A DNA stretch of 64,000 nucleotides from Lathyrus oleraceus (taxonomy: Eukaryota > Streptophyta > Magnoliopsida > Fabales > Fabaceae): positions 428,686,136-428,750,135 of the forward strand of contig NC_066581.1 of the NCBI RefSeq assembly GCF_024323335.1, written 5' to 3'. The notes below the pieces were generated by a model. It did not search any database. It had not been told where the DNA came from and worked only from the letters and a program-made list of their open reading frames with translations. The translations under genes were made by a program, and so were the position numbers. This document shows positions 1 through 64,000 of this stretch, piece by piece. How positions within the stretch are numbered: position 1 is the stretch's first letter; each line of letters begins with the position of its first letter.

Positions 1-2235
1 TTCCTTCTCGAATGCGGTCTTAGGAGGAGCTTCCTCAGTAGTAACCTCTTCGGTGGCTACCTGTTTTCCTTTAGCCTTGGCAGCTGCCTCAGCTTCAGTA
101 TTCGTGCGCAATGTTGATGGTGCAAATAGGCGTCCACTGCGAGTGAAGCCACCAACCCCTCCAACATTGTCTACAGCGGAGCTATCAATGTCAATGTCTT
201 CCCTGTTAACTTTCCGCTCCTGGAAGTAGATATCAGCCCCATAGTGCCACGAGATAGCACTGTCTTTCTCATACGGAACAGGTCCTAGTACCGTGATGGT
301 GACCGGACTAACCAAAGCCGATTGAGGGCTGTCAGAGTAAATTGTAATTGGTGTTGGACTTTCGACGTTCACCGTTGCTGGTTCTGTACTTTCTAGGAAA
401 TATACTGTTATTGGAGCGGGTCTCTCGGGAACATATATTTCTTCAGGAGTGAAATAAATCGTCACTGTCGACACATCATTCTTCACTGGACGGGTCTGAT
501 CGAATTGGAGACAACCTTCATCTATCAGTTGCTGAATACCTCTTCTCAAACTGTCACATTCGTTCTCGGCAGCTTGACAATTTCTGCACTCTTCCCCACA
601 GCCCGGGAAAATCTGTCCTTTCAAGAGCCAGTCTTTAACCAACAATAGCGAAGTCTTCACTTTAGTCACATCAGAAACCAAATTCAAAGCTTCCCCACTA
701 TCAACAGCATTAATCCTCTGCCCGCCGTAAGCTGGCATCGGGTTTTGGATAACATTAGGCACTGGAGAAAAATTGATAGCCTGGGCATCTCTCAAATCTT
801 GTACCTTTAGCTGGAGAGCCTTGCAATTATCTGTAGTATGACCAGGTGCGTTGGAGTGAAAAGCACATCTGGCATTGACATCATAACCTCTAGGCAAATT
901 ATTGGGATCGATTGGTGGGGCCAGAGTCCTTAACGTAACCAGATTCAGGTCAATCAGCATGGGAAGTAATACAGAATAAGGCATGGGGATTGGCTCAATG
1001 ACCCGGTCTGTATGCCTTGGACGTTGTTGATAGTGTCTCTGCTGACCCGGATTACCTCCTTGTTGTTGATTATTGTACCTGGGTTGCTGTTGCGGATGAT
1101 ACTGCGGCTGTTGTTGTTGTTGAGGAGCAGGTGTAGGAATAGTGACTGCGGCCACTTGATCTTGATAATAATTAGGGCGTCCTCTGCCCCTGCCTCTGCC
1201 GGCATACACAACGCTTGTCTCGCCTTCTCTTCTTCGCTGATCGTTACCAGCAAACGGTTTCTTGGAAGCACTATTGTCTTGAATTCGGCTCATCTTCAAC
1301 AGACTCTCGATTCTTTCTCCAGCAATTACTATCTCTGCAAAGCTGATTGACGGGCAAGCAGCCAACCTCTCAATATAATTGCCTTGAAGAGTGTTCATGA
1401 ACATGTCCGCCATCTCCCTTTCAGACATAGGGGGTTGGACGGACGCAGCAATTTGTCTCCAATGCTGAGCATATTCTCTAAAGGTCTCCTTGGCAGTCTG
1501 AGACATTCCTTGCAATAAGGTCCGATTTGGAGCCAAGTCCAAGTTGTATTGATATTGCTTGACAAAAGCCTCTGCCAAGTCTTTCCAGCTCTTGATGGTA
1601 GTACGAGACAAATGAGAATACCATTCACGAGAAGCTCCAGTTAGACTGTCTTCAAAGTAGTACATCCACAGCTTTTCATCTTCCGTGTGGGCTCCCAACC
1701 TTCCCAAATAAGATTGGAGATGAGTGCGTGGGCAAGAAACCCCGTTGTATTTCTCAAAAGTAGGGGGTTTGAACTTGTGAGGGATCCTTACTCCCTGAAC
1801 CAGACCAAGATTTGTGACATCAAAACCTAAGGAATTTTGAGACTCCAAAGATTTGAGCTTCTCAGCAAGCTCATCCATACGGCGAGTGGTCTCATGGGCT
1901 TCGTCGTGCAAACAGAATTGATCATACTGATAATCCTCAGTAACGGGGTGCCCGTTAATCCGAATTCCTTGATTCACATTGTACCTTCCGCCAATGCCAT
2001 TTCCAACATTCCCCGTGTTTCCAACATTACCCGGGTTTCCATCAGCATTTGTGTTACCCGCGTTACCAGTGTTCATAGGGTTATCAGCGTTCCCAGGGTT
2101 ACCAGGGTTTCCTTCAGCATTTGGTATCTCTACCTCTGGATCGGGCCTCGGTTGCTCAACCAATTCCCTCAGCTTTTCCTGGCCTTCTGCCATACCAGTC
2201 ATCAATGTCATGAACCGATCCATCCTTTCACGCAT
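1..2235 (-). CDS. Gag-type polyprotein of Tat/Ogre-like retrotransposon, partial
   Basis: The frame is open for 745 codons from an internal Met (2235) to the window edge. The apparent original ATG at 2265 is followed four codons later by TAG (2253-2251), so either translation restarts at 2235 or this copy is dead. In order the protein shows an acidic, helical N-terminus; a Gly/Asn/Pro low-complexity stretch (about 1980-2130); a conserved capsid-like core with EWYSHLS (near 1620) and VKQYQYN; a Gln-rich stretch; and a C/H motif resembling a zinc knuckle, CAFHSNAPGH...NC (about 845-870). Near the left edge it has TRSGRLFAPS, typical of the gag-protease linker in this group. Gag packages the element RNA in cytoplasmic particles. 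Family assignment rests on similarity to the other gag copies in this window and on general knowledge of Tat/Ogre elements. Confidence 0.85.
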   Translation of the reverse strand, partial: MRERMDRFMTLMTGMAEGQEKLRELVEQPRPDPEVEIPNAEGNPGNPGNADNPMNTGNAGNTNADGNPGNVGNTGNVGNGIGGRYNVNQGIRINGHPVTEDYQYDQFCLHDEAHETTRRMDELAEKLKSLESQNSLGFDVTNLGLVQGVRIPHKFKPPTFEKYNGVSCPRTHLQSYLGRLGAHTEDEKLWMYYFEDSLTGASREWYSHLSRTTIKSWKDLAEAFVKQYQYNLDLAPNRTLLQGMSQTAKETFREYAQHWRQIAASVQPPMSEREMADMFMNTLQGNYIERLAACPSISFAEIVIAGERIESLLKMSRIQDNSASKKPFAGNDQRRREGETSVVYAGRGRGRGRPNYYQDQVAAVTIPTPAPQQQQQPQYHPQQQPRYNNQQQGGNPGQQRHYQQRPRHTDRVIEPIPMPYSVLLPMLIDLNLVTLRTLAPPIDPNNLPRGYDVNARCAFHSNAPGHTTDNCKALQLKVQDLRDAQAINFSPVPNVIQNPMPAYGGQRINAVDSGEALNLVSDVTKVKTSLLLVKDWLLKGQIFPGCGEECRNCQAAENECDSLRRGIQQLIDEGCLQFDQTRPVKNDVSTVTIYFTPEEIYVPERPAPITVYFLESTEPATVNVESPTPITIYSDSPQSALVSPVTITVLGPVPYEKDSAISWHYGADIYFQERKVNREDIDIDSSAVDNVGGVGGFTRSGRLFAPSTLRTNTEAEAAAKAKGKQVATEEVTTEEAPPKTAFEKE

Positions 2236-3281
2236 ATCAGTCAGCTCTTTCTATACCTGGTCCATGGCTAGTTGCGGATGATTTTCCTTGGTCGGGTACC
2301 TGTGGACTCGCTTGGGACCAATAATGCCCGAGACAGGGAATAAACATTAGACACTGCGGTGACACCTGCAAAACAAACAAGGGTTAGTATGCATGGTATG
2401 CGATGCGTTGCTTATTCAATTTTAAGGCACCCCCTTAAAAAGGGAATACCCCGCAAATGAATAAGCATGAGATGTTGGATGCAAATATGCAAATGATGTT
2501 ATGCAATGCAAAGGCATGTCAATCAGGATTGCTGGATCCGCTTGAACATCTGTCAGGTTGCACTGTCTGAAGAGAAACTCCACTGAAGAATATAATACAA
2601 GATCAAAGCTCTGCTCCAGAAAACCGGGTTGGTTGAAGGTTAAGGTTTCCTGAATTTAGCCCACCCCTCACTGGTAGGTTCTAAGAACAGAAGTTCGTCA
2701 ACTTCAGCCCTTCAGTCGAGAATAATACGTTTACCACTGAAGGTTTAGCATTATTACGGGATAAAAAGACCTCCGCTGACTCCCCTCAACAGGACATCCT
2801 AATAGTAAGTTCCCAGTCTCGGGGTCCTCGGATTGATCAGCGAGAATGCGCCCACCAGAGCTAACATAATCACGTCTCGGAGGAGAGGCCTCGACTGAGT
2901 TCTCGGGAAATGGTCACCATAGTCGACGATTTCTAGAGGAACATCATGTCGTTACGGAACACCCGTAGGACAGAATATATCCAAAAGAAACCTCGTCTGG
3001 GTGTGGGTCTTCATGAACGACTTAACGTAGCAACACGCCACGCAAGCCTCATGACTATCCACTCTAAAACCTGTGTGTACGCTCAAGCCTGGGTAATGGG
3101 CTTATCTCTCATAGAACATCCCACCCCAACAAACAGAACCAGCAGATGCGGCAATCATATGTACACAATGCAATAAGATAAAGTAGGTAAAGGCTGAAAA
3201 ATAAATAACTGTACAAAAGGATAAACACCCAACAAACAAGCAACCTACAAAAGCTAGGAGGGACTCGCTTAGGGAAACCAG

Positions 3282-3301
3282 GGTCCCCAGCAGAGTCGCC
3301 A
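3282..3301 (-). promoter_or_regulatory. Primer binding site, tRNA-Arg type
   Basis: The minus strand reads TGGCGACTCTGCTGGGGACC two bases after the LTR end. This is the primer-site sequence known for Ogre-type elements, complementary to the 3' end of a tRNA-Arg, where minus-strand cDNA synthesis starts. Confidence 0.85.
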
Positions 3302-3473
3302 GCTGCCGCAACCTGCGAAAAAAACAACCGGCGAAAAAAGAAATGACAGAAGAGTCGCCACCGGGCGTTATTTATCCCAAAGGAGGGAAAGGAAGCGCTC
3401 GAAGTAAACCTGGGAGAAAGGAAAGGAAAAGACAAGGTCTCGCAACCAAATCTTGGGTTCGGGAGTCGATTAT

Positions 3474-3779
3474 GCGAAGGGAAGGTATTAGCACCCCTAC
3501 GCATCCGTAGTACTCTACGGGATCCACTTTTGTTATTCTTGTTTAAAGGGTGTGGGTTTATCTAATGTACTATTTACTAAAAAGGGGTTTAAAGAAAATG
3601 ACTCGCACGGATGTCGCATCCACTGCATATGTATCTCATCTGAATATGAGAATCAGAGTCTTCGTAGCTCGGCTGCCTATGGGTTAGGGGGATATGTGCT
3701 CGGTAAGACGTCGCGTCTTATGCCTACGTATCTCATCTGGAATGAGAATCAGAGCATGCCGTAGTTCGGCTAACTACGG
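3474..3779 (-). other. Structured R-U5 region of the LTR (hairpin set A)
   Basis: Minus-strand order is: hairpin CCGTAGTT/AACTACGG (3779-3759); three-way-junction motif (3756-3697) with closing stem TGCTC/GAGCA, stem TCTCAT/ATGAGA and stem TAAGACG/CGTCTTA; a second such motif (3660-3600) with GACTC/GAGTC, TCTCAT/ATGAGA and GGATG/CATCC; AGTA-loop hairpin CCGTAG/CTACGG (3520-3505); and hairpin GCGTAGGG/CCCTTCGC (3502-3474) with one mismatch. The stems differ in sequence from the equivalent ones in the other LTRs, while loops and linkers are shared. Function is unknown. Packaging, dimerisation, polyadenylation or tRNA loading are possibilities only. Confidence 0.65.
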
Positions 3780-5185
3780 GGTTGGTTGTGTTTTTGGGTG
3801 AACGACATTACTACGCAATCTACCGGATGCTCGACCTTTAGAGACTTACTCGCCTGTAGTAGAAGGAGTAAACGTGTTCTTAGGAGAAGAAAAATCAATG
3901 AGTTGGGGTGTTTTATGGATGCTCATGCAAAAAGGCAGTCCTAGACAAAGGAACCACGCTACCTTAATAAACATGCAAACGGGAGACTATCAAACCATAC
4001 AAAACAAACATGCATAAAGTAAACACGCCAGCAAAGGGGCTCAAACACGCAGGGGTAGGGCTTTAGTCAAGAGGGGTCATATCAACCTCGACAAACAAGC
4101 CATGGAAGGGTAATCAAACGGGCTCTTAACCACTGACATTGAACGTCAGGGTGAGCAGATCAGAGGGTAATGAGGATAAGACCTCATAGCTCTTAACCCC
4201 AGACAGGGTGAGCTCATGACAAGGCATGGGGGTTTAGAAAGATGGAACCCTCTCCACTGACCGACCGGACAAAAGATCTTGGGCTTTTGTTCTGAAGCAT
4301 CGACACGTAGTGTGATCTTAAAGAACGACGCACTGAATAACGGGGGATTGACTACTAATCCCTTTTATCCGTCAATTGCCTCTTCATGGAGGTCTTTAGG
4401 CACAAAAATAAACACACAAAAACATTGCCTCCTATCGAGGTCTTCCAGCTAAGAAAACGGTAAAATGCGGGAAAAATAAAGGATCAAAAAGGTCTACCGT
4501 ACGGATAAAGATCCGAAGTAACAACAACTAAAGAAATAAGAAACCCGGAGATCTCTCAAGTTGGCACCATCAAAGAAAGCAAGTCAATACAGGTAATCGA
4601 AATAAATCTCCAAATGGTATCCCACAAATAAAGTGGAATACTAAGCAAGCTATCCTTTCAGGGTTCATGTGAGCCCTCACAAAAAAAACTTCAACAAACA
4701 GGTTAGAGAAACAAGATGGAGTGCAATCAAGAATTGCACCAAATAGAGAATCACATGAATCATGCCATTAAAGTTCACAAAAAGCTCACAAAAAGCAACC
4801 AAGGGTAGGAGGCCTAAACCTCTTGCCAAACACATGCATCAAAAGGGTATCAAAATTCAAAGTCAGGGGGCAAGGATCCACACATCAAGGCATGACATAC
4901 ATACTAAAACATGTGCCCACATGCAAAACCTAACGATAATACCTCATACATTCATAGCATTCAAATTGAAAGTATAGAGTAATGGAGATAGGGCAAACCT
5001 GATTGGAGAGATCGAATGAAATTGAATTGCCCGGTTGAATTTGCAAAGCAATTTGAGGGTTTATATGAGATGGGATTGGCTCTTTGCAGATGAGTTCCTT
5101 TCAGTCTCTGGAGGCTGCTCTGAACTCTGTTAGATCTTCTCTCTATCTTTTTCTAGGGTTTTTTTTGGGAGATGGAAGTCTAGAA

Positions 5186-5384
5186 TTTATAACCTGATTT
5201 TTGTGGGCTCAAATGAGAGAGGTCCAAGTCCAAGATTTGTCTGTTATATTTTATTTATTTATTTATTTATTTTTTTATTTTTTTTATTTTTAAACGCGTG
5301 CGCTTCGCCTAGCGAAGGATTTGCTCGCCTAGCGAGCATGACAGTTCCTTTCGCTAAGTGAACCACGCTGCTCGCCTAGCGAGC
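5186..5384 (-). promoter_or_regulatory. LTR promoter: TATA-like box and upstream palindromes
   Basis: The minus strand has TTATAAA at 5192-5186. Upstream of it lie four near-palindromes of 13-15 bp: 5303-5317 (CTTCGCCTAGCGAAG), 5323-5337 and 5370-5384 (both GCTCGCCTAGCGAGC), and 5350-5362 (TTCGCTAAGTGAA). Being upstream of the TATA box within U3, they are candidate enhancer or repressor sites. No binding protein can be named. Confidence 0.5.
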
Positions 5385-5642
5385 ATGACAGCTCGGGGAC
5401 AGATTTTGCTTCTTCAAGATTAGCGCTTTGAGTGATGAGTAGACCCCATTTGAACCTGTTGGAAGTAGCTCAAGTTTTTCCCTTGTGTTGACTGATCACC
5501 CGGATAGAACCCACAAAGAGTCTTGAATGATGTTCAAGCTTCTTGGATCTGATTCTGATTGACATGATGAAATGCAATATGAAATGTTAAATGACCTAAA
5601 AATGAATGCATGAATGAGGAGGGCAAATTTTGGGGTGTTACA

Positions 5643-7586
5643 CCAGTAAAGTTCCAATACTACCCAACAAGTTAGGTTTACTGAACTTTGTCAGTAGCCT
5701 TATTTTTCCAATATTTTTCTCATTATCATCCTATTGGTGAAAGTCCCTTGATGAATAATGATCATTGTCCTGTTTACGATAAACGTTATCTTTTTGGCAA
5801 TGGTAAATCCTTGACACTTGTGATCTTACTGTCACCCTTTTGGTGTCGATGATCCTTGAAGTTATTGGTCTGACCTTCATCCTTTTGGTGAATAGTGACC
5901 TCTCATTATTAAAACTTATTGTCATCCTTTTGGTGGTAACAAGTTTTGTCGTTTGATCTTACCGTCATCCTTTCGGTGTCGATGATCCTTGAAGTTATTG
6001 GTCTGACCTTCATCCTTTTGGTGAATAGTGACCTCTCATTATTAAAACTTATTGTCATCCTTTTGGTGGTAACAAATTTTGTTATTTGACCTTACCTTCA
6101 TCCTTTTGGTGAATGGTAACCTCTGCAATTATTACAGCTTACCGTCATCCTTTTGGTGTCGGCGATCCTTGTGGTAATAGGGATCCTTATCATTTTGGAC
6201 CATCATCCTTTTGTTAATGGTGATCTTTGTTATTATGTCTAATAATCATCCTTTTAGTGATGGCGTGTAGTTCGATCTAAATATCATCCTTTTGGTGATA
6301 TAGATTATGGAGTTTGGTTTAAATTATCATCCTTTTGGTGATTGTGACAATGGAAAGGTTCAATCTTACTGTCATCCTTTTGGTGTCAGTGATATTTGAA
6401 GTTATTATGACTTGGTATCATCCTTTTAATGGTAACAAGTTTCGAAGTTATGATCTCACCTTCATCCTTTTGGTGATGGTGATTGTTGACTCATTATCAT
6501 CCTTTTGGTGATAATGGGTTTTGTTTTGATCTCACCTTCATCATTTTGGTGATGGTGATCATTTAGGTTGTTGTGACTTATTATCATCCTTTTGGCGATA
6601 ACAAGTTTTGTTCTGATCTTACCTTCATCCTTTTGGTGATGGTGATCATTTAGGTTGTTGTGACTTATTATCATCCTTTTGGTGATAACAAGTTTTGTTA
6701 TTGATCTTACCTTCATCCTTTTGGTGGCGGTGACCATTAAAATTGTTGTGACTTATTATCATTCTTTTGGTGATAACAAGTTTTGTTGTTTGATCTTACC
6801 TTCATCCTTTTGGTGACAGTGATGATTGGAGTTATTGACTTATTATCATCCTTTTGGTGATAATAAGTTTTGTTATTAATCTTACCTTCATCCTTTTGGT
6901 GATGGTGGTCGTTGAAGTTATTGGCTTATTATCGTCCTTGTGGTGATAACAAGTTTTGTTGTTGGATCTTACCTTCATCCTTTTGGTGACGGTGGTCTTT
7001 GAAGATTGATGAATTAACTATCATCATTTTGGTGGTAGTACTGCTATTATCCTTGCGGTAATGGAAAGCTTTATCAGAACAACCATCATCCTTTTGGTGA
7101 TGGAAATCTTTGAATTTAGTTGTATCTAATTTTCATCCTTTTGGTGACAGCAAGTTTGGTTATTAATCTTACCATCATCCTTTTGGTGATGACTACCTTT
7201 GAAGCTTGATTTATCCATCATCCTTTTGGTGACGACGATCCTGGAAATCGGGGTGAATTACTATCATCCTTTTGGCGATGGCAATTAACTATACTGTCAT
7301 CCTTTTGGTGCCAGAAACATTTTCAATTTTAGTCTCACCATTGTCCTTATATCAAAAATGACATTTGCAAGATTTGAGTGTCGACTCAAGGGTTGGCATT
7401 GATTGGACGTCCTACCCCTAATACATTGGTGCTGTTAGAGTTTGTTGCATTTTCTTTCTGCATTTCTCCATTGCATTTCAAAGTACAAAATTTAGATCTT
7501 TTCGTATTTAATTATCTTCCACCACGAATGTATGAAGACTGTTGTCATTCTTACCTTCTAGTATAAGTTAATTAAATAGGGGCAAC
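5643..7586 (+). repeat. Ogre 3' UTR with hairpin minisatellite, copy 1
   Basis: About 40 tandem, diverged units are built on the core CATCCTTTTGGTG, spaced about 40-50 bp and often alternating in two types, such as TTATCA...TGATAA and ACCTTCA...TGATGGT. The array ends in a purine-rich tract, ATAGGGGCAAC (7577-7586), directly before the LTR at 7587, as expected of an Ogre 3' UTR and polypurine tract. It is non-coding; the short frames across it on the minus strand only reflect repeat periodicity. It is cut at its left end by the minus-strand element. Confidence 0.85.
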
Positions 7587-10281
7587 TGTCATACCCCAAT
7601 TTTGTCCAGGCATTTTAAATTTTCGTAAATTTGATTTCATTTTCAATTTGCATCATATGCACAACACAACATGCATGTCATCATGAATAATACCTAAAAT
7701 ATCAGTCGGAATAAATTCTTGGAAATATACAGACAATTTGGTTAAACCATTTCTCAAGTTCATGCAAAATCAGTGGGTAAAAACATTTCAAAATCAAACT
7801 TGCGGACGCCAGTATTATTAATCTACAATTCGCGTGGTTTAATCTGGTGTGCTCATTACATTTTTTGAATGACTTATACAGTTGCATTTTAATCCATCTG
7901 AGCCTTTTAACCGATGAAAATTTATTTCAAAATTAAAAGAAACGCTGTATTTTTTCAATAATTATATTTTGTGCTGATCATTTTAGTGCGTCTGATTTAA
8001 TTTTTCGAGCAAATTTTCGTCTGACTTTTATTCAGTTTTGGTTGTTTTATTTTTATCCTTTTGTCGAAATATTCAGGAATATTAAATAGAATTTTTCATG
8101 TTCTTATTTTAATTTTATCATGATTATTTAGAAAGTTGAGAATTTTATTTAAATTAATTGATTTAACCCCATTTAATTCGATTAAATCATCTAGAAGGGG
8201 CAACTTTGTCATTTCAAATTAGTTATGCTTCTTTGAGTCAATCAGGATCGTCGGTTCAAATTTATCAATGATCCTCATTTGCAATCCATACCCATTTTCT
8301 ATTATCCAATCATCAAATAGAAATAAATAGTAATATTAAATAAAATATAAAAAAATCTCCTTCTAGAATCCCTCTCTTTGGCAGGGCATCCAACGAAAAG
8401 AGAAGAAATAAAAAGGGAGGTGTGACAGTTGGCCACGTGAAGAGTTAAGGATGCAAAATCACTCAATAACGGCTCTCTCTCTCTCTCTCTTCTCACCCAC
8501 TCACAGACCACTACCCAGTCATAAGTCTCTCTCGTTGGCAAAAAGAGAGAAACGAAGAAAAAAAGAGAATTGAAAAATACTCATAACAACCTACCACTAC
8601 CCTCTCTCTCACGGCCACCTGTAAAACAAGAAATAAAAAAATAATAAAAGGGGAGATCCTCACACAGGTACTCCTCACGTCACTCTCACTCCACTCAAAA
8701 AAGTTCCACTCATTAATATTATTGCTTTTTCTCTCAGACTCTCTCTCTCTGGTGCTCTGAGGCAATAAAAAGAAAACGAAAAAAGAAAAAACCTTTTCCT
8801 TTTCTCCTTCACTACCTCATTCACCTCTCTCTGCTCTCTCACGAAAAAAGATCATTTCATCTTCCTCACCCTTCGTCTCCTCCACAACTATAAAACTCAA
8901 CCTCACGCCAACAACCAAAAACAAACATCCTAACCGGCCACCACACATAACCACTGTTACCGCCGCGTCATCCACACCACGGTTCGCCCCCTGTTTTCCG
9001 CTCGACACCGTCTCGCCCGAAAACCCTGTCGACAACTCCACCGAATCCGCCATAAACTACCAAACTCCACCGTCCAAATCCGATATCTCCTTCGTCACAC
9101 ACCACCATCTTCGTCCACCAAACAACTCCGGTCGCTGATCTGTCATGCCTCCAGCTCCTCCTGCCGATCCGTCACACCACCACAGCTTCCGCCGTCGAGA
9201 TTCACGGTTATCCCTTTTTCTTTTTCTTCCTTATTTCACTTTTTTTCTTATTTATCTTGTTTAAGGTTAAAGCTATATAATTTAAAAATATTGAAGTTAA
9301 TCTGGTTTTGAACTGTTAAGTTATTATTAGGACATTGCTTCATATTAGATTTATTTTGATTTTCCTGGGTATGTTGTTAGAACATATGTGTATTTTGTTT
9401 CTACATAGATGTCAAGTGTACATCTTGGTAGATTAGAATATTGTTGGTCATTATAGCGTTAGAATATTGCTGGTGATTATAAATAAGTTTTGAAATGTAA
9501 ATATAAATAAATTTTTGATATGTAAATATAAGTAACCTTTTATGTAAATATAAATAAGTTCTGATATGTAAATATAAATAAATTTTTGATATGTAAATAA
9601 ATAAACTTCTGTAAACATGATTTTGAGTTTTATACTATTTTACCTCGTCACTGCAAATTGGATTCTTCACCCACGGATTTGGCCATTTTATGCCGATAGG
9701 CCGCCAAAATTACAATACATCAATGGAATATTTCACCGTGTTATGAGTTCGCGAATAATATTAATCATCGTTATCTCGCACAAACCGGTTTGAGCACACC
9801 GATTCGATTAAATAAGGCGATACTATCACTCAATTCTTTCTCGTTAATTATAATAAATCAATTGAATTCTCACGAATTAATTAATTGCTACTAATTAGTT
9901 TTAGTTAACTTAATTATTTGATTTAATTAAATAATTTTGATAATTAATCTTAATTAATTTAGTTAATCGAACTTTAATCAATTAATTTTGTTAATAAAAA
10001 ATGGACCGACTTATCTCATCATCAATTCATAATCATTTCAAACAAATTCCATTTCATTCAATTTCTTCATCGATTCAAAAACATGGTTAAACCACTTTAG
10101 AAAAAATCACACAACTTTTGATTTCACATCAAGCCCTTTTTCCATATCTTTGTAAGTCGATTGCTTTTAGCATCGCCATCAACCTCACATGTAAATAATT
10201 TTACTAATATTCCGTACAAATTCAAACCATTTTCTAAACAATTTAATTTCTAAAGAATTTTCTCTTTTAAATGTAAACTTA

Positions 10282-10950
10282 GGATGAAAAGGATATAGGA
10301 AGCGTTTGCTTCACTATTTCTCAAGTATTCGAATGATTGGCGAACGCTATATTGCTCGAATTTTTGTCACCCGACTAAAGCTTCAACCGCAATATTCAAA
10401 TCACTTCTCTCAAATTAATACAAATTCTAAACCCTTTTAATTCTAAACCTCGAATAATAAAAGGATGGGAGGCGTTCGCCTCACCATCTCTCGAATAATT
10501 GAATGATTGGCGCTCACCATATTGCTCAAATTATCGATTTCTGATTAAAGCCGCAATCTTACAAACTTAAATTATTTTTTCAAAACCAATTATAAATACC
10601 TAAAGAACATTTCTTTTATAAATTAAATATCGGATGATAAAAGATGGGAGGCGCCCGCCTCGCCATCTCTCGCATAATTGAATAATAGGCGCTCGCCATA
10701 TTGCTCAAATTATCGACTTCCGATTAAAACATGCTAAATAAACTTGGATAAAGGAACGAGTGGCGCACCCCTTATTGTTCCTTGAGTAAGCAATTGGGAG
10801 GCGCACGTCTCACTACCGCGCATATTCAACTTCCCTAAACAAACTTTCAATATTAATTCAAACGAAAAAGGGAGTAGAAGGCGTTCGCCTTGTTATTTCT
10901 CGAAAGAATTGGACGATTAGTGTGCACCATATTGCTCAATCTTTCGTTGT
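10282..10950 (+). repeat. Diverged tandem subrepeats within the Ogre LTR
   Basis: Four to five copies of a unit of about 100 bp, each followed by a variable spacer, share GGAGGCG(T/C)(T/C)CGCCT, CATATTGCTC and TCTCGAATAATTGAATGATTGG-like segments. Copies start near 10282, 10455, 10633 and 10865, with a shorter one near 10755. They are strongly diverged, so the amplification is old. Confidence 0.7.
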
Positions 10951-11204
10951 TCTTCAAAATATCTTTAAAACGTTAAACCTAAATTCTCGCCCCGTGCAAT
11001 CGAAACAAACCAAACAAAACATCAAACATATTAATTCAACTTGTCACACCCGCGTGACCAAAACTCTTTTAAAAAAGAACAATGTTTAATCCTTTCTAAT
11101 GCACACAACAAACTAGTGATTAAACCTCCATCGAGAGTAGACAAGCCAACGTTTAGCCTTTAGAATGCGATCTAAATAGTCGTTCATAAAAAACACCAAC
11201 CAAT

Positions 11205-11484
11205 CGTAGTTCCCTGAACTACGAATGCTCTGATTTCCTTATTACACCTTAAGGAGACGTAGGTAGGAGATTGTTGTATCTTCGTGAGCACACTAATAAA
11301 AAACCTCCCTTTTCCCCCCTTTGAGGATACCATTCATCTTTATTATCGATATTTAATCACTCAAAGAAAGCGAATAACATTCAACTAACATTCAAATAGC
11401 AAATTAGACTAAAAGGTTCCCGTTGAGTACAACGGGCGTAAGGGGTGCTAATACCTTCCCCTTACGTAATCGACTCCCGAACCC
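11205..11484 (+). other. Structured R-U5 region of the LTR (hairpin set B)
   Basis: Order: hairpin CGTAGTTC/GAACTACG (11205-11223); three-way-junction motif (11226-11290) with closing stem TGCTC/GAGCA, stem TCCTTA/TAAGGA, linker ACGTAGG and stem GGAGAT/ATCTTC; AGTA-loop hairpin CCCGTTG/CAACGGG (11419-11436); hairpin GTAAGGGG/CCCCTTAC (11438-11465) with loop TGCTAATACCTT; then CGACTCCCGAACCC. This is the same order as in the minus-strand LTR at 3474-3779, with different stem sequences. Confidence 0.65.
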
Positions 11485-11712
11485 AAATATGATTGTGACG
11501 ACTATGATTCCATTTTTTAAAGGTTTTATCGATATTTTCCTATTCCTTCATTGGGATAAATAAAGTTTGGTGGCGACTCTCTTCGAATTAAATTTTTACG
11601 CGTCCATCGCGAGGGATCGCATTTTTCAAGTTGCGATAGATGGCGACTCTGCTGCGGACTATCTTTTCCGCGTCCATCGCGAGGGATCACATTTTCTTCA
11701 AGGTACGACAGA

Positions 11713-11732
11713 TGGCGACTCTGTTGGGGACC
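11713..11732 (+). promoter_or_regulatory. Primer binding site, tRNA-Arg type, with an upstream near-copy
   Basis: TGGCGACTCTGTTGGGGACC follows the LTR end by two bases. A near-copy, TGGCGACTCTGCTGCGGACT, lies at 11641-11660, because a segment of about 73 bp that includes the LTR end and primer site is duplicated in tandem (about 11597-11668 and 11669-11740). Confidence 0.8.
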
Positions 11733-11940
11733 CTGCTCCTAGCAAGAGAGAGTCAAACCTAACTTAGTCCAACTTGCTATGAATGTTAAAATAACTTTCC
11801 TTTCTTCCATGATTACTTCTCTGTATCCTATTACGTTGTTTCTTGTATGTAATTTTTTTTATGCTATGATATGGGGCTTGATGTATGCTGTGAGATAAGC
11901 TTCATACCTGAGCTTTGAGGAAAACTTAGAACCCGGAGTT

Positions 11941-12263
11941 GTGTAGTATTGAACCGAGGGGTATACACCTCATTGGGACAATACGAAAACTCCATCTAGA
12001 GTAGATCTGTTTGGGATCTCCGTCACAATATGGCTAGCCCATTATTATGGGGAAATTTTAAATATGATTCGTGACTCTAGGAACCTCACCTTAACCCAAG
12101 TTTTGTTTTCATGATTGGCGATTGTGTAGTATTGAATCGAAGGGTCTACACCCTGTTCGAACAATACGAGAATCCCACTTAGATTAGATCAGTGCAAAAC
12201 TCCCATCACGATGTGGCCAACCCATTATTGCGAGGATATTTTGAGTATGATCCGTGAGTCTAA
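11941..12263 (+). repeat. Tandem duplication in the Ogre leader
   Basis: Two units of about 140 bp (11941-12081 and 12124-12263) share GTGTAGTATTGAA, ACAATACGA, AGATTAGATC-like and CCCATTATT segments. They lie between the primer site and gag, in the untranslated leader. The rest of the leader (11733-12543) holds nothing that I can support. Confidence 0.75.
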
Positions 12264-12543
12264 GTTCCTTCCTTGAAAACATTAATTTATAACCTACCTT
12301 TGGGGATTTCTAGTAATCAGAGAAACTCGGGCTTCTTCCTTTTATCCTGACGTACACGGTGTGTGAATGATCATGAGTATCTATATTCCTTGTGGAAAAA
12401 CATGGCAAAATTTCATGCATTTGCATATCGTCAACATGCATTACATATCATTTTCCAGAAACAAAAAACTTACACCATATTCTACCCTTTGTCCAGTAAC
12501 GCTGACTACTCGACACCGGTACGAGACACGCTGCAACTACAAG

Positions 12544-13290
12544 ATGACGCTCGAATAGCTTGAGGCGAACCAAGTTTCAATAAGGATAGACATTGACTCT
12601 ATGCAAGCAAAGATGGATCGTTTGCTTGAGACTATGTTGCTCTTAGCCCAGAAGGAAAAGGATGCTGAGACTAGCACCGAAGCCAGAAGAGTTGCTGCTC
12701 AATTTGGATCGCCATCGCTTAGCATCCCCGGAGTAACTAACCTTGATGGTAATCCTGCCCATCCTAGAGGAGGACCGATCCCTATTCCTATTCCAATGGA
12801 CAATGTGAACCCACATGAACATTCTACTGCATCTGCTCGACATGGATCTATGATGAGTGATGAAGATCAGTATGATGCTTTCTTCATGCCATAACCCGTC
12901 AAACCTGTTGTTGGAGGTCTCCTAGACCCAGCTATTGAGAGGCTACATGCTTTGGAAGAAAAATTCAAGTCCTTGGAGGTTCACACTACTCCCGGTTTGG
13001 ACACCGTCCATATGTTCTTGGTGTCAGGTTTGGTGATTTCGCAAAAATTCAAAGTCCCGGACTTTGACAAATACAAAGGGATCAGCTGCCCTAAGACTCA
13101 CCTTAGAGCTTTTGTTACAAGATGTCTGCCCCCATCAATAATGATCAACTCTTAATTCATTACTTCCAAGATAGCCTCAGTGGGGCATCCTTGGAGTGGT
13201 ATATGCAGTTAGAGAGAGGACAGGTCCAGTCATGGAGAGATCTCGCAGAAGCCTTCCTCAGGCATTATCAGTACAACACTGATCTAGCAC
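12544..13290 (+). pseudogene. Ogre-type gag, N-terminal part, broken
   Basis: The frame starts with ATG at 12544. It has an in-frame TAG at codon 5 (12556), a TAA near 12892 and a frameshift near 13115. Recognisable segments are a Leu-rich helical start (KMDRLLETMLLLAQKEKD), KFKVPDFDKYKGISCPKTHLR (about 13050-13105) and, in the shifted frame, DQLLIHYFQDSLSGASLEWY followed by LRHYQYNTDLA. The coding sense breaks at 13290, exactly where TGTAAGACCCC begins, and resumes at 22695. It cannot make a full Gag. Confidence 0.8.
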
Positions 13291-14806
13291 TGTAAGACCC
13301 CAATTTTGACCCTAAGATCCCTCATGCACTTTCATCAATAGCATTAGCATTGAGATCATACCTTGGCATCCTCCTTACCCCTTTTCATTGGGTTTGTTTT
13401 GGGAGAGATCACCAAGCACTATATGATTGTATCATACTTATATTTTATCATTTACACTAACCAAAATACCAAAAATATGTCTTTGCATTTGCCTAACTCT
13501 TTTGTAGGTAGGGCATGATCTCCATTGATCTATCAAATTCATATCTAGGGTTTGAGACCCTCATGACAAAGAACACAACCATGGATTGATACAAGGATGG
13601 TCACAAGCATCATATATGAGTCCCAATGATCTCTACATGTTATATTGATCAAGTTTTCTTCAAGAGTTTGAGGGTGATTTTTCTTGGAAACTCTAGTTTG
13701 ACTAGGTATCTTAAGTAACTTCTCCAACAAGCTATCTCACCAATTGATAAAATTTCTCAAGTTACACTTTAAAATTCATCATCTTATGCATATATTATCT
13801 ACCATGAGCCTAGAAAGTCAAGAGAATTGAAGATTAGCAAGTTGGTTGACGGTGGTTGGTCAGATGAATTCATCTGATCAAAACTGGGTCTCCCTAGACC
13901 CCGTATCCTACAATTTTCACCATGTGAAAATTATTCTAATAACAAACTTACTCTAAATGACATTCCAAACAACTTTCATGTTGAGACCTAGATCTAGTTT
14001 TGCTTGGAAAATCATTTTCTATGTTGAAACATTATAGGTCATTTTGTCTAAACCCTAATTTGAATATCAACTTCCCAAGGCCATAACTTGATCAATTGTT
14101 ATGAGATGAAAGATTTACAAGTTGCACAATAAAATTCAAGATGTCTACTTCATCTTTTATGTTTTGAGTGAGAGCTAATTCAACTTTTATGAGCATGTGA
14201 TATGAGGCTACATTATAGGTCACTTTTGACCTATACCATTGAACATGTGATTTTTCCAAACTTCAAAAATGAATAACTCTATCATTTCAAATCCAAATGA
14301 CATGAAATTGGTGACCATTTTTAAGGTATTTGAAAGAGCTACAATTTTGATGAAGACACTTTTCTCATTTGAAACTCACATAAAAAGTTAAGCAAGGTGG
14401 AATATTGAGATATATGGCTTGACACTTAGAAAAATTTTCAACATGTTGAAATTTCCAAGCTTCCCCTTCAAAATTCATCATGATAAAAGCTTCAAATGGA
14501 AAAGTGTTGAACATGAAAGTTGTTCCTCTTTATCTCACCTTTCCAAAAAGTCTAAGTTCATCCATTTTGGATAAGATTGAATAGGATGCGCATGGATTGA
14601 ACATTGCATCATCATTTGGCAAAGATCAAACTTCAAGTTTCCATGTACACTTGCCTTACAATCCAAGTTGATTTCAGACTCTCTCACACTCAATTGTGGA
14701 CCTAAATCAATGATCTCATGGGTATGTACACGCCCATGCACCCATGAATCATCCATTGCCAATTTTGGAAAGTCATTTGGAAGGTGCAAATATCACATGA
14801 TCCAAC

Positions 14807-14816
14807 TATAAATAGA
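14807..14816 (+). promoter_or_regulatory. TATA box of the LTR at 13291
   Basis: CTATAAATAG lies in a suitable context about 1.5 kb into the LTR. Transcription would be expected to start about 30 bases downstream. The call rests on the motif alone. Confidence 0.5.
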
Positions 14817-16014
14817 GCTCCATATGCTCAGAATTCAAGACACATTGGCGCCAACTTTGATCCTAGACCCCTAACCCTTCCATTTGAGAGGATAATCCTG
14901 AGAATTTCATCTTGAAATTGAGTTTGAATACTGTTTTGAGATTCAAAACTCCAGGGATCCAAGACCTTTTGTGCATTTAATTCTACTTCTGCAAGCATTC
15001 TGAGTAGGATCAAGCACGAGCCAAGGCAAGAACAGTTGAATCTAGACCTGCATTGAAGGTATTTTCTAGAAAATTTCATCTCTTTGATTCTCTCTCAATC
15101 TTGCTCAATTCTCTTGATTCTTTGGTTGTCTGAAGTCCTACCAATATAGGCAAGAAGATTAAGTTGCTTAGAGGTCAAATCGAAGCAACTCAGTTGACAC
15201 ACCTCAAAATTCAACTCCTCATATCTTTCTATATGTGAGGAGTTAGTTAAAATTGAGGTCAGATTCGTGCTCTACGCTATTTTTTCTTTTAGATCACATC
15301 CACATTTTTCATTTTTTTGATGGTGATGAGTGAACCAGTCCGTCTAGGGTCACCGGAGAAGATGACCGGCCTTTGGACGCCGGTGATGTGTTGGCACCGC
15401 TCAGAGCCATTGATCCCTTTTAAATTTTTTTAATCTCGTGCGTTATTTTAAATTACCATGCTTGTATCGCGTTGACTCAAGTCTACCATGGAACGTGCGC
15501 TGGTGGCCACTTGATCTGCCACCTCAATTAATGAGGGAGATCAAGTGGTCCACGTTTTTTCTAATTATTTGAATTTCATTTTAATTGCTTTATTTTCATT
15601 AATTCATATTAATTTTAATATTGATCCAAAAAATATGAGAGTTTCACCAAAAAAATTCAAATAATTTCCTCTTTCATATTCTGAATTAAATTTTTTTTTT
15701 GGATCATTATTAATATTTTTCATGATTTAATTGATTTTGCATTTGTTTTTAATTGTTTAAAAATACTTCAAAGTCTTTAAAAATTCTGAAAATTTTTCTC
15801 CAAGGTCCTTTGACCTTGTTTGACCTATGACGAATCTCATGGCCATTTATTTGATGTTTTGATGAGGTTTTAGGAATTTGACAAACCATATTTAATTTAA
15901 ATGTATTATTTTAGTATTTTTTTAACTTGAATAAATGCCAAATAATTTTGTTGACCAATTGTGATGACTTGTTTGTGTTTGACTCTTGTTTTGGGCCTTG
16001 GTCAAGGTTGATTT

Positions 16015-16109
16015 GACTTTATCAAGTTAATATCATTGGATTTAGGGGATTGATGGAATGTACATTCCATCTCCCAAAATGAATGGATGATATTAACTTG
16101 ATAAAAGTC
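16015..16109. repeat. 95-bp inverted repeat inside the LTR
   Basis: The outer arms GACTTTATCAAGTTAATATCAT (16015-16036) and its inverted partner (16087-16109) differ by one base insertion. The centre holds a perfect 20-bp palindrome, GATGGAATGTACATTCCATC. The whole could fold into one long imperfect hairpin. Confidence 0.8.
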
Positions 16110-17618
16110 CTCCTTTGATCAATTTGAGTTTTGATCCATTCCCCTCCCTCTTCATCTCATTCCCCTTCTTTATGCATTCACCTCATTTGACCTATGATAT
16201 CTCAAAGTCCTAAAGCTAGTTGATTGAAAAATTAACATGAGTATGGATGAGATTAGGCCACACCTTTTGCATATTCTTTTTGTGTGTGGTATGTTTCATG
16301 AGCATAGTCCATAATACTATGTCTCTAACATGCATTAACACCAAAATTCTATTGCCCGACCTCAAATAGTTGTGACTTCTACATAAGTCCAATTACGATT
16401 GCTTAACATAGCGCTAAATTTGTGACATAAAAGGCATAGCATTCTAGTTAGTGAGATTGTAAGTTTCCTATCTTTCATGGTATTGTGTGGAAACTTGGCC
16501 TTTTTTCATTCCTTTGGAAGATGTCTTGGTTCAAGGATCCATGCTTGTGATAAGTGGGTTGAGTGTTCTCCAAAGAATGTCTAAGAATGAAAAGCAAAAC
16601 TAAAACAATACTAACTTCTAACCTATTAACAACTAACTTTTAATTTCAAGCCATTTACTTTAATGTCATTTAATTCTAGCTTTTATACATTTGCCATTGT
16701 TTATATCATTCTAATTGTTTATGTTAATGCAATTTTTACTTTGTCCACTTGGACCATATTGTGTGATATATTTTGTTTGTGTATACTTTGCTTGTTTGTG
16801 TGGTCTTTGACCATTAATGTACATAATAACAACAAAAACCCTAAAAAAAACTTTTGTGTGGACTGTTGGCTTGATCTTGAACAAATGGACTTAGAACTTA
16901 GGCAACATTCCTATGCTAAAGGACTTGGCCAATGCCAACTTATTGAGAAACCAAGTGTTTTCAATTTGAAACTTCATCTGATGCATCATTCAAGATCCCT
17001 CTGAGTTCACCTGCAACATGACCATTGTGAAGCTGTTATTTTGAACCTGTGACTTGTGAAATTCATCTGCTACATGGGTTAATCTTGAAGAAGATCATGG
17101 AATGGATAAGCTTGGATGTGGCTATCTTTATTTGATGTCTTTGCTCTTCAAGATTAAATAATTATTCATTTGTGTATTTCTTGATTCTAAAAAGTCCAAG
17201 GGAATTCTGGGTTTCTATTGACATTCTTGTCTATTGGATTGCTACCCATTTGGTAAGATCTTTTCAACTCTCAACTTTTAATGTTTTGCATAGGATTAGT
17301 CCCTTCATCTTCTCCCCATTTCTTTAATTTCAAAATCTCTCCCTCCTCTTTTCAAAATCTTCTTTGATTGAACTTATTTTGTTCTAAAACTTTGACCACT
17401 TTGCAAAAAGATAGAAACTTTGGCCTTATGTCATTGTATTTTCAAACTTCTTTTCTTAAATCAAACTTGTAAATAAACTTAACCATACTTGACTTAAAAT
17501 TTCAAAAATCCAAAAAGAACTAACTCATTCAAACCATTTTTAGGCCTTTGTGCCTTTCAAACTTAATTTTTGTTAAAAGGAATGCATCCATTTTGAAATT
17601 TGTATCATGAACTATGAG

Positions 17619-17840
17619 GTTTTGATCCCTCATTTTTATGTTGGTACGTATGCACAAGACCGAAGGTCTTGCCAAACACAAAAATATAAATAATTGAATT
17701 ATTTTCTCATCTCCCCATTCTATTTGCTTGTAAACATCATTTTTGTACCAAATACATATGCACACAAAAAGGGCTCCCTAAGAGTACCTAGGACACTTTG
17801 GGTGCTAACACATTCCCTCTATGTAACCAACCCCCTTACC
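17619..17840 (+). other. Structured R-U5 region of the LTR (hairpin set D)
   Basis: A diverged copy of the hairpin set: closing stem GTTT/AAAC (17619-17677), a weak middle stem, linker TACGTATGCA, stem CAAGACC/GGTCTTG with loop GAA (17655-17671), AGTA-loop hairpin CCTAAG/CCTAGG with one mismatch (17777-17792), then GGGTGCTAACACATTCCC. The order is conserved although almost every stem base differs from sets A, B and L. Confidence 0.55.
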
Positions 17841-17965
17841 TGTAATTTCTGATATTTTTATTAGTTTTGATTTGAAAACTTCTTACTTTTGGGTTTTGTT
17901 CATACTTTTTCCCTTTTCCCTTGGAAACAATAAAAGCGCGGTGGCGACTCTTGTTATTTGATCCC

Positions 17966-20626
17966 TTTCCATGCGTCACAAAATTAGTGCAGTTTTCCTC
18001 TTCGCCATCCTCTAACACAACAACTAAGTGTTGTTCATTGCCATGAATGAACCCTCCGCTACGGAAGCTAAGTTGCATATCTTCAGTCCTTGCAGTTGAT
18101 GAACCTTTTTGGAACCCCAAACCGGTTCTGCCTTTGTTGTCGGAGACCTCTACCATGCGCCCCCATAGATCAACGTTGCCTTCTTCCACAATCTTATGTG
18201 CATCTTTCAATGAGGACATAGGTGCCCCAACCCTCTTTTCAGCAGCAATAGATAAGGCTTGGAATGGAGTTCCAACCTCATCCTCATCTTCAATGTAAGA
18301 GAAAGATGACAAGTGGATAACCAACAGCGCTTTCTCTCCACCAACAATCACTAGCTTGCCATTCTTCACAAATTTGAGCTTCTGGTGCAAAGTTGAAGTA
18401 ACAGCTTCTGCCTCATGGATCCATGGCCTTCCCAACAAGCAACTGTAGGCCGGGTGGATATCTATTACTTGAAAAGTAATTTGAAAATCACTCAGACCTA
18501 TCTTAACTGGAAGGTCCACTTCACCAATAACCGTTTTGCGCGAACCATCAAAAGCTTTGACGATTACACCGTTATACCTCATGGGCTCTCCTTGGTAAGA
18601 TAGCTTTGACAAAGTTGACTAAGCACATTTAGTGACGAACAGGTGTCAACCAACACATTTGACAAAGCATCCTCTTTGCAATTCATAGAAATGTGCAAAG
18701 CCAAATTATGATTTCTGCCCTACTTAGGGAGCTCTTCATCACAGAAGCTAAGACTGTTGCAAGAAGTGATGTTAGCCACAATATGATCGAATTGATCCAC
18801 TGTAACATCATGTTCTACAAACGCTTGCTCTAGAACTCCCTGCAGTGCTTCTCTGTGCGCTTCGGAATTCATGAGCAGAGACAACACTGAGATCTTCGAG
18901 GGGGTTTAGAGCAACTACTCCACCATATTAAACTCGCTTCTTTTGATTATCCGAAGTACCTCATCATCATCATCATTGGGTTTCAAATTGCTGGATTCAC
19001 CAGACTTACCTTTTGAAAAGCCAAATGGGTCTTCAACAGGCACTTCCACCTTCTTACTCACAACTAATTCTTCTTTATCCTTTAGGAACACCGGCCCAAA
19101 CACTCGACCACTGCGGGTCACCTTAGTAACATCAACAATGCTCACTACTGAACTAGTCATAGGTAACGGGACCTCTTGACCATCCTTCATCATTGTAGCA
19201 TTATACTGATACGACACAACTTTATCAGATGAATATGGGACTGGGCCCGCTAACCGTATTACCAACGGCGATACTGATCTTTGACTGTGGCTGTTACTAG
19301 AGTCATACTGGATTACCAACTTCTTAGGTTGCTTGAAAACATGCACTATGATATTAACATCGTCATCTATATGACGGGATTGAACAATTTGAATCATGCC
19401 TTCATCCATCAGTCATTGGATGTCCCTTTTCACAACTTCTCAACCCCTCAGGTTAACACTACAAACAACACAACCATCATGGTTGTGCTCACATTCACTT
19501 ACCAAACAAACATCCTTATGCATCTGCACCAAGGACCTTCGGATAAACCACACATAAAAAACTTTAAACTCGCCAGGATAACCATCCACCATATTCACAG
19601 AAGAGTTCCCATGAGCGGGCAACGGGTTCGCTTTCACATTTGGTGCTCGGTCCTCGAAGGACATCATACCATTCTTCATCAATTTTTGAACCTCATACTT
19701 GAGCGGATAAAAATTTCAATATCATGTTCGGGTGCTTCTTGATGAAAAGCACAACGGAGCTCAGGCTTATACCACCAAGGAAATGGTTCTAGAATCTGTG
19801 GCGGGTTTCTTGGTTGGATCAGGTTCTTGAGAACCAAGGATGGATAGAGTTCTGCTAAGACATAGAAATCAGGTTGAAAGAGACCTTCTTCCTCTCAAAG
19901 TTTTGTTGATGATGATTGTTGTTGGTATTGTTGTTGTTGTAGGTGTTCGTTCGTTGTTGCGGTTGTTGCTGTTGACGTTGTTGTTGTTGAACTGGTGTTG
20001 ATTGTTGATTAGAAAATACCGGGATAACGGAAGATACTTGATGATGATGTTGACGGGATGGTGGATTTTTTCTGATCTGAGGCCTCCTCTGCCTCCCACT
20101 GCTTATTGCATTTGTCTCACATACTTTTTTCTTACCGAAATTGCTACCATATCTCTTGCTTGTTGATGCCTCATCTCTTGACAAACGTCCCTCTCGGACT
20201 CCTTCCTCAAGCCTCATCCCCATGTTTACCATTTTGGTAAAGTCACTAGGGGAACTAGCAATCATTCGTTCATAGTAAAATGAACTCAGAGTTTTCAAGA
20301 AGATCTTTGTCATCTCTTTTTCCTCCAAAGGAGGAGTGATCTGGGCAGCCGATTCCCTCCATCTTTGCGCGTACTCCTTAAATGTCTCCTTATCTTTCTG
20401 AGACATAGACCTTGGTTGGTCTCTATCAGGCGCCATGTCCATATTATACTTATACTGCTTGACAAAAGTCTCCCCCAAGTCATTGAAAGTGTGAATGTTG
20501 GCACTGTCCAATCCCATGTACCAACGGAGTGCAGTGCCGGTCAGACTATCTTGGAAGTAGTGAATAAGCAATTGATCATTGTCGGTCTGAGTAGACATCT
20601 CTGTTCTCTTGCTCTAGATGTTCCAT
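17966..20626 (-). pseudogene. Ogre gag-protease polyprotein, degenerate
   Basis: The original-looking start MEHLEQENR (20626) is joined by a deletion, out of frame, to DNDQLLIHYFQDSLTGTALRW (from about 20590). The gag core follows (VKQYKYNMDM, then FKEYAQRWRESAAQ), then a Gln/Asn-rich stretch, a stop at about 19855, the C-terminal gag with KYEVQKLMKNGMMSFEDR-like coding, the linker TRSGRVFGPVF, and the aspartic protease domain (about 18650 to 17966: GRPWIHEA, KLKFVKNGKLVIVGGEKALL, GRTGLGFQ). The catalytic DTG is DTC here (18647-18639), with a frameshift just after it. Coding ends at THGKG near 17966, where LTR sequence begins. Confidence 0.8.
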
Positions 20627-20785
20627 GATTTTCAGATGATTGGCTCGGGTATTGTACCGGTGAGTCAGCTTGGCTGAAGTACAAAAGAAACACCAATAAG
20701 ACATCTGGCGAAAACCTACTTATGCAAATGATGCATGAGATGCAATGCTTGATTGTTTATTTTCAAGGAACTTACTATATCATCT

Positions 20786-20789
<4 letters not shown>

Positions 20790-20880
<91 letters not shown>
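20790..20880. repeat. (TA)n microsatellite
   Basis: About 45 uninterrupted TA units lie between ORF1 and gag of the minus-strand Ogre fragment. The tract is highly unstable in replication and may be mis-sized in the assembly. Confidence 0.95.
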
Positions 20881-20884
<4 letters not shown>

Positions 20885-21008
20885 TAGCAATTGTAACAAT
20901 TTGATATGACCGAAAATCTCTTTTTATTTATATAAATTGGAAGGATTACACTGAGTACAATTTCAGAAACCCAAATAAAAATACAAGATAAAAAGGAGAC
21001 TACTCATC

Positions 21009-22510
21009 CTAAGGATCCCTAACAACAATGTCAGAAGATCTGGCTGTAGGCGCGTACTTCCTTCGAATACGACGGATCTCGGTCTCAAAAGAAGCCTTTA
21101 TCTGAGTCTTCTTGAGGACAAGCTGATCAATAATCTTCTTCCAAGCAACGGAAGGCTGAGGCATGCTACTAAATGAAACCTCTGGCCCTCTCTGTCTCTT
21201 TGTCACTCGGTCTTCAAGTAGCTCAATAAGTGCATCTTTGTCCTTAGACTCCAACTGCAACTCTTCATGCTTCTTGCTCAAAGCACGGAAACACTCTTCC
21301 CACATGTCCTTCTCTTGCTTCATCTTGACGAACGCGTCTTCCAACTCCTCTACATCTTGGTTAGGGAGATTTAATGGCTCAACCACAACCATAAACATAG
21401 GTCTTTCACAAGGATAATGCATCTTCAACTCCAAAGCTCTCTTCCTCACCCAAAGAGTGTAAGCTTCCAAAGTTACACAATTGCACGGACCAAGCTCGGA
21501 TCTTCCTTTCCTATGCACATTATGCCAAGCATGCACAATCTTCTGCTTCAAATGTTGGGGATCTTTACCCTCTTGATAGAAAAGACCTTCTAACAAAGTG
21601 TTATTAGGCTTGTCTCTCAAGGGGAACCCAAGTTGACGATGAGCCAAAGCATTGTTTAGTTAATTCCTCCTTGTTTACCAATGAGAGGCACATTAGAGAA
21701 TTCACCACAACTATCAATAATCTCTGAACTACTCAAAGACGGATCATACCAAACTATATCATCATTAGTGAGAGACATAAGTCTCTGAGACCACCTTAGA
21801 CATTGCTTGTTCTCCACAAAAGCAGGTGTCTGAGGCAAGTGTGAAATAAACCACTTGTACAGAAGAGGAATGCAACAGACAATCGTTCCACCACCCTTAA
21901 AATTCCTTAGATGCAAAGAGAAATACATATCACCCAACAAAGTATGCACAAGATTCCCAATCAAGAAAAGTCTAATGGTGTTAACATCAACAAAACCGTC
22001 AATGTTAGGGAACAAAGCTAATCCATAGGTGAGCAACACAAAGATAGCTTCAAAAGCATCCACACTATCGGCTTGAGCAAAAGCAGTAGCTTCCTTGATG
22101 AGGAAATCAGATGGCAACCCAAATAACCCTCCTTTCTTCACCCAATGAGCCTTTATCTCAGACTTCTTTAAGTGAAGAGCTTCAACAATAATACTAGATC
22201 GGGGAATCTCCTCCAATCCACTAAAAGGCACTCTACTAGAAACAAGTATCCCCAAAAGATGAGAATACTCCTCCAAGGTAGGCATAAGCTGAAAATCTGG
22301 GAAAGTGAAACAACGGTAGAGAGGATCATAGAACTGCACTAGCACACTCAGAAGTCCTTTAACCACATTAACAGACAAGATAGACAAAAGCTTCCCATGA
22401 CGTTGTTTGAAGTCCAAGGGATCTAATATAAAAGATGATAGCTTTCTTAACTCTTTCAAGTCGGGACATCTGAAACTGTACTTCTTAGTGTTCCTTCGTC
22501 CATAATCCAT
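21009..22510 (-). pseudogene. Ogre ORF1 protein, one frameshift
   Basis: The first frame (22510 to 21656) encodes 284 residues from MDYGRRNTKKYSFRCPDLKEL. A 1-base loss near 21657 creates TAA, and the second frame (21647 to 21009) carries on without a gap in sense from LAHRQLGFPLRDKPNN for about 210 residues to ...SSDIVVRDP. The N-terminal half resembles the plant mobile-domain-like ORF1 protein of Ogre elements (YDPLYRCFTFPDFQLMPTLEEY). The C-terminal half has a likely coiled coil (EELEDAFVKMKQEKDMWEECFRALSKK). ORF1 lies before gag and its role is unknown. Except for the frameshift this copy looks intact, so it decayed recently. Confidence 0.75.
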
Positions 22511-22694
22511 GGTCTGGAAATATTTGCAAATAATACCTCAGTTCCTTGAAATTTTCGTGCGATGAATGTTATGATGTGCATGAATGCATGAATGCAACAA
22601 TCACAAATAAGGGATCACACACAAGGCAAATAAAGGTCAAGGGATGAATCAAGTCATTGTCAATATCAATCATCCATTTTGGTGTATTATGGTT

Positions 22695-23547
22695 TGCTCG
22701 CACCCAGCTGCAAGATATGACTCAACGTAACAATGAGTCATTTAAGGAATACACCTAGCATTGGAGAGAGCTTGCAGCTCGTGTCCAACCTCCTCTACTT
22801 GATAAGGAGTTAATTGATATGTTTATGGGAACTCTTCATGCCCAATACATGGAAAAAATGGTAGGATCCAGCTTGCCAACTTTCGCTGAGGTCGTTTCCG
22901 TGGGAGAACAAATTGAAAGCCAGATCAGGAAAGGAAAGTTGCCATGCTCCATCAATGCTTCAAGTGGAGTGAAAAAATCATATTCTAACCTCCCGAAGAA
23001 GCCAGAGGGTCAGGCCAATGCCATAATGGGAGGAGGAGGACATAGAACACATCCATATGTTCCCATAAATTATCATCACGTTTCCACTATCATACCAGCA
23101 ACATATCAACAACCATATCAGCAACCATATCAGCAACAATATTAGCAGCCATATCAGCAGTCGGCTTATCAGCAACACCAAAATCAACAACAACGTGCTC
23201 CACCACAACGTCAACCTAACTAACAGAGGGTAAGGAGGCCAGAAAGACATTTTGATCCGCTGCCAATACCATACAACAAGATCCTTCCCTACCTGCTAAA
23301 GGATGGATCAATCGCTTTGAAAGAGCTAACGCCTGCAACTCCACCCTATCCACCAGGCTATGACGCCAATGCTCATTGCGAGTATCATATGGGTGCCCCA
23401 GGACACACAGTGGATAATTGTAAGGCTTTCAAACACAAAGTCCAAGACCTGATTGACAGCAAAGCAGTTTCTTTCACGCCAGTTAGGCCAAACGTTGCAA
23501 CAAATCCCATGTCGGTGCATGCAGAGCAGAGTGAAGTTCAAAGATAA
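22695..23547 (+). pseudogene. Ogre-type gag, C-terminal part, broken
   Basis: This continues the gag interrupted at 13290. It carries RTQLQDMTQRNNESFKEYT, an in-frame TAG (about 22756), then HWRELAARVQPPLLDKELIDMF, EVVSVGEQIESQIRKGK, a YQQPYQQ repeat (23096-23170) with a further stop at 23143, another TAA at 23222, and a C/H motif CEYHMGAPGHTVDNC (about 23378-23422). Several stops and no protease motif follow. Its relation to 12544-13290 rests on the continuity of the gag core across the insert. Confidence 0.8.
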
Positions 23548-26351
23548 AACTTCACACCAGCCTGAACGAGCAGAACAATTCCTAACGAATCTAGCTTGAC
23601 AACAAATCAAGATATAAAGTCCCGTTTCCTCGAATGAAGGCAATCATTATGCCATTTTTACCATTTTGCATTCTTGTAATTTGTTCTTGTTTGTCTAAGT
23701 ACTGTTTGCTTTAAACATTGTTATTTGTATTTGGTTTTATTAATGGAATGATTACGCATGGTTTGAATCAATCTTTTCACATTCACTCATATTATTGCAT
23801 TTGCAAAGCACAAACACTTACTTTTCCACTTCACCTTCTTTATCACTATTGTTAGCAAGTATGGGAAGGAGGATGACAAAAACAAAATACTCATAATTGT
23901 TGATTGCATGCTTTCGGATAAAATCTCGCTAATGATGTGCATGCATTGTTTCAAATCCCTAAACACTGGAGAGATAAGGAGTTAATCCCTAGTCAACCAC
24001 TTCGAGCCCAGAAGTAGGAGGATCTACAAACCTTTATGCTTAACCTGGGGAAGGGTAGTGTTCAGTTGATCTGACTACGCATTCAAATTACAAGAGGAAA
24101 TGTCTCATATTAGGATCAACCACATATTCTTCGCACACATTCTAAAGTGTCGAAAGAACCATATAAAATCCAAGGTTTATGTCAGTTGTTCTTCAATGAC
24201 CAATGACTTGGTAGTCACACCCAAAAAAAATCATCAAAGAAAGAACCCTCTAAGTCAAGCGCCCTAAAAGGAAACTTAGGCAAAAACTGGGGCAATCCCG
24301 ATGGATTAAAGCTTCAAAAAGCGGTCCATGCAAAATTAGGGATCAAAACAAAAATCGAGAGAGACAATGAAAGTCCTCAACAAAACAAGAATCAATGACC
24401 ATCATACCAAGATCGAAAGGTCACCAATATTCATGAAGAACCAAATAAGAAAACTGCCATTTCAAGAGATCTTACACTGCTGAACTCTCGTAAAAGTTTA
24501 ATGTGTGCGTTGAATTAACTGAACATAGGATTGGAGATCATCATGAAGAAGGGGTGGGTTAAAGCAAAACTTGAGCCTTATATCCTTGTGTTCAATAACC
24601 GTGAACCAAGCCACGATACAACCCTCAAAAGACCTAATTGAAGTAAGGTTTATTCAGAAAGCATGCTACAGCAAGGTTGTGCAAGTTGACTCCTAGAAAT
24701 TTGCTAATATTCTATTCTCACTTTATCACTCACACCACTAACATGCTAGCTAAAATCAACACCGTGTTTGGACTCATGGTCCACTTGCCACACACTACCA
24801 CGACACTCCAAATGAATGATTGTTTTTCAAGACTTGCATAACTATTGCATTAAAATCACCATTTCTTGAATGAACAATTCTTAAACTGCAAGTCAGTACT
24901 TGACATCGAGGAAACGCCAACAGAGGGCAATTCGAAAGATACTTGATCATTGGTCCTGACACGAATCAAGACCATCTCATAATCCTATGAATCAGGGGCA
25001 TGGCATCTTTTGATTATGTTGACTTAAGAAGTGGTCAGTATAAGGCAAGTCTCCAGGCAACAGTTGGCCATGGAGAAACACACTTCAATACTCAGTCTGC
25101 CTGGGGCAAGTCTCTCGAAAGCTCAATCAGGGGCAAAATTACTCCAAGAGTACAGTGAAAACCAACTCCTAAAGATCAGTCGATAGAAGAGAACCGTTTC
25201 AAGAATCAGCTAATCAGGGGAAGACCATTGCAAGATTTAGACATGGGAGGAAACAAACTCGAACCATGTCATGGGATGATCATTCCTAAAAGTTTCCTTT
25301 TAAGGAGAAGTCCTTTAAATACCCTACAGACTGGGGCAAGACAAGTTACAAGGGGAAAGTTCCCTCCATATCTTCACGTCGGTCAAACAGATCGTGTCGG
25401 ACACTAGTAACGGTTTGAATTCACAACAAAGTGTCGAAAGTTCACGCCAATACAACATCATATATTAACAAGAATTCTTATGGCATATCAAAGGCATAAT
25501 CATCATGTGTTGATCATGTCGCTATACTCAGTTACAGGCTGGCCAAATATCTCAGAAGAAGAAGCCAAGATCGCCTCAAGGGCAAAGACAACGTATCAGT
25601 AAGAAATCAAACTTGGGGCACCAGGAGTATCCACATCCGTTGTGTGTTCATCACGTAATCAACTACCGAGTGTCGGGAAGTCAGATCCTTTCACCAACCA
25701 ATAATCCAACCCATATTGACAGTTACCAGAAAAACCAAAGTCCACCTTGTTGGCATCCCACATAAAAAACAAATATAATCAGCATTGGTATCTATGAAAG
25801 ACATCGCCTTTGAAAAAGGGAGGCCAATCCCGAACAAGCCAATCATCCTCTGCATTCAAACATGCATTGCATGCATCACCTCATATATAATGCATACATG
25901 ACATTTATGCATATAACACGAATCAGGATCCAAGGGTTTAGCTGTAAGAATCTGGGTCAACCCTCAGTCAACTCATTGGTACTTTCTCCGAGTGAGTTCC
26001 TACCCTATGTCGTTTTACCATTAGGCGTCCCCTATTGAATTATACCCCTTAACCTTTTGTTCATGAGATGTTATCCTCGGTTAAAGTCATTGGTATTTTC
26101 GTTGAGAAAGTTCCTGTCCTCTATTGTTGGGTGTTTCCCATTGAGTTGCATCCTTTAACCTTTTGTTGTCGAGACGTCATCCTCAGTAGATTCAATGATT
26201 TCTTTGAATAAATTCCAAACTTGTTTGTTTCTCATTGGGCGTCCCTCAATAATTCGTTTCCTTTAAACCTTCGGTAAAGTGAAAATTACATCCTTCCAGA
26301 GAATATATTTTCTGCAACCTTTTGTTGTTGATACCCCCAAGTAGTATTACC
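23548..26351 (+). other. Ogre 3' region without pol
   Basis: Directly after gag the sequence is of the type found downstream of pol in Ogre elements: ATTCTTGTAATTTGTTCTTG, AAGTACTGTTTGCTTTAAACATTG, and many GGGGCAA-type purine runs between 24990 and 25620. No protease, reverse transcriptase, RNase H or integrase coding is visible, so the element lost pol by deletion or belongs to a non-autonomous gag-only form. I see no gene here. Confidence 0.65.
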
Positions 26352-27411
26352 CAGTAAAGTTCCAATACTACCCAACAAGTTGGGTTTACTGAACTTTGCC
26401 AGTAGCCTTATTTTTCCAATATTTTTCTCGCTATCATCCTTTTGGTGAAAGTCCCTTGATGAATAATGATCATCGTCATGTTTACGATAACCATTATCTT
26501 TTTGGTAATGGTAAATCCTTGACATTTGTGATCTTACCATCACTCTTTTGATGTCGATGATCCTTGAAGTTATTGGTCTGACCTTCATCCTTTTGGTGAA
26601 TAATGACCTCTCATTATTAAAACTTATTGTCATCCTTTTGGTGGTAATAAGTTTTGTCATTTGATCTTACCGTCATCCTTTCGGTGTCGATGATCCTTGA
26701 AGTTATTGGTCTGACCTTCATCCTTTTGGTGAATAGTGACCTCTCATTATTAAAACTTATTGTCATCCTTTTGGTGGTAACAAGTTTTGTTATTTGACCT
26801 TACCTTCATCCTTTTGGTGAATGGTAACCTCTGCAAATATTACAGCTTATCGTCATCCTTTTGGTGTCGGCGATCCTTGTGGTAATAGGGATCCTTATCA
26901 TTTTTGTTCAACCATCATCCTTTTGTTGATGGCGATCTTTGTTATTATGTCTAATAATTATCCTTTTGGTGATGGCGTCTAGTTCGATCTAAATATCATC
27001 CTTTTGGTGATAGAGATTATGGAGTTTGGTTTAAATTATCATCCTTTTGGTGATTGTGACATTGGGAAGGTTCAATCTTACTGTCATCCCTTTGGTGTCA
27101 GCGATATTTGAAGTTATTATAACTTGGTATCATCCTTTTGGTGGTAACAAGTTTCGAAGTTATGATCTCACCTTCATCCTTTTGGTGATGGTGATTGTTG
27201 ACTCATTATCATCCTTTTGGTGATAACGGGTTTTGTTTTGATCTTACCTTCATCCTTTTGGTGATGGTGATCATTTATGTTGTTGTAACTTATTATCATC
27301 CTTTTGGTGATAACAAGTTTTTTTCTGATCTTACCTTCATCCTTTTGGTGATGGTGATCATTTAGGTTATTGTGACTTATTATCATCCTTTTGGTGACAA
27401 CTATTTTGTTA
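26352..27411 (+). repeat. Ogre 3' UTR with hairpin minisatellite, copy 2
   Basis: Nearly the same sequence as 5643 to about 6690, starting at the same CCAGTAAAGTTCC. This copy is uninterrupted at its left, which gives the empty site for the minus-strand insertion at 5642. It stops at GGTGACAACTATTTTG near 27411, before reaching the polypurine tract. Confidence 0.85.
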
Positions 27412-27437
27412 GAATAGTTGTGATATCTAGGGAGATC

Positions 27438-28791
27438 TGTTGTGGAAATTGAAGGAGAAGAGCGATCCAAAATGCAACGGAATTTAAAATTTCTCCTTTA
27501 GTGATCCTTACGAATGAGCATGATCAGTGATAGAATCGTTACCTCTTGTGGCGATTGTAACCTTTGATGCAAATCTACGGAGCGATCACGAACGTTGAAA
27601 GATGACAACGCCTCTACTCAGTCCACACAAACGGATTCCTTCAATCTCAGTGCTAGCTACTACGAATGAAGGCTTTGAGTGAGAGAGAGAGAAACGAAAT
27701 TGCAACTGCACAAATGCTTCTACACAAGGGTTCTATTTATAGAATCACTTGTGTGGGCTGCAAGCTAAAAATACCACTTAAGTGTATGTGACCCATATCT
27801 TATAATATGCCAAAATCACTTAAGCGCGTGGTACCTTACCATATTTTGTATTCTACTTAAGTACATCGTACCTTACGATGTTCTACAATTCACTTAAGTG
27901 CACCGTACATTACGGTATTCCTTAGTTACTCTATCTCTCATCAATCCGTTCTTTTGTGTATGACCCTGTAGGTTTTCGCGGCATTCGCAATTATATTAAA
28001 TCATGTATTTAACATAATAAACAGTGAGCGGTATCTAGCAACACATCACTGCTACCCAAGACACGAAAATGTCATGTGATCTGACAAATCCTTTTGTGAT
28101 AATACTTATGTGTACAATTACCCTTTTGCCCTTATGTCTATATTGAACACAAGGCATAGACCGTGCCATCCTTGTCTAGTTCAATATTGGGCTCATAGAC
28201 ATTTATCCTGTTATGCAGGATGGGCAAATTCCATCTAGGTCACTCATGTCCCTTAGCATGCTTCGTGGAGTACCCATCAACTATCTTTATGGTCATCTAG
28301 TTACGGACAATGTTTGATCAGCAATAAGGCACTCGACTCTACATCTAGGGTCCATAATGGTTTCAGGTCAAAGGGTGGTATACACCATTATCACCATGAG
28401 AATAACTTATGACACTTTGCATAATATTCTATATAGTATTCTCATAGCGGGTCAATCCAGTATAAATATTACTCTTAATATTCATACCTATGTTTAAGAC
28501 TTGATAACTCCTTATCCATGATCCATGAGATGTGATCATCAGTCTATATACATAATAGTCTTAATGCTTTAATGTTATCCCACTTCACAATAAAGCTCGA
28601 CTACGGATACTTTAAGAATAATGTCCTTATGTTTAATGTGATCTCATGATTAAGTCACATTTGATACATTAAACGGACTAGCTATTCTAGGGACTTTATT
28701 AAACAAACATAATAAAGAAAAAGCCTTTTATTATTAATAAATAATTCGATACAAGTACCAAAAGTATTGACCTCTAGGGCTTACACCAACA
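27438..28791 (-). repeat. Ty1/copia-type LTR (1354 bp), solo
   Basis: The minus strand starts TGTTGGTGTAAGCCC and ends CCACAACA. It contains a TATA box (TCTATAAATAGAA, complement of about 27733-27745) and the CT-rich leader usual for copia LTRs. No interior adjoins it. The flanks (AGATC on the left, GAAAT on the right) do not match, so no target duplication supports a simple solo LTR. Confidence 0.7.
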
Positions 28792-29290
28792 GAAATGATG
28801 TCGGAATTACAAAGTATAATTGGTTTCATAATCGGTAAGAAACCCACAAGGATAGAAAAGAAGAAAACAATAAGAACACAATGAAATTGGTTATAAAATG
28901 TTATTCTTTACTTTCTATTTGAAATAATATTACAAGTGTTACAGAATAGAAAATAATCTCTCTCACCCTAACTCGGATTTTCCTTATACAATGATGATAT
29001 GCTAGTATGTTATTTATAAGAAAACTAACACACTAAACGAATGGACTTTTACATACAAATCTATTACACAAGCTAACTTAGAGAATAATCCAACTTAAAC
29101 AATTGGGCATAACAAACAAATCCAATTCAACGGGCTAACAATCCTAGCATACTTCGACTACAACATGTGAACAGACTTTGACGACATGCTAATGATCTTG
29201 TCGGATTGTCGAACCAAGAAGCTACCCTTCGATCGTGCTAGAATTCTATCCAATATCTCACAAGATAATGCAAATGTAACCAGTACTATT
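28792..29290 (-). repeat. Second copia-like LTR fragment
   Basis: The minus strand reads like the promoter-to-U5 part of a copia LTR: TATA-like CTTATAAA (29020-29013), then CGGATTTTCC-type leader sequence and AGAGAGATTATTTTC, ending TCCGACATCATTTC at the border of the neighbouring LTR. The upstream limit is uncertain. Confidence 0.35.
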
Positions 29291-32180
29291 AGGTGGATAT
29301 TTATATTACTATGAATATGGAATACTTAGTTGTGACAAAAATTCTTAATCAAACATTCGTCAATTGCCACTTCACCCAAGAGATTACAGGATTATGACTA
29401 ATAAAAAGGGGTATGTGGCAAGAGGATGTGTGCAACTGTTTTATTAGAATATTCGTGATATCTAGGGAGATCATTATGGTTTCATACGTGGTTACCACAT
29501 AGATATAGGCAAAGGCATCAAAGAGGGGCCTAATCATTTTTCTTATTATATTTTTACATGTTTAGTTTTATTTTTCCAATTTTAATCATTGTTTACAAAC
29601 TAACTCAATAAACTACACATACCGCCCCACCCAGTTATGTTATGATATTTACATTTTTAAATACAAGTATGATTTCCTTAGTCTTATTCAAATTATACAA
29701 TATCTATGGAGATGATACAAATTTAGTCACTTCTTGTGATTTTTATTGACACAAATTATATACTAGTATTGCAAAGATTATTAAGTTCAATAAAGCCATC
29801 TTATATTTTTGCTAAGTTTTTGTAGAATTCGCTAAGAGAAATATTATCCTATTAGAGAATTTAACTTATTCAAATTTAGGGGGGTCATGGCTGAAATTCC
29901 CTAAACGAAATTTATTGCATAAGTGAGTATTTAAGTCACTTATCAATTCATTTATATCCACATAAAACATTTAAAACTACATGTCTCTCGCTCATTCAAG
30001 ATTAAGGTATTCAAACATTTTAATTCTCACACTTTCATAAATTATGCTCTTATCATTCCTACGTTATTCTTGTGCTCACTTTGAAATTTAAATCTATGGT
30101 CTATTCGTGAAAATTTAAAAGATCTAGAACTCATAAGTTATGGTTTAGTTTTCAACTAGGATATGCTTATGCGTTACATTTTATGCCTAGTTTGAATGAT
30201 ATTGAGGAGCATATGTTGTTAGAATATGGCGATTGCAAAAATTTGCAATGTATGAAGATTAAATTATGTATTGTTGGAATTTATTGCAACAAAATGTGAT
30301 AGTCTCCTTTTTATGAATAAACAAACAACATTTTTGAAAAAGTTGAAGTATTAATAAGTTGGTATTTTTTTTATCACATTTTGAGAGATTAAATGTTGTT
30401 AAACATTTGCCATTTTTGTTGAATTTGAAACAATGTAGGAATTCCATTGATGTAGAGTTATAATGGATATAATTGATTTATCTGTGTCTTGTTAATCATG
30501 TTTAAATAGGACTCAGAAAACAAACACATTTCCATGACTTGTGGGCAAACCATTTTATCCAAAGGGGGTGAATTAGGTGTGAGATATTGAAGGCTAGCTT
30601 AAAGAATCAAAGAGTTATGCGTTGGAAGCCAAGAAAGTTAAGTTATAAGGAAATTTTATATTGAGCAATCTTTTGAATAGAAAACGAGGATTATAAGGCA
30701 ACCTAAGGAAAATAGGGAAAATCCATTAATCGAAGAATCTTTTGATTATCGGATGCAATGAGGTAGAGTCCCTTTTTCTTAACGCCAAAGGAATCTCATT
30801 TATCTAATATAGCATTCCTTCAATTTGCAAAGAGGAGTCACAATGGAAAATTGTATAGAGAAGCTTATGCAACACATAGTTAGATACATCAAGATTGTTG
30901 AGTTCACTAGAGAGGAAATATTGAAGATGGTTCAAGGTGGATACATATACGAGTTCAATGGATCATTCGTGAATGTTGTTTCATCTCACTTGTATCATCT
31001 ATACTCCTACCATAAAATTGAGTAACTAAACTTTAACTTATTGGAGTTATATTTAACTAACTATATTAGGATGTATTCGTGACGACAACCCGAGTTCTCA
31101 CATCTTTTAATTTTAGAAAGAGTTGTGGGGTCATGTTGCATGTTTCATTGTGTAACATTTTCGTTATTAGGGAGAGATTAGTGTCATCATTGTTCCTTTA
31201 ATGTAAGAGTAATGACCCCCAATATTTTAGTAGGTACTTAATTGCATCCTCAATATTTCGCTTGTATATATTCATATGTGTCAGCTCTCACCCATGTTAA
31301 CTTTTCTAAGTCGTAACCCTTTATGTCCAAGTGTGAACCTCGACTAGATGTATGAGAAGTATGAGAGAAGATTTTAAAAATATAACTAGTGATGCAAGGA
31401 TCACATCACCTGGTCGATGATTTGTCTCATAAGTTCATACAAAAACAAGTCTCATTGTTGTTTTTCTACGTTGAAGATAATTTCAAAGCCTCCACATTAA
31501 ACTTTTAGGGAATTGCCTAACCAAAAAGATTAAAAATTATTTTTTATAAGGTGAAGTTTCCGTAATTTCATGTTACATGGTGTTGGAATTTAGATAAACA
31601 CATTCTTCCCACTGGTGTACTTTCTTCTTATGGCATAAATGGAAAATTGTGTACTTTCTTCTTATGGTTTAATGGAGTTCTCTCATAGACTAATGAAAAC
31701 CTTAATAAAACTTAGCATCACTTTAGAATCAATTTTAAATTTCTTACAAAATAATATATAATATAACTTAGATGTTATCTTTATAATTTAAAAATATATT
31801 TTTCATTTTTAAATGACAAGACTTTAGTAACTAGATTAGAAAAAGGAAATTTATCAAGTATAATTGAATTTTTTAAATAAAAATTAATTGAATAAGAAAA
31901 AAATATAAATAAGAGTATACTAAATATTCACCCACGTTGCAAATTAATTTAACATTGTCTTTCAATAAAAAAATCATCTTTATGTCATATTATACCATTA
32001 ATTTTAAAATGTTAATGTAATTTGACGAATATACGTTGATTATTTATAAATATTTCACAGTCGGACATCCCACGTCTTCTCTACAAATAATCAGTTAGAA
32101 ACTTTAAATTAAATTAAAATACATCTATACAAATTTTCCAATTAATTTTATAGAAATTGATATTGTAGAAAAATGATTTT
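29291..32180. other. AT-rich tract, no recognised feature
   Basis: Only short frames occur (for example 30825-31025 on the plus strand, 66 residues, unrecognised). An imperfect repeat of about 38 bp at 29449-29486 matches 27406-27437. GTGTACTTTCTTCTTATGG occurs twice (about 31615 and 31652). I see no gene, RNA gene or complete mobile element. Confidence 0.6.
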
Positions 32181-32249
32181 TAAATAACCATTTAAAAAAA
32201 AAACGAAAATAACAAATAATTCAAAAAAGAAAAATAACCACTTTTAGAA

Positions 32250-32470
32250 GAGGATGCGCCGGATGAACTGGCGCATCCCCTAAGCTAGCAAAGAAGGCGC
32301 CCAATGCATTCACGCATGCATTGGGCTCCTAATAAGGAGGCGCCAATAGTATTGGTGCATGCATTGACCCTCATGAGGAGGCGCCAATGCCCCTGGCGCC
32401 TGAGTGGTGTCTGGCGCCTGCATGTTGTGTCATGTTGGGCGTCAACCCTCTTGGCGCATGCATTTTATGT
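32250..32470. repeat. Left subterminal GGCGCC-rich region of the MULE
   Basis: Short imperfect units combine GGCGCC(A/C), AATGCA and GCATGCATTG at about 30-45-bp spacing. It is markedly GC-richer than its surroundings. Confidence 0.6.
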
Positions 32471-32479
32471 CCACTCTGT

Positions 32480-32834
32480 ATAAATATCACGCTTTGGATG
32501 CAATATTTTTCATACAAAAGCATCCCCTACTACCATATTTTCTCTAATTCAACCTCACTCACCTTCAAGTTTCTGTATTTTAACCATGTCTGCATACATT
32601 CAGAAGCGAAACGCCAATGTAATATTTTCCGCCGTTGCAGCTCCGGTATAGATTCGGCTCTGGAACACAAATACGTTTGAACGTCTTAATCGGACGTTGT
32701 ACAGTTGGTTAGAGGGAGAAATTGGAGAGGGTGAAAGGATTAGAAGAATATAATGGCTTGTGTCCATGTTCAACCAAATGGAGAAGTGCACGAATGAGTG
32801 GATATTAAGGTCGACCAAGACGCTCGTAGGATGA
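32480..32834 (+). pseudogene. Small gene-like unit carried by the MULE, unrecognised
   Basis: A TATA box (GTATAAATATC at 32479-32489) is followed about 100 bp downstream by ATG at 32586 and a frame of 83 codons to TGA at 32834. The protein begins MSAYIQKRNANVIFSAVAAP and includes IRLWNTNTFERLNRTLYSW, LEGEIGEGERIRR, then WLVSMFNQMEKCTNEW. Two in-frame stops (TAG at about 32658, TAA at about 32751) break it. The composition is protein-like and the unit runs opposite to the transposase, inside the MULE. I do not recognise the family. It may be an accessory MULE gene or a captured host fragment. Confidence 0.45.
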
Positions 32835-33009
32835 TGCATTACATGTTCAAAATTGGTTTCATGGTTGTAATCACATAGTTCTTGTATTCTAGTTGTTTTA
32901 ATTTTTTGTGTTATTGTTTATGTAATGGTACTTTCGTCACAGACGTCTAATATGAAATAAATTTAGTTTTTCATATATTGCAATAGAGGTACATGTGAGT
33001 TTATCTGGT

Positions 33010-35372
33010 TGTGCTCATTCCAACACTAGGATAGTTATTACGATTGTGACTTGGCTGACGGCATGAACTACATAATCTAACCATTTTATTCGCCATATCC
33101 ATTTCGGTTCCAGGTACTGTTTGGGCGACCCTTTTTCTTCCTTCGTATAACTTCGTTGTGTCAGACGATGTCCCCTTGATATTCTGGCCAATAATCCTCT
33201 TTTGGCACTATGGAAAAACTAATTTTATAAACATTTGATAGGCTGATGACTTTGTAAACTTCAGATAGCAAGTATGATGGATCCCTTCGAACCTTTGAGC
33301 ATGCTGCAATGACATGGGAGTAGGGCGTACGAAAGGCTTGGAATTTTCCGCAATTGCACCAACCTCTATCTAGTTCGACTCTGTACTGTCCCATCGGCAT
33401 GTCCTCATTGTGATCCATGGACTCGGCAACACTATATCAACCTTTAGTGCAGTCAAACACCGTGACTACATGTGTGTTTGCTTTGCCAACTTCATGTCTA
33501 ATGAGTTTCATTGAAGCATCACTGAACAACTGCCCAGATTGCAACACTGAACTCCATTGGGAACATCGACTCTCAAATAGCGCCCCTAGCCTGAAATATG
33601 TTACCTGCACCAAAGCGGTTATAGGTAGGTTACAGATGCCTTTAAAGACAGAGTTCATTGATTCCACAAGATTTGTTGTCATGTGGCCCTAATGTTTACC
33701 GTTGTCGTATCCACTTCTCCAATGGAATACTATCGATTCATCGTACTGCATCTTCGTTTGACAATCTTATTTCTTCACGATAGTGTTTGAAAGAAGGTTC
33801 TGATAATGCATAACCTGCATTGACAACCTTCTTCCGCAGCGTCTTATCTTTGATTTCCCGCATGAAATTCTAAGCAATATGTCTAATACATAACACATGC
33901 GTCGAAAGAGGATTTTGCCAGCCATTATCAATGTTATTATATGCATTGATGATTGAAGCGTGTCTGTCGAAGATTAAACATAAGTTAGGCTGAGGTGCAA
34001 CGTGAAATCAGAGATTTCTTAGGAAAAAACTCCATCCCTTAGCAGTCTCCCCTTCAACTAGGGCAAAGGCGATTGGAAAAATGTTGTTGTTCCCATCTTG
34101 TGCCACTGCCATCAGTAGCATTCCTTTGTATTTCCCATACAACCATGTACCATCAATTTGTATAATTGGTTTATAGAAAGAAAAAGCCATGATGCATGGT
34201 TGATATGCCCAGAAGAGACGGTGGAATATTCCATTTCCAACAGCATATGTCCCGTCTGGTGTATACGCGAGCAATGTTTCCAACTTGACAATAGTCCCAG
34301 GACCATATTATTTTAGAGCCAACAGGTATTTTGGAAGTTGTTTGTAAGACTCCTTCCAATTGCCAAACACTTTTTCAACAACCTTTGTCCTAGCTATCCA
34401 CGCCTTCCTATATGATGGAGTGTACTCGTACTCTACCCTAATATGCGAGATTATTGTACTCACCTTTAATGACAGATTGTCGCCAATGACAGACAATATT
34501 TCATCGCATATTAGCTGAGAGCTTAATTTTCGATGATCCTGCATTGGGTTTGTCAGCATGCATGTGTGGTCTAGACCCATTGATCCAATCTCCCAAGACT
34601 CGTTCCTCTTCCGGTACGAAGCTGACAACCTAAAAAGGCAGTGCTCATTCGGACAATAAATTTTATACCTCAATGCGTTAGTTCTGTTAACTCTGAAATC
34701 AGCTGATTGTTGCATGTGTAATTTCTTAATGGCTTTTACACATTCCTCTTTTGTGCGAAATGTGTCTCCTTGTTTCAAAGATCCTTGCATTTGCACATAA
34801 GGATTGTACCATATATCTGATGAAGGTTCATCGGAACCCAAATTCAACCTTGTCATACGTTGGGGTGGACAATATACATGACTAGCTGGTATCGACTCTT
34901 CTTCCTCATCAGCGTTCACCATTGAATCAACCATGATCTCGGCTTCTTATTCTTCGTCATCTGGAACATTCACCTCAGCTTGTTCGTCATCAGTTTAACA
35001 AAACATTTGCGACTGATCAATGAACTGAGACACTTGTTGTTGATGTGGTAATATATACCACTATATATCGTTGAAACCGGATTGTTCGTGACTGACAAAC
35101 ATATGCTGAACATCGTCATCATCTCGAATCTTCTTCTGATAAAACTTCACCTGGTTTTCTACAAACCAAACCGGATTTTTATAGATGATTTGACCCACAT
35201 TACTGCACTGCAATTTCTTTTCTATTCTTTGTTTCAGATGTAAAAAATTTGATCGTCGATTTATTATAAACCGAGTTACCTTTGTATTTCGAAAACAAAA
35301 ACCGAATAACTGATGATCAAATATTTCACTTTCGATATGAGCAATGATCATGTAATTTTGTGTGGAAGACAT
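33010..35372 (-). pseudogene. MULE (MuDR-type) transposase, multiply broken
   Basis: Successive minus-strand pieces read as one protein: an N-terminal domain (35372-35061); an acidic linker; the MuDR N-terminal domain (34934-34308: TFRTKEECVKAIKKLHMQQ, YKIYCPNEHCLFRLSASYRK); the catalytic domain (34283 to about 33850: PIIQIDGTWLYGKYKG with the first Asp, then LCLIFDRHASI with the second); then NLVESMNSVFKG (33680); the SWIM finger (about 33370-33300); and a degenerate C-terminal zinc knuckle (CSSCRQPSHNRNNYP, about 33015-33060). Breaks include stops near 35061, 34308 and 34008 and a frameshift between 34008 and 33682. The SWIM motif reads CNC...TPYSHVIAAC, with Tyr where the family has the third Cys. 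It is not functional. Confidence 0.85.
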
Positions 35373-35609
35373 TTTTTAAAAATCTAACTTTATTTTCTTT
35401 ACTGAAATTGAATGCATTGCTAAGTTGTTCATCTGCACAACCTAAATAGCGTAAACATTAAACACATTGTTCACTTGGTTCGTCTATACAGACTTGACCA
35501 TGCATGTAGTGAAAAGAATCAACATGCAGTGACAAGAATGACAAGAACACACATGCGTCCATGGAATCTCTGAAACAAGAAATCTATGTGCCCTAATATT
35601 CCAAACAGG

Positions 35610-35830
35610 TGTCCATTCCATAGGCGCCATAAAACAACATGGGTGCCAAGAGGAAGGACGCCCCTTCCATTCATTTACACCTAGGCGCCAAAAAGAATGA
35701 TGCCTCTTCCTTGCATGTGACTAATCACATGCAGGCGCAAAGAGGAAGAACGCCTCTTTCTTGCATTTAACTAATCACATGCAGGCGCCAAGAAAAAGGG
35801 TATTCTTCACGTGCATGCACCTCTTCCTTA
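35610..35830. repeat. Right subterminal GGCGCC-rich region of the MULE
   Basis: Units of about 50 bp share CTAATCACATGCAGGCGC and AAGAGGAAG(A/G)ACGCC. The clearest tandem pair is at about 35707-35755 and 35756-35805. They mirror the left subterminal region and are likely transposase-binding or family-specific subterminal repeats. Confidence 0.6.
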
Positions 35831-36056
35831 AAAGGAGGTATAACATTAGAAAAAGAATAATAATATTAGCAAAATGAAATATCACTAATTCAATGGAAAA
35901 TTTATAAGGCCCAACTATCCTCCTTCTTCTTTCCTTCTTTTCTTATTAATTATCATCTCCATACCTTCTTTCTTCTGATTCGATTCTCGTAAACGAAAAC
36001 CTTTCTGAAGAAGTAGCACTGCGTTTTTTTCTTTAAAAAAAGGACTAAAAGAAAAA

Positions 36057-39000
36057 ATGGCTCACTCACTAATAAGAAATTCAATTAAATCTTTAAACCC
36101 TAAATTACTATCCACGCTATCAGCTCACCGGATCGCCCGCCATTTTGGCTCCGTGGCCGCCGCCGACGAGGAGCAATCGTCCTCCTTCACGTTCTCATCG
36201 GAGGGAGACAGCGTTCATTTGAGAGCACCGGCGGCGAGGAGGAAACAGTCTTCGTCGGTAACGATGCCGATGTCGTTCATGACGGGATCTATAGTCGGGA
36301 AACGATTCTACAAAGAAGTGAAAACGAGAGAAGCGGATGATGGTAATGGTTGGACAGTGATGCTTGATTATAGAACACTCAAGACACCTGCTAAGAGGCC
36401 TCTTAAGCTTCCTACTCTTGCTCTTGCTAAGGCCATTGCTGCTGAATGGGAATATCAAGTATGATTTTTGGTTTTCTTTCTGCTTTTTGTTGTAACGTGT
36501 AGTTATAGTTATTCCTTTATTTTGAATTGTGTTGATTTTGTGAAACTGATTTGGGTTGCGTGTCAATGGTAGATAGAGATTAAAATAGGTGAGATATAGA
36601 GACAAAGTTAAGGTAACTTCATCGCCTTAAAGTCACCCAAGCCTGATCCTCTTCATGGGAATGAATTAGGTAACTTTGTGGCGGGTTTTGATCCTTGGCT
36701 ATGCGGTTCGAGTAATATATGTTGAGAGAGGTGAAACCCTTAAATGAAATATATTGAAAGAATTCCATTACTTTGAAGGATTAGTGTTTATAGTTGCATG
36801 CCAGGATACCTTGGTTTGCCAGTAAAATGTTGCAAAATTCAGCACAAAAGCTGCTTTTTGTTAATTTCTGAACTTAATAGAAAAGTCAAGGTATTAAATT
36901 ACACTTGTGTTGCAGATCCTTAATATTGCACAAAATACAGCTACAGCAGATGCAGTTAGGGTCATGAAGGCATAAAAAACATTAACGTCTTGGCATCTTT
37001 GCAGTTATGGACCATTATTTTTACTAGTCTTGCCAAACTGAGGATTGTAAGCAACAAATTAGTTTTCATCCAAACATTCTAAAATAATGTTGTTAGATTG
37101 AAAATAATGTCTGGTAGCATGATAGTTTGTGCCAGCTTCCCCTTTGATATGGTTATCAAGATTGGTATCTTGCATAAGCCTGGAAGAGAATAGCAAGATT
37201 GTAAAATATAAAATTGTAGTTAAGATTGGAAGATCCTACCCAATTATTTTTGTATGATCAAGAGGGGTAGCAGGATCGTAAAACATAAGATCGCAACAAA
37301 AACTGTAATATCCTACTAAAATGAAAAAATAATACTATATTTTTACATGATATATTTTAGTAGGCAAGTCTTTTTGTGGGAAAGTAACTCTTTTTCATGT
37401 TCTTTAGACATGTATGATTGAGTTTTTATACTTTATTACTACCACATGAAACATTTGTTAGACATTAGAGACATATTTGGTAAATTACTAAGTTTATCTT
37501 AATTCAATTATTTCAAACGAACCCTACAAGTGAGAGGTTTATTCTCTAGACCCAAAATCTAAAACTTCATTTTAAAAGGCATGCATTCATCGCCGCCAAA
37601 CGGTAATTGTTGTGCCTCTGCATCTTGTTATCTTTTAATGGTGGTAGTCAGAAAATGGTCTATCATGGCTGAAATTGGCAAAGATTGCACAAAATCAATG
37701 ATTGTACAAATTTTCCACAATTTGGCTACAACACATGATTCTACTTAAGACCGGGATCGTTGGGGTGTGTGAGATAGTAAAATCTTAAGATTTTAAGATC
37801 GAGATCTTGACAACCTTGTTATGCTTATATGTCCTTAAACAGTCATTCAAAGTATTTAAATGGCCTTGATTTGAAGCTTCATATTCTGTTTAATATGGTT
37901 ATTGATGCTTGGGAGCATCATTTAGAGTTAAATGTGTAATCAATTTGATTTATTATTGTAGCAAATAGATGGCATAAGACCCTTCACAATGCCTCTTATG
38001 AGACTTGCTTGCACTGCTTTGGAAAGAGTTCCTGTGACAAGGCCAAAAATTCTTGAGCAATTGATGAAGAAATTTAATCAAGATTTAGTATTTTGCCGTG
38101 CTCCTGATGACAATGATTTGACAAGCGGAGTCCATGGTATGGTGTTAGTTACCGTGATATTTCTTTGTAAATGTCTGATATCAGTTAAGAACGTGATTTC
38201 CTGTTGTAAATATGCAGAGTATATTGAACTCGGAATGTTGGAGTCATCCTTAAAAATTTATTATAAAAAGCATATTTTTAGTGCTCTTTTTATTCTTTAA
38301 CCGATCAAATTTAGGCTAGCTAAACTGATTTGACAGTTTCAATGAATGCATTGAAAAGTGATATTGATGGTTTTGGAGACATAGACTTGACTGTGGCAAT
38401 GGCAACTATTTAAATTCTATAGCTCTACTCATGGTGCAGTTGTTATACAAGAAAGATAAATAACAATCACCTCTCTATAACTAATAGTGTCATGAACTTT
38501 TAAGTCATGTGAATTATGTGCTATATTGCAGGTATTGAGTTTTTATAGTTTATGCCTATGTCTGTGAAGAGGACTTACCATGAAGATTAATTATTATTTG
38601 TTGGTTGGATAAGTGGTGATGTTGTGATTATATTTTCGCAAGTTTTCTTCATGTTTACCTCATCTCCGGAAGATGTTATTAAGAGAATATTTTTGCTTTA
38701 CCTTCTTGGAGTGATAAATTTGCTTTTACTATAATGCTGTTGTTGACGAAAACTTTTTATGATAAGAGACATTTTAATGATTTTGAGAAAGATGTGGAAA
38801 TAATTTAATATGAAGTTATGTTCTTGCAGATCGCCAAGTTGAGAAAATAGATCCTCTGCTAGGCTGGTTGGAGTCAGAATTTGGTGTTAAGCCTGTTGTA
38901 TACTCCAGCTTTTATGGTGGAAAACAGGATGATGGTCTTGTGATTGCTGTAGAGAACCTACTAAAGAAAACAGATGATTGTGAATTGGCTGCAATTGATG

Positions 39001-39514
39001 CTATTGCAGCATCAGCACACTCATTAACTATTGCCATTGCAGTTGTTCAAGGGAAATTGCAAATTGAGGAAGCAATTGAACTCATTAGACTTGAAGAAGA
39101 TTTACAGGTACTTGCATGGCTATGTTCTAAAATCCATAACCTGATTCATATGCATTTGTCTTTGTATACATGTTGTGCTTGAATATTGAAGTACGGGACA
39201 TGAATGTAAATTATAGGACTCTAGGTTTGGGCCTAACCCAACAAGTAAGTGGAATAGGGAAGTTAGAGAAGAATTGTATGACGGGATGGGACGGGACAGC
39301 TTGTTAGAGTATCCGAGTGCATTTAACATCGTTTTTGTTAGGAACCTTTTGGGTTCCTATCAGGAAGCATGATCTGAGATGAAAATGTCTTCGTTCTCTT
39401 TTTCAGGTGGACAAGTGGGGCCTGGTTGAAGGTGGTCATGATATCGACGTAGCTGATCTTAGAGTACAGATTTCATCGCCGGTTGTATTTCTTGGTTTGT
39501 CAAGAAATTTATAG
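36057..39514 (+). CDS. ATP12: ATP12 chaperone, mitochondrial F1-ATPase assembly factor
   Basis: Four exons with GT/AG borders: 36057-36458, 37962-38136, 38830-39107 and 39407-39514 (introns in phase 0, 1 and 0). Together they give 963 nt and 320 residues, the usual plant length. ATP12 binds the free F1 alpha subunit in the mitochondrial matrix and helps assemble F1. Residues 1 to about 35 (MAHSLIRNSIKSLNPK...) form a basic, acid-free presequence. Family segments follow: GKRFYKEVKTREADDG and LDYRTLKTPAKRPL in exon 1, DGIRPFTMPLMRLACTALER in exon 2, DPLLGWLESEFG and AASAHSLTIAIAVVQGKL in exon 3, KWGLVEGGHDIDVADLRVQ with SPVVFLGLSRNL in exon 4. The frame is intact. A TATA-like ATTTATAAGG lies at about 35895, just inside or beside the MULE end. 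Intron 1 (1.5 kb) has no feature that I recognise. Confidence 0.95.
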
Positions 39515-40319
39515 TTTTAACCTTTGGTTTTGTTGTTAGTCATCCCAAGTTATCTCTATCAGGATGAGATGGTCCATGTCCTATCCATAACTTTCTTGTT
39601 TTGTAGGTTTTGTTATTGTTATTGGTTTTTATGGATGAGTTCTAAGTTATAACGAAATATATAAACAAGGCTTTATTGTAGCCTAATTTGAGGTTTTTAT
39701 GGATGAGTTCTAAGTTATGAAATTAGGTTCTTGCATAGACACTTCAATTAGTAGTTAAGTTGTATCTTAGGGTGTGTTTAACACGAATTTGTGTTGGACA
39801 CTTTGAATAATACAAAAATTTATTTTGTAATTGTTTTACTTCTATTTTTGAATTTTTCAAAAAACATTTTATGAGAAAAGTAGTAAATTGTTCATTAAAT
39901 TAAAATGAATAAATCAAATCAGTTTTGAAACAGAAAAATTCCATAAAAAACTCATGCTAGAAAATCAAGTTGAAAGTGTTTCTTAAAATTATTTCTAATT
40001 TTAAAATAGTTTAGCTTAAAACGTTTTCAGACAACTAAAGAAATATGATACAGATTTTCCATCGATTTGTATTTATACTAATGACACTTGTGATTTATAT
40101 CTCAACGCAACTTTTATTATTAGGCAGTCTTTTATTCAATCCTTCTAAAATGTAGGTGTCTTTTGGCATATTTTAGGAAGGTTTAAAATTCTAACTTATT
40201 ATTATTGCAACTACAATTTTGACTAGTTAGGCAGTGGACTCGGCATAGTTCTTTTGGTAACATGACTCTAGAAGGCATCTAGTAAATTACTTGATTTTTT
40301 AAACTAGTGGTTGGTTAAA
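39515..40319. other. Intergenic tract downstream of ATP12
   Basis: AT-rich sequence containing the ATP12 3' UTR. GATGAGTTCTAAGTTAT occurs twice (about 39634 and 39702), part of a short local duplication. No gene is seen. Confidence 0.6.
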
Positions 40320-40663
40320 AATTTAAATATTGTGTCCGCAGATTTGATGGATACGGATGGACGGTGGAGTTCTAATTTGATTTATAATCTTGTTGGAGAG
40401 ACAGAAACGAAAAAGTTTTTAAAATTCCCTTATTTGAAGTTGTTCGGACGGACAAAATAGTGCCGAAGTTTGTTGTGCATACTGTTATTGTGTAGAAGAG
40501 GCTATTGAAACAAGTCATCTTAGGATCCGTGAAAATCGACAACTCCTTTGGAAAACAAAAACCCATCCAAAGGTAAAAAAAATTCTTTAGCGTTTTTGTA
40601 GAAAGTGTGTGCCAATTAAAATGCGGTTGATAGATAAAGGTGTTTAATGCCCGGCCTATTGTG
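40320..40663 (+). pseudogene. LINE reverse-transcriptase-type ORF, C-terminal piece 1
   Basis: Decayed coding of a plant LINE C-terminal region: DLMDTDGRW (from about 40342), then LLWKTKTHPKVKKIL, stop, RFCRKCVPIKMRLIDKGV, stop, CPA (about 40549-40655). The pattern LWK...PKVK..LWR.CR...P...RL..KG..CP is the zinc-binding domain after the reverse transcriptase. The reading is cut by the copia element at 40664 and resumes at 51882 after the duplicated TTGTG. Confidence 0.75.
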
Positions 40664-42478
40664 TGTTAGACTATGGCACTGATCTAGAAGGGGGGATTGA
40701 ATAGATCCCAATTAAAAACTTGAGTCGGCGCTACCAATTTGAAAGAAAATTGGTTTTGAAAAGTTGTTTTAAATTGCGGAAACGGCCGAGGAAACTTTTA
40801 GTCTAAAACGAACCGTTATTGGAAAACCGGATATGCGATAAGCTAATGGATAATAGATGAATTGGAATACAAGTCACTACACTTATTTGCACAATCAATG
40901 AAATAATTCACTTACTAGCAAGCCTAGTTCCAATGATACAAAATACCAAATTAAACTGAATGTAAACTTAAGACAACTTTGGTTTAAGCAAATTTACAAA
41001 CACTTGGTGTGCATAAGCACCCCAAGTGATACTTGAGTTGAGTAAGTAGATCAATTTGTCCTAGTACAATGTATTATTGTACTTAGTATTCAAACAACAG
41101 TTTTAATCACTTACTCAACTTATATCAGCGTTTGGTAAAAATTGCTTAAACTAAAATCACTTAAATTTTAAGCTGAAAAACAGATTATGCAGAAAATTAA
41201 AGAAGGCGCAGATTTGATGAGGCAGTTCCCCCGCCGTCCTCGCTTCGGGGTACGTCTGCCCTCAATTCTAAAATTAGAATTGAGATGATTAATTAGATAT
41301 CACCTGTGAGATTTAATCGTTTTTACAAGGATTGCAAAGTATGTAAACAACAGAACTTCCAATGTGTTGAATGATACTTCTTATCCTTGCTCCTTGATTC
41401 AAGATGAATCAAGACCTTTGATCGTTGATGCTGGACCTCCGTTTCCTGCCACTCGTTGAGGAACCTTCCGTTCTTCAACCCCTTGGCCCGGCTGATCACG
41501 AACACGAACGAATCAAACCCGAATCCTTCACTACACAAACACCGAATCCGTTACTAAACTGATGAAGACGTTCTCTTATCAGTCACCTTCGCTCAGCTGA
41601 ATGTTAATGAAGCAATTCGTCCAAAAACCCCCAAACACAAACCGGTATTGGAGGATAAAATCCTAATGATTTTATTCAAGAAAGAACCTGCCAAGACTTC
41701 AACTCGAACCCGATTCTCCAATCGCAGCTACGAACCTTATCACCTTCAATCTATCACGAATCACATCAAAAGTTATTGTGTGCAGTTGATGTATTGTGAA
41801 CTGTTGAAGATGAAGATGATGAATCTTTGACACCTTTTTCACTCTTTCTTGTTTCCTTGAACACTTGAATACAAATTGACAAATGTTAGTTAATAGAAGT
41901 GTTTTGACTTCTATATATAGTACCAGACAAAATCAAACAGACATAACAATATTTCAAATATTTGAAATAACTCAGAAAACTGAGTTGGCGCGCGAACGGT
42001 CGACCATAGGTCGGCGTGCGCTGACCCGTGGGGCATGCGCCGACCCTTATGGTCAACTCAAACATTTCATGCGCTGACCCGTGGATAGCATCACTATGCC
42101 ATGCGCTGACGTGTGGTCGACTCAAGGGGTTTATGCACCGACCCGTGAGCTATGCGCCGACCCTATGGTCGACGCAAGCAGTTTTGCGCTGACCATCCTC
42201 CAGTTTGGGTTGAGCTTTGCGTTGACCCGTGAGCTTTGAGCTGACCCCTATGGTCGACTCAAAGCTTTCAAATCTGCAAAAAATTGTGATTTGTGATTTC
42301 CATGCATTTAGTCATGATCACACTTTGTCTACATGTTTTTAATGATTATAGTAGATTTAGAGGAACGTAGAAAAGGATATGGTGGGTAATGTGTTGCATT
42401 TGTTTGTAGACGTGCATGATGGTCTTTTGTCATCATCGAAACTTGATATCGTATGTTGTATGACACTTTGTCTTTACA
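40664..42478 (-). repeat. 3' LTR of the copia element (1815 bp)
   Basis: The minus strand starts TGTAAAGACAAAG and ends CATAGTCTAACA. TATA box ACTATATATAGAAG lies at about complement 41908-41921. U3 carries a run of short repeats (about 41985-42265) alternating GCGCTGACCCGTG, GCGCCGACCC and TATGGTCGACTCAAA. Confidence 0.95.
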
Positions 42479-42492
42479 TACTCCCCCTTTTT
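42479..42492 (-). promoter_or_regulatory. Polypurine tract of the copia element
   Basis: AAAAAGGGGGAGTA on the minus strand directly precedes the 3' LTR. It is the plus-strand cDNA primer, and its form is typical of SIRE/Maximus elements. Confidence 0.85.
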
Positions 42493-42913
42493 GATGATGA
42501 CAACCTGTATAAATCAACATGACAAACAGCATGCGGTATTGACACATTTTGCACACTCCCCCTTTATTTTGTAATCTAAGGCTATTTGCAGAAAGCGAAA
42601 GCGATTGTTAGTTGTGGACATTTTGTCAGACTGTTAGTTGTGGGCATTTTGTCAGCACTTTTCTCCCCCTTTGACAACATCAAAAAGAGAGACAGAGTGA
42701 TTATTCAAGATAACAACGAAAAAAAATTCACAGGTAGTAGCAGAGATATAGATACCAACGAAATAATATCACACTTATAACATTTCTTACTAATAGTCAT
42801 TAATTAAAAGGAGAAAATACATAAGGAAATTACGGTTGCATAAACATGCAAAACAGAGAAAAACAGGAATGCATTCAAAGACAACAAGCAACATGTAATA
42901 TGCAAATGAGGGT

Positions 42914-44419
42914 CTATTGTCTTAGGTTACGGTGGCCTGGATGGTAGCAGACGCCTGGGTTTCTGCTGGGGTCAGCCAGAGTTGATAGGTAATCAGAAAC
43001 TCCTTCCAGATGCCTGAGACTCCTGTCGACACACCGTTCCAAATCTGCATACCGTCCATTTAGGCTTGTGGAGAGGTTGTCGAGTCGCTCATTTTGGGTT
43101 TGAAGTTGACTGTTAATCTGAGCATATCGGTCGTCCTGGGCTTGCATGAAGGATTGTTGGGCAAGTTGCATGTCTCGCATCATGTCCAACAGCTCTGAAG
43201 AATCTGCTTGCTGTGGAGGGGACGGAGGAAATTCTTCCTCAACTTGGTGATACGGCTGGTACGATTCACGTTGAGTTGTCCAGCCCGTATGTTGCCAATC
43301 ACCCCAGTTACCCCAGCGTGGAACACCTTCTTCATTTGTATCCGGCTGCTGAACCCAAGCGGAGCCGGAGTAGTCATGAGTGCCAACGGGTGAAGGACTG
43401 TCATCTCCACCATTGTAAGCAGCATCGTGCCTTGCTTCTTCTTCTTCTTCTTCTTCATTTTCCACTTCATCGTCTTGTTCTTCGCTTTCATCACTGTCAA
43501 CCCTTGGAGGAACGTATCCTCTTCTAACAAACTTATATTTTCTCCGCTCCTTGCACCAAATATATCCCATCATAGACATGGTTTTTGTGCTGAACTCTTT
43601 GTCAGGTGAGATTGATGTGAACGGGAAAGACTGATGATTAACATTGGCGGCAGTAATGACTTCTTGAATGAATGATCCGTAGGCAAGAGCAGTCCCTCGT
43701 CCGGAATCACGTAGATTATACATTCTACTAGCAATGTAGTATGGCCAGTTGATTTTTATCTTATTTTTCAGAATGTAAATCAAATGAACCTCGGGCTGTT
43801 CGACTCTGGAGAGACCGCCCTTCTTCGGCCGCAGGATGCGTGAGACAACCCACTGAAGAATCCTTTCTCCGGCGTTCAGCTTGCCGGCAGTGACGGTTCG
43901 TGGGAACAAGTCACTTTGCACAAACTCAGCAGAATATGGCCGTGCCAGCATGTCATTTAATGCACTCTTAAACTCATAGCCATCTATGTGGTGAGAGTCA
44001 GTCACCTCAGGTAGAGAATTTCCAGCATCATCCACAGACATGTCAAAATACTTGTTCCAGAAATTTGATTTAATCGATACCTTTGTAGAGCCAACTCTGG
44101 AGGAAAGCTTGTGCCCGCGAAAGGTCTCATGCAGACCGGCGTAGAAGACTCGGACAAGGTCTTCACTGTATTTGGTGTTACACTCCAAGAAGTTTATGAA
44201 GCCTTGATGCTACAGCAAAGACAGGACTTCCGGTAGGTGCATGCGTTCGGCTTCAAGTTTGTAGAACGCATGTTGTTGCACAACTCCTCGTTTACCGATG
44301 TCTTTGTTGAAAATTTCGACACGAGCAGGTGGAACGAGTGATACAGCAGATACGGGAAGAGATGCACCGGATGATTCTCGGGGTCTTTTGCCGGAGGGTC
44401 TGCGTGATGAGGAAGCCAT
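42914..44419 (-). pseudogene. Env-like (putative plant transposon) protein, one stop
   Basis: The frame runs from MASSSRRPSGKRPRESSG (44419) to GHRNLRQ, stop, at 42914, 502 codons in all, with one in-frame TAG at 44212-44210. After it the sense continues with HQGFINFLECNTKYSEDLVR. The first two thirds match the plant transposon protein domain found as the env-like ORF of SIRE-type elements (VRVFYAGL, SRILRPKKGGLSRVEQPEVHL). A long acidic stretch (EEQDDEVENEEEEEEE) and a Gln-rich coiled-coil region (DMMRDMQLAQQSF) follow. No signal peptide or convincing membrane segment is seen. Its role in the element is unknown. Confidence 0.8.
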
Positions 44420-44704
44420 TTGAGAAGGTTTGAAACTAGGTGTTTGGATATAGAGAGAGGGTTTAATAAGGGTTTTGAGAGTGATTCTTCTAGAGAGAGG
44501 TTTTTCCCAATTTATAGTGGAAAGGTTAGGGTTTTGGGAAGATGGAAGAACAAAGGACACTAGCCAATAGGTAGATGCAAGTTACAGAGTAGTGGGTAGT
44601 TTGAAAGGTGATGGAATGTAAATGCACATTTAATGAATGTTTTTGAATGTGAATGCATGAAGGATGATTTAAAATTTTCTACAGAAACACAAAATTTTCG
44701 AGCG

Positions 44705-44813
44705 ATGCGTCGACCATACCCCTGTATTCGTCGACGCATACTGTTTGATTTTTAAAAAAATGCAAAAATTATTTAGTCATGCGTCGACCATAGCCCTGCT
44801 GCGGTCGACTCAT
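44705..44813. repeat. GTCGAC-based inverted repeats in the copia interior
   Basis: ATGCGTCGAC (44705-44714) pairs with GTCGACGCAT (44730-44739), and ATGCGTCGAC (44779-44788) pairs with GTCGACTCAT (44804-44813). The motif resembles the GTCGAC repeats in U3 of the same element. Confidence 0.6.
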
Positions 44814-45112
44814 ACAGTTTAAATTTCCATTTTTCCCTATTCAGCACATGCAATAACCAGTTTGATGCATAATTATCAGTTCATACAGCAATAAACAACC
44901 AAAAGGAGAGAGATATCAAATATATATATAAACAACATCATTATGAGATATAACTATTGTAGTCATGAGACTTTGCAGAGAGATAGAAAGAGAGGAACAC
45001 TATCACCTTAATGCCTGAGTGACTTAGTGAACTGTAGGCTTATGCTTACAACAACAAAGATTTGTCAGAAGTACAGAATTGAGGTTTTAAATGTAATAAG
45101 GTAAAAAGCAGA

Positions 45113-48100
45113 TTAGAGTGCCCGTTCTGAAATATCGAGAATGCCAAGTTCTCGGCGAATATGAAAGAAAGGTTCAGTGGCTAGCGGCTTTGTGAAAATG
45201 TCCGCTAGTTGATTTTCAGTATTTACGTGTTCAAACACGATGTCACCTTTCTCTACATGATCCCGAAGAAAGTGGTGTCGAATTTCGATATGTTTGGTGC
45301 GAGAATGTAGCACAGGATTCTTGGTCAGGTTAATAGCACTTGTGTTGTCACAAAAGATGGGAATACGTTCAAGTTTGAGGTTAAAATCCAATAGTTGTTG
45401 CTTAATCCAAAGGATTTGGGCACAACAACTACCGGCGGCAACGTATTCCGCTTCGGCGGTTGACAAAGCAACAAAAACCTGTTTCTTGCTATGCCAACTA
45501 ACCAAAGAGTTTGAAAATAGGTGACAAGTGCCACTGGTGCTCTTCCTATCCGATTTGCAACCGGCAAAGTCGGAATCGGAAAAACCTACCAAAGAACAAT
45601 CATTACCTTTGGAATACCATAGTCCATACTTCGAAGTACCGGATAGATATCGAAGTATCCGTTTAACGGCTTTTAAATGGGATTCCTTGGGACATGATTG
45701 ATATCTTGCACACATGCATATGCTAAACATAATATCGGGACGAGAAGCAGTAAGATAAAGGAGTGAACCAATCATACCTCTATACCGTTTTACATCTACT
45801 TCCTTACCGTCTTCATCTTTGTTCAAGTTGGTACACGTAGGCATGGGGGTGTCTATGGCCTTAGCTTTTGCCATGTCAAATCTCTTGATAAGGTCCAAAC
45901 AATATTTTGTCTGGCTCACGAAAGTTCCTTCTTTGAGCTGTTTGATTTGCAGACCGAGGAAGTATGTGAGCTCCCCCATCATACTCATCTCGAACTCGCC
46001 CTGCATAAGGTCAAAAAACTCTCTCACAAGATTCATGTTAGTAGACCCAAAAATGATATCATCTACATAAATTTGCACTAATATCAAGTGCTTTCCTTGA
46101 CGTTTAATGAAGAGGGTTGTGTCAACCTTTCCTCTTGAGTAACCTTGATCGAGTAGGAACTTGCTTAGTCTCTCATACCAAGCTCTAGGAGCTTGTTTGA
46201 GGCCATACAAAGCCCTTTTCAGTTTATAAACATGATCAGGATACTCATGGGATTCGAAACCCGGAGGTTGTGCGACATAAACTTCTTCATTTATGTGACC
46301 GTTAAGGAACGCGCTCTTGACATCCATTTGGAATAGCTTAAAGTCCTTTGCACAAGCGAAGGCAAGGAGAAGGCGTATAGCCTCGAGTCGGGCAACCGGC
46401 GCATAAGTTTCCTCATAGTCGATGCCTTCCTCTTGGTTATACCCTTGCGCGACTAAACGCGCCTTATTACGGGTTATTACCCCGTTTTCGTCCAGCTTGT
46501 TCCTAAACACCCATCGGGTGCCGATTACTCGATGATCTCGCGGAGGAGGGACAAGGTCCCAAACCTCATTTCTGGTGAACTGATTAAGTTCCTCCTGCAT
46601 TGATAAAAACCAGTGTTCATCGAGTAGGGCTTCTTTAGGGTTTTTAGGTTCCATCTGCGAAACGAAAGCGAAGTGATAACAGAAATTACTTAGCTTAGAT
46701 CGAGTTGTTACACCCTTTGAGATATCTCCGATAATATTGTCGATTGGATGGTCTTTGGAAGACTTCCAAGCTTGAGGAAGATCATCGTTTGAATGCGGAT
46801 GAACTACCTCGGTTTCCTCATGGTGTACATCTTTGTCCTCCTCAATTTTGACCATGTCGGGTTGATCAATCCCCGGCTCGCCACCTTTGAGTATGTCTTC
46901 GGTAGATGTACCTGCACCATGAAAAACACTACCCTTTCCGACATTTCTCGGATTGGATTCATCAAAAGTAACATGTACAGACTCTTCTACAGTAAGTAAT
47001 CGCTTGTTGTATATTCTATATGCTTTGCTAGATTGAGAGTATCCGAGGAAGATACCTTCGTCGGCCTTGGAATCGAATTTCCCTAAGTTTTCCTTTCCAT
47101 TGTTCAATACAAAACATTTGCAACCAAAGACATGTAAGTGAGAAACATTTGGCTTTCGCCCTTTTAAAAGTTCATACGGTGTTTTATTTAGAATGGGGCG
47201 TATAAGCACCCTATTCAAAACATATCAAGCCGTACTAATGGCGTCGGCCCAAAAATATTTCGGTAAGCCACTTTCGTTGATCATTGTTCTTCCCAATTCT
47301 TCCAAAATTCGATTTTTACGCTCCACAACCCCATTTTGTTGAGGGGTACGTGGAGCGGAGAAGTTATGATCAATACCATGGTTACCGCAATATTCTTCAA
47401 ATAAGTGATTTTCAAACTCACCTCCATGATCACTTCTAATTGCAACAATGTTTGTATTTAGTTTATTTTGGGAAAGCTTGGCAAATCGTTCAAAGGCGGC
47501 GAATGTGTCACTCTTACTTACTAAGAAAATAGTCCAACAAAATCGAGAAAAGTCGTCCACTATTACGAAACCGTAATAGTTTCCTCCTAGACTTTTAATC
47601 CTAGATGGCCCAAATAAATCCATATGGAGAAGCTCGAGAGGTCTCGTTGTTGAAACGATATTTTTGGATTTAAATGAGATCCTCGTTTGCTTCCCCTTTT
47701 GACAAGCATCACAAAGGTGATCCTTGGTGAACTTAATTTTGGGGAGACCTAGGACTAGATCTTTTGAGACTACTTTGTTGAGTAAGTCAAAGTTAACATG
47801 TGCTAAACGCCTATGCCATAACCATGAGTCTTCACTCATTGTTACGAGGCATTTGTCACTTGTTAACGATACTTCATTTAAGTCAAGCATATAGACATTG
47901 TTCACACAAAGACCATTAAACATACTCTTCTTATCATCATTATGTACAATTTTGCAACAATCTTTTGAAAACGATACATTGTATCCTTTGTCGCATAATT
48001 GACTGATGCTAAGTAGATTGTGTTTAAGACCTTCGACAAGCAACACATCAGAAATAGTAGTAGAGGAGGGATTACCTACACTACCTTTACCAAGTATTGC

Positions 48101-48262
48101 TCCACGGTTGTTATCACCATAAGTTACATATCCCTTCTTCTTAGCCACGAAGTCAATGAAGAGAGATATGTCTCCTGACATGTGCCTTGAGCATCCACTG
48201 TCGAGAACCCATCTTCTCTCAGTAGTCTCGAGGCATTGTACCTGTGATACGATAATTAACAA
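45113..48262 (-). pseudogene. Copia pol: protease, integrase, reverse transcriptase, RNase H
   Basis: One minus-strand frame with a single in-frame TGA (47227-47225). In order: protease active site WVLDSGCSRHMSG; pre-integrase finger WLWHRRLAHVN...CDACQKGKQ; integrase with LHMDLFGP, VIVDDFSRF, RSDHGGEFEN and TPQQNGVVERKNR; the stop, where the family has Cys before YVLNR; reverse transcriptase with KARLVAQGYNQ, FLNGHINEEVYV and the catalytic YVDDIIFG; then RNase H with STAEAEYVAA and the end segment NQLADIFTKPL. The domain order protease-integrase-RT-RNase H defines Ty1/copia. Apart from the stop the copy looks complete. It lies one frame away from gag. Confidence 0.9.
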
Positions 48263-50010
48263 GAGGAGGTACCCAATGGCTTATTGGGTCCTGAGTGGTG
48301 AGGAACAAAATGGTTGCATTTGGGCATCCATTGATAAATGCCTTTAGGAACCAAAAATCTCCTAAATCTACATTTAGCAATGGAATGGCCTTTCTTGCAA
48401 CAATAAAGACAAGAGAACTTTTCATTTTGATCACTTTTGCTATCTTCATCCTTTATAATATATTTGTATTTTTGATATGGATTAACCATACTCTTTCGAA
48501 AATTAGATTTATCAATAGCAAATGTAATCTTGGGCTCAAGAGCCTTGTCAAGTTTGGCTTTTAGGTTCCTTACTTCACCTTGCCAAATGTAACAAGTATC
48601 ACACCCAAAGTTCATCATTCTACTTTTAAGGTCCTCATAACTTGTTTTTGTGCTTTCCACTATAGAAGCCTTAAGTGCCTCAAGTTTCCTTTCGGATTCT
48701 TGAATTTTTTGTTCTAAATGAGAAAAGATTTTCTTATTTGAGGCAAGCCTTTTAAAGGCCTCTTTTGCTTCACAGTGTAAAGTTTCAAAAACAGTTTGCA
48801 ATTCATGATGAGACATACTAGAGGAATTTTCATATTTAGCATGTCGTACCTGTTTCTTCTTGTTCTTTTGATGAGCAGAGAGACATAGATTTGCATTTTC
48901 ATCTTCATCACTAGAGCTTTCATCATCGGAGGAGTCGCTATCGCTTTCCCAAGCAATGTATGCCCTCCTTGGCTTTGATGGTTTCTTATGTGATTTGTAT
49001 GAATCTTTTTCTTTTGTCTTTTTGTTCATCGGACAGTCCGGTTTGTAGTGACCCGGCTTTCCGCACTTGTAGCACGACCCTCTAGTTGTTTTTCCTTTGG
49101 AGTCATCATTTTTGGAGAACCTAGATTGCTTCCGGAAGTTTACTAAGTTCTTCTCGGAATGTTGGATGCCGTTCTTTCTCACGTAACGGTTGTAGCGTTT
49201 GACGAACAGCCCCATATCTTCACTCTTGTCCTCTTCTTCTTCGTCACTCGATGAATAATCACTTTGCTCTTTTGCTTGAGACTTTGAGGAGGAAGTCTTT
49301 AGAGCTATTGATTTCTTTTCACTCACCTTGGCTTTGTCTTTCTTTTCTTTCCTTTCGTGTTGTTCCAAGCTTAAGAGAACTTGTTCGTGCTCTTGTAGTT
49401 TACCGAACAATGTTGTCAAGTCCAATATGGTAAGATCATTTGCCTCTTTGATGGCGGTCACTTTCGGCTGCCATTCCCTGTTAAGACATCTTAAGATCTT
49501 ATTAGTAGCAACATCATTGGAAATAGGTTTACCTAGTGAATGTAATCGATTGATTAGATGAGTGAATCTCTTTTGCATGTCGGCAATGGTTTCCCCTTGC
49601 TCCATGAAAAAGAGATCAAACTCTTGTGTTAGTGTATTGATTCTAGCCAATTTAACATCGTTCGTCCCCTCATGGGCAATTTGAAGTGAATCCCACATGG
49701 CCTTAGCAGTAGGACAATGGGATACACGATAGTATTCGTCTACCCCTAATGAGGAGATTAGGATGTTTTTGACTTTCCAATCATAGTTGTATTTCTTTTC
49801 ATCATCATCGGTCCATTGTGCTTCGGGCTTAGGCACTATTTCATTATTCTCATTGGTCATGGTTATTTCAATTGGACCATTGAGAATAACATTCCATATT
49901 TTTCTATCTATGGAATTTATGTGCACCCGCATACAGTCTTTCCAATAACTATAATTTTCACCATTGAAAACGGGAGCTCTATTGTAAGCCCCTTTAGGTT
50001 CGTTAGCCAT
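48256..50010 (-). CDS. Copia gag protein (SIRE/Maximus type)
   Basis: 584 codons, intact. MANEPKGAYNRAPVFNGENY starts 38 bases after the primer site. Residues 1 to about 230 form the retrotransposon gag domain (YWKDCMRVHI, AKAMWDSLQIAHEGT, NRLHSLGK). A Lys/Ser/Glu-rich stretch follows, then a CCHC knuckle CYKCGKPGHYKPDC (about 313-326), an acidic Ser-rich stretch, a coiled-coil region (about 440-490) and a second C/H motif CLYCCKKGHSIAKC (about 534-547). Gag forms the particle and binds RNA. It ends in TAA at 48258-48256. Pol continues in another frame from about 48262, so pol expression needs a frameshift, or this copy has suffered an indel. Confidence 0.9.
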   Translation of the reverse strand: MANEPKGAYNRAPVFNGENYSYWKDCMRVHINSIDRKIWNVILNGPIEITMTNENNEIVPKPEAQWTDDDEKKYNYDWKVKNILISSLGVDEYYRVSHCPTAKAMWDSLQIAHEGTNDVKLARINTLTQEFDLFFMEQGETIADMQKRFTHLINRLHSLGKPISNDVATNKILRCLNREWQPKVTAIKEANDLTILDLTTLFGKLQEHEQVLLSLEQHERKEKKDKAKVSEKKSIALKTSSSKSQAKEQSDYSSSDEEEEDKSEDMGLFVKRYNRYVRKNGIQHSEKNLVNFRKQSRFSKNDDSKGKTTRGSCYKCGKPGHYKPDCPMNKKTKEKDSYKSHKKPSKPRRAYIAWESDSDSSDDESSSDEDENANLCLSAHQKNKKKQVRHAKYENSSSMSHHELQTVFETLHCEAKEAFKRLASNKKIFSHLEQKIQESERKLEALKASIVESTKTSYEDLKSRMMNFGCDTCYIWQGEVRNLKAKLDKALEPKITFAIDKSNFRKSMVNPYQKYKYIIKDEDSKSDQNEKFSCLYCCKKGHSIAKCRFRRFLVPKGIYQWMPKCNHFVPHHSGPNKPLGTSSC

Positions 50011-50048
50011 TTTCTATCGATGTTGTATTTTGAAGCACGGAGTGAACC

Positions 50049-50064
50049 GGAGCTCCTGATACCA
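50049..50064 (-). promoter_or_regulatory. Primer binding site, tRNA-iMet type
   Basis: TGGTATCAGGAGCTCC on the minus strand starts two bases after the 5' LTR. It is complementary to the 3' end of initiator tRNA-Met, as in most copia elements. Confidence 0.9.
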
Positions 50065-50066
50065 CT

Positions 50067-51881
50067 TGTTAGACTATGGCACTGATCTAGAAGGGGGGGT
50101 TGAATAGATCCCAATTAAAAACTTGAGTCGGCGCTACCAATTTGAAAGAAAATTGGTTTTGAAAAGTTGTTTTAAATTGCGGAAGCGGCCGAGGAAACTT
50201 TTAGTCTAAAACGAACCGTTATTGGAAAACCGGATATGCGATCAGCTAATGGATAATAGATGAATTGGAATACAAGTCACTACACTTATTTGCACAATCA
50301 ATGAAATAATTCACTTACTATCAAGCCTAGTTCCAATGATACAAAATACCAAATTAAACTGAATGTAAACTTAAGACAACTTTGGTTTAAGCAAATTTAC
50401 AAACACTTGGTGTGCATAAGCACCCCAAGTGATACTTGAGTTGAGTAAGTAGATCAATTTGTCCTAGTACAATGTATTATTGTACTTAGTATTCAAACAG
50501 CAGTTTTAATCACTTACTCAACTTATATCAGCGTTTGGTAAAAATTGCTTAAACTAAAATCACTTAAATTTTAAGCTGAAAAACAGATTATGCAGAAAAT
50601 TAAAGAAGACGCAGATTTGATGAGGCAGTTCCCCCGCCGTCCTCGCTTCGGGGTACGTCTGCCCTCAATTCTAAAATTAGAATTGAGATGATTAATTAGA
50701 TATCACCTGTGAGATTTAATCGTTTTTACAAGGATTGCAAAGTATGTAAACAACAGAACTTCCAATGTGTTGAATGATACTTCTTATCCTTGCTCCTTGA
50801 TTCAAGATGAATCAAGACCTTTGATCGTTGATGCTGGACCTTCGTTTCCTGCCACTCGTTGAGGAACCTTCCGTTCTTCAACCCCTTGGCCCGGCTGATC
50901 ACGAACACGAACGAATCAAACCCGAATCCTTCACTACACAAACACCGAATCCGCTACTAAACTGATGAAGACGTTCTCTTATCAGTCACCTTCGCTCAGC
51001 TGAATGTTAATGAAGCAATTCGTCCAAAAACCCCCAAACACAAACCGGTATTGGAGGATAAAATCCTAATGATTTTATTCAAGAAAGAACCTGCCAAGAC
51101 TTCAACTCGAACCCGATTCTCCAATCGCAGCTACGAACCTTATCACCTTCAATCTATCACGAATCACATCAAAAGTTATTGTGTGCAGTTGATGTATTGT
51201 GAACTGTTGAAGATGAAGATGATGAATCTTTGACACCTTTTTCACTCTTTCTTGTTTCCTTGAACACTTGAATACAAATTGACAAATGTTAGTTAATAGA
51301 AGTGTTTTGACTTCTATATATAGTACCAAACAAAATCAAACAGACATAACAGTATTTCAAATATTTGAAATAACTCAGAAAACTGAGTTGGCGCGCGAAA
51401 GGTCGACCATAGGTCGGCGTGCGCTGACCCGTGGGGCATGCGCCGACCCTTATGGTCGACTCAAACATTTCATGCGCTGACCCGTGGATAGCATCATTAT
51501 GCCATGCGCTGACGTGTGGTCGACTCAAGGGGTTTATGCGCCGACCCGTGAGCTATGCGCCGACCCTATGGTCGACGCAAGCAGTTTTGCGCTGACCATC
51601 CTCCAGTTTGGGTTGAGCTTTGCGCTGACCCGTGAGCTTTGAGCTGACCCCTATGGTCGACTCAAAGCTTTCAAATCTGCAAAAAATTGTGATTTGTGAT
51701 TTCCATGCATTTAGTCATGATCACACTTTGTCTACATGTTTTTAATGATTATAGTAGATTTAGAGGAACGTAGAAAAGGATATGGTGGGTAATGTGTTGC
51801 ATTTGTTTGTAGACGTGCATGATGGTCTTTTGTCATCATCGAAACTTGATATCGTATGTTGTATGACACTTTGTCTTTACA
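50067..51881 (-). repeat. 5' LTR of the copia element (1815 bp)
   Basis: About 99% identical to the LTR at 40664-42478, with the same TATA box (about complement 51311-51324) and U3 repeats (about 51388-51668). Confidence 0.95.
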
Positions 51882-51886
51882 TTGTG

Positions 51887-52008
51887 GCGTTTGTGGAGAA
51901 GGATTAGAAGATGATAAACACTGTCTTTTATTGTCCAAAAGTATTGCATGCTGGAAACTAGTGAGATTATGGTCTATTATTCAATAAGTGGCGATAGACA
52001 CATCTCAT
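51887..52008 (+). pseudogene. LINE C-terminal piece 2 (zinc-binding domain)
   Basis: Continuing across the copia insertion: YCGVCGEGLEDDKHCLLLSKSIACW, the C-x2-C...H-x-C-like end of the LINE zinc-binding domain, with one Cys position replaced. It is interrupted at 52009 by the solo LTR; CTCAT (52004-52008) is the target site. Confidence 0.75.
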
Positions 52009-53416
52009 TGTAACACCTCAAAATTTGCCCTCCTCTCTTGGGACTAGCATTAACATATTGCATATCATTTTAGGTCATTAGGCATTGCATGTTTCATATC
52101 ATGTGGTTACATTGTGCAAGCCATTCTCCCAAGTCTTGATCAGAAGATGAGGAAGTCAAGTGCAAGCCTAGGGTTTACTGACTGATCATTGGCCATCTGA
52201 GGATTGGGCTATGAATTAGGGTTTCATGATTCTCCAATGGATGTTGGTCTTCATCGTGATTGCAATGATACATCATCATCATCATGATTGGATGTCATCA
52301 GAAGATTGAAGCTCATTCCTTGAGATTAGGGTTTTGACCACTGGTCAACCCTAATCAGTTGCATTGGGCCAGTCAGGGCTGGATCAGGAGATGAGGTCTG
52401 TGATGATTATGGGGTTCATTTTGTGATTATATTGTGCTTATTGAGGCTAGGGTTTCACCCTTGAGCCATTTCAGTTGAGGATTGGGGCTCAGTTTGATCT
52501 ATGCATTGCCAAATTCATCTGTCAGTTAAAAAGTCAACTGTGGTCAACTGTACATGATCTGATGAATTTGGAGGTGGAAATGAGTTGGATACACTTCATA
52601 CATGTTGGAACAAGTGTTATATGACATCTCAAAGCTTAAGAATGAAGAAAATCAAGTCAGGACAAAAACTGCCAAAAATAGAAAGTGACTTGTAGTTGAA
52701 GTTTCCAAAAATGGAAAGTTTTGGACCTCAAAGCCACGTGTCCAAGGAGGCTTCAAATGAAAATTTGTTCAACATGAAAGTTGTAGATCTTGTTCTCACC
52801 TTTCCAAAAAGTCCAAGAACTTGGAAATCCAATGTATGGTTGGAAAGTTATGGCTCAGTGAAATTCAAAAATGACCCATAATCAGGAGGCCATAATTTCC
52901 ACATGCTTTGTCCAAATTGCAAGTTCTTTATATGCACAAACTCCATTTGACATGTACTTTCATGGTGCATAATTGGATTTTCCCAAAAGTGGTCAATGCA
53001 AAAGGTCAATTTTCAACTGGACAGTTAAATTGGACCAGGGGCAAAATTGTCCAACTTTCAAAATAATTGGAATTTTTGAGTGGGGATTTTTGCAACACCT
53101 CATAATTGGAATTTTAAACTTGTTGGAATCATCATTTCATGGCAAAGGCTTTTAATTTGAGATTTGGCTTGAAAAATGAAATGACAAAAATTGGACATTT
53201 TGCTACCACATAGTGAAATTGAGAAATAAGCATCCAATGAAGTTGAAACAAGTGGCAATGGATTACACATGGTATTTAGAGTTTGCATGAGCTGTCAACA
53301 GGTGTCATTGAGCTGGCATAGTGAAATTCCATTTTTGCCCTTTCTTACAAATAACCATTTTTACTTACAATGCCAATTTTGTTAACAAGGTGATTAATCA
53401 TGGATTAAGAGCAGCA

Positions 53417-53424
53417 TATAAAAG
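53417..53424 (+). promoter_or_regulatory. TATA box of the solo LTR
   Basis: TATAAAAG about 1.4 kb into the LTR, followed by a C/A-rich leader (CAAAAAACCC and so on). Transcription would start near 53450. Confidence 0.5.
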
Positions 53425-56340
53425 CTTAATCATCTTCTAAACGTAACAGAATTTCACAATTACCAAATTCAGATCAAAAAACCCTTGCAATTCTCTCAAT
53501 TTCATCAAGAACACAAAAGCTTCAATCTCATCAAACTTTATCAAATCTGAACCAAATCTCGAACTTCCTTTTGCATTCAACTCACATCATCTTCTCCTCC
53601 ATCTGTTTGTGATCAAGAACCTCAAAAGCTTGGCCAATCGCGACTGTTCCAGAACTCATCATCAATGGCAAATCCGAATTGAGGACACTAGGAGCAAAGG
53701 CAATTGAAGTTAGCATCTCTAATCACCTTCCCTATACCTCTAGTACATCTGTTTGAAGGAAGCAAGCTCCAAGACCACGCGAATTACACTGCCATTGCCA
53801 GGTATGTTGAATTTTCGAATGTCATGAAATGATCAATGTTCATATGCTTTTGGAAGTTCATGCTGTGTAGATTACAATGATATGCTTAGATTCGTGAATG
53901 ATCCACTGTAGCGTAAGAAATCTGGACTTGAAGCTTAGATGTCAAACCCTAACTTGCACGATTCACATGATTTAGGAATTGTTAGGATGATTTGAATGCA
54001 TATTCGTGTTCTACGTGATCATACGGTTCGAACGGTTACCTCCTTGTTGATTTTGGTGACGATTTGGAAATTTCATGTTCTTGAGCATTTGTGGTGTTTC
54101 TGGAAATTTTCCGTTTGAAGATGATGCTGAATGTGCTGTAGATCCAATTTTCCGTTTGAAAGTTCAAAAAACGTGTTTACCGCCCGCGCCATCCTTAATT
54201 ACAAAACTGCCATTATGTATTTTAATTAATTTTAATTAATTCACAAAAAATTCTAAAAAATATTTTAACACCTTAAAAAATTCACCAAAAATAGTAGAAA
54301 ATTCAGAAAAATATGGAGTTTTTTTCTATGGTTTCCTTGTTGACTTTAGGACTTTTTTGACCTATTGGTCAAAGTTGTGCTTGGTAATAATATTATTTGG
54401 CTTAGGCTTGTTTCACATGTATCCATTTTTGACACCTTCTACCATTTTGATCATGAAATTCTCATATCATAAAATAAATGTCTGAAAATTTTTGTGTTGA
54501 TTCATGACTCATTGAGGTTTATTTCCATGTAAATTTCATGCATTTTTGATATCTGGCCATGGAGTTATGAATTTTAGAACTTAGGTGTGACAATTTGTGT
54601 CACACCTCTTGATGTCAACTTGCTGGATTTAATTGAGTGGCCTATACTTGTTGGAATGAAGTGAAATTTTGCATGATGAAGCATTAACATGTTAGGAAGC
54701 TTTGTGAATTTTTGTAGAATTTTACATTGCATTTTCAATTTGATTGTGATTTTTCATTTCTGTTGACCAATTGTGCAAGCTTGTGTGACATATGTTGGTA
54801 GATTGATTGGGAAATGCTCATATGGTGCTGTATGATCATGAAATTTGATATGCTTGTAGTAGACACATGTTAGGACCTCCCTGTTTTGGTCTCATCCATT
54901 TCTTTATTGTTTTCATTGAGTTATGAATTTTTGAAGTGGAAGCATGTGTTGATGTTGTGATTTGGAGCCTATAATTGTGTCTGTTTTTGTTGATTTTTAT
55001 TGACATGTTTCCATTTGCCCAATTGAGCTCAAATTTGACATGGTAGATCTTGAATATCCCTTGTTTATGTGTAAATTATTTGAGAATTTTTGGAATTGCT
55101 TTGGTGTGGATTTGAATGCAATAGTTCTGTTTGCATGTTTGATGCTTCATTTGAACTAGTTTGCCTTATTTTGTGCATAACATGAGCATAATGAATGATA
55201 TAAACATGAGACCAAGGATGTTTGCTCTTGTTTGACTTTAATTTCAGATTGGTTTGTGAATACCTTGCTGTTTAGGGATTTTTATTGCCTTTGGACCCTA
55301 GGCTTAGCCTAGTGGTCTAGTTGCTAATGTTTGCTTGATTTTTCAGGATCAAAAGCATAATGCACATGGAGAATGAATCAAGTTAAATGAAATTGATGTT
55401 GTTTGATGTTTGTGCACTAACATAACATTGTTTTGTAGGTGGTGAAGCTTAGGCTTGAGCTTTGAGCTTGCTTTGTTGTGCATTGCTTTGTATAGATTAA
55501 TTGGTTGAACACTTGCTGTTTATGGTTTGTCTGTCTGATTACTAACTGTGTTTGATTGTTTCCAGGTACTTTAGTTGCTCAGTTCCTTGTGAACTTTTGC
55601 TTTGCTTTGCTTAAGCAACTTGCATTGAGGTATAGTTTCCTAAACTTCATGTAGTCTGGAGACCCGGCTGTTACCGGGCCGGGCAAATTGTCTGAAGTCC
55701 TCCTTAAGAGGCAATGATTGTGGTTGTTTATTTTTCAAGCCCAAGCAGGAAAAGTCCTTCAAGGAAGGCGATTGGTGGAAGTTAGGGACAAGCAGTCTGT
55801 CCCCCACTATTCTGTGAGTCTTCTCCTTGCTCCCATTACATGGTTGTAGCATTGAGATCAAAAGCCCAAGATCCTGTGCAGTGCACATTGTGTCAGTGTC
55901 TTCGAGTATAGAAGGGTTCCCCTATTCTGGACCCATGCTCATTTGTCAGAAGCTCTCCCTGGTTAGGGATAAGAGCTGTGAGGTCTGATCCTCACTTCAC
56001 CCATCATCTGCTTCACCTTAGCCTCGTAATGGCAAGGTTAAGAGCAAACACAGCCCGTACAGACGACTTGCTGAGGCAGTCAAACCTATTGTGTGAGCCC
56101 CTTGTTTGGCTATAGTGCGTGCTATGTGGATATCTGATTGACATGCTTGTTTGAGATGCTTGTTCTCATTTGATATATGATTGTATGCTTGTGTGTTAGC
56201 TTCTTTCCTGGATAGGAGTAGTTTGCTTATGCAAGTAGGATAGAAAACCGAACTTAGGGTAAGCGATGCATGACAACATTAGGCTCGAGTCTCAGCTCCC
56301 TAGTCGTGTGTCTTTCCCCGGTTTCTGGTTAGCAATGCAG

Positions 56341-57041
56341 TCCCTTTCAGGGGAACTACATCGCCCTGATCCTCGTTCCAGACGAGGTATGTAGGCAGGT
56401 GGTCGTGCGAGACCACTCCGGGCACCCTTTTCTTTTTTGCGTGTGTTTTGTTTGGCAGCTATCAGGCTCGAGTTCTTGACTCCCTGTTAGTCTGTGTGTG
56501 CCGTTTCTTCTGACGTCTCAGCGTCTCTTATGGCTTGCTTGATGACTTGTAGGCTCGAGTTCCCGACTCCCTACTAGTTTGCATGTTCTTTCTTTCCCTT
56601 TCAGGGGAACTACATCGCCCTGATCCTTGTTCCAGACAAGGTATGTAGGCAGGTGGTCGTGCGAGACCACTCCGGGCAACCTTTTTCTTTTTTGTGTGCG
56701 TTTACTTGTTATCTGACTATGTGTTTTGGTTCGGATGCCGACATAATTCCATCAAGTGGTAGTCGGGCTCCATGTTTACCATCTTGGTTTGTTTAGTTGT
56801 TTTGTGTGGTTTGGGCGTGCGTAAGCCGAACTACAGTGGCTCTGATTCTTGTTCCAGACAAGATATGTAGGCATAAGGTGCGATACCTTATCGAGCTCGT
56901 TCCTCGTAACCCCACCTGCGTTCCCCGTGTGTGTGTGTGATGTTTAGCAACCTTTTCTTTATTCTAGGACGTGGATCCCGTCGAGTACGACGGACGTGAG
57001 GGGTGCTAATACCTTCCCCTTGCGTAACCGACTCCCTTACC
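56341..57041 (+). other. Structured R-U5 region of the solo LTR (hairpin set L)
   Basis: Three copies of the three-way-junction motif: 56363-56423 (closing GCCC/GGGC; CCTCG/CGAGG around TTCCAGA; GTGGTC/GACCAC), 56617-56677 (GCCC/GGGC; CCTTG/CAAGG; GTGGTC/GACCAC) and 56859-56896 with its 5' closing arm at 56839 (GCTC/GAGC; CTTG/CAAG; TAAGGT/ACCTTA). Copies 1 and 2 belong to direct repeats of about 97 bp starting at 56341 and 56595. Then come AGTA-loop hairpin CCGTCG/CGACGG (56978-56993) and hairpin ACGTGAGGGG/CCCCTTGCGT (56994-57025, two G-T pairs) with loop TGCTAATACCTT. Confidence 0.7.
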
Positions 57042-57189
57042 CTTTCTCTCTGGTCGCAAGACCATGTCTTTCCAGGTTTCTCTGAGTGTTTCCTTTCCCT
57101 ATTTTGGGATAAATAACGCGCAGTGGCGGCTCTGTGTGTGTTTTATTTTGAGTCTCGCCGGTTGATTTTTCGCAGGATGCGACACTCAT

Positions 57190-58345
57190 TCACAACTATT
57201 GTTCTCTCTCTTTTGCAGGGATTAAGTCAAGATCAACAAGAGTTGGTATCAACCATTATTTAGAGTATTTAAAAGGGTAAAAATAATCATATTTGGAATC
57301 ATATTGAAGAGTCAATGGAAATAAGGGTAAAAATAATTATATTTGGAATTATATTGAAGAGTCAACGGAAACAATTTATGATCGTGCCTCTTACATGATA
57401 TTGGAATGGAGAAATTCTCAATATCTCCAAGCGAGAAGCTCTATCCAAAATGAAACCCCTATGAATAATACCTGGAGAAAATCTTTGAAGACCGTTTTAA
57501 ATGTAAAAGACACATCTTTCTCAAAAAAATTTAACAAGATAGGTATAGGTATTTGTTAAGAGTCCCACATCGGACAATCTATGGCCTGAACATGTGTTTA
57601 TAAGTGGGGGCAGTCCTCACTCTATCAACCGGTTTTGTAGGGTTGAGTTAGGCCCAATCGCACATTCTTAACATGGTATCAGAGCCTGGTTTAAGATCCG
57701 GTGGGCCACCTATTATGGTTTCCGCTATCGGGCCACCCACCATTTATTTCCACGCTCCAGATGTCCAGGCCTGGGCGTGAGGGGGTGTGTTAAGAGTCCC
57801 ACATCGGACAATCTATGGCCTGAACATGTGTTTATAAGTGGGGGCAGTCCTCACTCTATCAACCGGTTTTGTAGGGTTGAGTTAGGCCCAATCGCACATT
57901 CTTAACAGTATTTGCGTTCGAGATACAGATGGACAATTTGTGATAGTTTGAACAGAGTGGGTGAGAGTGAGTGTTAATTGTTACCGAGGTTGATATGGGC
58001 GAGACTTTAGACCTTTTAACAGCCATCAAATAAGTGCATGAACTCGATTTGGATGGAGTGGATTTTGAAGTAGATTCAAAAAGTATAGCGGATAATGTGA
58101 ATAGCCAGCAACAAAATTTATCAGAGTTTAACAAGATTATTCCTTACTAACCCAAGATTATTCCTTACTAACCCGTTATTTTATGAATTCTCATGTTAAG
58201 TTTATTAGGAGATAAGCTAATAAAGTTGTTCATATTTTAGTAAGGGTGGTTCTATATCTAGCTAGTTTTCAATTTTTTATTGATATTAATATGTATTCAA
58301 CTGTTCTTATTAATGATATGAATTAAATTTTTTCCAGTAAAAAAA
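57190..58345 (+). pseudogene. LINE C-terminal piece 3 (RNase H domain and 3' end)
   Basis: Continues the LINE after the solo LTR: GLSQDQQELVSTII, a 50-bp tandem duplication (57275-57324 and 57325-57374), ETIYDRASYMILEWRNSQYLQARSS, then the RNase H-like domain KKFNKIGIGI, split by the TRIM at 57554, resuming CVRDTDGQFVIV. It includes the decayed middle and ends NSHVKFIRRQANKVVHILVRV (about 58180-58240). It runs into a short A-rich end (CCAGTAAAAAAA, about 58335-58346). Several stops show long inactivity. The combined pieces are about 1.25 kb, i.e. 5'-truncated as is usual for LINEs. Confidence 0.75.
57554..57907 (+). mobile_element. TRIM: miniature LTR retrotransposon (354 bp)
   Basis: Two 120-bp LTRs (57554-57673 and 57788-57907) read identical, each TGTTAAGAG...TTCTTAACA. 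Between them are 114 bp with a primer site TGGTATCAGAGC (57674-57685, initiator tRNA-Met) right after the left LTR and a purine tract GTGAGGGGGTG right before the right one. The target duplication GTATT is perfect (57549-57553 and 57908-57912). There is no coding capacity, so mobility would need enzymes from other elements. Removing the insert restores continuity of the LINE RNase H reading. Confidence 0.95.
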
Positions 58346-58522
58346 TATCCATAAAGGATTATGGCAAAAGAAAAAGACATTACAACATTCTTAACATAGG
58401 GAAGCATTTTCTTTTTATTACTTCAATGTACAAGTTTAAATGAATGCAATTTGCATTTGTTGATAAAGTTGAAACGAAAAAAGAAATGCAATAGTACAAC
58501 GTTGTGGTTATTCATGTGCTTC

Positions 58523-59054
58523 TCAAGGATCTTCTTGACAGCATAGAACACAGAGTGGTGGATGTTTTTTTATATCACAGTTGCAGCATGCGGTGTCACA
58601 ATCATTGTTGCATCCTGTAGAACATCATTATTCTATCTTGTTAGTATTTAGAAATATGCTTTTTCTGTACATGCCAACGTTGTATGTCTAGTATTAAAAA
58701 GAATATGGATGAGAAACAAATGCTAGGGTGGAGAAGATCTCATGTTTAACTACGATAAATTATGTTTAAGTATTGATCATCCAACACCATAATACTCTTT
58801 CATATGATATATAATGCATTGTTTGATCCATATAATCGATTCTATTTAGTAGAATAAGAATTTGATGTTGTTGTGTTGATTTATCATCACCTATCACTTA
58901 TATGAGACACTTTACCTGTTATAGTAACATATTGAGATGATTGGATGCTTTGAGAAATCCTAAACATTGAAAGACGGGTGCTACCATGAACATTAATCAC
59001 ATGTTCAAAAGAAATCGTGAAAATTATAAGCCAAGCTACTGCTAACAACTTCAT
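58523..59054 (-). CDS. Secreted cysteine-rich peptide, Bowman-Birk-like
   Basis: Two exons on the minus strand, 59054-58916 and 58614-58523, joined by a 301-nt GT/AG intron in phase 1, encode 76 residues. Exon 1 gives a signal peptide (MKLLAVAWLIIFTISFEHVINVHGS, cleavage likely near residue 24) and a Ser-rich linker. Exon 2 gives the domain with eight Cys at 48, 52, 56, 57, 59, 68, 71 and 72 (C-x3-C-x3-CC-x-C-x8-C-x2-CC). TACCNC...PPLC...C resembles one half of a Bowman-Birk inhibitor, but the inhibitory loop is irregular (CDIKKHPPLC is one residue longer). A TATA box lies 55 bp upstream and AATAAA at complement 58414-58419. The gene layout also resembles nodule cysteine-rich peptides. Gene structure is fairly sure, function is not. 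Confidence 0.65.
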
Positions 59055-59107
59055 TATGACCTGTGATGGTGATATCTATGGTATGTGAAGTTTACTCTGT
59101 ATATCGT

Positions 59108-59118
59108 GTTATATAAGG
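59108..59118 (-). promoter_or_regulatory. TATA box of the cysteine-rich peptide gene
   Basis: CTTATATAACA on the minus strand lies 54-64 bp upstream of the ATG at 59054, giving a short leader of about 25-30 nt. Confidence 0.5.
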
Positions 59119-59789
59119 ATCACAAGTCATACGCTCATGACAGATTTAATTTTGCCATGTTAATCAATAAATTCCTTTCACATGTCCACACAATTTTATG
59201 TATGCTATGATTAGGTATGAGGGTCATTCTGAAGTTGTGTTACTTGGAAATACACATCTAATCATGGTTATTTTATTGTACAATTTGAACTCTGGTCACT
59301 CATATCAACTCTATGATCAAGCGCTTCATATTCAATATTATTCTCATCAAGACTTAGTTACAATAGGGTATCAATGGTAAAACAAATACACTCAACTACC
59401 ATACTCCTAACATGAATAAGATTAATGTAGAAGACAGATAAGCCTGTTCTGATTTGGGATCATAAAGCACATATCTTAAACAACGTAGGAAATGATGAGA
59501 AAATTTAAGCTTTAATATATTGATTGCAATTTTCAATCTTGTAGACTGTCATTCAAAGAGTTTGTTTGGACAAAATGGCTTTCAACCAACTTAGAGATGG
59601 GTCTCTATTGGCTTTTAACATTTATTTCAAAAACAAAAAGGCAATATAAACTTAAAAGCAGAGTTTACAACAGGGGGCTCGGGTTTTATTATTAAGAGAT
59701 ATAACTAAGATAATCCCCCACATTTGAATGAATAAAATTTGTTGGTAAATTGTCAAAGCAAACACAATCACACTTCTAAGAATTGGATT
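59119..59789. other. Intergenic tract with SDHB 3' UTR
   Basis: AT-rich. On the minus strand AATAAA (59690-59685) lies 100 bp after the SDHB stop and is the likely poly(A) signal. No other gene is seen. Confidence 0.6.
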
Positions 59790-62700
59790 TCAAGCTTTCG
59801 GCTGAAGTGACTTGATGTGTGCAATTTGCTTTCCAGGGTTCAAACCCTTTGGACAGGCACGAGCACAGTTCAATATGGTGTGGCAGCGATACAGCTTGAA
59901 TTCATCATTAATGGATTCCAATCTCTCTGTAGTGTACTCGTCACGGCTGTCACTTATCCACCTGCAAATTCCATCAAAGACAATACATCAGGATTCAGCT
60001 GTAAGCAGAACCAGAAAAAAAAGCCAATACTTCTCACCTCTAAAACAGTGACCATTGGACAAAAACATTTGGCCAACTAGGGTGAATAATTTACCATACC
60101 TTAACTCCCTAAATGTTTCAAACAAATCTATATAATACATGGATACTAATTAATAATTCTGGAAGAATGCAGACATGAATGAAAAAACCAATTATACTAC
60201 CAGAGAATTGTGCAGAAAAAACCAATTATACTACCAGAGAATTGTGCAGAAAAAACCAAGTGAATGTAAATATGAAGAGATCTGAAGAAACAATTATATG
60301 TCACATAAGTGCGCTTGGTTGATTTAAGATATATGCTAATTTGCTAAGGGTGCAAGACTAATTTTTACCATTAAATTATAAAGTTCCACCAAATGTAACG
60401 GTATACCCTCCACACTAAATTCCTCTCATTTCCTTCCCTTATGCTCTAACTGCCCTTTTGTCCAAAGAACAACAGTACAATAAGCCCACGATTCACCGAC
60501 AAGACATCTCCATTATAACGAGTTACAGTTTTTCTCATCACTCTCTCTTTGCCGTATACCCAAGAACTTACCACACGCTCCCTGAGGAGTTCTTGTTTCA
60601 GTCTTCCGACAACCAGCGACAGAAACTACCAAGCAACATCAATTGTTGAACTGTGCGAAATTAACCAAGTTTTTTATGATGCTGTTGATGCTGGGAACCA
60701 TGGGCTCAATGATTTTGAGAAAGGATTTGGAATTAATGTTTTTAGGAATGCTAGTCAATGTTGAAGGAGATGCCCATTACAAGATTCCTGGAATATAGAT
60801 GAACTTTGTAGAAAATTTTAATTTCAATGGATATAAATTTGGGATTTAAGGTAAGATTTGAAACCCAAGTTATGTCAATTGGAGACTGTAAGAGTAAGTA
60901 TGTTAATATGATTAAATTTGAAGGGAACAAGTGAAAGTTAATTGATGATGGTGGTTGTGAAGAGGCTGTAGAACATTCTTCAAGGGGGGAGAGAGTAATG
61001 AAGGTTCAAGTTTTGTTGTGTTGTTGATCTTCAATAAAGATTTTGGGGAAGGGATGAAGAGGAATTTGATTTGGACAGTAGAGTGTACGCATTGAGCTGT
61101 ACTTTATGATCTAATGGTAAAAATTAGTCTTGCATCGAGCACCACATGAGTGACTTGTGCACATTAGAACTTGCCACTTGCTAAGTATTAGAATTGAGAA
61201 TGAACTAGGTCAAAAAAATCCTAAAAGCTTGCTTAAGGGAGGAGAATTAACCAAGTTTTTTGTAGGGAATATTTTAGGCAGGACTTTAACACAAACCCAA
61301 CCCTTCCTGCATAGAACTAGATATTTAGAGTGCAAGCCTTATATGAACAAACATAATAGCCTCAGAGATCATACTAGAATTATAGAACGGAGTGGGCCTA
61401 GCTCAGCCCCAAATTAACAGAAGGATCCCAAGGTTATACAAGTCTTCCCAAGGAATATCTTGGTTACACATGGCAATTATGGGAAGTTGGGAACATTTAT
61501 CATTAAGAATGCCATGGTATTACAGGTTCGAGAACAGAATAGACAAATTTACCATGTTCTATATTATTGAGAAAAGTTAGAAGGAAAAGGAGCACCCATA
61601 ATGATGCTTATCGATCAATGTAAGATATGAACACTCTTGGGTAGACAGCATTTAAAAGTAAAACTATGTTCATCATAACAAAGAAGAACAAACCCAGGGG
61701 CAAAGCTCCACACTGAACATCCTATTCTTATTAAAAGAAAAGGCACTGAAATTACTATTTCATCCCAGGCCTGTATCTCCCAAACTAAAATTCAGCAACT
61801 TAAATTTCAAATGGTCTCTGTACAAGCAAATTCTGTAGATCGAAACCCAGCATACTCTCACACTTTACGTTTGCAATAAGCCAACAATAATAGTACAAAT
61901 AAAATTGAACCTAATGCGAAAAGGAGTATGATAAATTTTGACACTTCATAAAATGATGAGAAAATGGAAATGTATAAGGCAGATAAAGAATTGAATGAGG
62001 CAAAAGATAAATCTTGAGTTTTATACAAGCCATTAGACACCAAACATGGGGATTGACGTGTTTATTGGCTTACTGAAGGTGAAAAGCAGAATGCAAGAAA
62101 CTTGCATCATGTGAAATGATCAAGATGAAGAGAGTAAAAAATTGGTCACAGAATAATATATCATAGAACAATGCAAGGTTATTTTCACAAGTTATTTTAT
62201 GAAGAACATGCAAACTCCAATTGAGTCAAATATCTTAATCAGAGGACCAAATTAGACTTCTCATAGAACTACAGAGCATGTGATAAAATATACATTAGAG
62301 AGAACAAACCACATAAAAAATGGTTGGAACAAATAATATACCTATTGAAGTATGAAAGTAGCTGGGAAAAAAAGATAACCCAAATAACATACCTATTAAA
62401 GTATGAAAGTAACTGGGAAAAAAGATAAACCAAATAGTTGTTTACTTATCCAATAATGAGGCCAGGGAACTAGAGGAGAAGCAATTTGCTCCCTATTTTA
62501 GGAACAGAGAAGACATTCAATTTAACATTGGGGTTAAATTTACTTGCTACCAGAGAAATAAAAGACCCTTAAAGTGAACGCTTGTTTGCATATTTTGGAA
62601 AAAATGAAAATGCCAAATATTTGTTTTCTTCCATAAATGATGAGCTAGCATTTCATCTTCTCTCTGTCACAATGGTTCACTTTAAGAGTTTTAATTCTTC

Positions 62701-64000
62701 TTAATAGCAAGTTAAAACGAGCACATATTTTAGAAAATGAAAATAGAAAATATTTTTACGAAGTAAACTGTTAATTAACCTATTTGGTTTTGTGCCTCTA
62801 AGATCAAACCCTAGAATCTTCAAAGAGTTTCCATAGAAAGCCGCCAAATTTTAAAGAAAAGTCCGCACACAAAATTTTCAAAATAAAATATATACAAGGA
62901 TTAGAATTCTCATGGTAACCCTTGATTATCACAACCAAACTAAAATAGATGCGGAAAAAGCTTTCTCTTTGTCATTCTATCATGCAAAATCAGACCATGC
63001 CCAAACCACAATACCAGCACAAAATGAACTTCCGAGTTCCAATCCAATTTAACATAGATAACAGACAAACCACAGTGACGAAACCAACAAACAAATGGAA
63101 AATACAGCAAAAGACAATTTATTTACTACTTATGCATTACTAACTTTTCAAATTGGAAGTGCCACCAGTGTCTTACACCTATGTAGCACCAAATTTTCAA
63201 ATAGAAGCGGTGTTGAGTGTCTTACACACTATGTAAGATTAGCAGTTCAGATTCGGATTAAAGATGTGACCGGATGATTTACATTCAACCACACCTATTT
63301 TATTAAATTGTTCAATTGGTGTTAGGTTAAGTATCAGCGTTCGTGGCTGTGCTTGATAGCTTACATATGTTGGAGTAACCTTCCAACCTCAAGACACTAA
63401 CACTAGCTACATTCAATCACTTATATAATTTTAAATTATTATCAGTGTGTTCCATAGGTTACCACAAATCATCAACTGCTACATGCACACAAATCTTAAA
63501 AGCTAAAAATGAAAGTGTTACCTATTAGCGTGGAGCAAAGCAGCAGGTCCAAGATAAGACTCAGGGTTCCACCAATAACTAGGGCAAGACGTGCTACAGC
63601 ATGCACACAATATACACTCATACATCCCATCAAGCTTAGCACGATCCTTCTTACTCTGAAGAATCTCCTTCCCCGGTTCCGAAGGTGGATTCTTCCGCTT
63701 CAACCACGGTTCAATACTCTTATACTGATTATAAAAATTCGTCATATCAACCACGAGATCCTTCACCACAAACATATGAGGCAACGGCGTTATCGTCGTA
63801 TCCGAACCTTCGGAAGGAATCTTCGTCAAACACGCGAGTCCATTACAACCGTCGATGTTCATCGCACACGAACCACAGATCCCTTCACGGCACGATCGAC
63901 GGAAAGTGAGACTTGGATCGATTTCGTTCTTGATCTTAATAAGGGCGTCCAGAACCATAGGCCCGCACTCCTTTAGGTTGATTTCGTATTCTTTTAGCTC
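59790..64000 (-). CDS. SDHB: Succinate dehydrogenase iron-sulfur subunit, mitochondrial, 3' part
   Basis: Two minus-strand exons are visible: 64000-63522 (continuing beyond the window) and 59961-59790 (57 codons to TGA), separated by a 3560-nt intron with GT/AG borders. This complex II subunit passes electrons from the flavoprotein to ubiquinone at the inner mitochondrial membrane. The exon cut by the window edge shows [18 protein letters not shown], the [2Fe-2S] cysteines in [21 protein letters not shown], then the first Cys cluster for the [4Fe-4S]/[3Fe-4S] centres, [12 protein letters not shown]. The last exon shows [19 protein letters not shown]. The split codon (AG/G) restores Arg before [10 protein letters not shown]. 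All visible cluster ligands are intact. The presequence and N-terminus lie outside. Confidence 0.95.
60182..60259. repeat. 34-bp tandem repeat in the SDHB intron
   Basis: Two identical 34-bp units (60182-60215 and 60216-60249) plus a 10-bp partial third, with AAAAAACCAATTATACTACC at the start of each. Confidence 0.9.
60348..61136. mobile_element. TIR-bearing DNA element in the SDHB intron (about 789 bp)
   Basis: The left end (60348-60384) and the complement of the right end (61101-61136) share TGCAAGACTAATTTTTACCATTA and then a similar ...ATAAAGT, about 35 bp of inverted repeat. I found no clear target duplication, and no transposase. The interior has a few short frames (60549-60764 among them), one of which may be a captured gene fragment. 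Superfamily is unassigned. Confidence 0.6.
62331..62431. repeat. 50-bp tandem duplication in the SDHB intron
   Basis: Units 62331-62381 and 62382-62431 share AAATAA(T/C)ATACCTATT(G/A)AAG and AGTA(G/A)CTGGGAAAAAA. A second, weaker pair with AGTGTCTTACAC lies near 63140-63235. The remainder of the intron outside the listed elements holds nothing that I recognise. Confidence 0.8.

What the first reader, a model, noticed from the sequence alone, without database searches (positions are those of the whole stretch)
3600..3756. A covarying three-way-junction motif recurs seven times in the 3' parts of four different Tat/Ogre LTRs
The pattern is closing stem, TGAT, hairpin with loop near TTCCAGA, linker TA(C/T)GTAGGCA, hairpin with a short GCGA-like loop, closing stem. 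Instances: 3756-3697, 3660-3600 (minus), 11226-11290, 17619-17677, 56363-56423, 56617-56677, 56839-56896 (plus). The closing stem is TGCTC/GAGCA, GACTC/GAGTC, GTTT/AAAC, GCCC/GGGC or GCTC/GAGC. Stem 2 is TCTCAT/ATGAGA, TCCTTA/TAAGGA, CCTCG/CGAGG, CCTTG/CAAGG or CTTG/CAAG. Stem 3 is TAAGACG/CGTCTTA, GGATG/CATCC, GGAGAT/ATCTTC, CAAGACC/GGTCTTG, GTGGTC/GACCAC or TAAGGT/ACCTTA. Arms change in pairs while loops and linkers stay, which is the signature of selected RNA structure. I know of no described element of this form in plant LTRs.
Basis: partly seen in the sequence, partly recalled or inferred. Interest (0 to 1): 0.9.

Follow-up and report, generated by a model that had tools for sequence, protein, structure and literature searches.

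The report
Repeated RNA fold in legume retrotransposons
The long terminal repeats of several legume jumping genes carry one to three copies of a small RNA shape whose paired letters change together while its loops stay largely fixed; it is probably a control signal of the element's own RNA, it matched no family in the RNA library searched here, and its function is still unknown.

Summary
Seven copies of a three-way-junction motif lie in the 3' parts of four divergent LTRs, at the stated places. A covariance model from LTRs A and D finds held-out copies in B (E 9.9e-8) and C (E 1.4e-9); the sequence-only model finds B weakly (0.0016) and C not usefully. A model from D alone ranks the four other copies next. 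In 16 of 22 pairs both sides change; 96.6% of 149 cells pair. Proteins translating unseen relatives show four further coordinated changes that fit the stems. I add: conserved upstream CTACR can pair with YGTAG of the linker, a pseudoknot with the helix order of HDV ribozymes (suggestive only); two more covarying hairpins follow in all four LTRs; G·U exceeds A·C, favouring sense RNA. Rfam gives no credible match. Most likely it is a cis-acting domain of genomic RNA (packaging/dimerisation, or export); xrRNA-like and ribozyme roles are untested. Against: energy folding alone is unremarkable and C's copy is weak. No plant DNA collection could be searched, so breadth is unknown.

The parts
3697..3767 (-). 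Copy c1 in LTR A: CTACG 3764-3760; closing stem 3756-3752 with 3701-3697; TGAT 3751-3748; stem 2 3747-3742 with 3736-3731; CGTAG 3728-3724; stem 3 3720-3714 with 3710-3704
3600..3670 (-). Copy c2 in LTR A; upstream pairing only 3 of 5 in this copy (linker TACATATGCA; a Pisum relative reads RYVC, which fits TACGTATGC)
11216..11290 (+). Copy c3 in LTR B; found by the model when held out of training
17609..17678 (+). Copy c4 in LTR C; stem 2 imperfect; found by the model when held out of training
56353..56424 (+). Copy c5 in LTR D
56607..56678 (+). Copy c6 in LTR D, duplicate of c5
56828..56897 (+). Copy c7 in LTR D
3472..3520 (-). LTR A: AGTA-loop hairpin (3520-3505) followed by TGCTAATA-loop hairpin (3504-3472)
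11420..11467 (+). LTR B: AGTA-loop and TGCTAATA-loop hairpins
17777..17824 (+). LTR C: degenerate AGTA-loop and TGCTAACA-loop hairpins
56978..57025 (+). LTR D: AGTA-loop and TGCTAATA-loop hairpins
3303..5642 (-). LTR A (3' boundary approximate): TGTAACACCCC start, TATA-like TTATAAATT at 5191, GGGATAAATAA at 3378, PBS-like TGGCGACTCTGCTGGGGA starting near 3301
1..2250 (-). gag ORF of element A (Retrotrans_gag; runs off the window), sets the sense strand

Best explanation
The motif is a sense-strand RNA domain in the transcribed 3' part (R to U5) of Tat/Ogre-type LTRs. One helix closes a three-way junction carrying two hairpins, with a conserved TGAT joint and a TAYGTAGGCA-like joint; conserved CTACR upstream probably pairs with YGTAG of the second joint as a pseudoknot. 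One to three copies come before two further conserved hairpins, then the LTR end and PBS. I propose that this array is a cis-acting leader of the full-length genomic RNA, bound by Gag and/or a host protein to select unspliced RNA for packaging and dimerisation. Shown: covarying nested helices and the order of modules. Supported but not proven: sense strand as RNA, the pseudoknot. Inferred: that it is transcribed in this RNA, and the packaging role.
For: Covariation and held-out recovery. Protein-level paired changes. G·U over A·C. The motif has the orientation of gag and PBS in A and of the PBS in B; in all four LTRs the order is motif, AGTA hairpin, TGCTAATA hairpin. TATA-like boxes lie 1.4-2.9 kb upstream in A, C and D and GGGATAAATAA close to the LTR end in A, B and D, so transcription through the motif is expected. 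In rice Retrosat2 the R region is described as starting just after the TATA box and running about 2 kb (PMC3485330, passages). Precedent: Ty1 has a 5' pseudoknot with a major Gag-binding site, and a cited title calls it required for efficient reverse transcription (PMC4974528, passages).
Against: No expression, probing or binding data. The same review says a role of the Ty1 pseudoknot in encapsidation could not be demonstrated. Transcription start and poly(A) sites are guesses from sequence; Retrosat2 also has a 1-kb conserved U5, so the motif could lie in U5. One of the five covariation measures, further pair types, does not exceed its control: 191 of 500 shuffles as high in A6, 449 of 500 in A5. 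The pseudoknot alone is weak: 32 of 35 cells paired, one covarying pair, 45 of 500 shuffles as good, mismatches in c2 and c4. Variable copy number (1 to 3) is unusual for a strict packaging core.
Confidence: 0.42

Rival explanations
1. A nuclear-export element for unspliced element RNA, working like the MusD MTE or a viral CTE.
For: [quoted passage not shown] A cited title calls pea Ogre partially spliced (reference list), so unspliced RNA would need export. Repeated copies would suit multivalent binding (inference).
Against: No Rfam match. No plant export element appears in the listings I saw (partial lists).
Confidence: 0.2
2. A mechanical block to 5'-3' exonucleases (xrRNA-like): the 5' strand pairs into the junction, so that an exonuclease from upstream stalls and the RNA is protected.
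For: Class 1 xrRNAs pair 5'-end nucleotides with three-way-junction nucleotides and can occur in several copies (PMC5760640 and PMC7527734, passages). Our upstream strand may pair into the junction, and LTRs carry 1-3 copies.
Against: [quoted passage not shown] A downstream second pseudoknot was looked for by eye only, and not seen. The first pseudoknot is only suggestive.
Confidence: 0.1
3. A self-cleaving ribozyme of HDV-like fold: upstream pairing = P1, closing stem = P2, stem 2 = P3, stem 3 = P4, CC of the stem-2 loop with GG of the linker = P1.1.
For: Helix plan like the nested double pseudoknot of HDV-like ribozymes (PMC4908430, passages; strand order and residue details recalled). CC in the loop and GG in the linker co-occur in c1, c3, c5, c6 and c7 (by eye, sequences).
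Against: No Rfam HDV match at E up to 5 for D or up to 10 for A, B, C. Only 2-4 nt lie between stem 3 and the closing stem, a conserved TGAT separates P2 and P3, stem 2 is 5-6 bp, the putative P1 has 3-6 bp, and conserved GAA precedes it. Self-cleavage in R would cut the genome.
Confidence: 0.04
4. A translation element (IRES or shunt landing site) for gag behind a long leader.
For: The predicted leader of A from the TATA box (5191) to the gag region (about 2250) is long.
Against: The motif is far upstream of gag; a leader intron could remove it; no Rfam match.
Confidence: 0.1
5. DNA-level inverted repeats or neutral sequence conservation with no RNA role.
For: Loops and joints are conserved as sequence; energy folding is unremarkable.
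Against: Coordinated nested helices, G·U 10 against A·C 2, structure needed for held-out recovery.
Confidence: 0.05

Closest known systems
Ty1 5'-terminal pseudoknot (yeast LTR retrotransposon)
   Same: Pseudoknotted cis-acting RNA near the 5' end of an LTR-element genome, with a Gag-binding site
   Different: R pairs with sequence downstream of the PBS; no repeated three-way junction mentioned in the passages seen of PMC4974528
MusD MTE / transport elements
   Same: Structured cis RNA in LTR elements with pseudoknot and loop contacts
   Different: Mouse element with a stated export role; helix plan not compared here (PMC12786077, passages)
Flaviviral class 1 xrRNA
   Same: Three-way junction whose junction nucleotides pair with the upstream 5' strand; several copies
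   Different: Pairing strand lies between P2 and P3 here; no second pseudoknot seen by eye; longer upstream pairing
HDV-like ribozymes
   Same: Helix order P1-P2-P3-P1'-P4-P2' (recalled), possible CC/GG P1.1
   Different: No Rfam match, short J4/2, TGAT insert between P2 and P3
Retrozymes (hammerhead ribozymes in plant LTR elements)
   Same: Plant LTR elements that hold a structured RNA (listing and abstract start, PMC4918200)
   Different: Hammerhead core (recalled) is absent; no Rfam hit

Membership tests
Any Rfam 15 family | Match at the curated score | tested here: not met
   0 matches at gathering over the window; none at E<=5 in D (9) or E<=10 in A (83); 5 weak matches in B (84) and 7 in C (85; lowest E 0.052, HOTAIR_2, minus strand), all far under their gathering scores
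HDV-like ribozyme | Helix order of the nested double pseudoknot | tested here: inconclusive
   Order matches if the upstream pairing is real; that pairing is suggestive only
HDV-like ribozyme | Catalytic core J4/2 with its cytosine and following purines (residues recalled) | tested here: not met
   Only 2-4 nt between stem 3 and closing stem in all seven copies (by eye, sequences)
HDV-like ribozyme | Self-cleavage at the 5' end of P1 | not testable with these tools
   needs an in vitro assay
Flaviviral class 1 xrRNA | 5'-end nucleotides pair with three-way-junction nucleotides (Pk1) | tested here: inconclusive
   32 of 35 cells paired, one covarying pair, 45 of 500 shuffles as good
Flaviviral class 1 xrRNA | Few or no nucleotides between P2 and P3 (subclass 1b) | tested here: not met
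   10-nt linker here; feature from PMC7527734 passages
Flaviviral class 1 xrRNA | Second pseudoknot of the P3 loop with downstream sequence; Xrn1 stop | not tested
   looked at by eye only; no assay possible
Hammerhead ribozyme (retrozyme) | Conserved core and Rfam match | tested here: not met
   no Rfam hit; CTGAT is not followed by the hammerhead core (core recalled)
Tat/Ogre LTR retrotransposon (host element), LTR A | gag kin, TGTAACACC LTR start, PBS (that these are Tat/Ogre features is recalled) | tested here: met
   gag with Pisum/Vicia relatives, LTR start and PBS
Tat/Ogre LTR retrotransposon (host element), LTRs B, C, D | same features | tested here: inconclusive
   B: PBS-like sites only. 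C and D: no PBS-like site by the pattern used, LTR starts not found; assignment rests on shared modules

The most novel reading that the evidence does not exclude
Plant LTR retrotransposons carry tandem pseudoknotted three-way-junction RNAs, topologically like HDV ribozymes, in which the 5' strand is threaded into the junction and which act as exonuclease-resistant roadblocks protecting the genomic RNA: an xrRNA class outside RNA viruses, evolved independently.
Probability: 0.09. Interest if true: 0.92.

Novelty: new variant of a known kind. Interest (0 to 1): 0.62.

Why it matters
By a review's abstract, LTR retrotransposons make up to 90% of some plant genomes (PMC12786077, seen in the listings), yet my paper searches met no described RNA structure of this form in their LTRs. 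A conserved, repeated, covarying fold with a usable covariance model gives a concrete target for probing, for finding element RNAs, and for asking how full-length genomes are chosen, exported or protected.

Tried and rejected
External DNA relatives: patterns in viral contigs (0 hits; 18 loci) and genome contigs (0 hits). The 18 loci scored no better than E 0.096 with R1 and are treated as chance. A gag search in viral contigs found none. The window's own genome could not be searched: the genome search answered busy in all ten tries. Paper searches for printed motif letters gave 78 papers (30 listed) and 29 papers (10 listed); listed titles did not concern LTRs and none was opened.

Upstream hairpin: in c1 and c3 CTACG can instead pair with a CGTAGTT just upstream (by eye). 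It is not shared by all copies, so I did not adopt it as core; it may compete with the pseudoknot. Pisum protein P0117 also seems to cover a c1 relative, but its 5' half is missing (spliced gene model or deletion), so I used only its c2 relative. The weak R1/R3 hits at 38990-39045 (-) and 16283-16349 (-) (E 0.014 to 2) were taken as chance. Hammerhead, T-loop/tRNA-like and purine-riboswitch likenesses were considered from memory and dropped.

The first MAFFT alignment of all seven (A4) misplaced c4 and c3 and was not used for counts. The seven-copy counts use the model-fitted alignment A6, which leans to the nested helices but not to the pseudoknot; 5 of its 154 cells were set aside as gaps, four of them in the imperfect stem 2 of c4, so A6 does not show those mismatches.

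Full report
WHAT IS THERE. The window is plant DNA with nested LTR retrotransposons. Its gag ORF at 1-2250 (-) has Retrotrans_gag; its best named relatives are Lathyrus oleraceus (Pisum) and Vicia villosa proteins, after unnamed proteins of which the closest is a JGI protein at 92% identity (111 proteins listed from the 7991 candidates scored). Four LTRs are involved: A (minus, 5642 to about 3303), B (plus, PBS-like site at 11642), C (plus, 3' end not located) and D (plus, ending near 57180 by eye). In the self-comparison A, B and D share stretches near the LTR end, and A and D also the motif (78%) and one mid-LTR stretch (67%); C gave no such match. Each LTR holds one to three copies of the motif.

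ANATOMY. Order: GAACTACR (GAGCTAC in c2, GAACTAT in c4); 2-4 nt; closing stem (4-5 bp); TGAT in all seven; stem 2 (5-6 bp, loop near TTCCAGA); TAYGTAGGCA in four copies, near variants in c2, c3, c4; stem 3 (5-7 bp, GCGA-like loop in 5 of 7); 2-4 nt; closing stem 3' arm. In the seven-copy alignment (A6, model-fitted) 16 of 22 pairs have changes on both sides, 34 such cells, 96.6% of 149 cells paired; shuffles average 77.9% and slid controls 31-50%; the count of further pair types is not above its control (191 of 500). In the five-copy MAFFT alignment A5, 11 of 23 pairs (upstream pairing included) have changes on both sides, 96.4% of 111 cells pair, and further pair types again do not exceed the control (449 of 500). 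Energy folding of single copies is unremarkable (z -0.50 to -1.85) and c3 and c4 fold otherwise.

HELD-OUT TESTS. R1 (c1, c2, c5, c6, c7) found c4 and c3 at E 1.4e-9 and 9.9e-8; the sequence-only R2, also with filters off, gave c3 0.0016 and for c4 a fragment at 1.8. R3 from LTR D alone put c1, c2, c4, c3 directly after its training copies.

PROTEIN-LEVEL CHECK. In c1, c5, c6 and c7 the motif is open in one sense frame (LIL[V/I]PD[E/K]...), where stem arms fall on codons that are reverse complements. One search returned two proteins: P0126 holds two motif copies and P0127 one. Against c7, P0126's second copy reads R-T..C-P for K-V..Y-L in stem 3; against c5, P0127 reads E-T..G-L for V-V..D-H. 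All four replaced residue pairs admit perfectly complementary codons; a random pair does so with probability 0.185. The letters beneath are unknown, so this is compatibility, not observed pairing. Of 14 proteins, P0117 (Pisum) covers a c2 relative; P0114, P0116 and P0122 begin inside one.

PSEUDOKNOT. CTACR with YGTAG: 5 of 5 in c1, c3, c5, c6, c7; 4 of 5 in c4; 3 of 5 in c2. The last pair is G-C in four copies and A-U in three, but the three share one LTR. Alone it is not significant (45 of 500 shuffles), though sliding it by 1-3 columns drops pairing from 91% to 0-49%. I put it at about 0.6.

NEIGHBOURS. Downstream in all four LTRs are a hairpin with loop AGTA and a hairpin with a TGCTAATA-type loop, degenerate in C: 7 of 16 pairs change on both sides, 92.2% of 64 cells paired, no shuffle of 500 as good on any of the five measures. 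The motif is thus part of a structured region. G·U cells outnumber A·C cells 10 to 2 over nested pairs of both alignments, as expected for sense RNA; the structures were drawn on the sense strand, which biases this somewhat.

WHAT IT IS NOT, AS FAR AS TESTED. Rfam 15 has no credible match. The fold shares helix order with HDV-like ribozymes (order recalled) and a junction pairing with class 1 xrRNAs, but a defining feature of each fails, so I file it under neither.

FUNCTION. Position and repetition suggest a cis-acting signal of the full-length RNA. I favour Gag-related packaging or dimerisation, with export next; xrRNA-like protection is the boldest open option. None is shown. My estimates: structure under selection 0.93; pseudoknot 0.6; the whole packaging/dimerisation account 0.42.

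LIMITS. All DNA evidence comes from one window. No plant DNA collection was open to me, and the own-genome search did not complete. Novelty rests on Rfam and on open-licence paper searches whose lists were mostly partial: 3 of 3 listed; 20 of 41; 20 of 377; 20 of 55; 15 of 77; 8 of 8; 12 of 17. I saw listings and abstract starts, and passages only of PMC12786077, PMC4974528, PMC5760640, PMC7527734, PMC4908430 and PMC3485330.

Noticed in passing
3472-3520 (-), 11420-11467, 56978-57025, 17777-17824: Two further covarying hairpins (AGTA loop; TGCTAATA-type loop) follow the motif in all four LTRs.
   Followed up: yes
LTR A and LTR D between those hairpins and the LTR end: GNRA-type hairpin GGTTGCGAGACC in A and GGTCGCAAGACC in D.
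   Followed up: partly
4187-4170 (-) and 55978-55995: Hairpin ATGAGG-TCTTAT-CCTCAT in A against GTGAGG-TCTGAT-CCTCAC in D, further upstream in the LTRs; read by eye.
   Followed up: no
c1 and c3, 5' side: CTACG can also pair with a CGTAGTT just upstream, a possible alternative to the pseudoknot (by eye).
   Followed up: partly
sense frame through c1, c5, c6, c7: Stem arms fall on codon boundaries, so the motif reads as ORF text with reverse-complement codon pairs; it surfaces as predicted proteins (P0126, P0127).
   Followed up: yes
21656-22537 (-): DUF7745 protein (E 3e-105), which I take as the extra ORF1 of Ogre elements (recalled).
   Followed up: partly
40664-42479 and 50067-51882: 99% identical 1.8-kb repeats flanking ORFs that look copia-like to me: a young LTR element; R1 reported no match inside it at E<=10.
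   Followed up: no
11642 and 11714: Two PBS-like GGCGACTCTG sites 72 nt apart behind LTR B.
   Followed up: no
57554-57673 and 57788-57907: Identical 120-nt repeats around a TGGTATCAGAGCC stretch; looks like a short TRIM-type element (name recalled).
   Followed up: no
5635-7374 and 26344-27417: Large tandem-repeat arrays in two places about 20.7 kb apart, 95% alike over 5635-6700 against 26344-27411.
   Followed up: no
63518-63997 (-): Part of a 2Fe-2S (Fer2_3) protein, probably succinate dehydrogenase iron-sulfur subunit (name inferred).
   Followed up: no
34308-34946 (-): MuDR-type transposase fragment.
   Followed up: no
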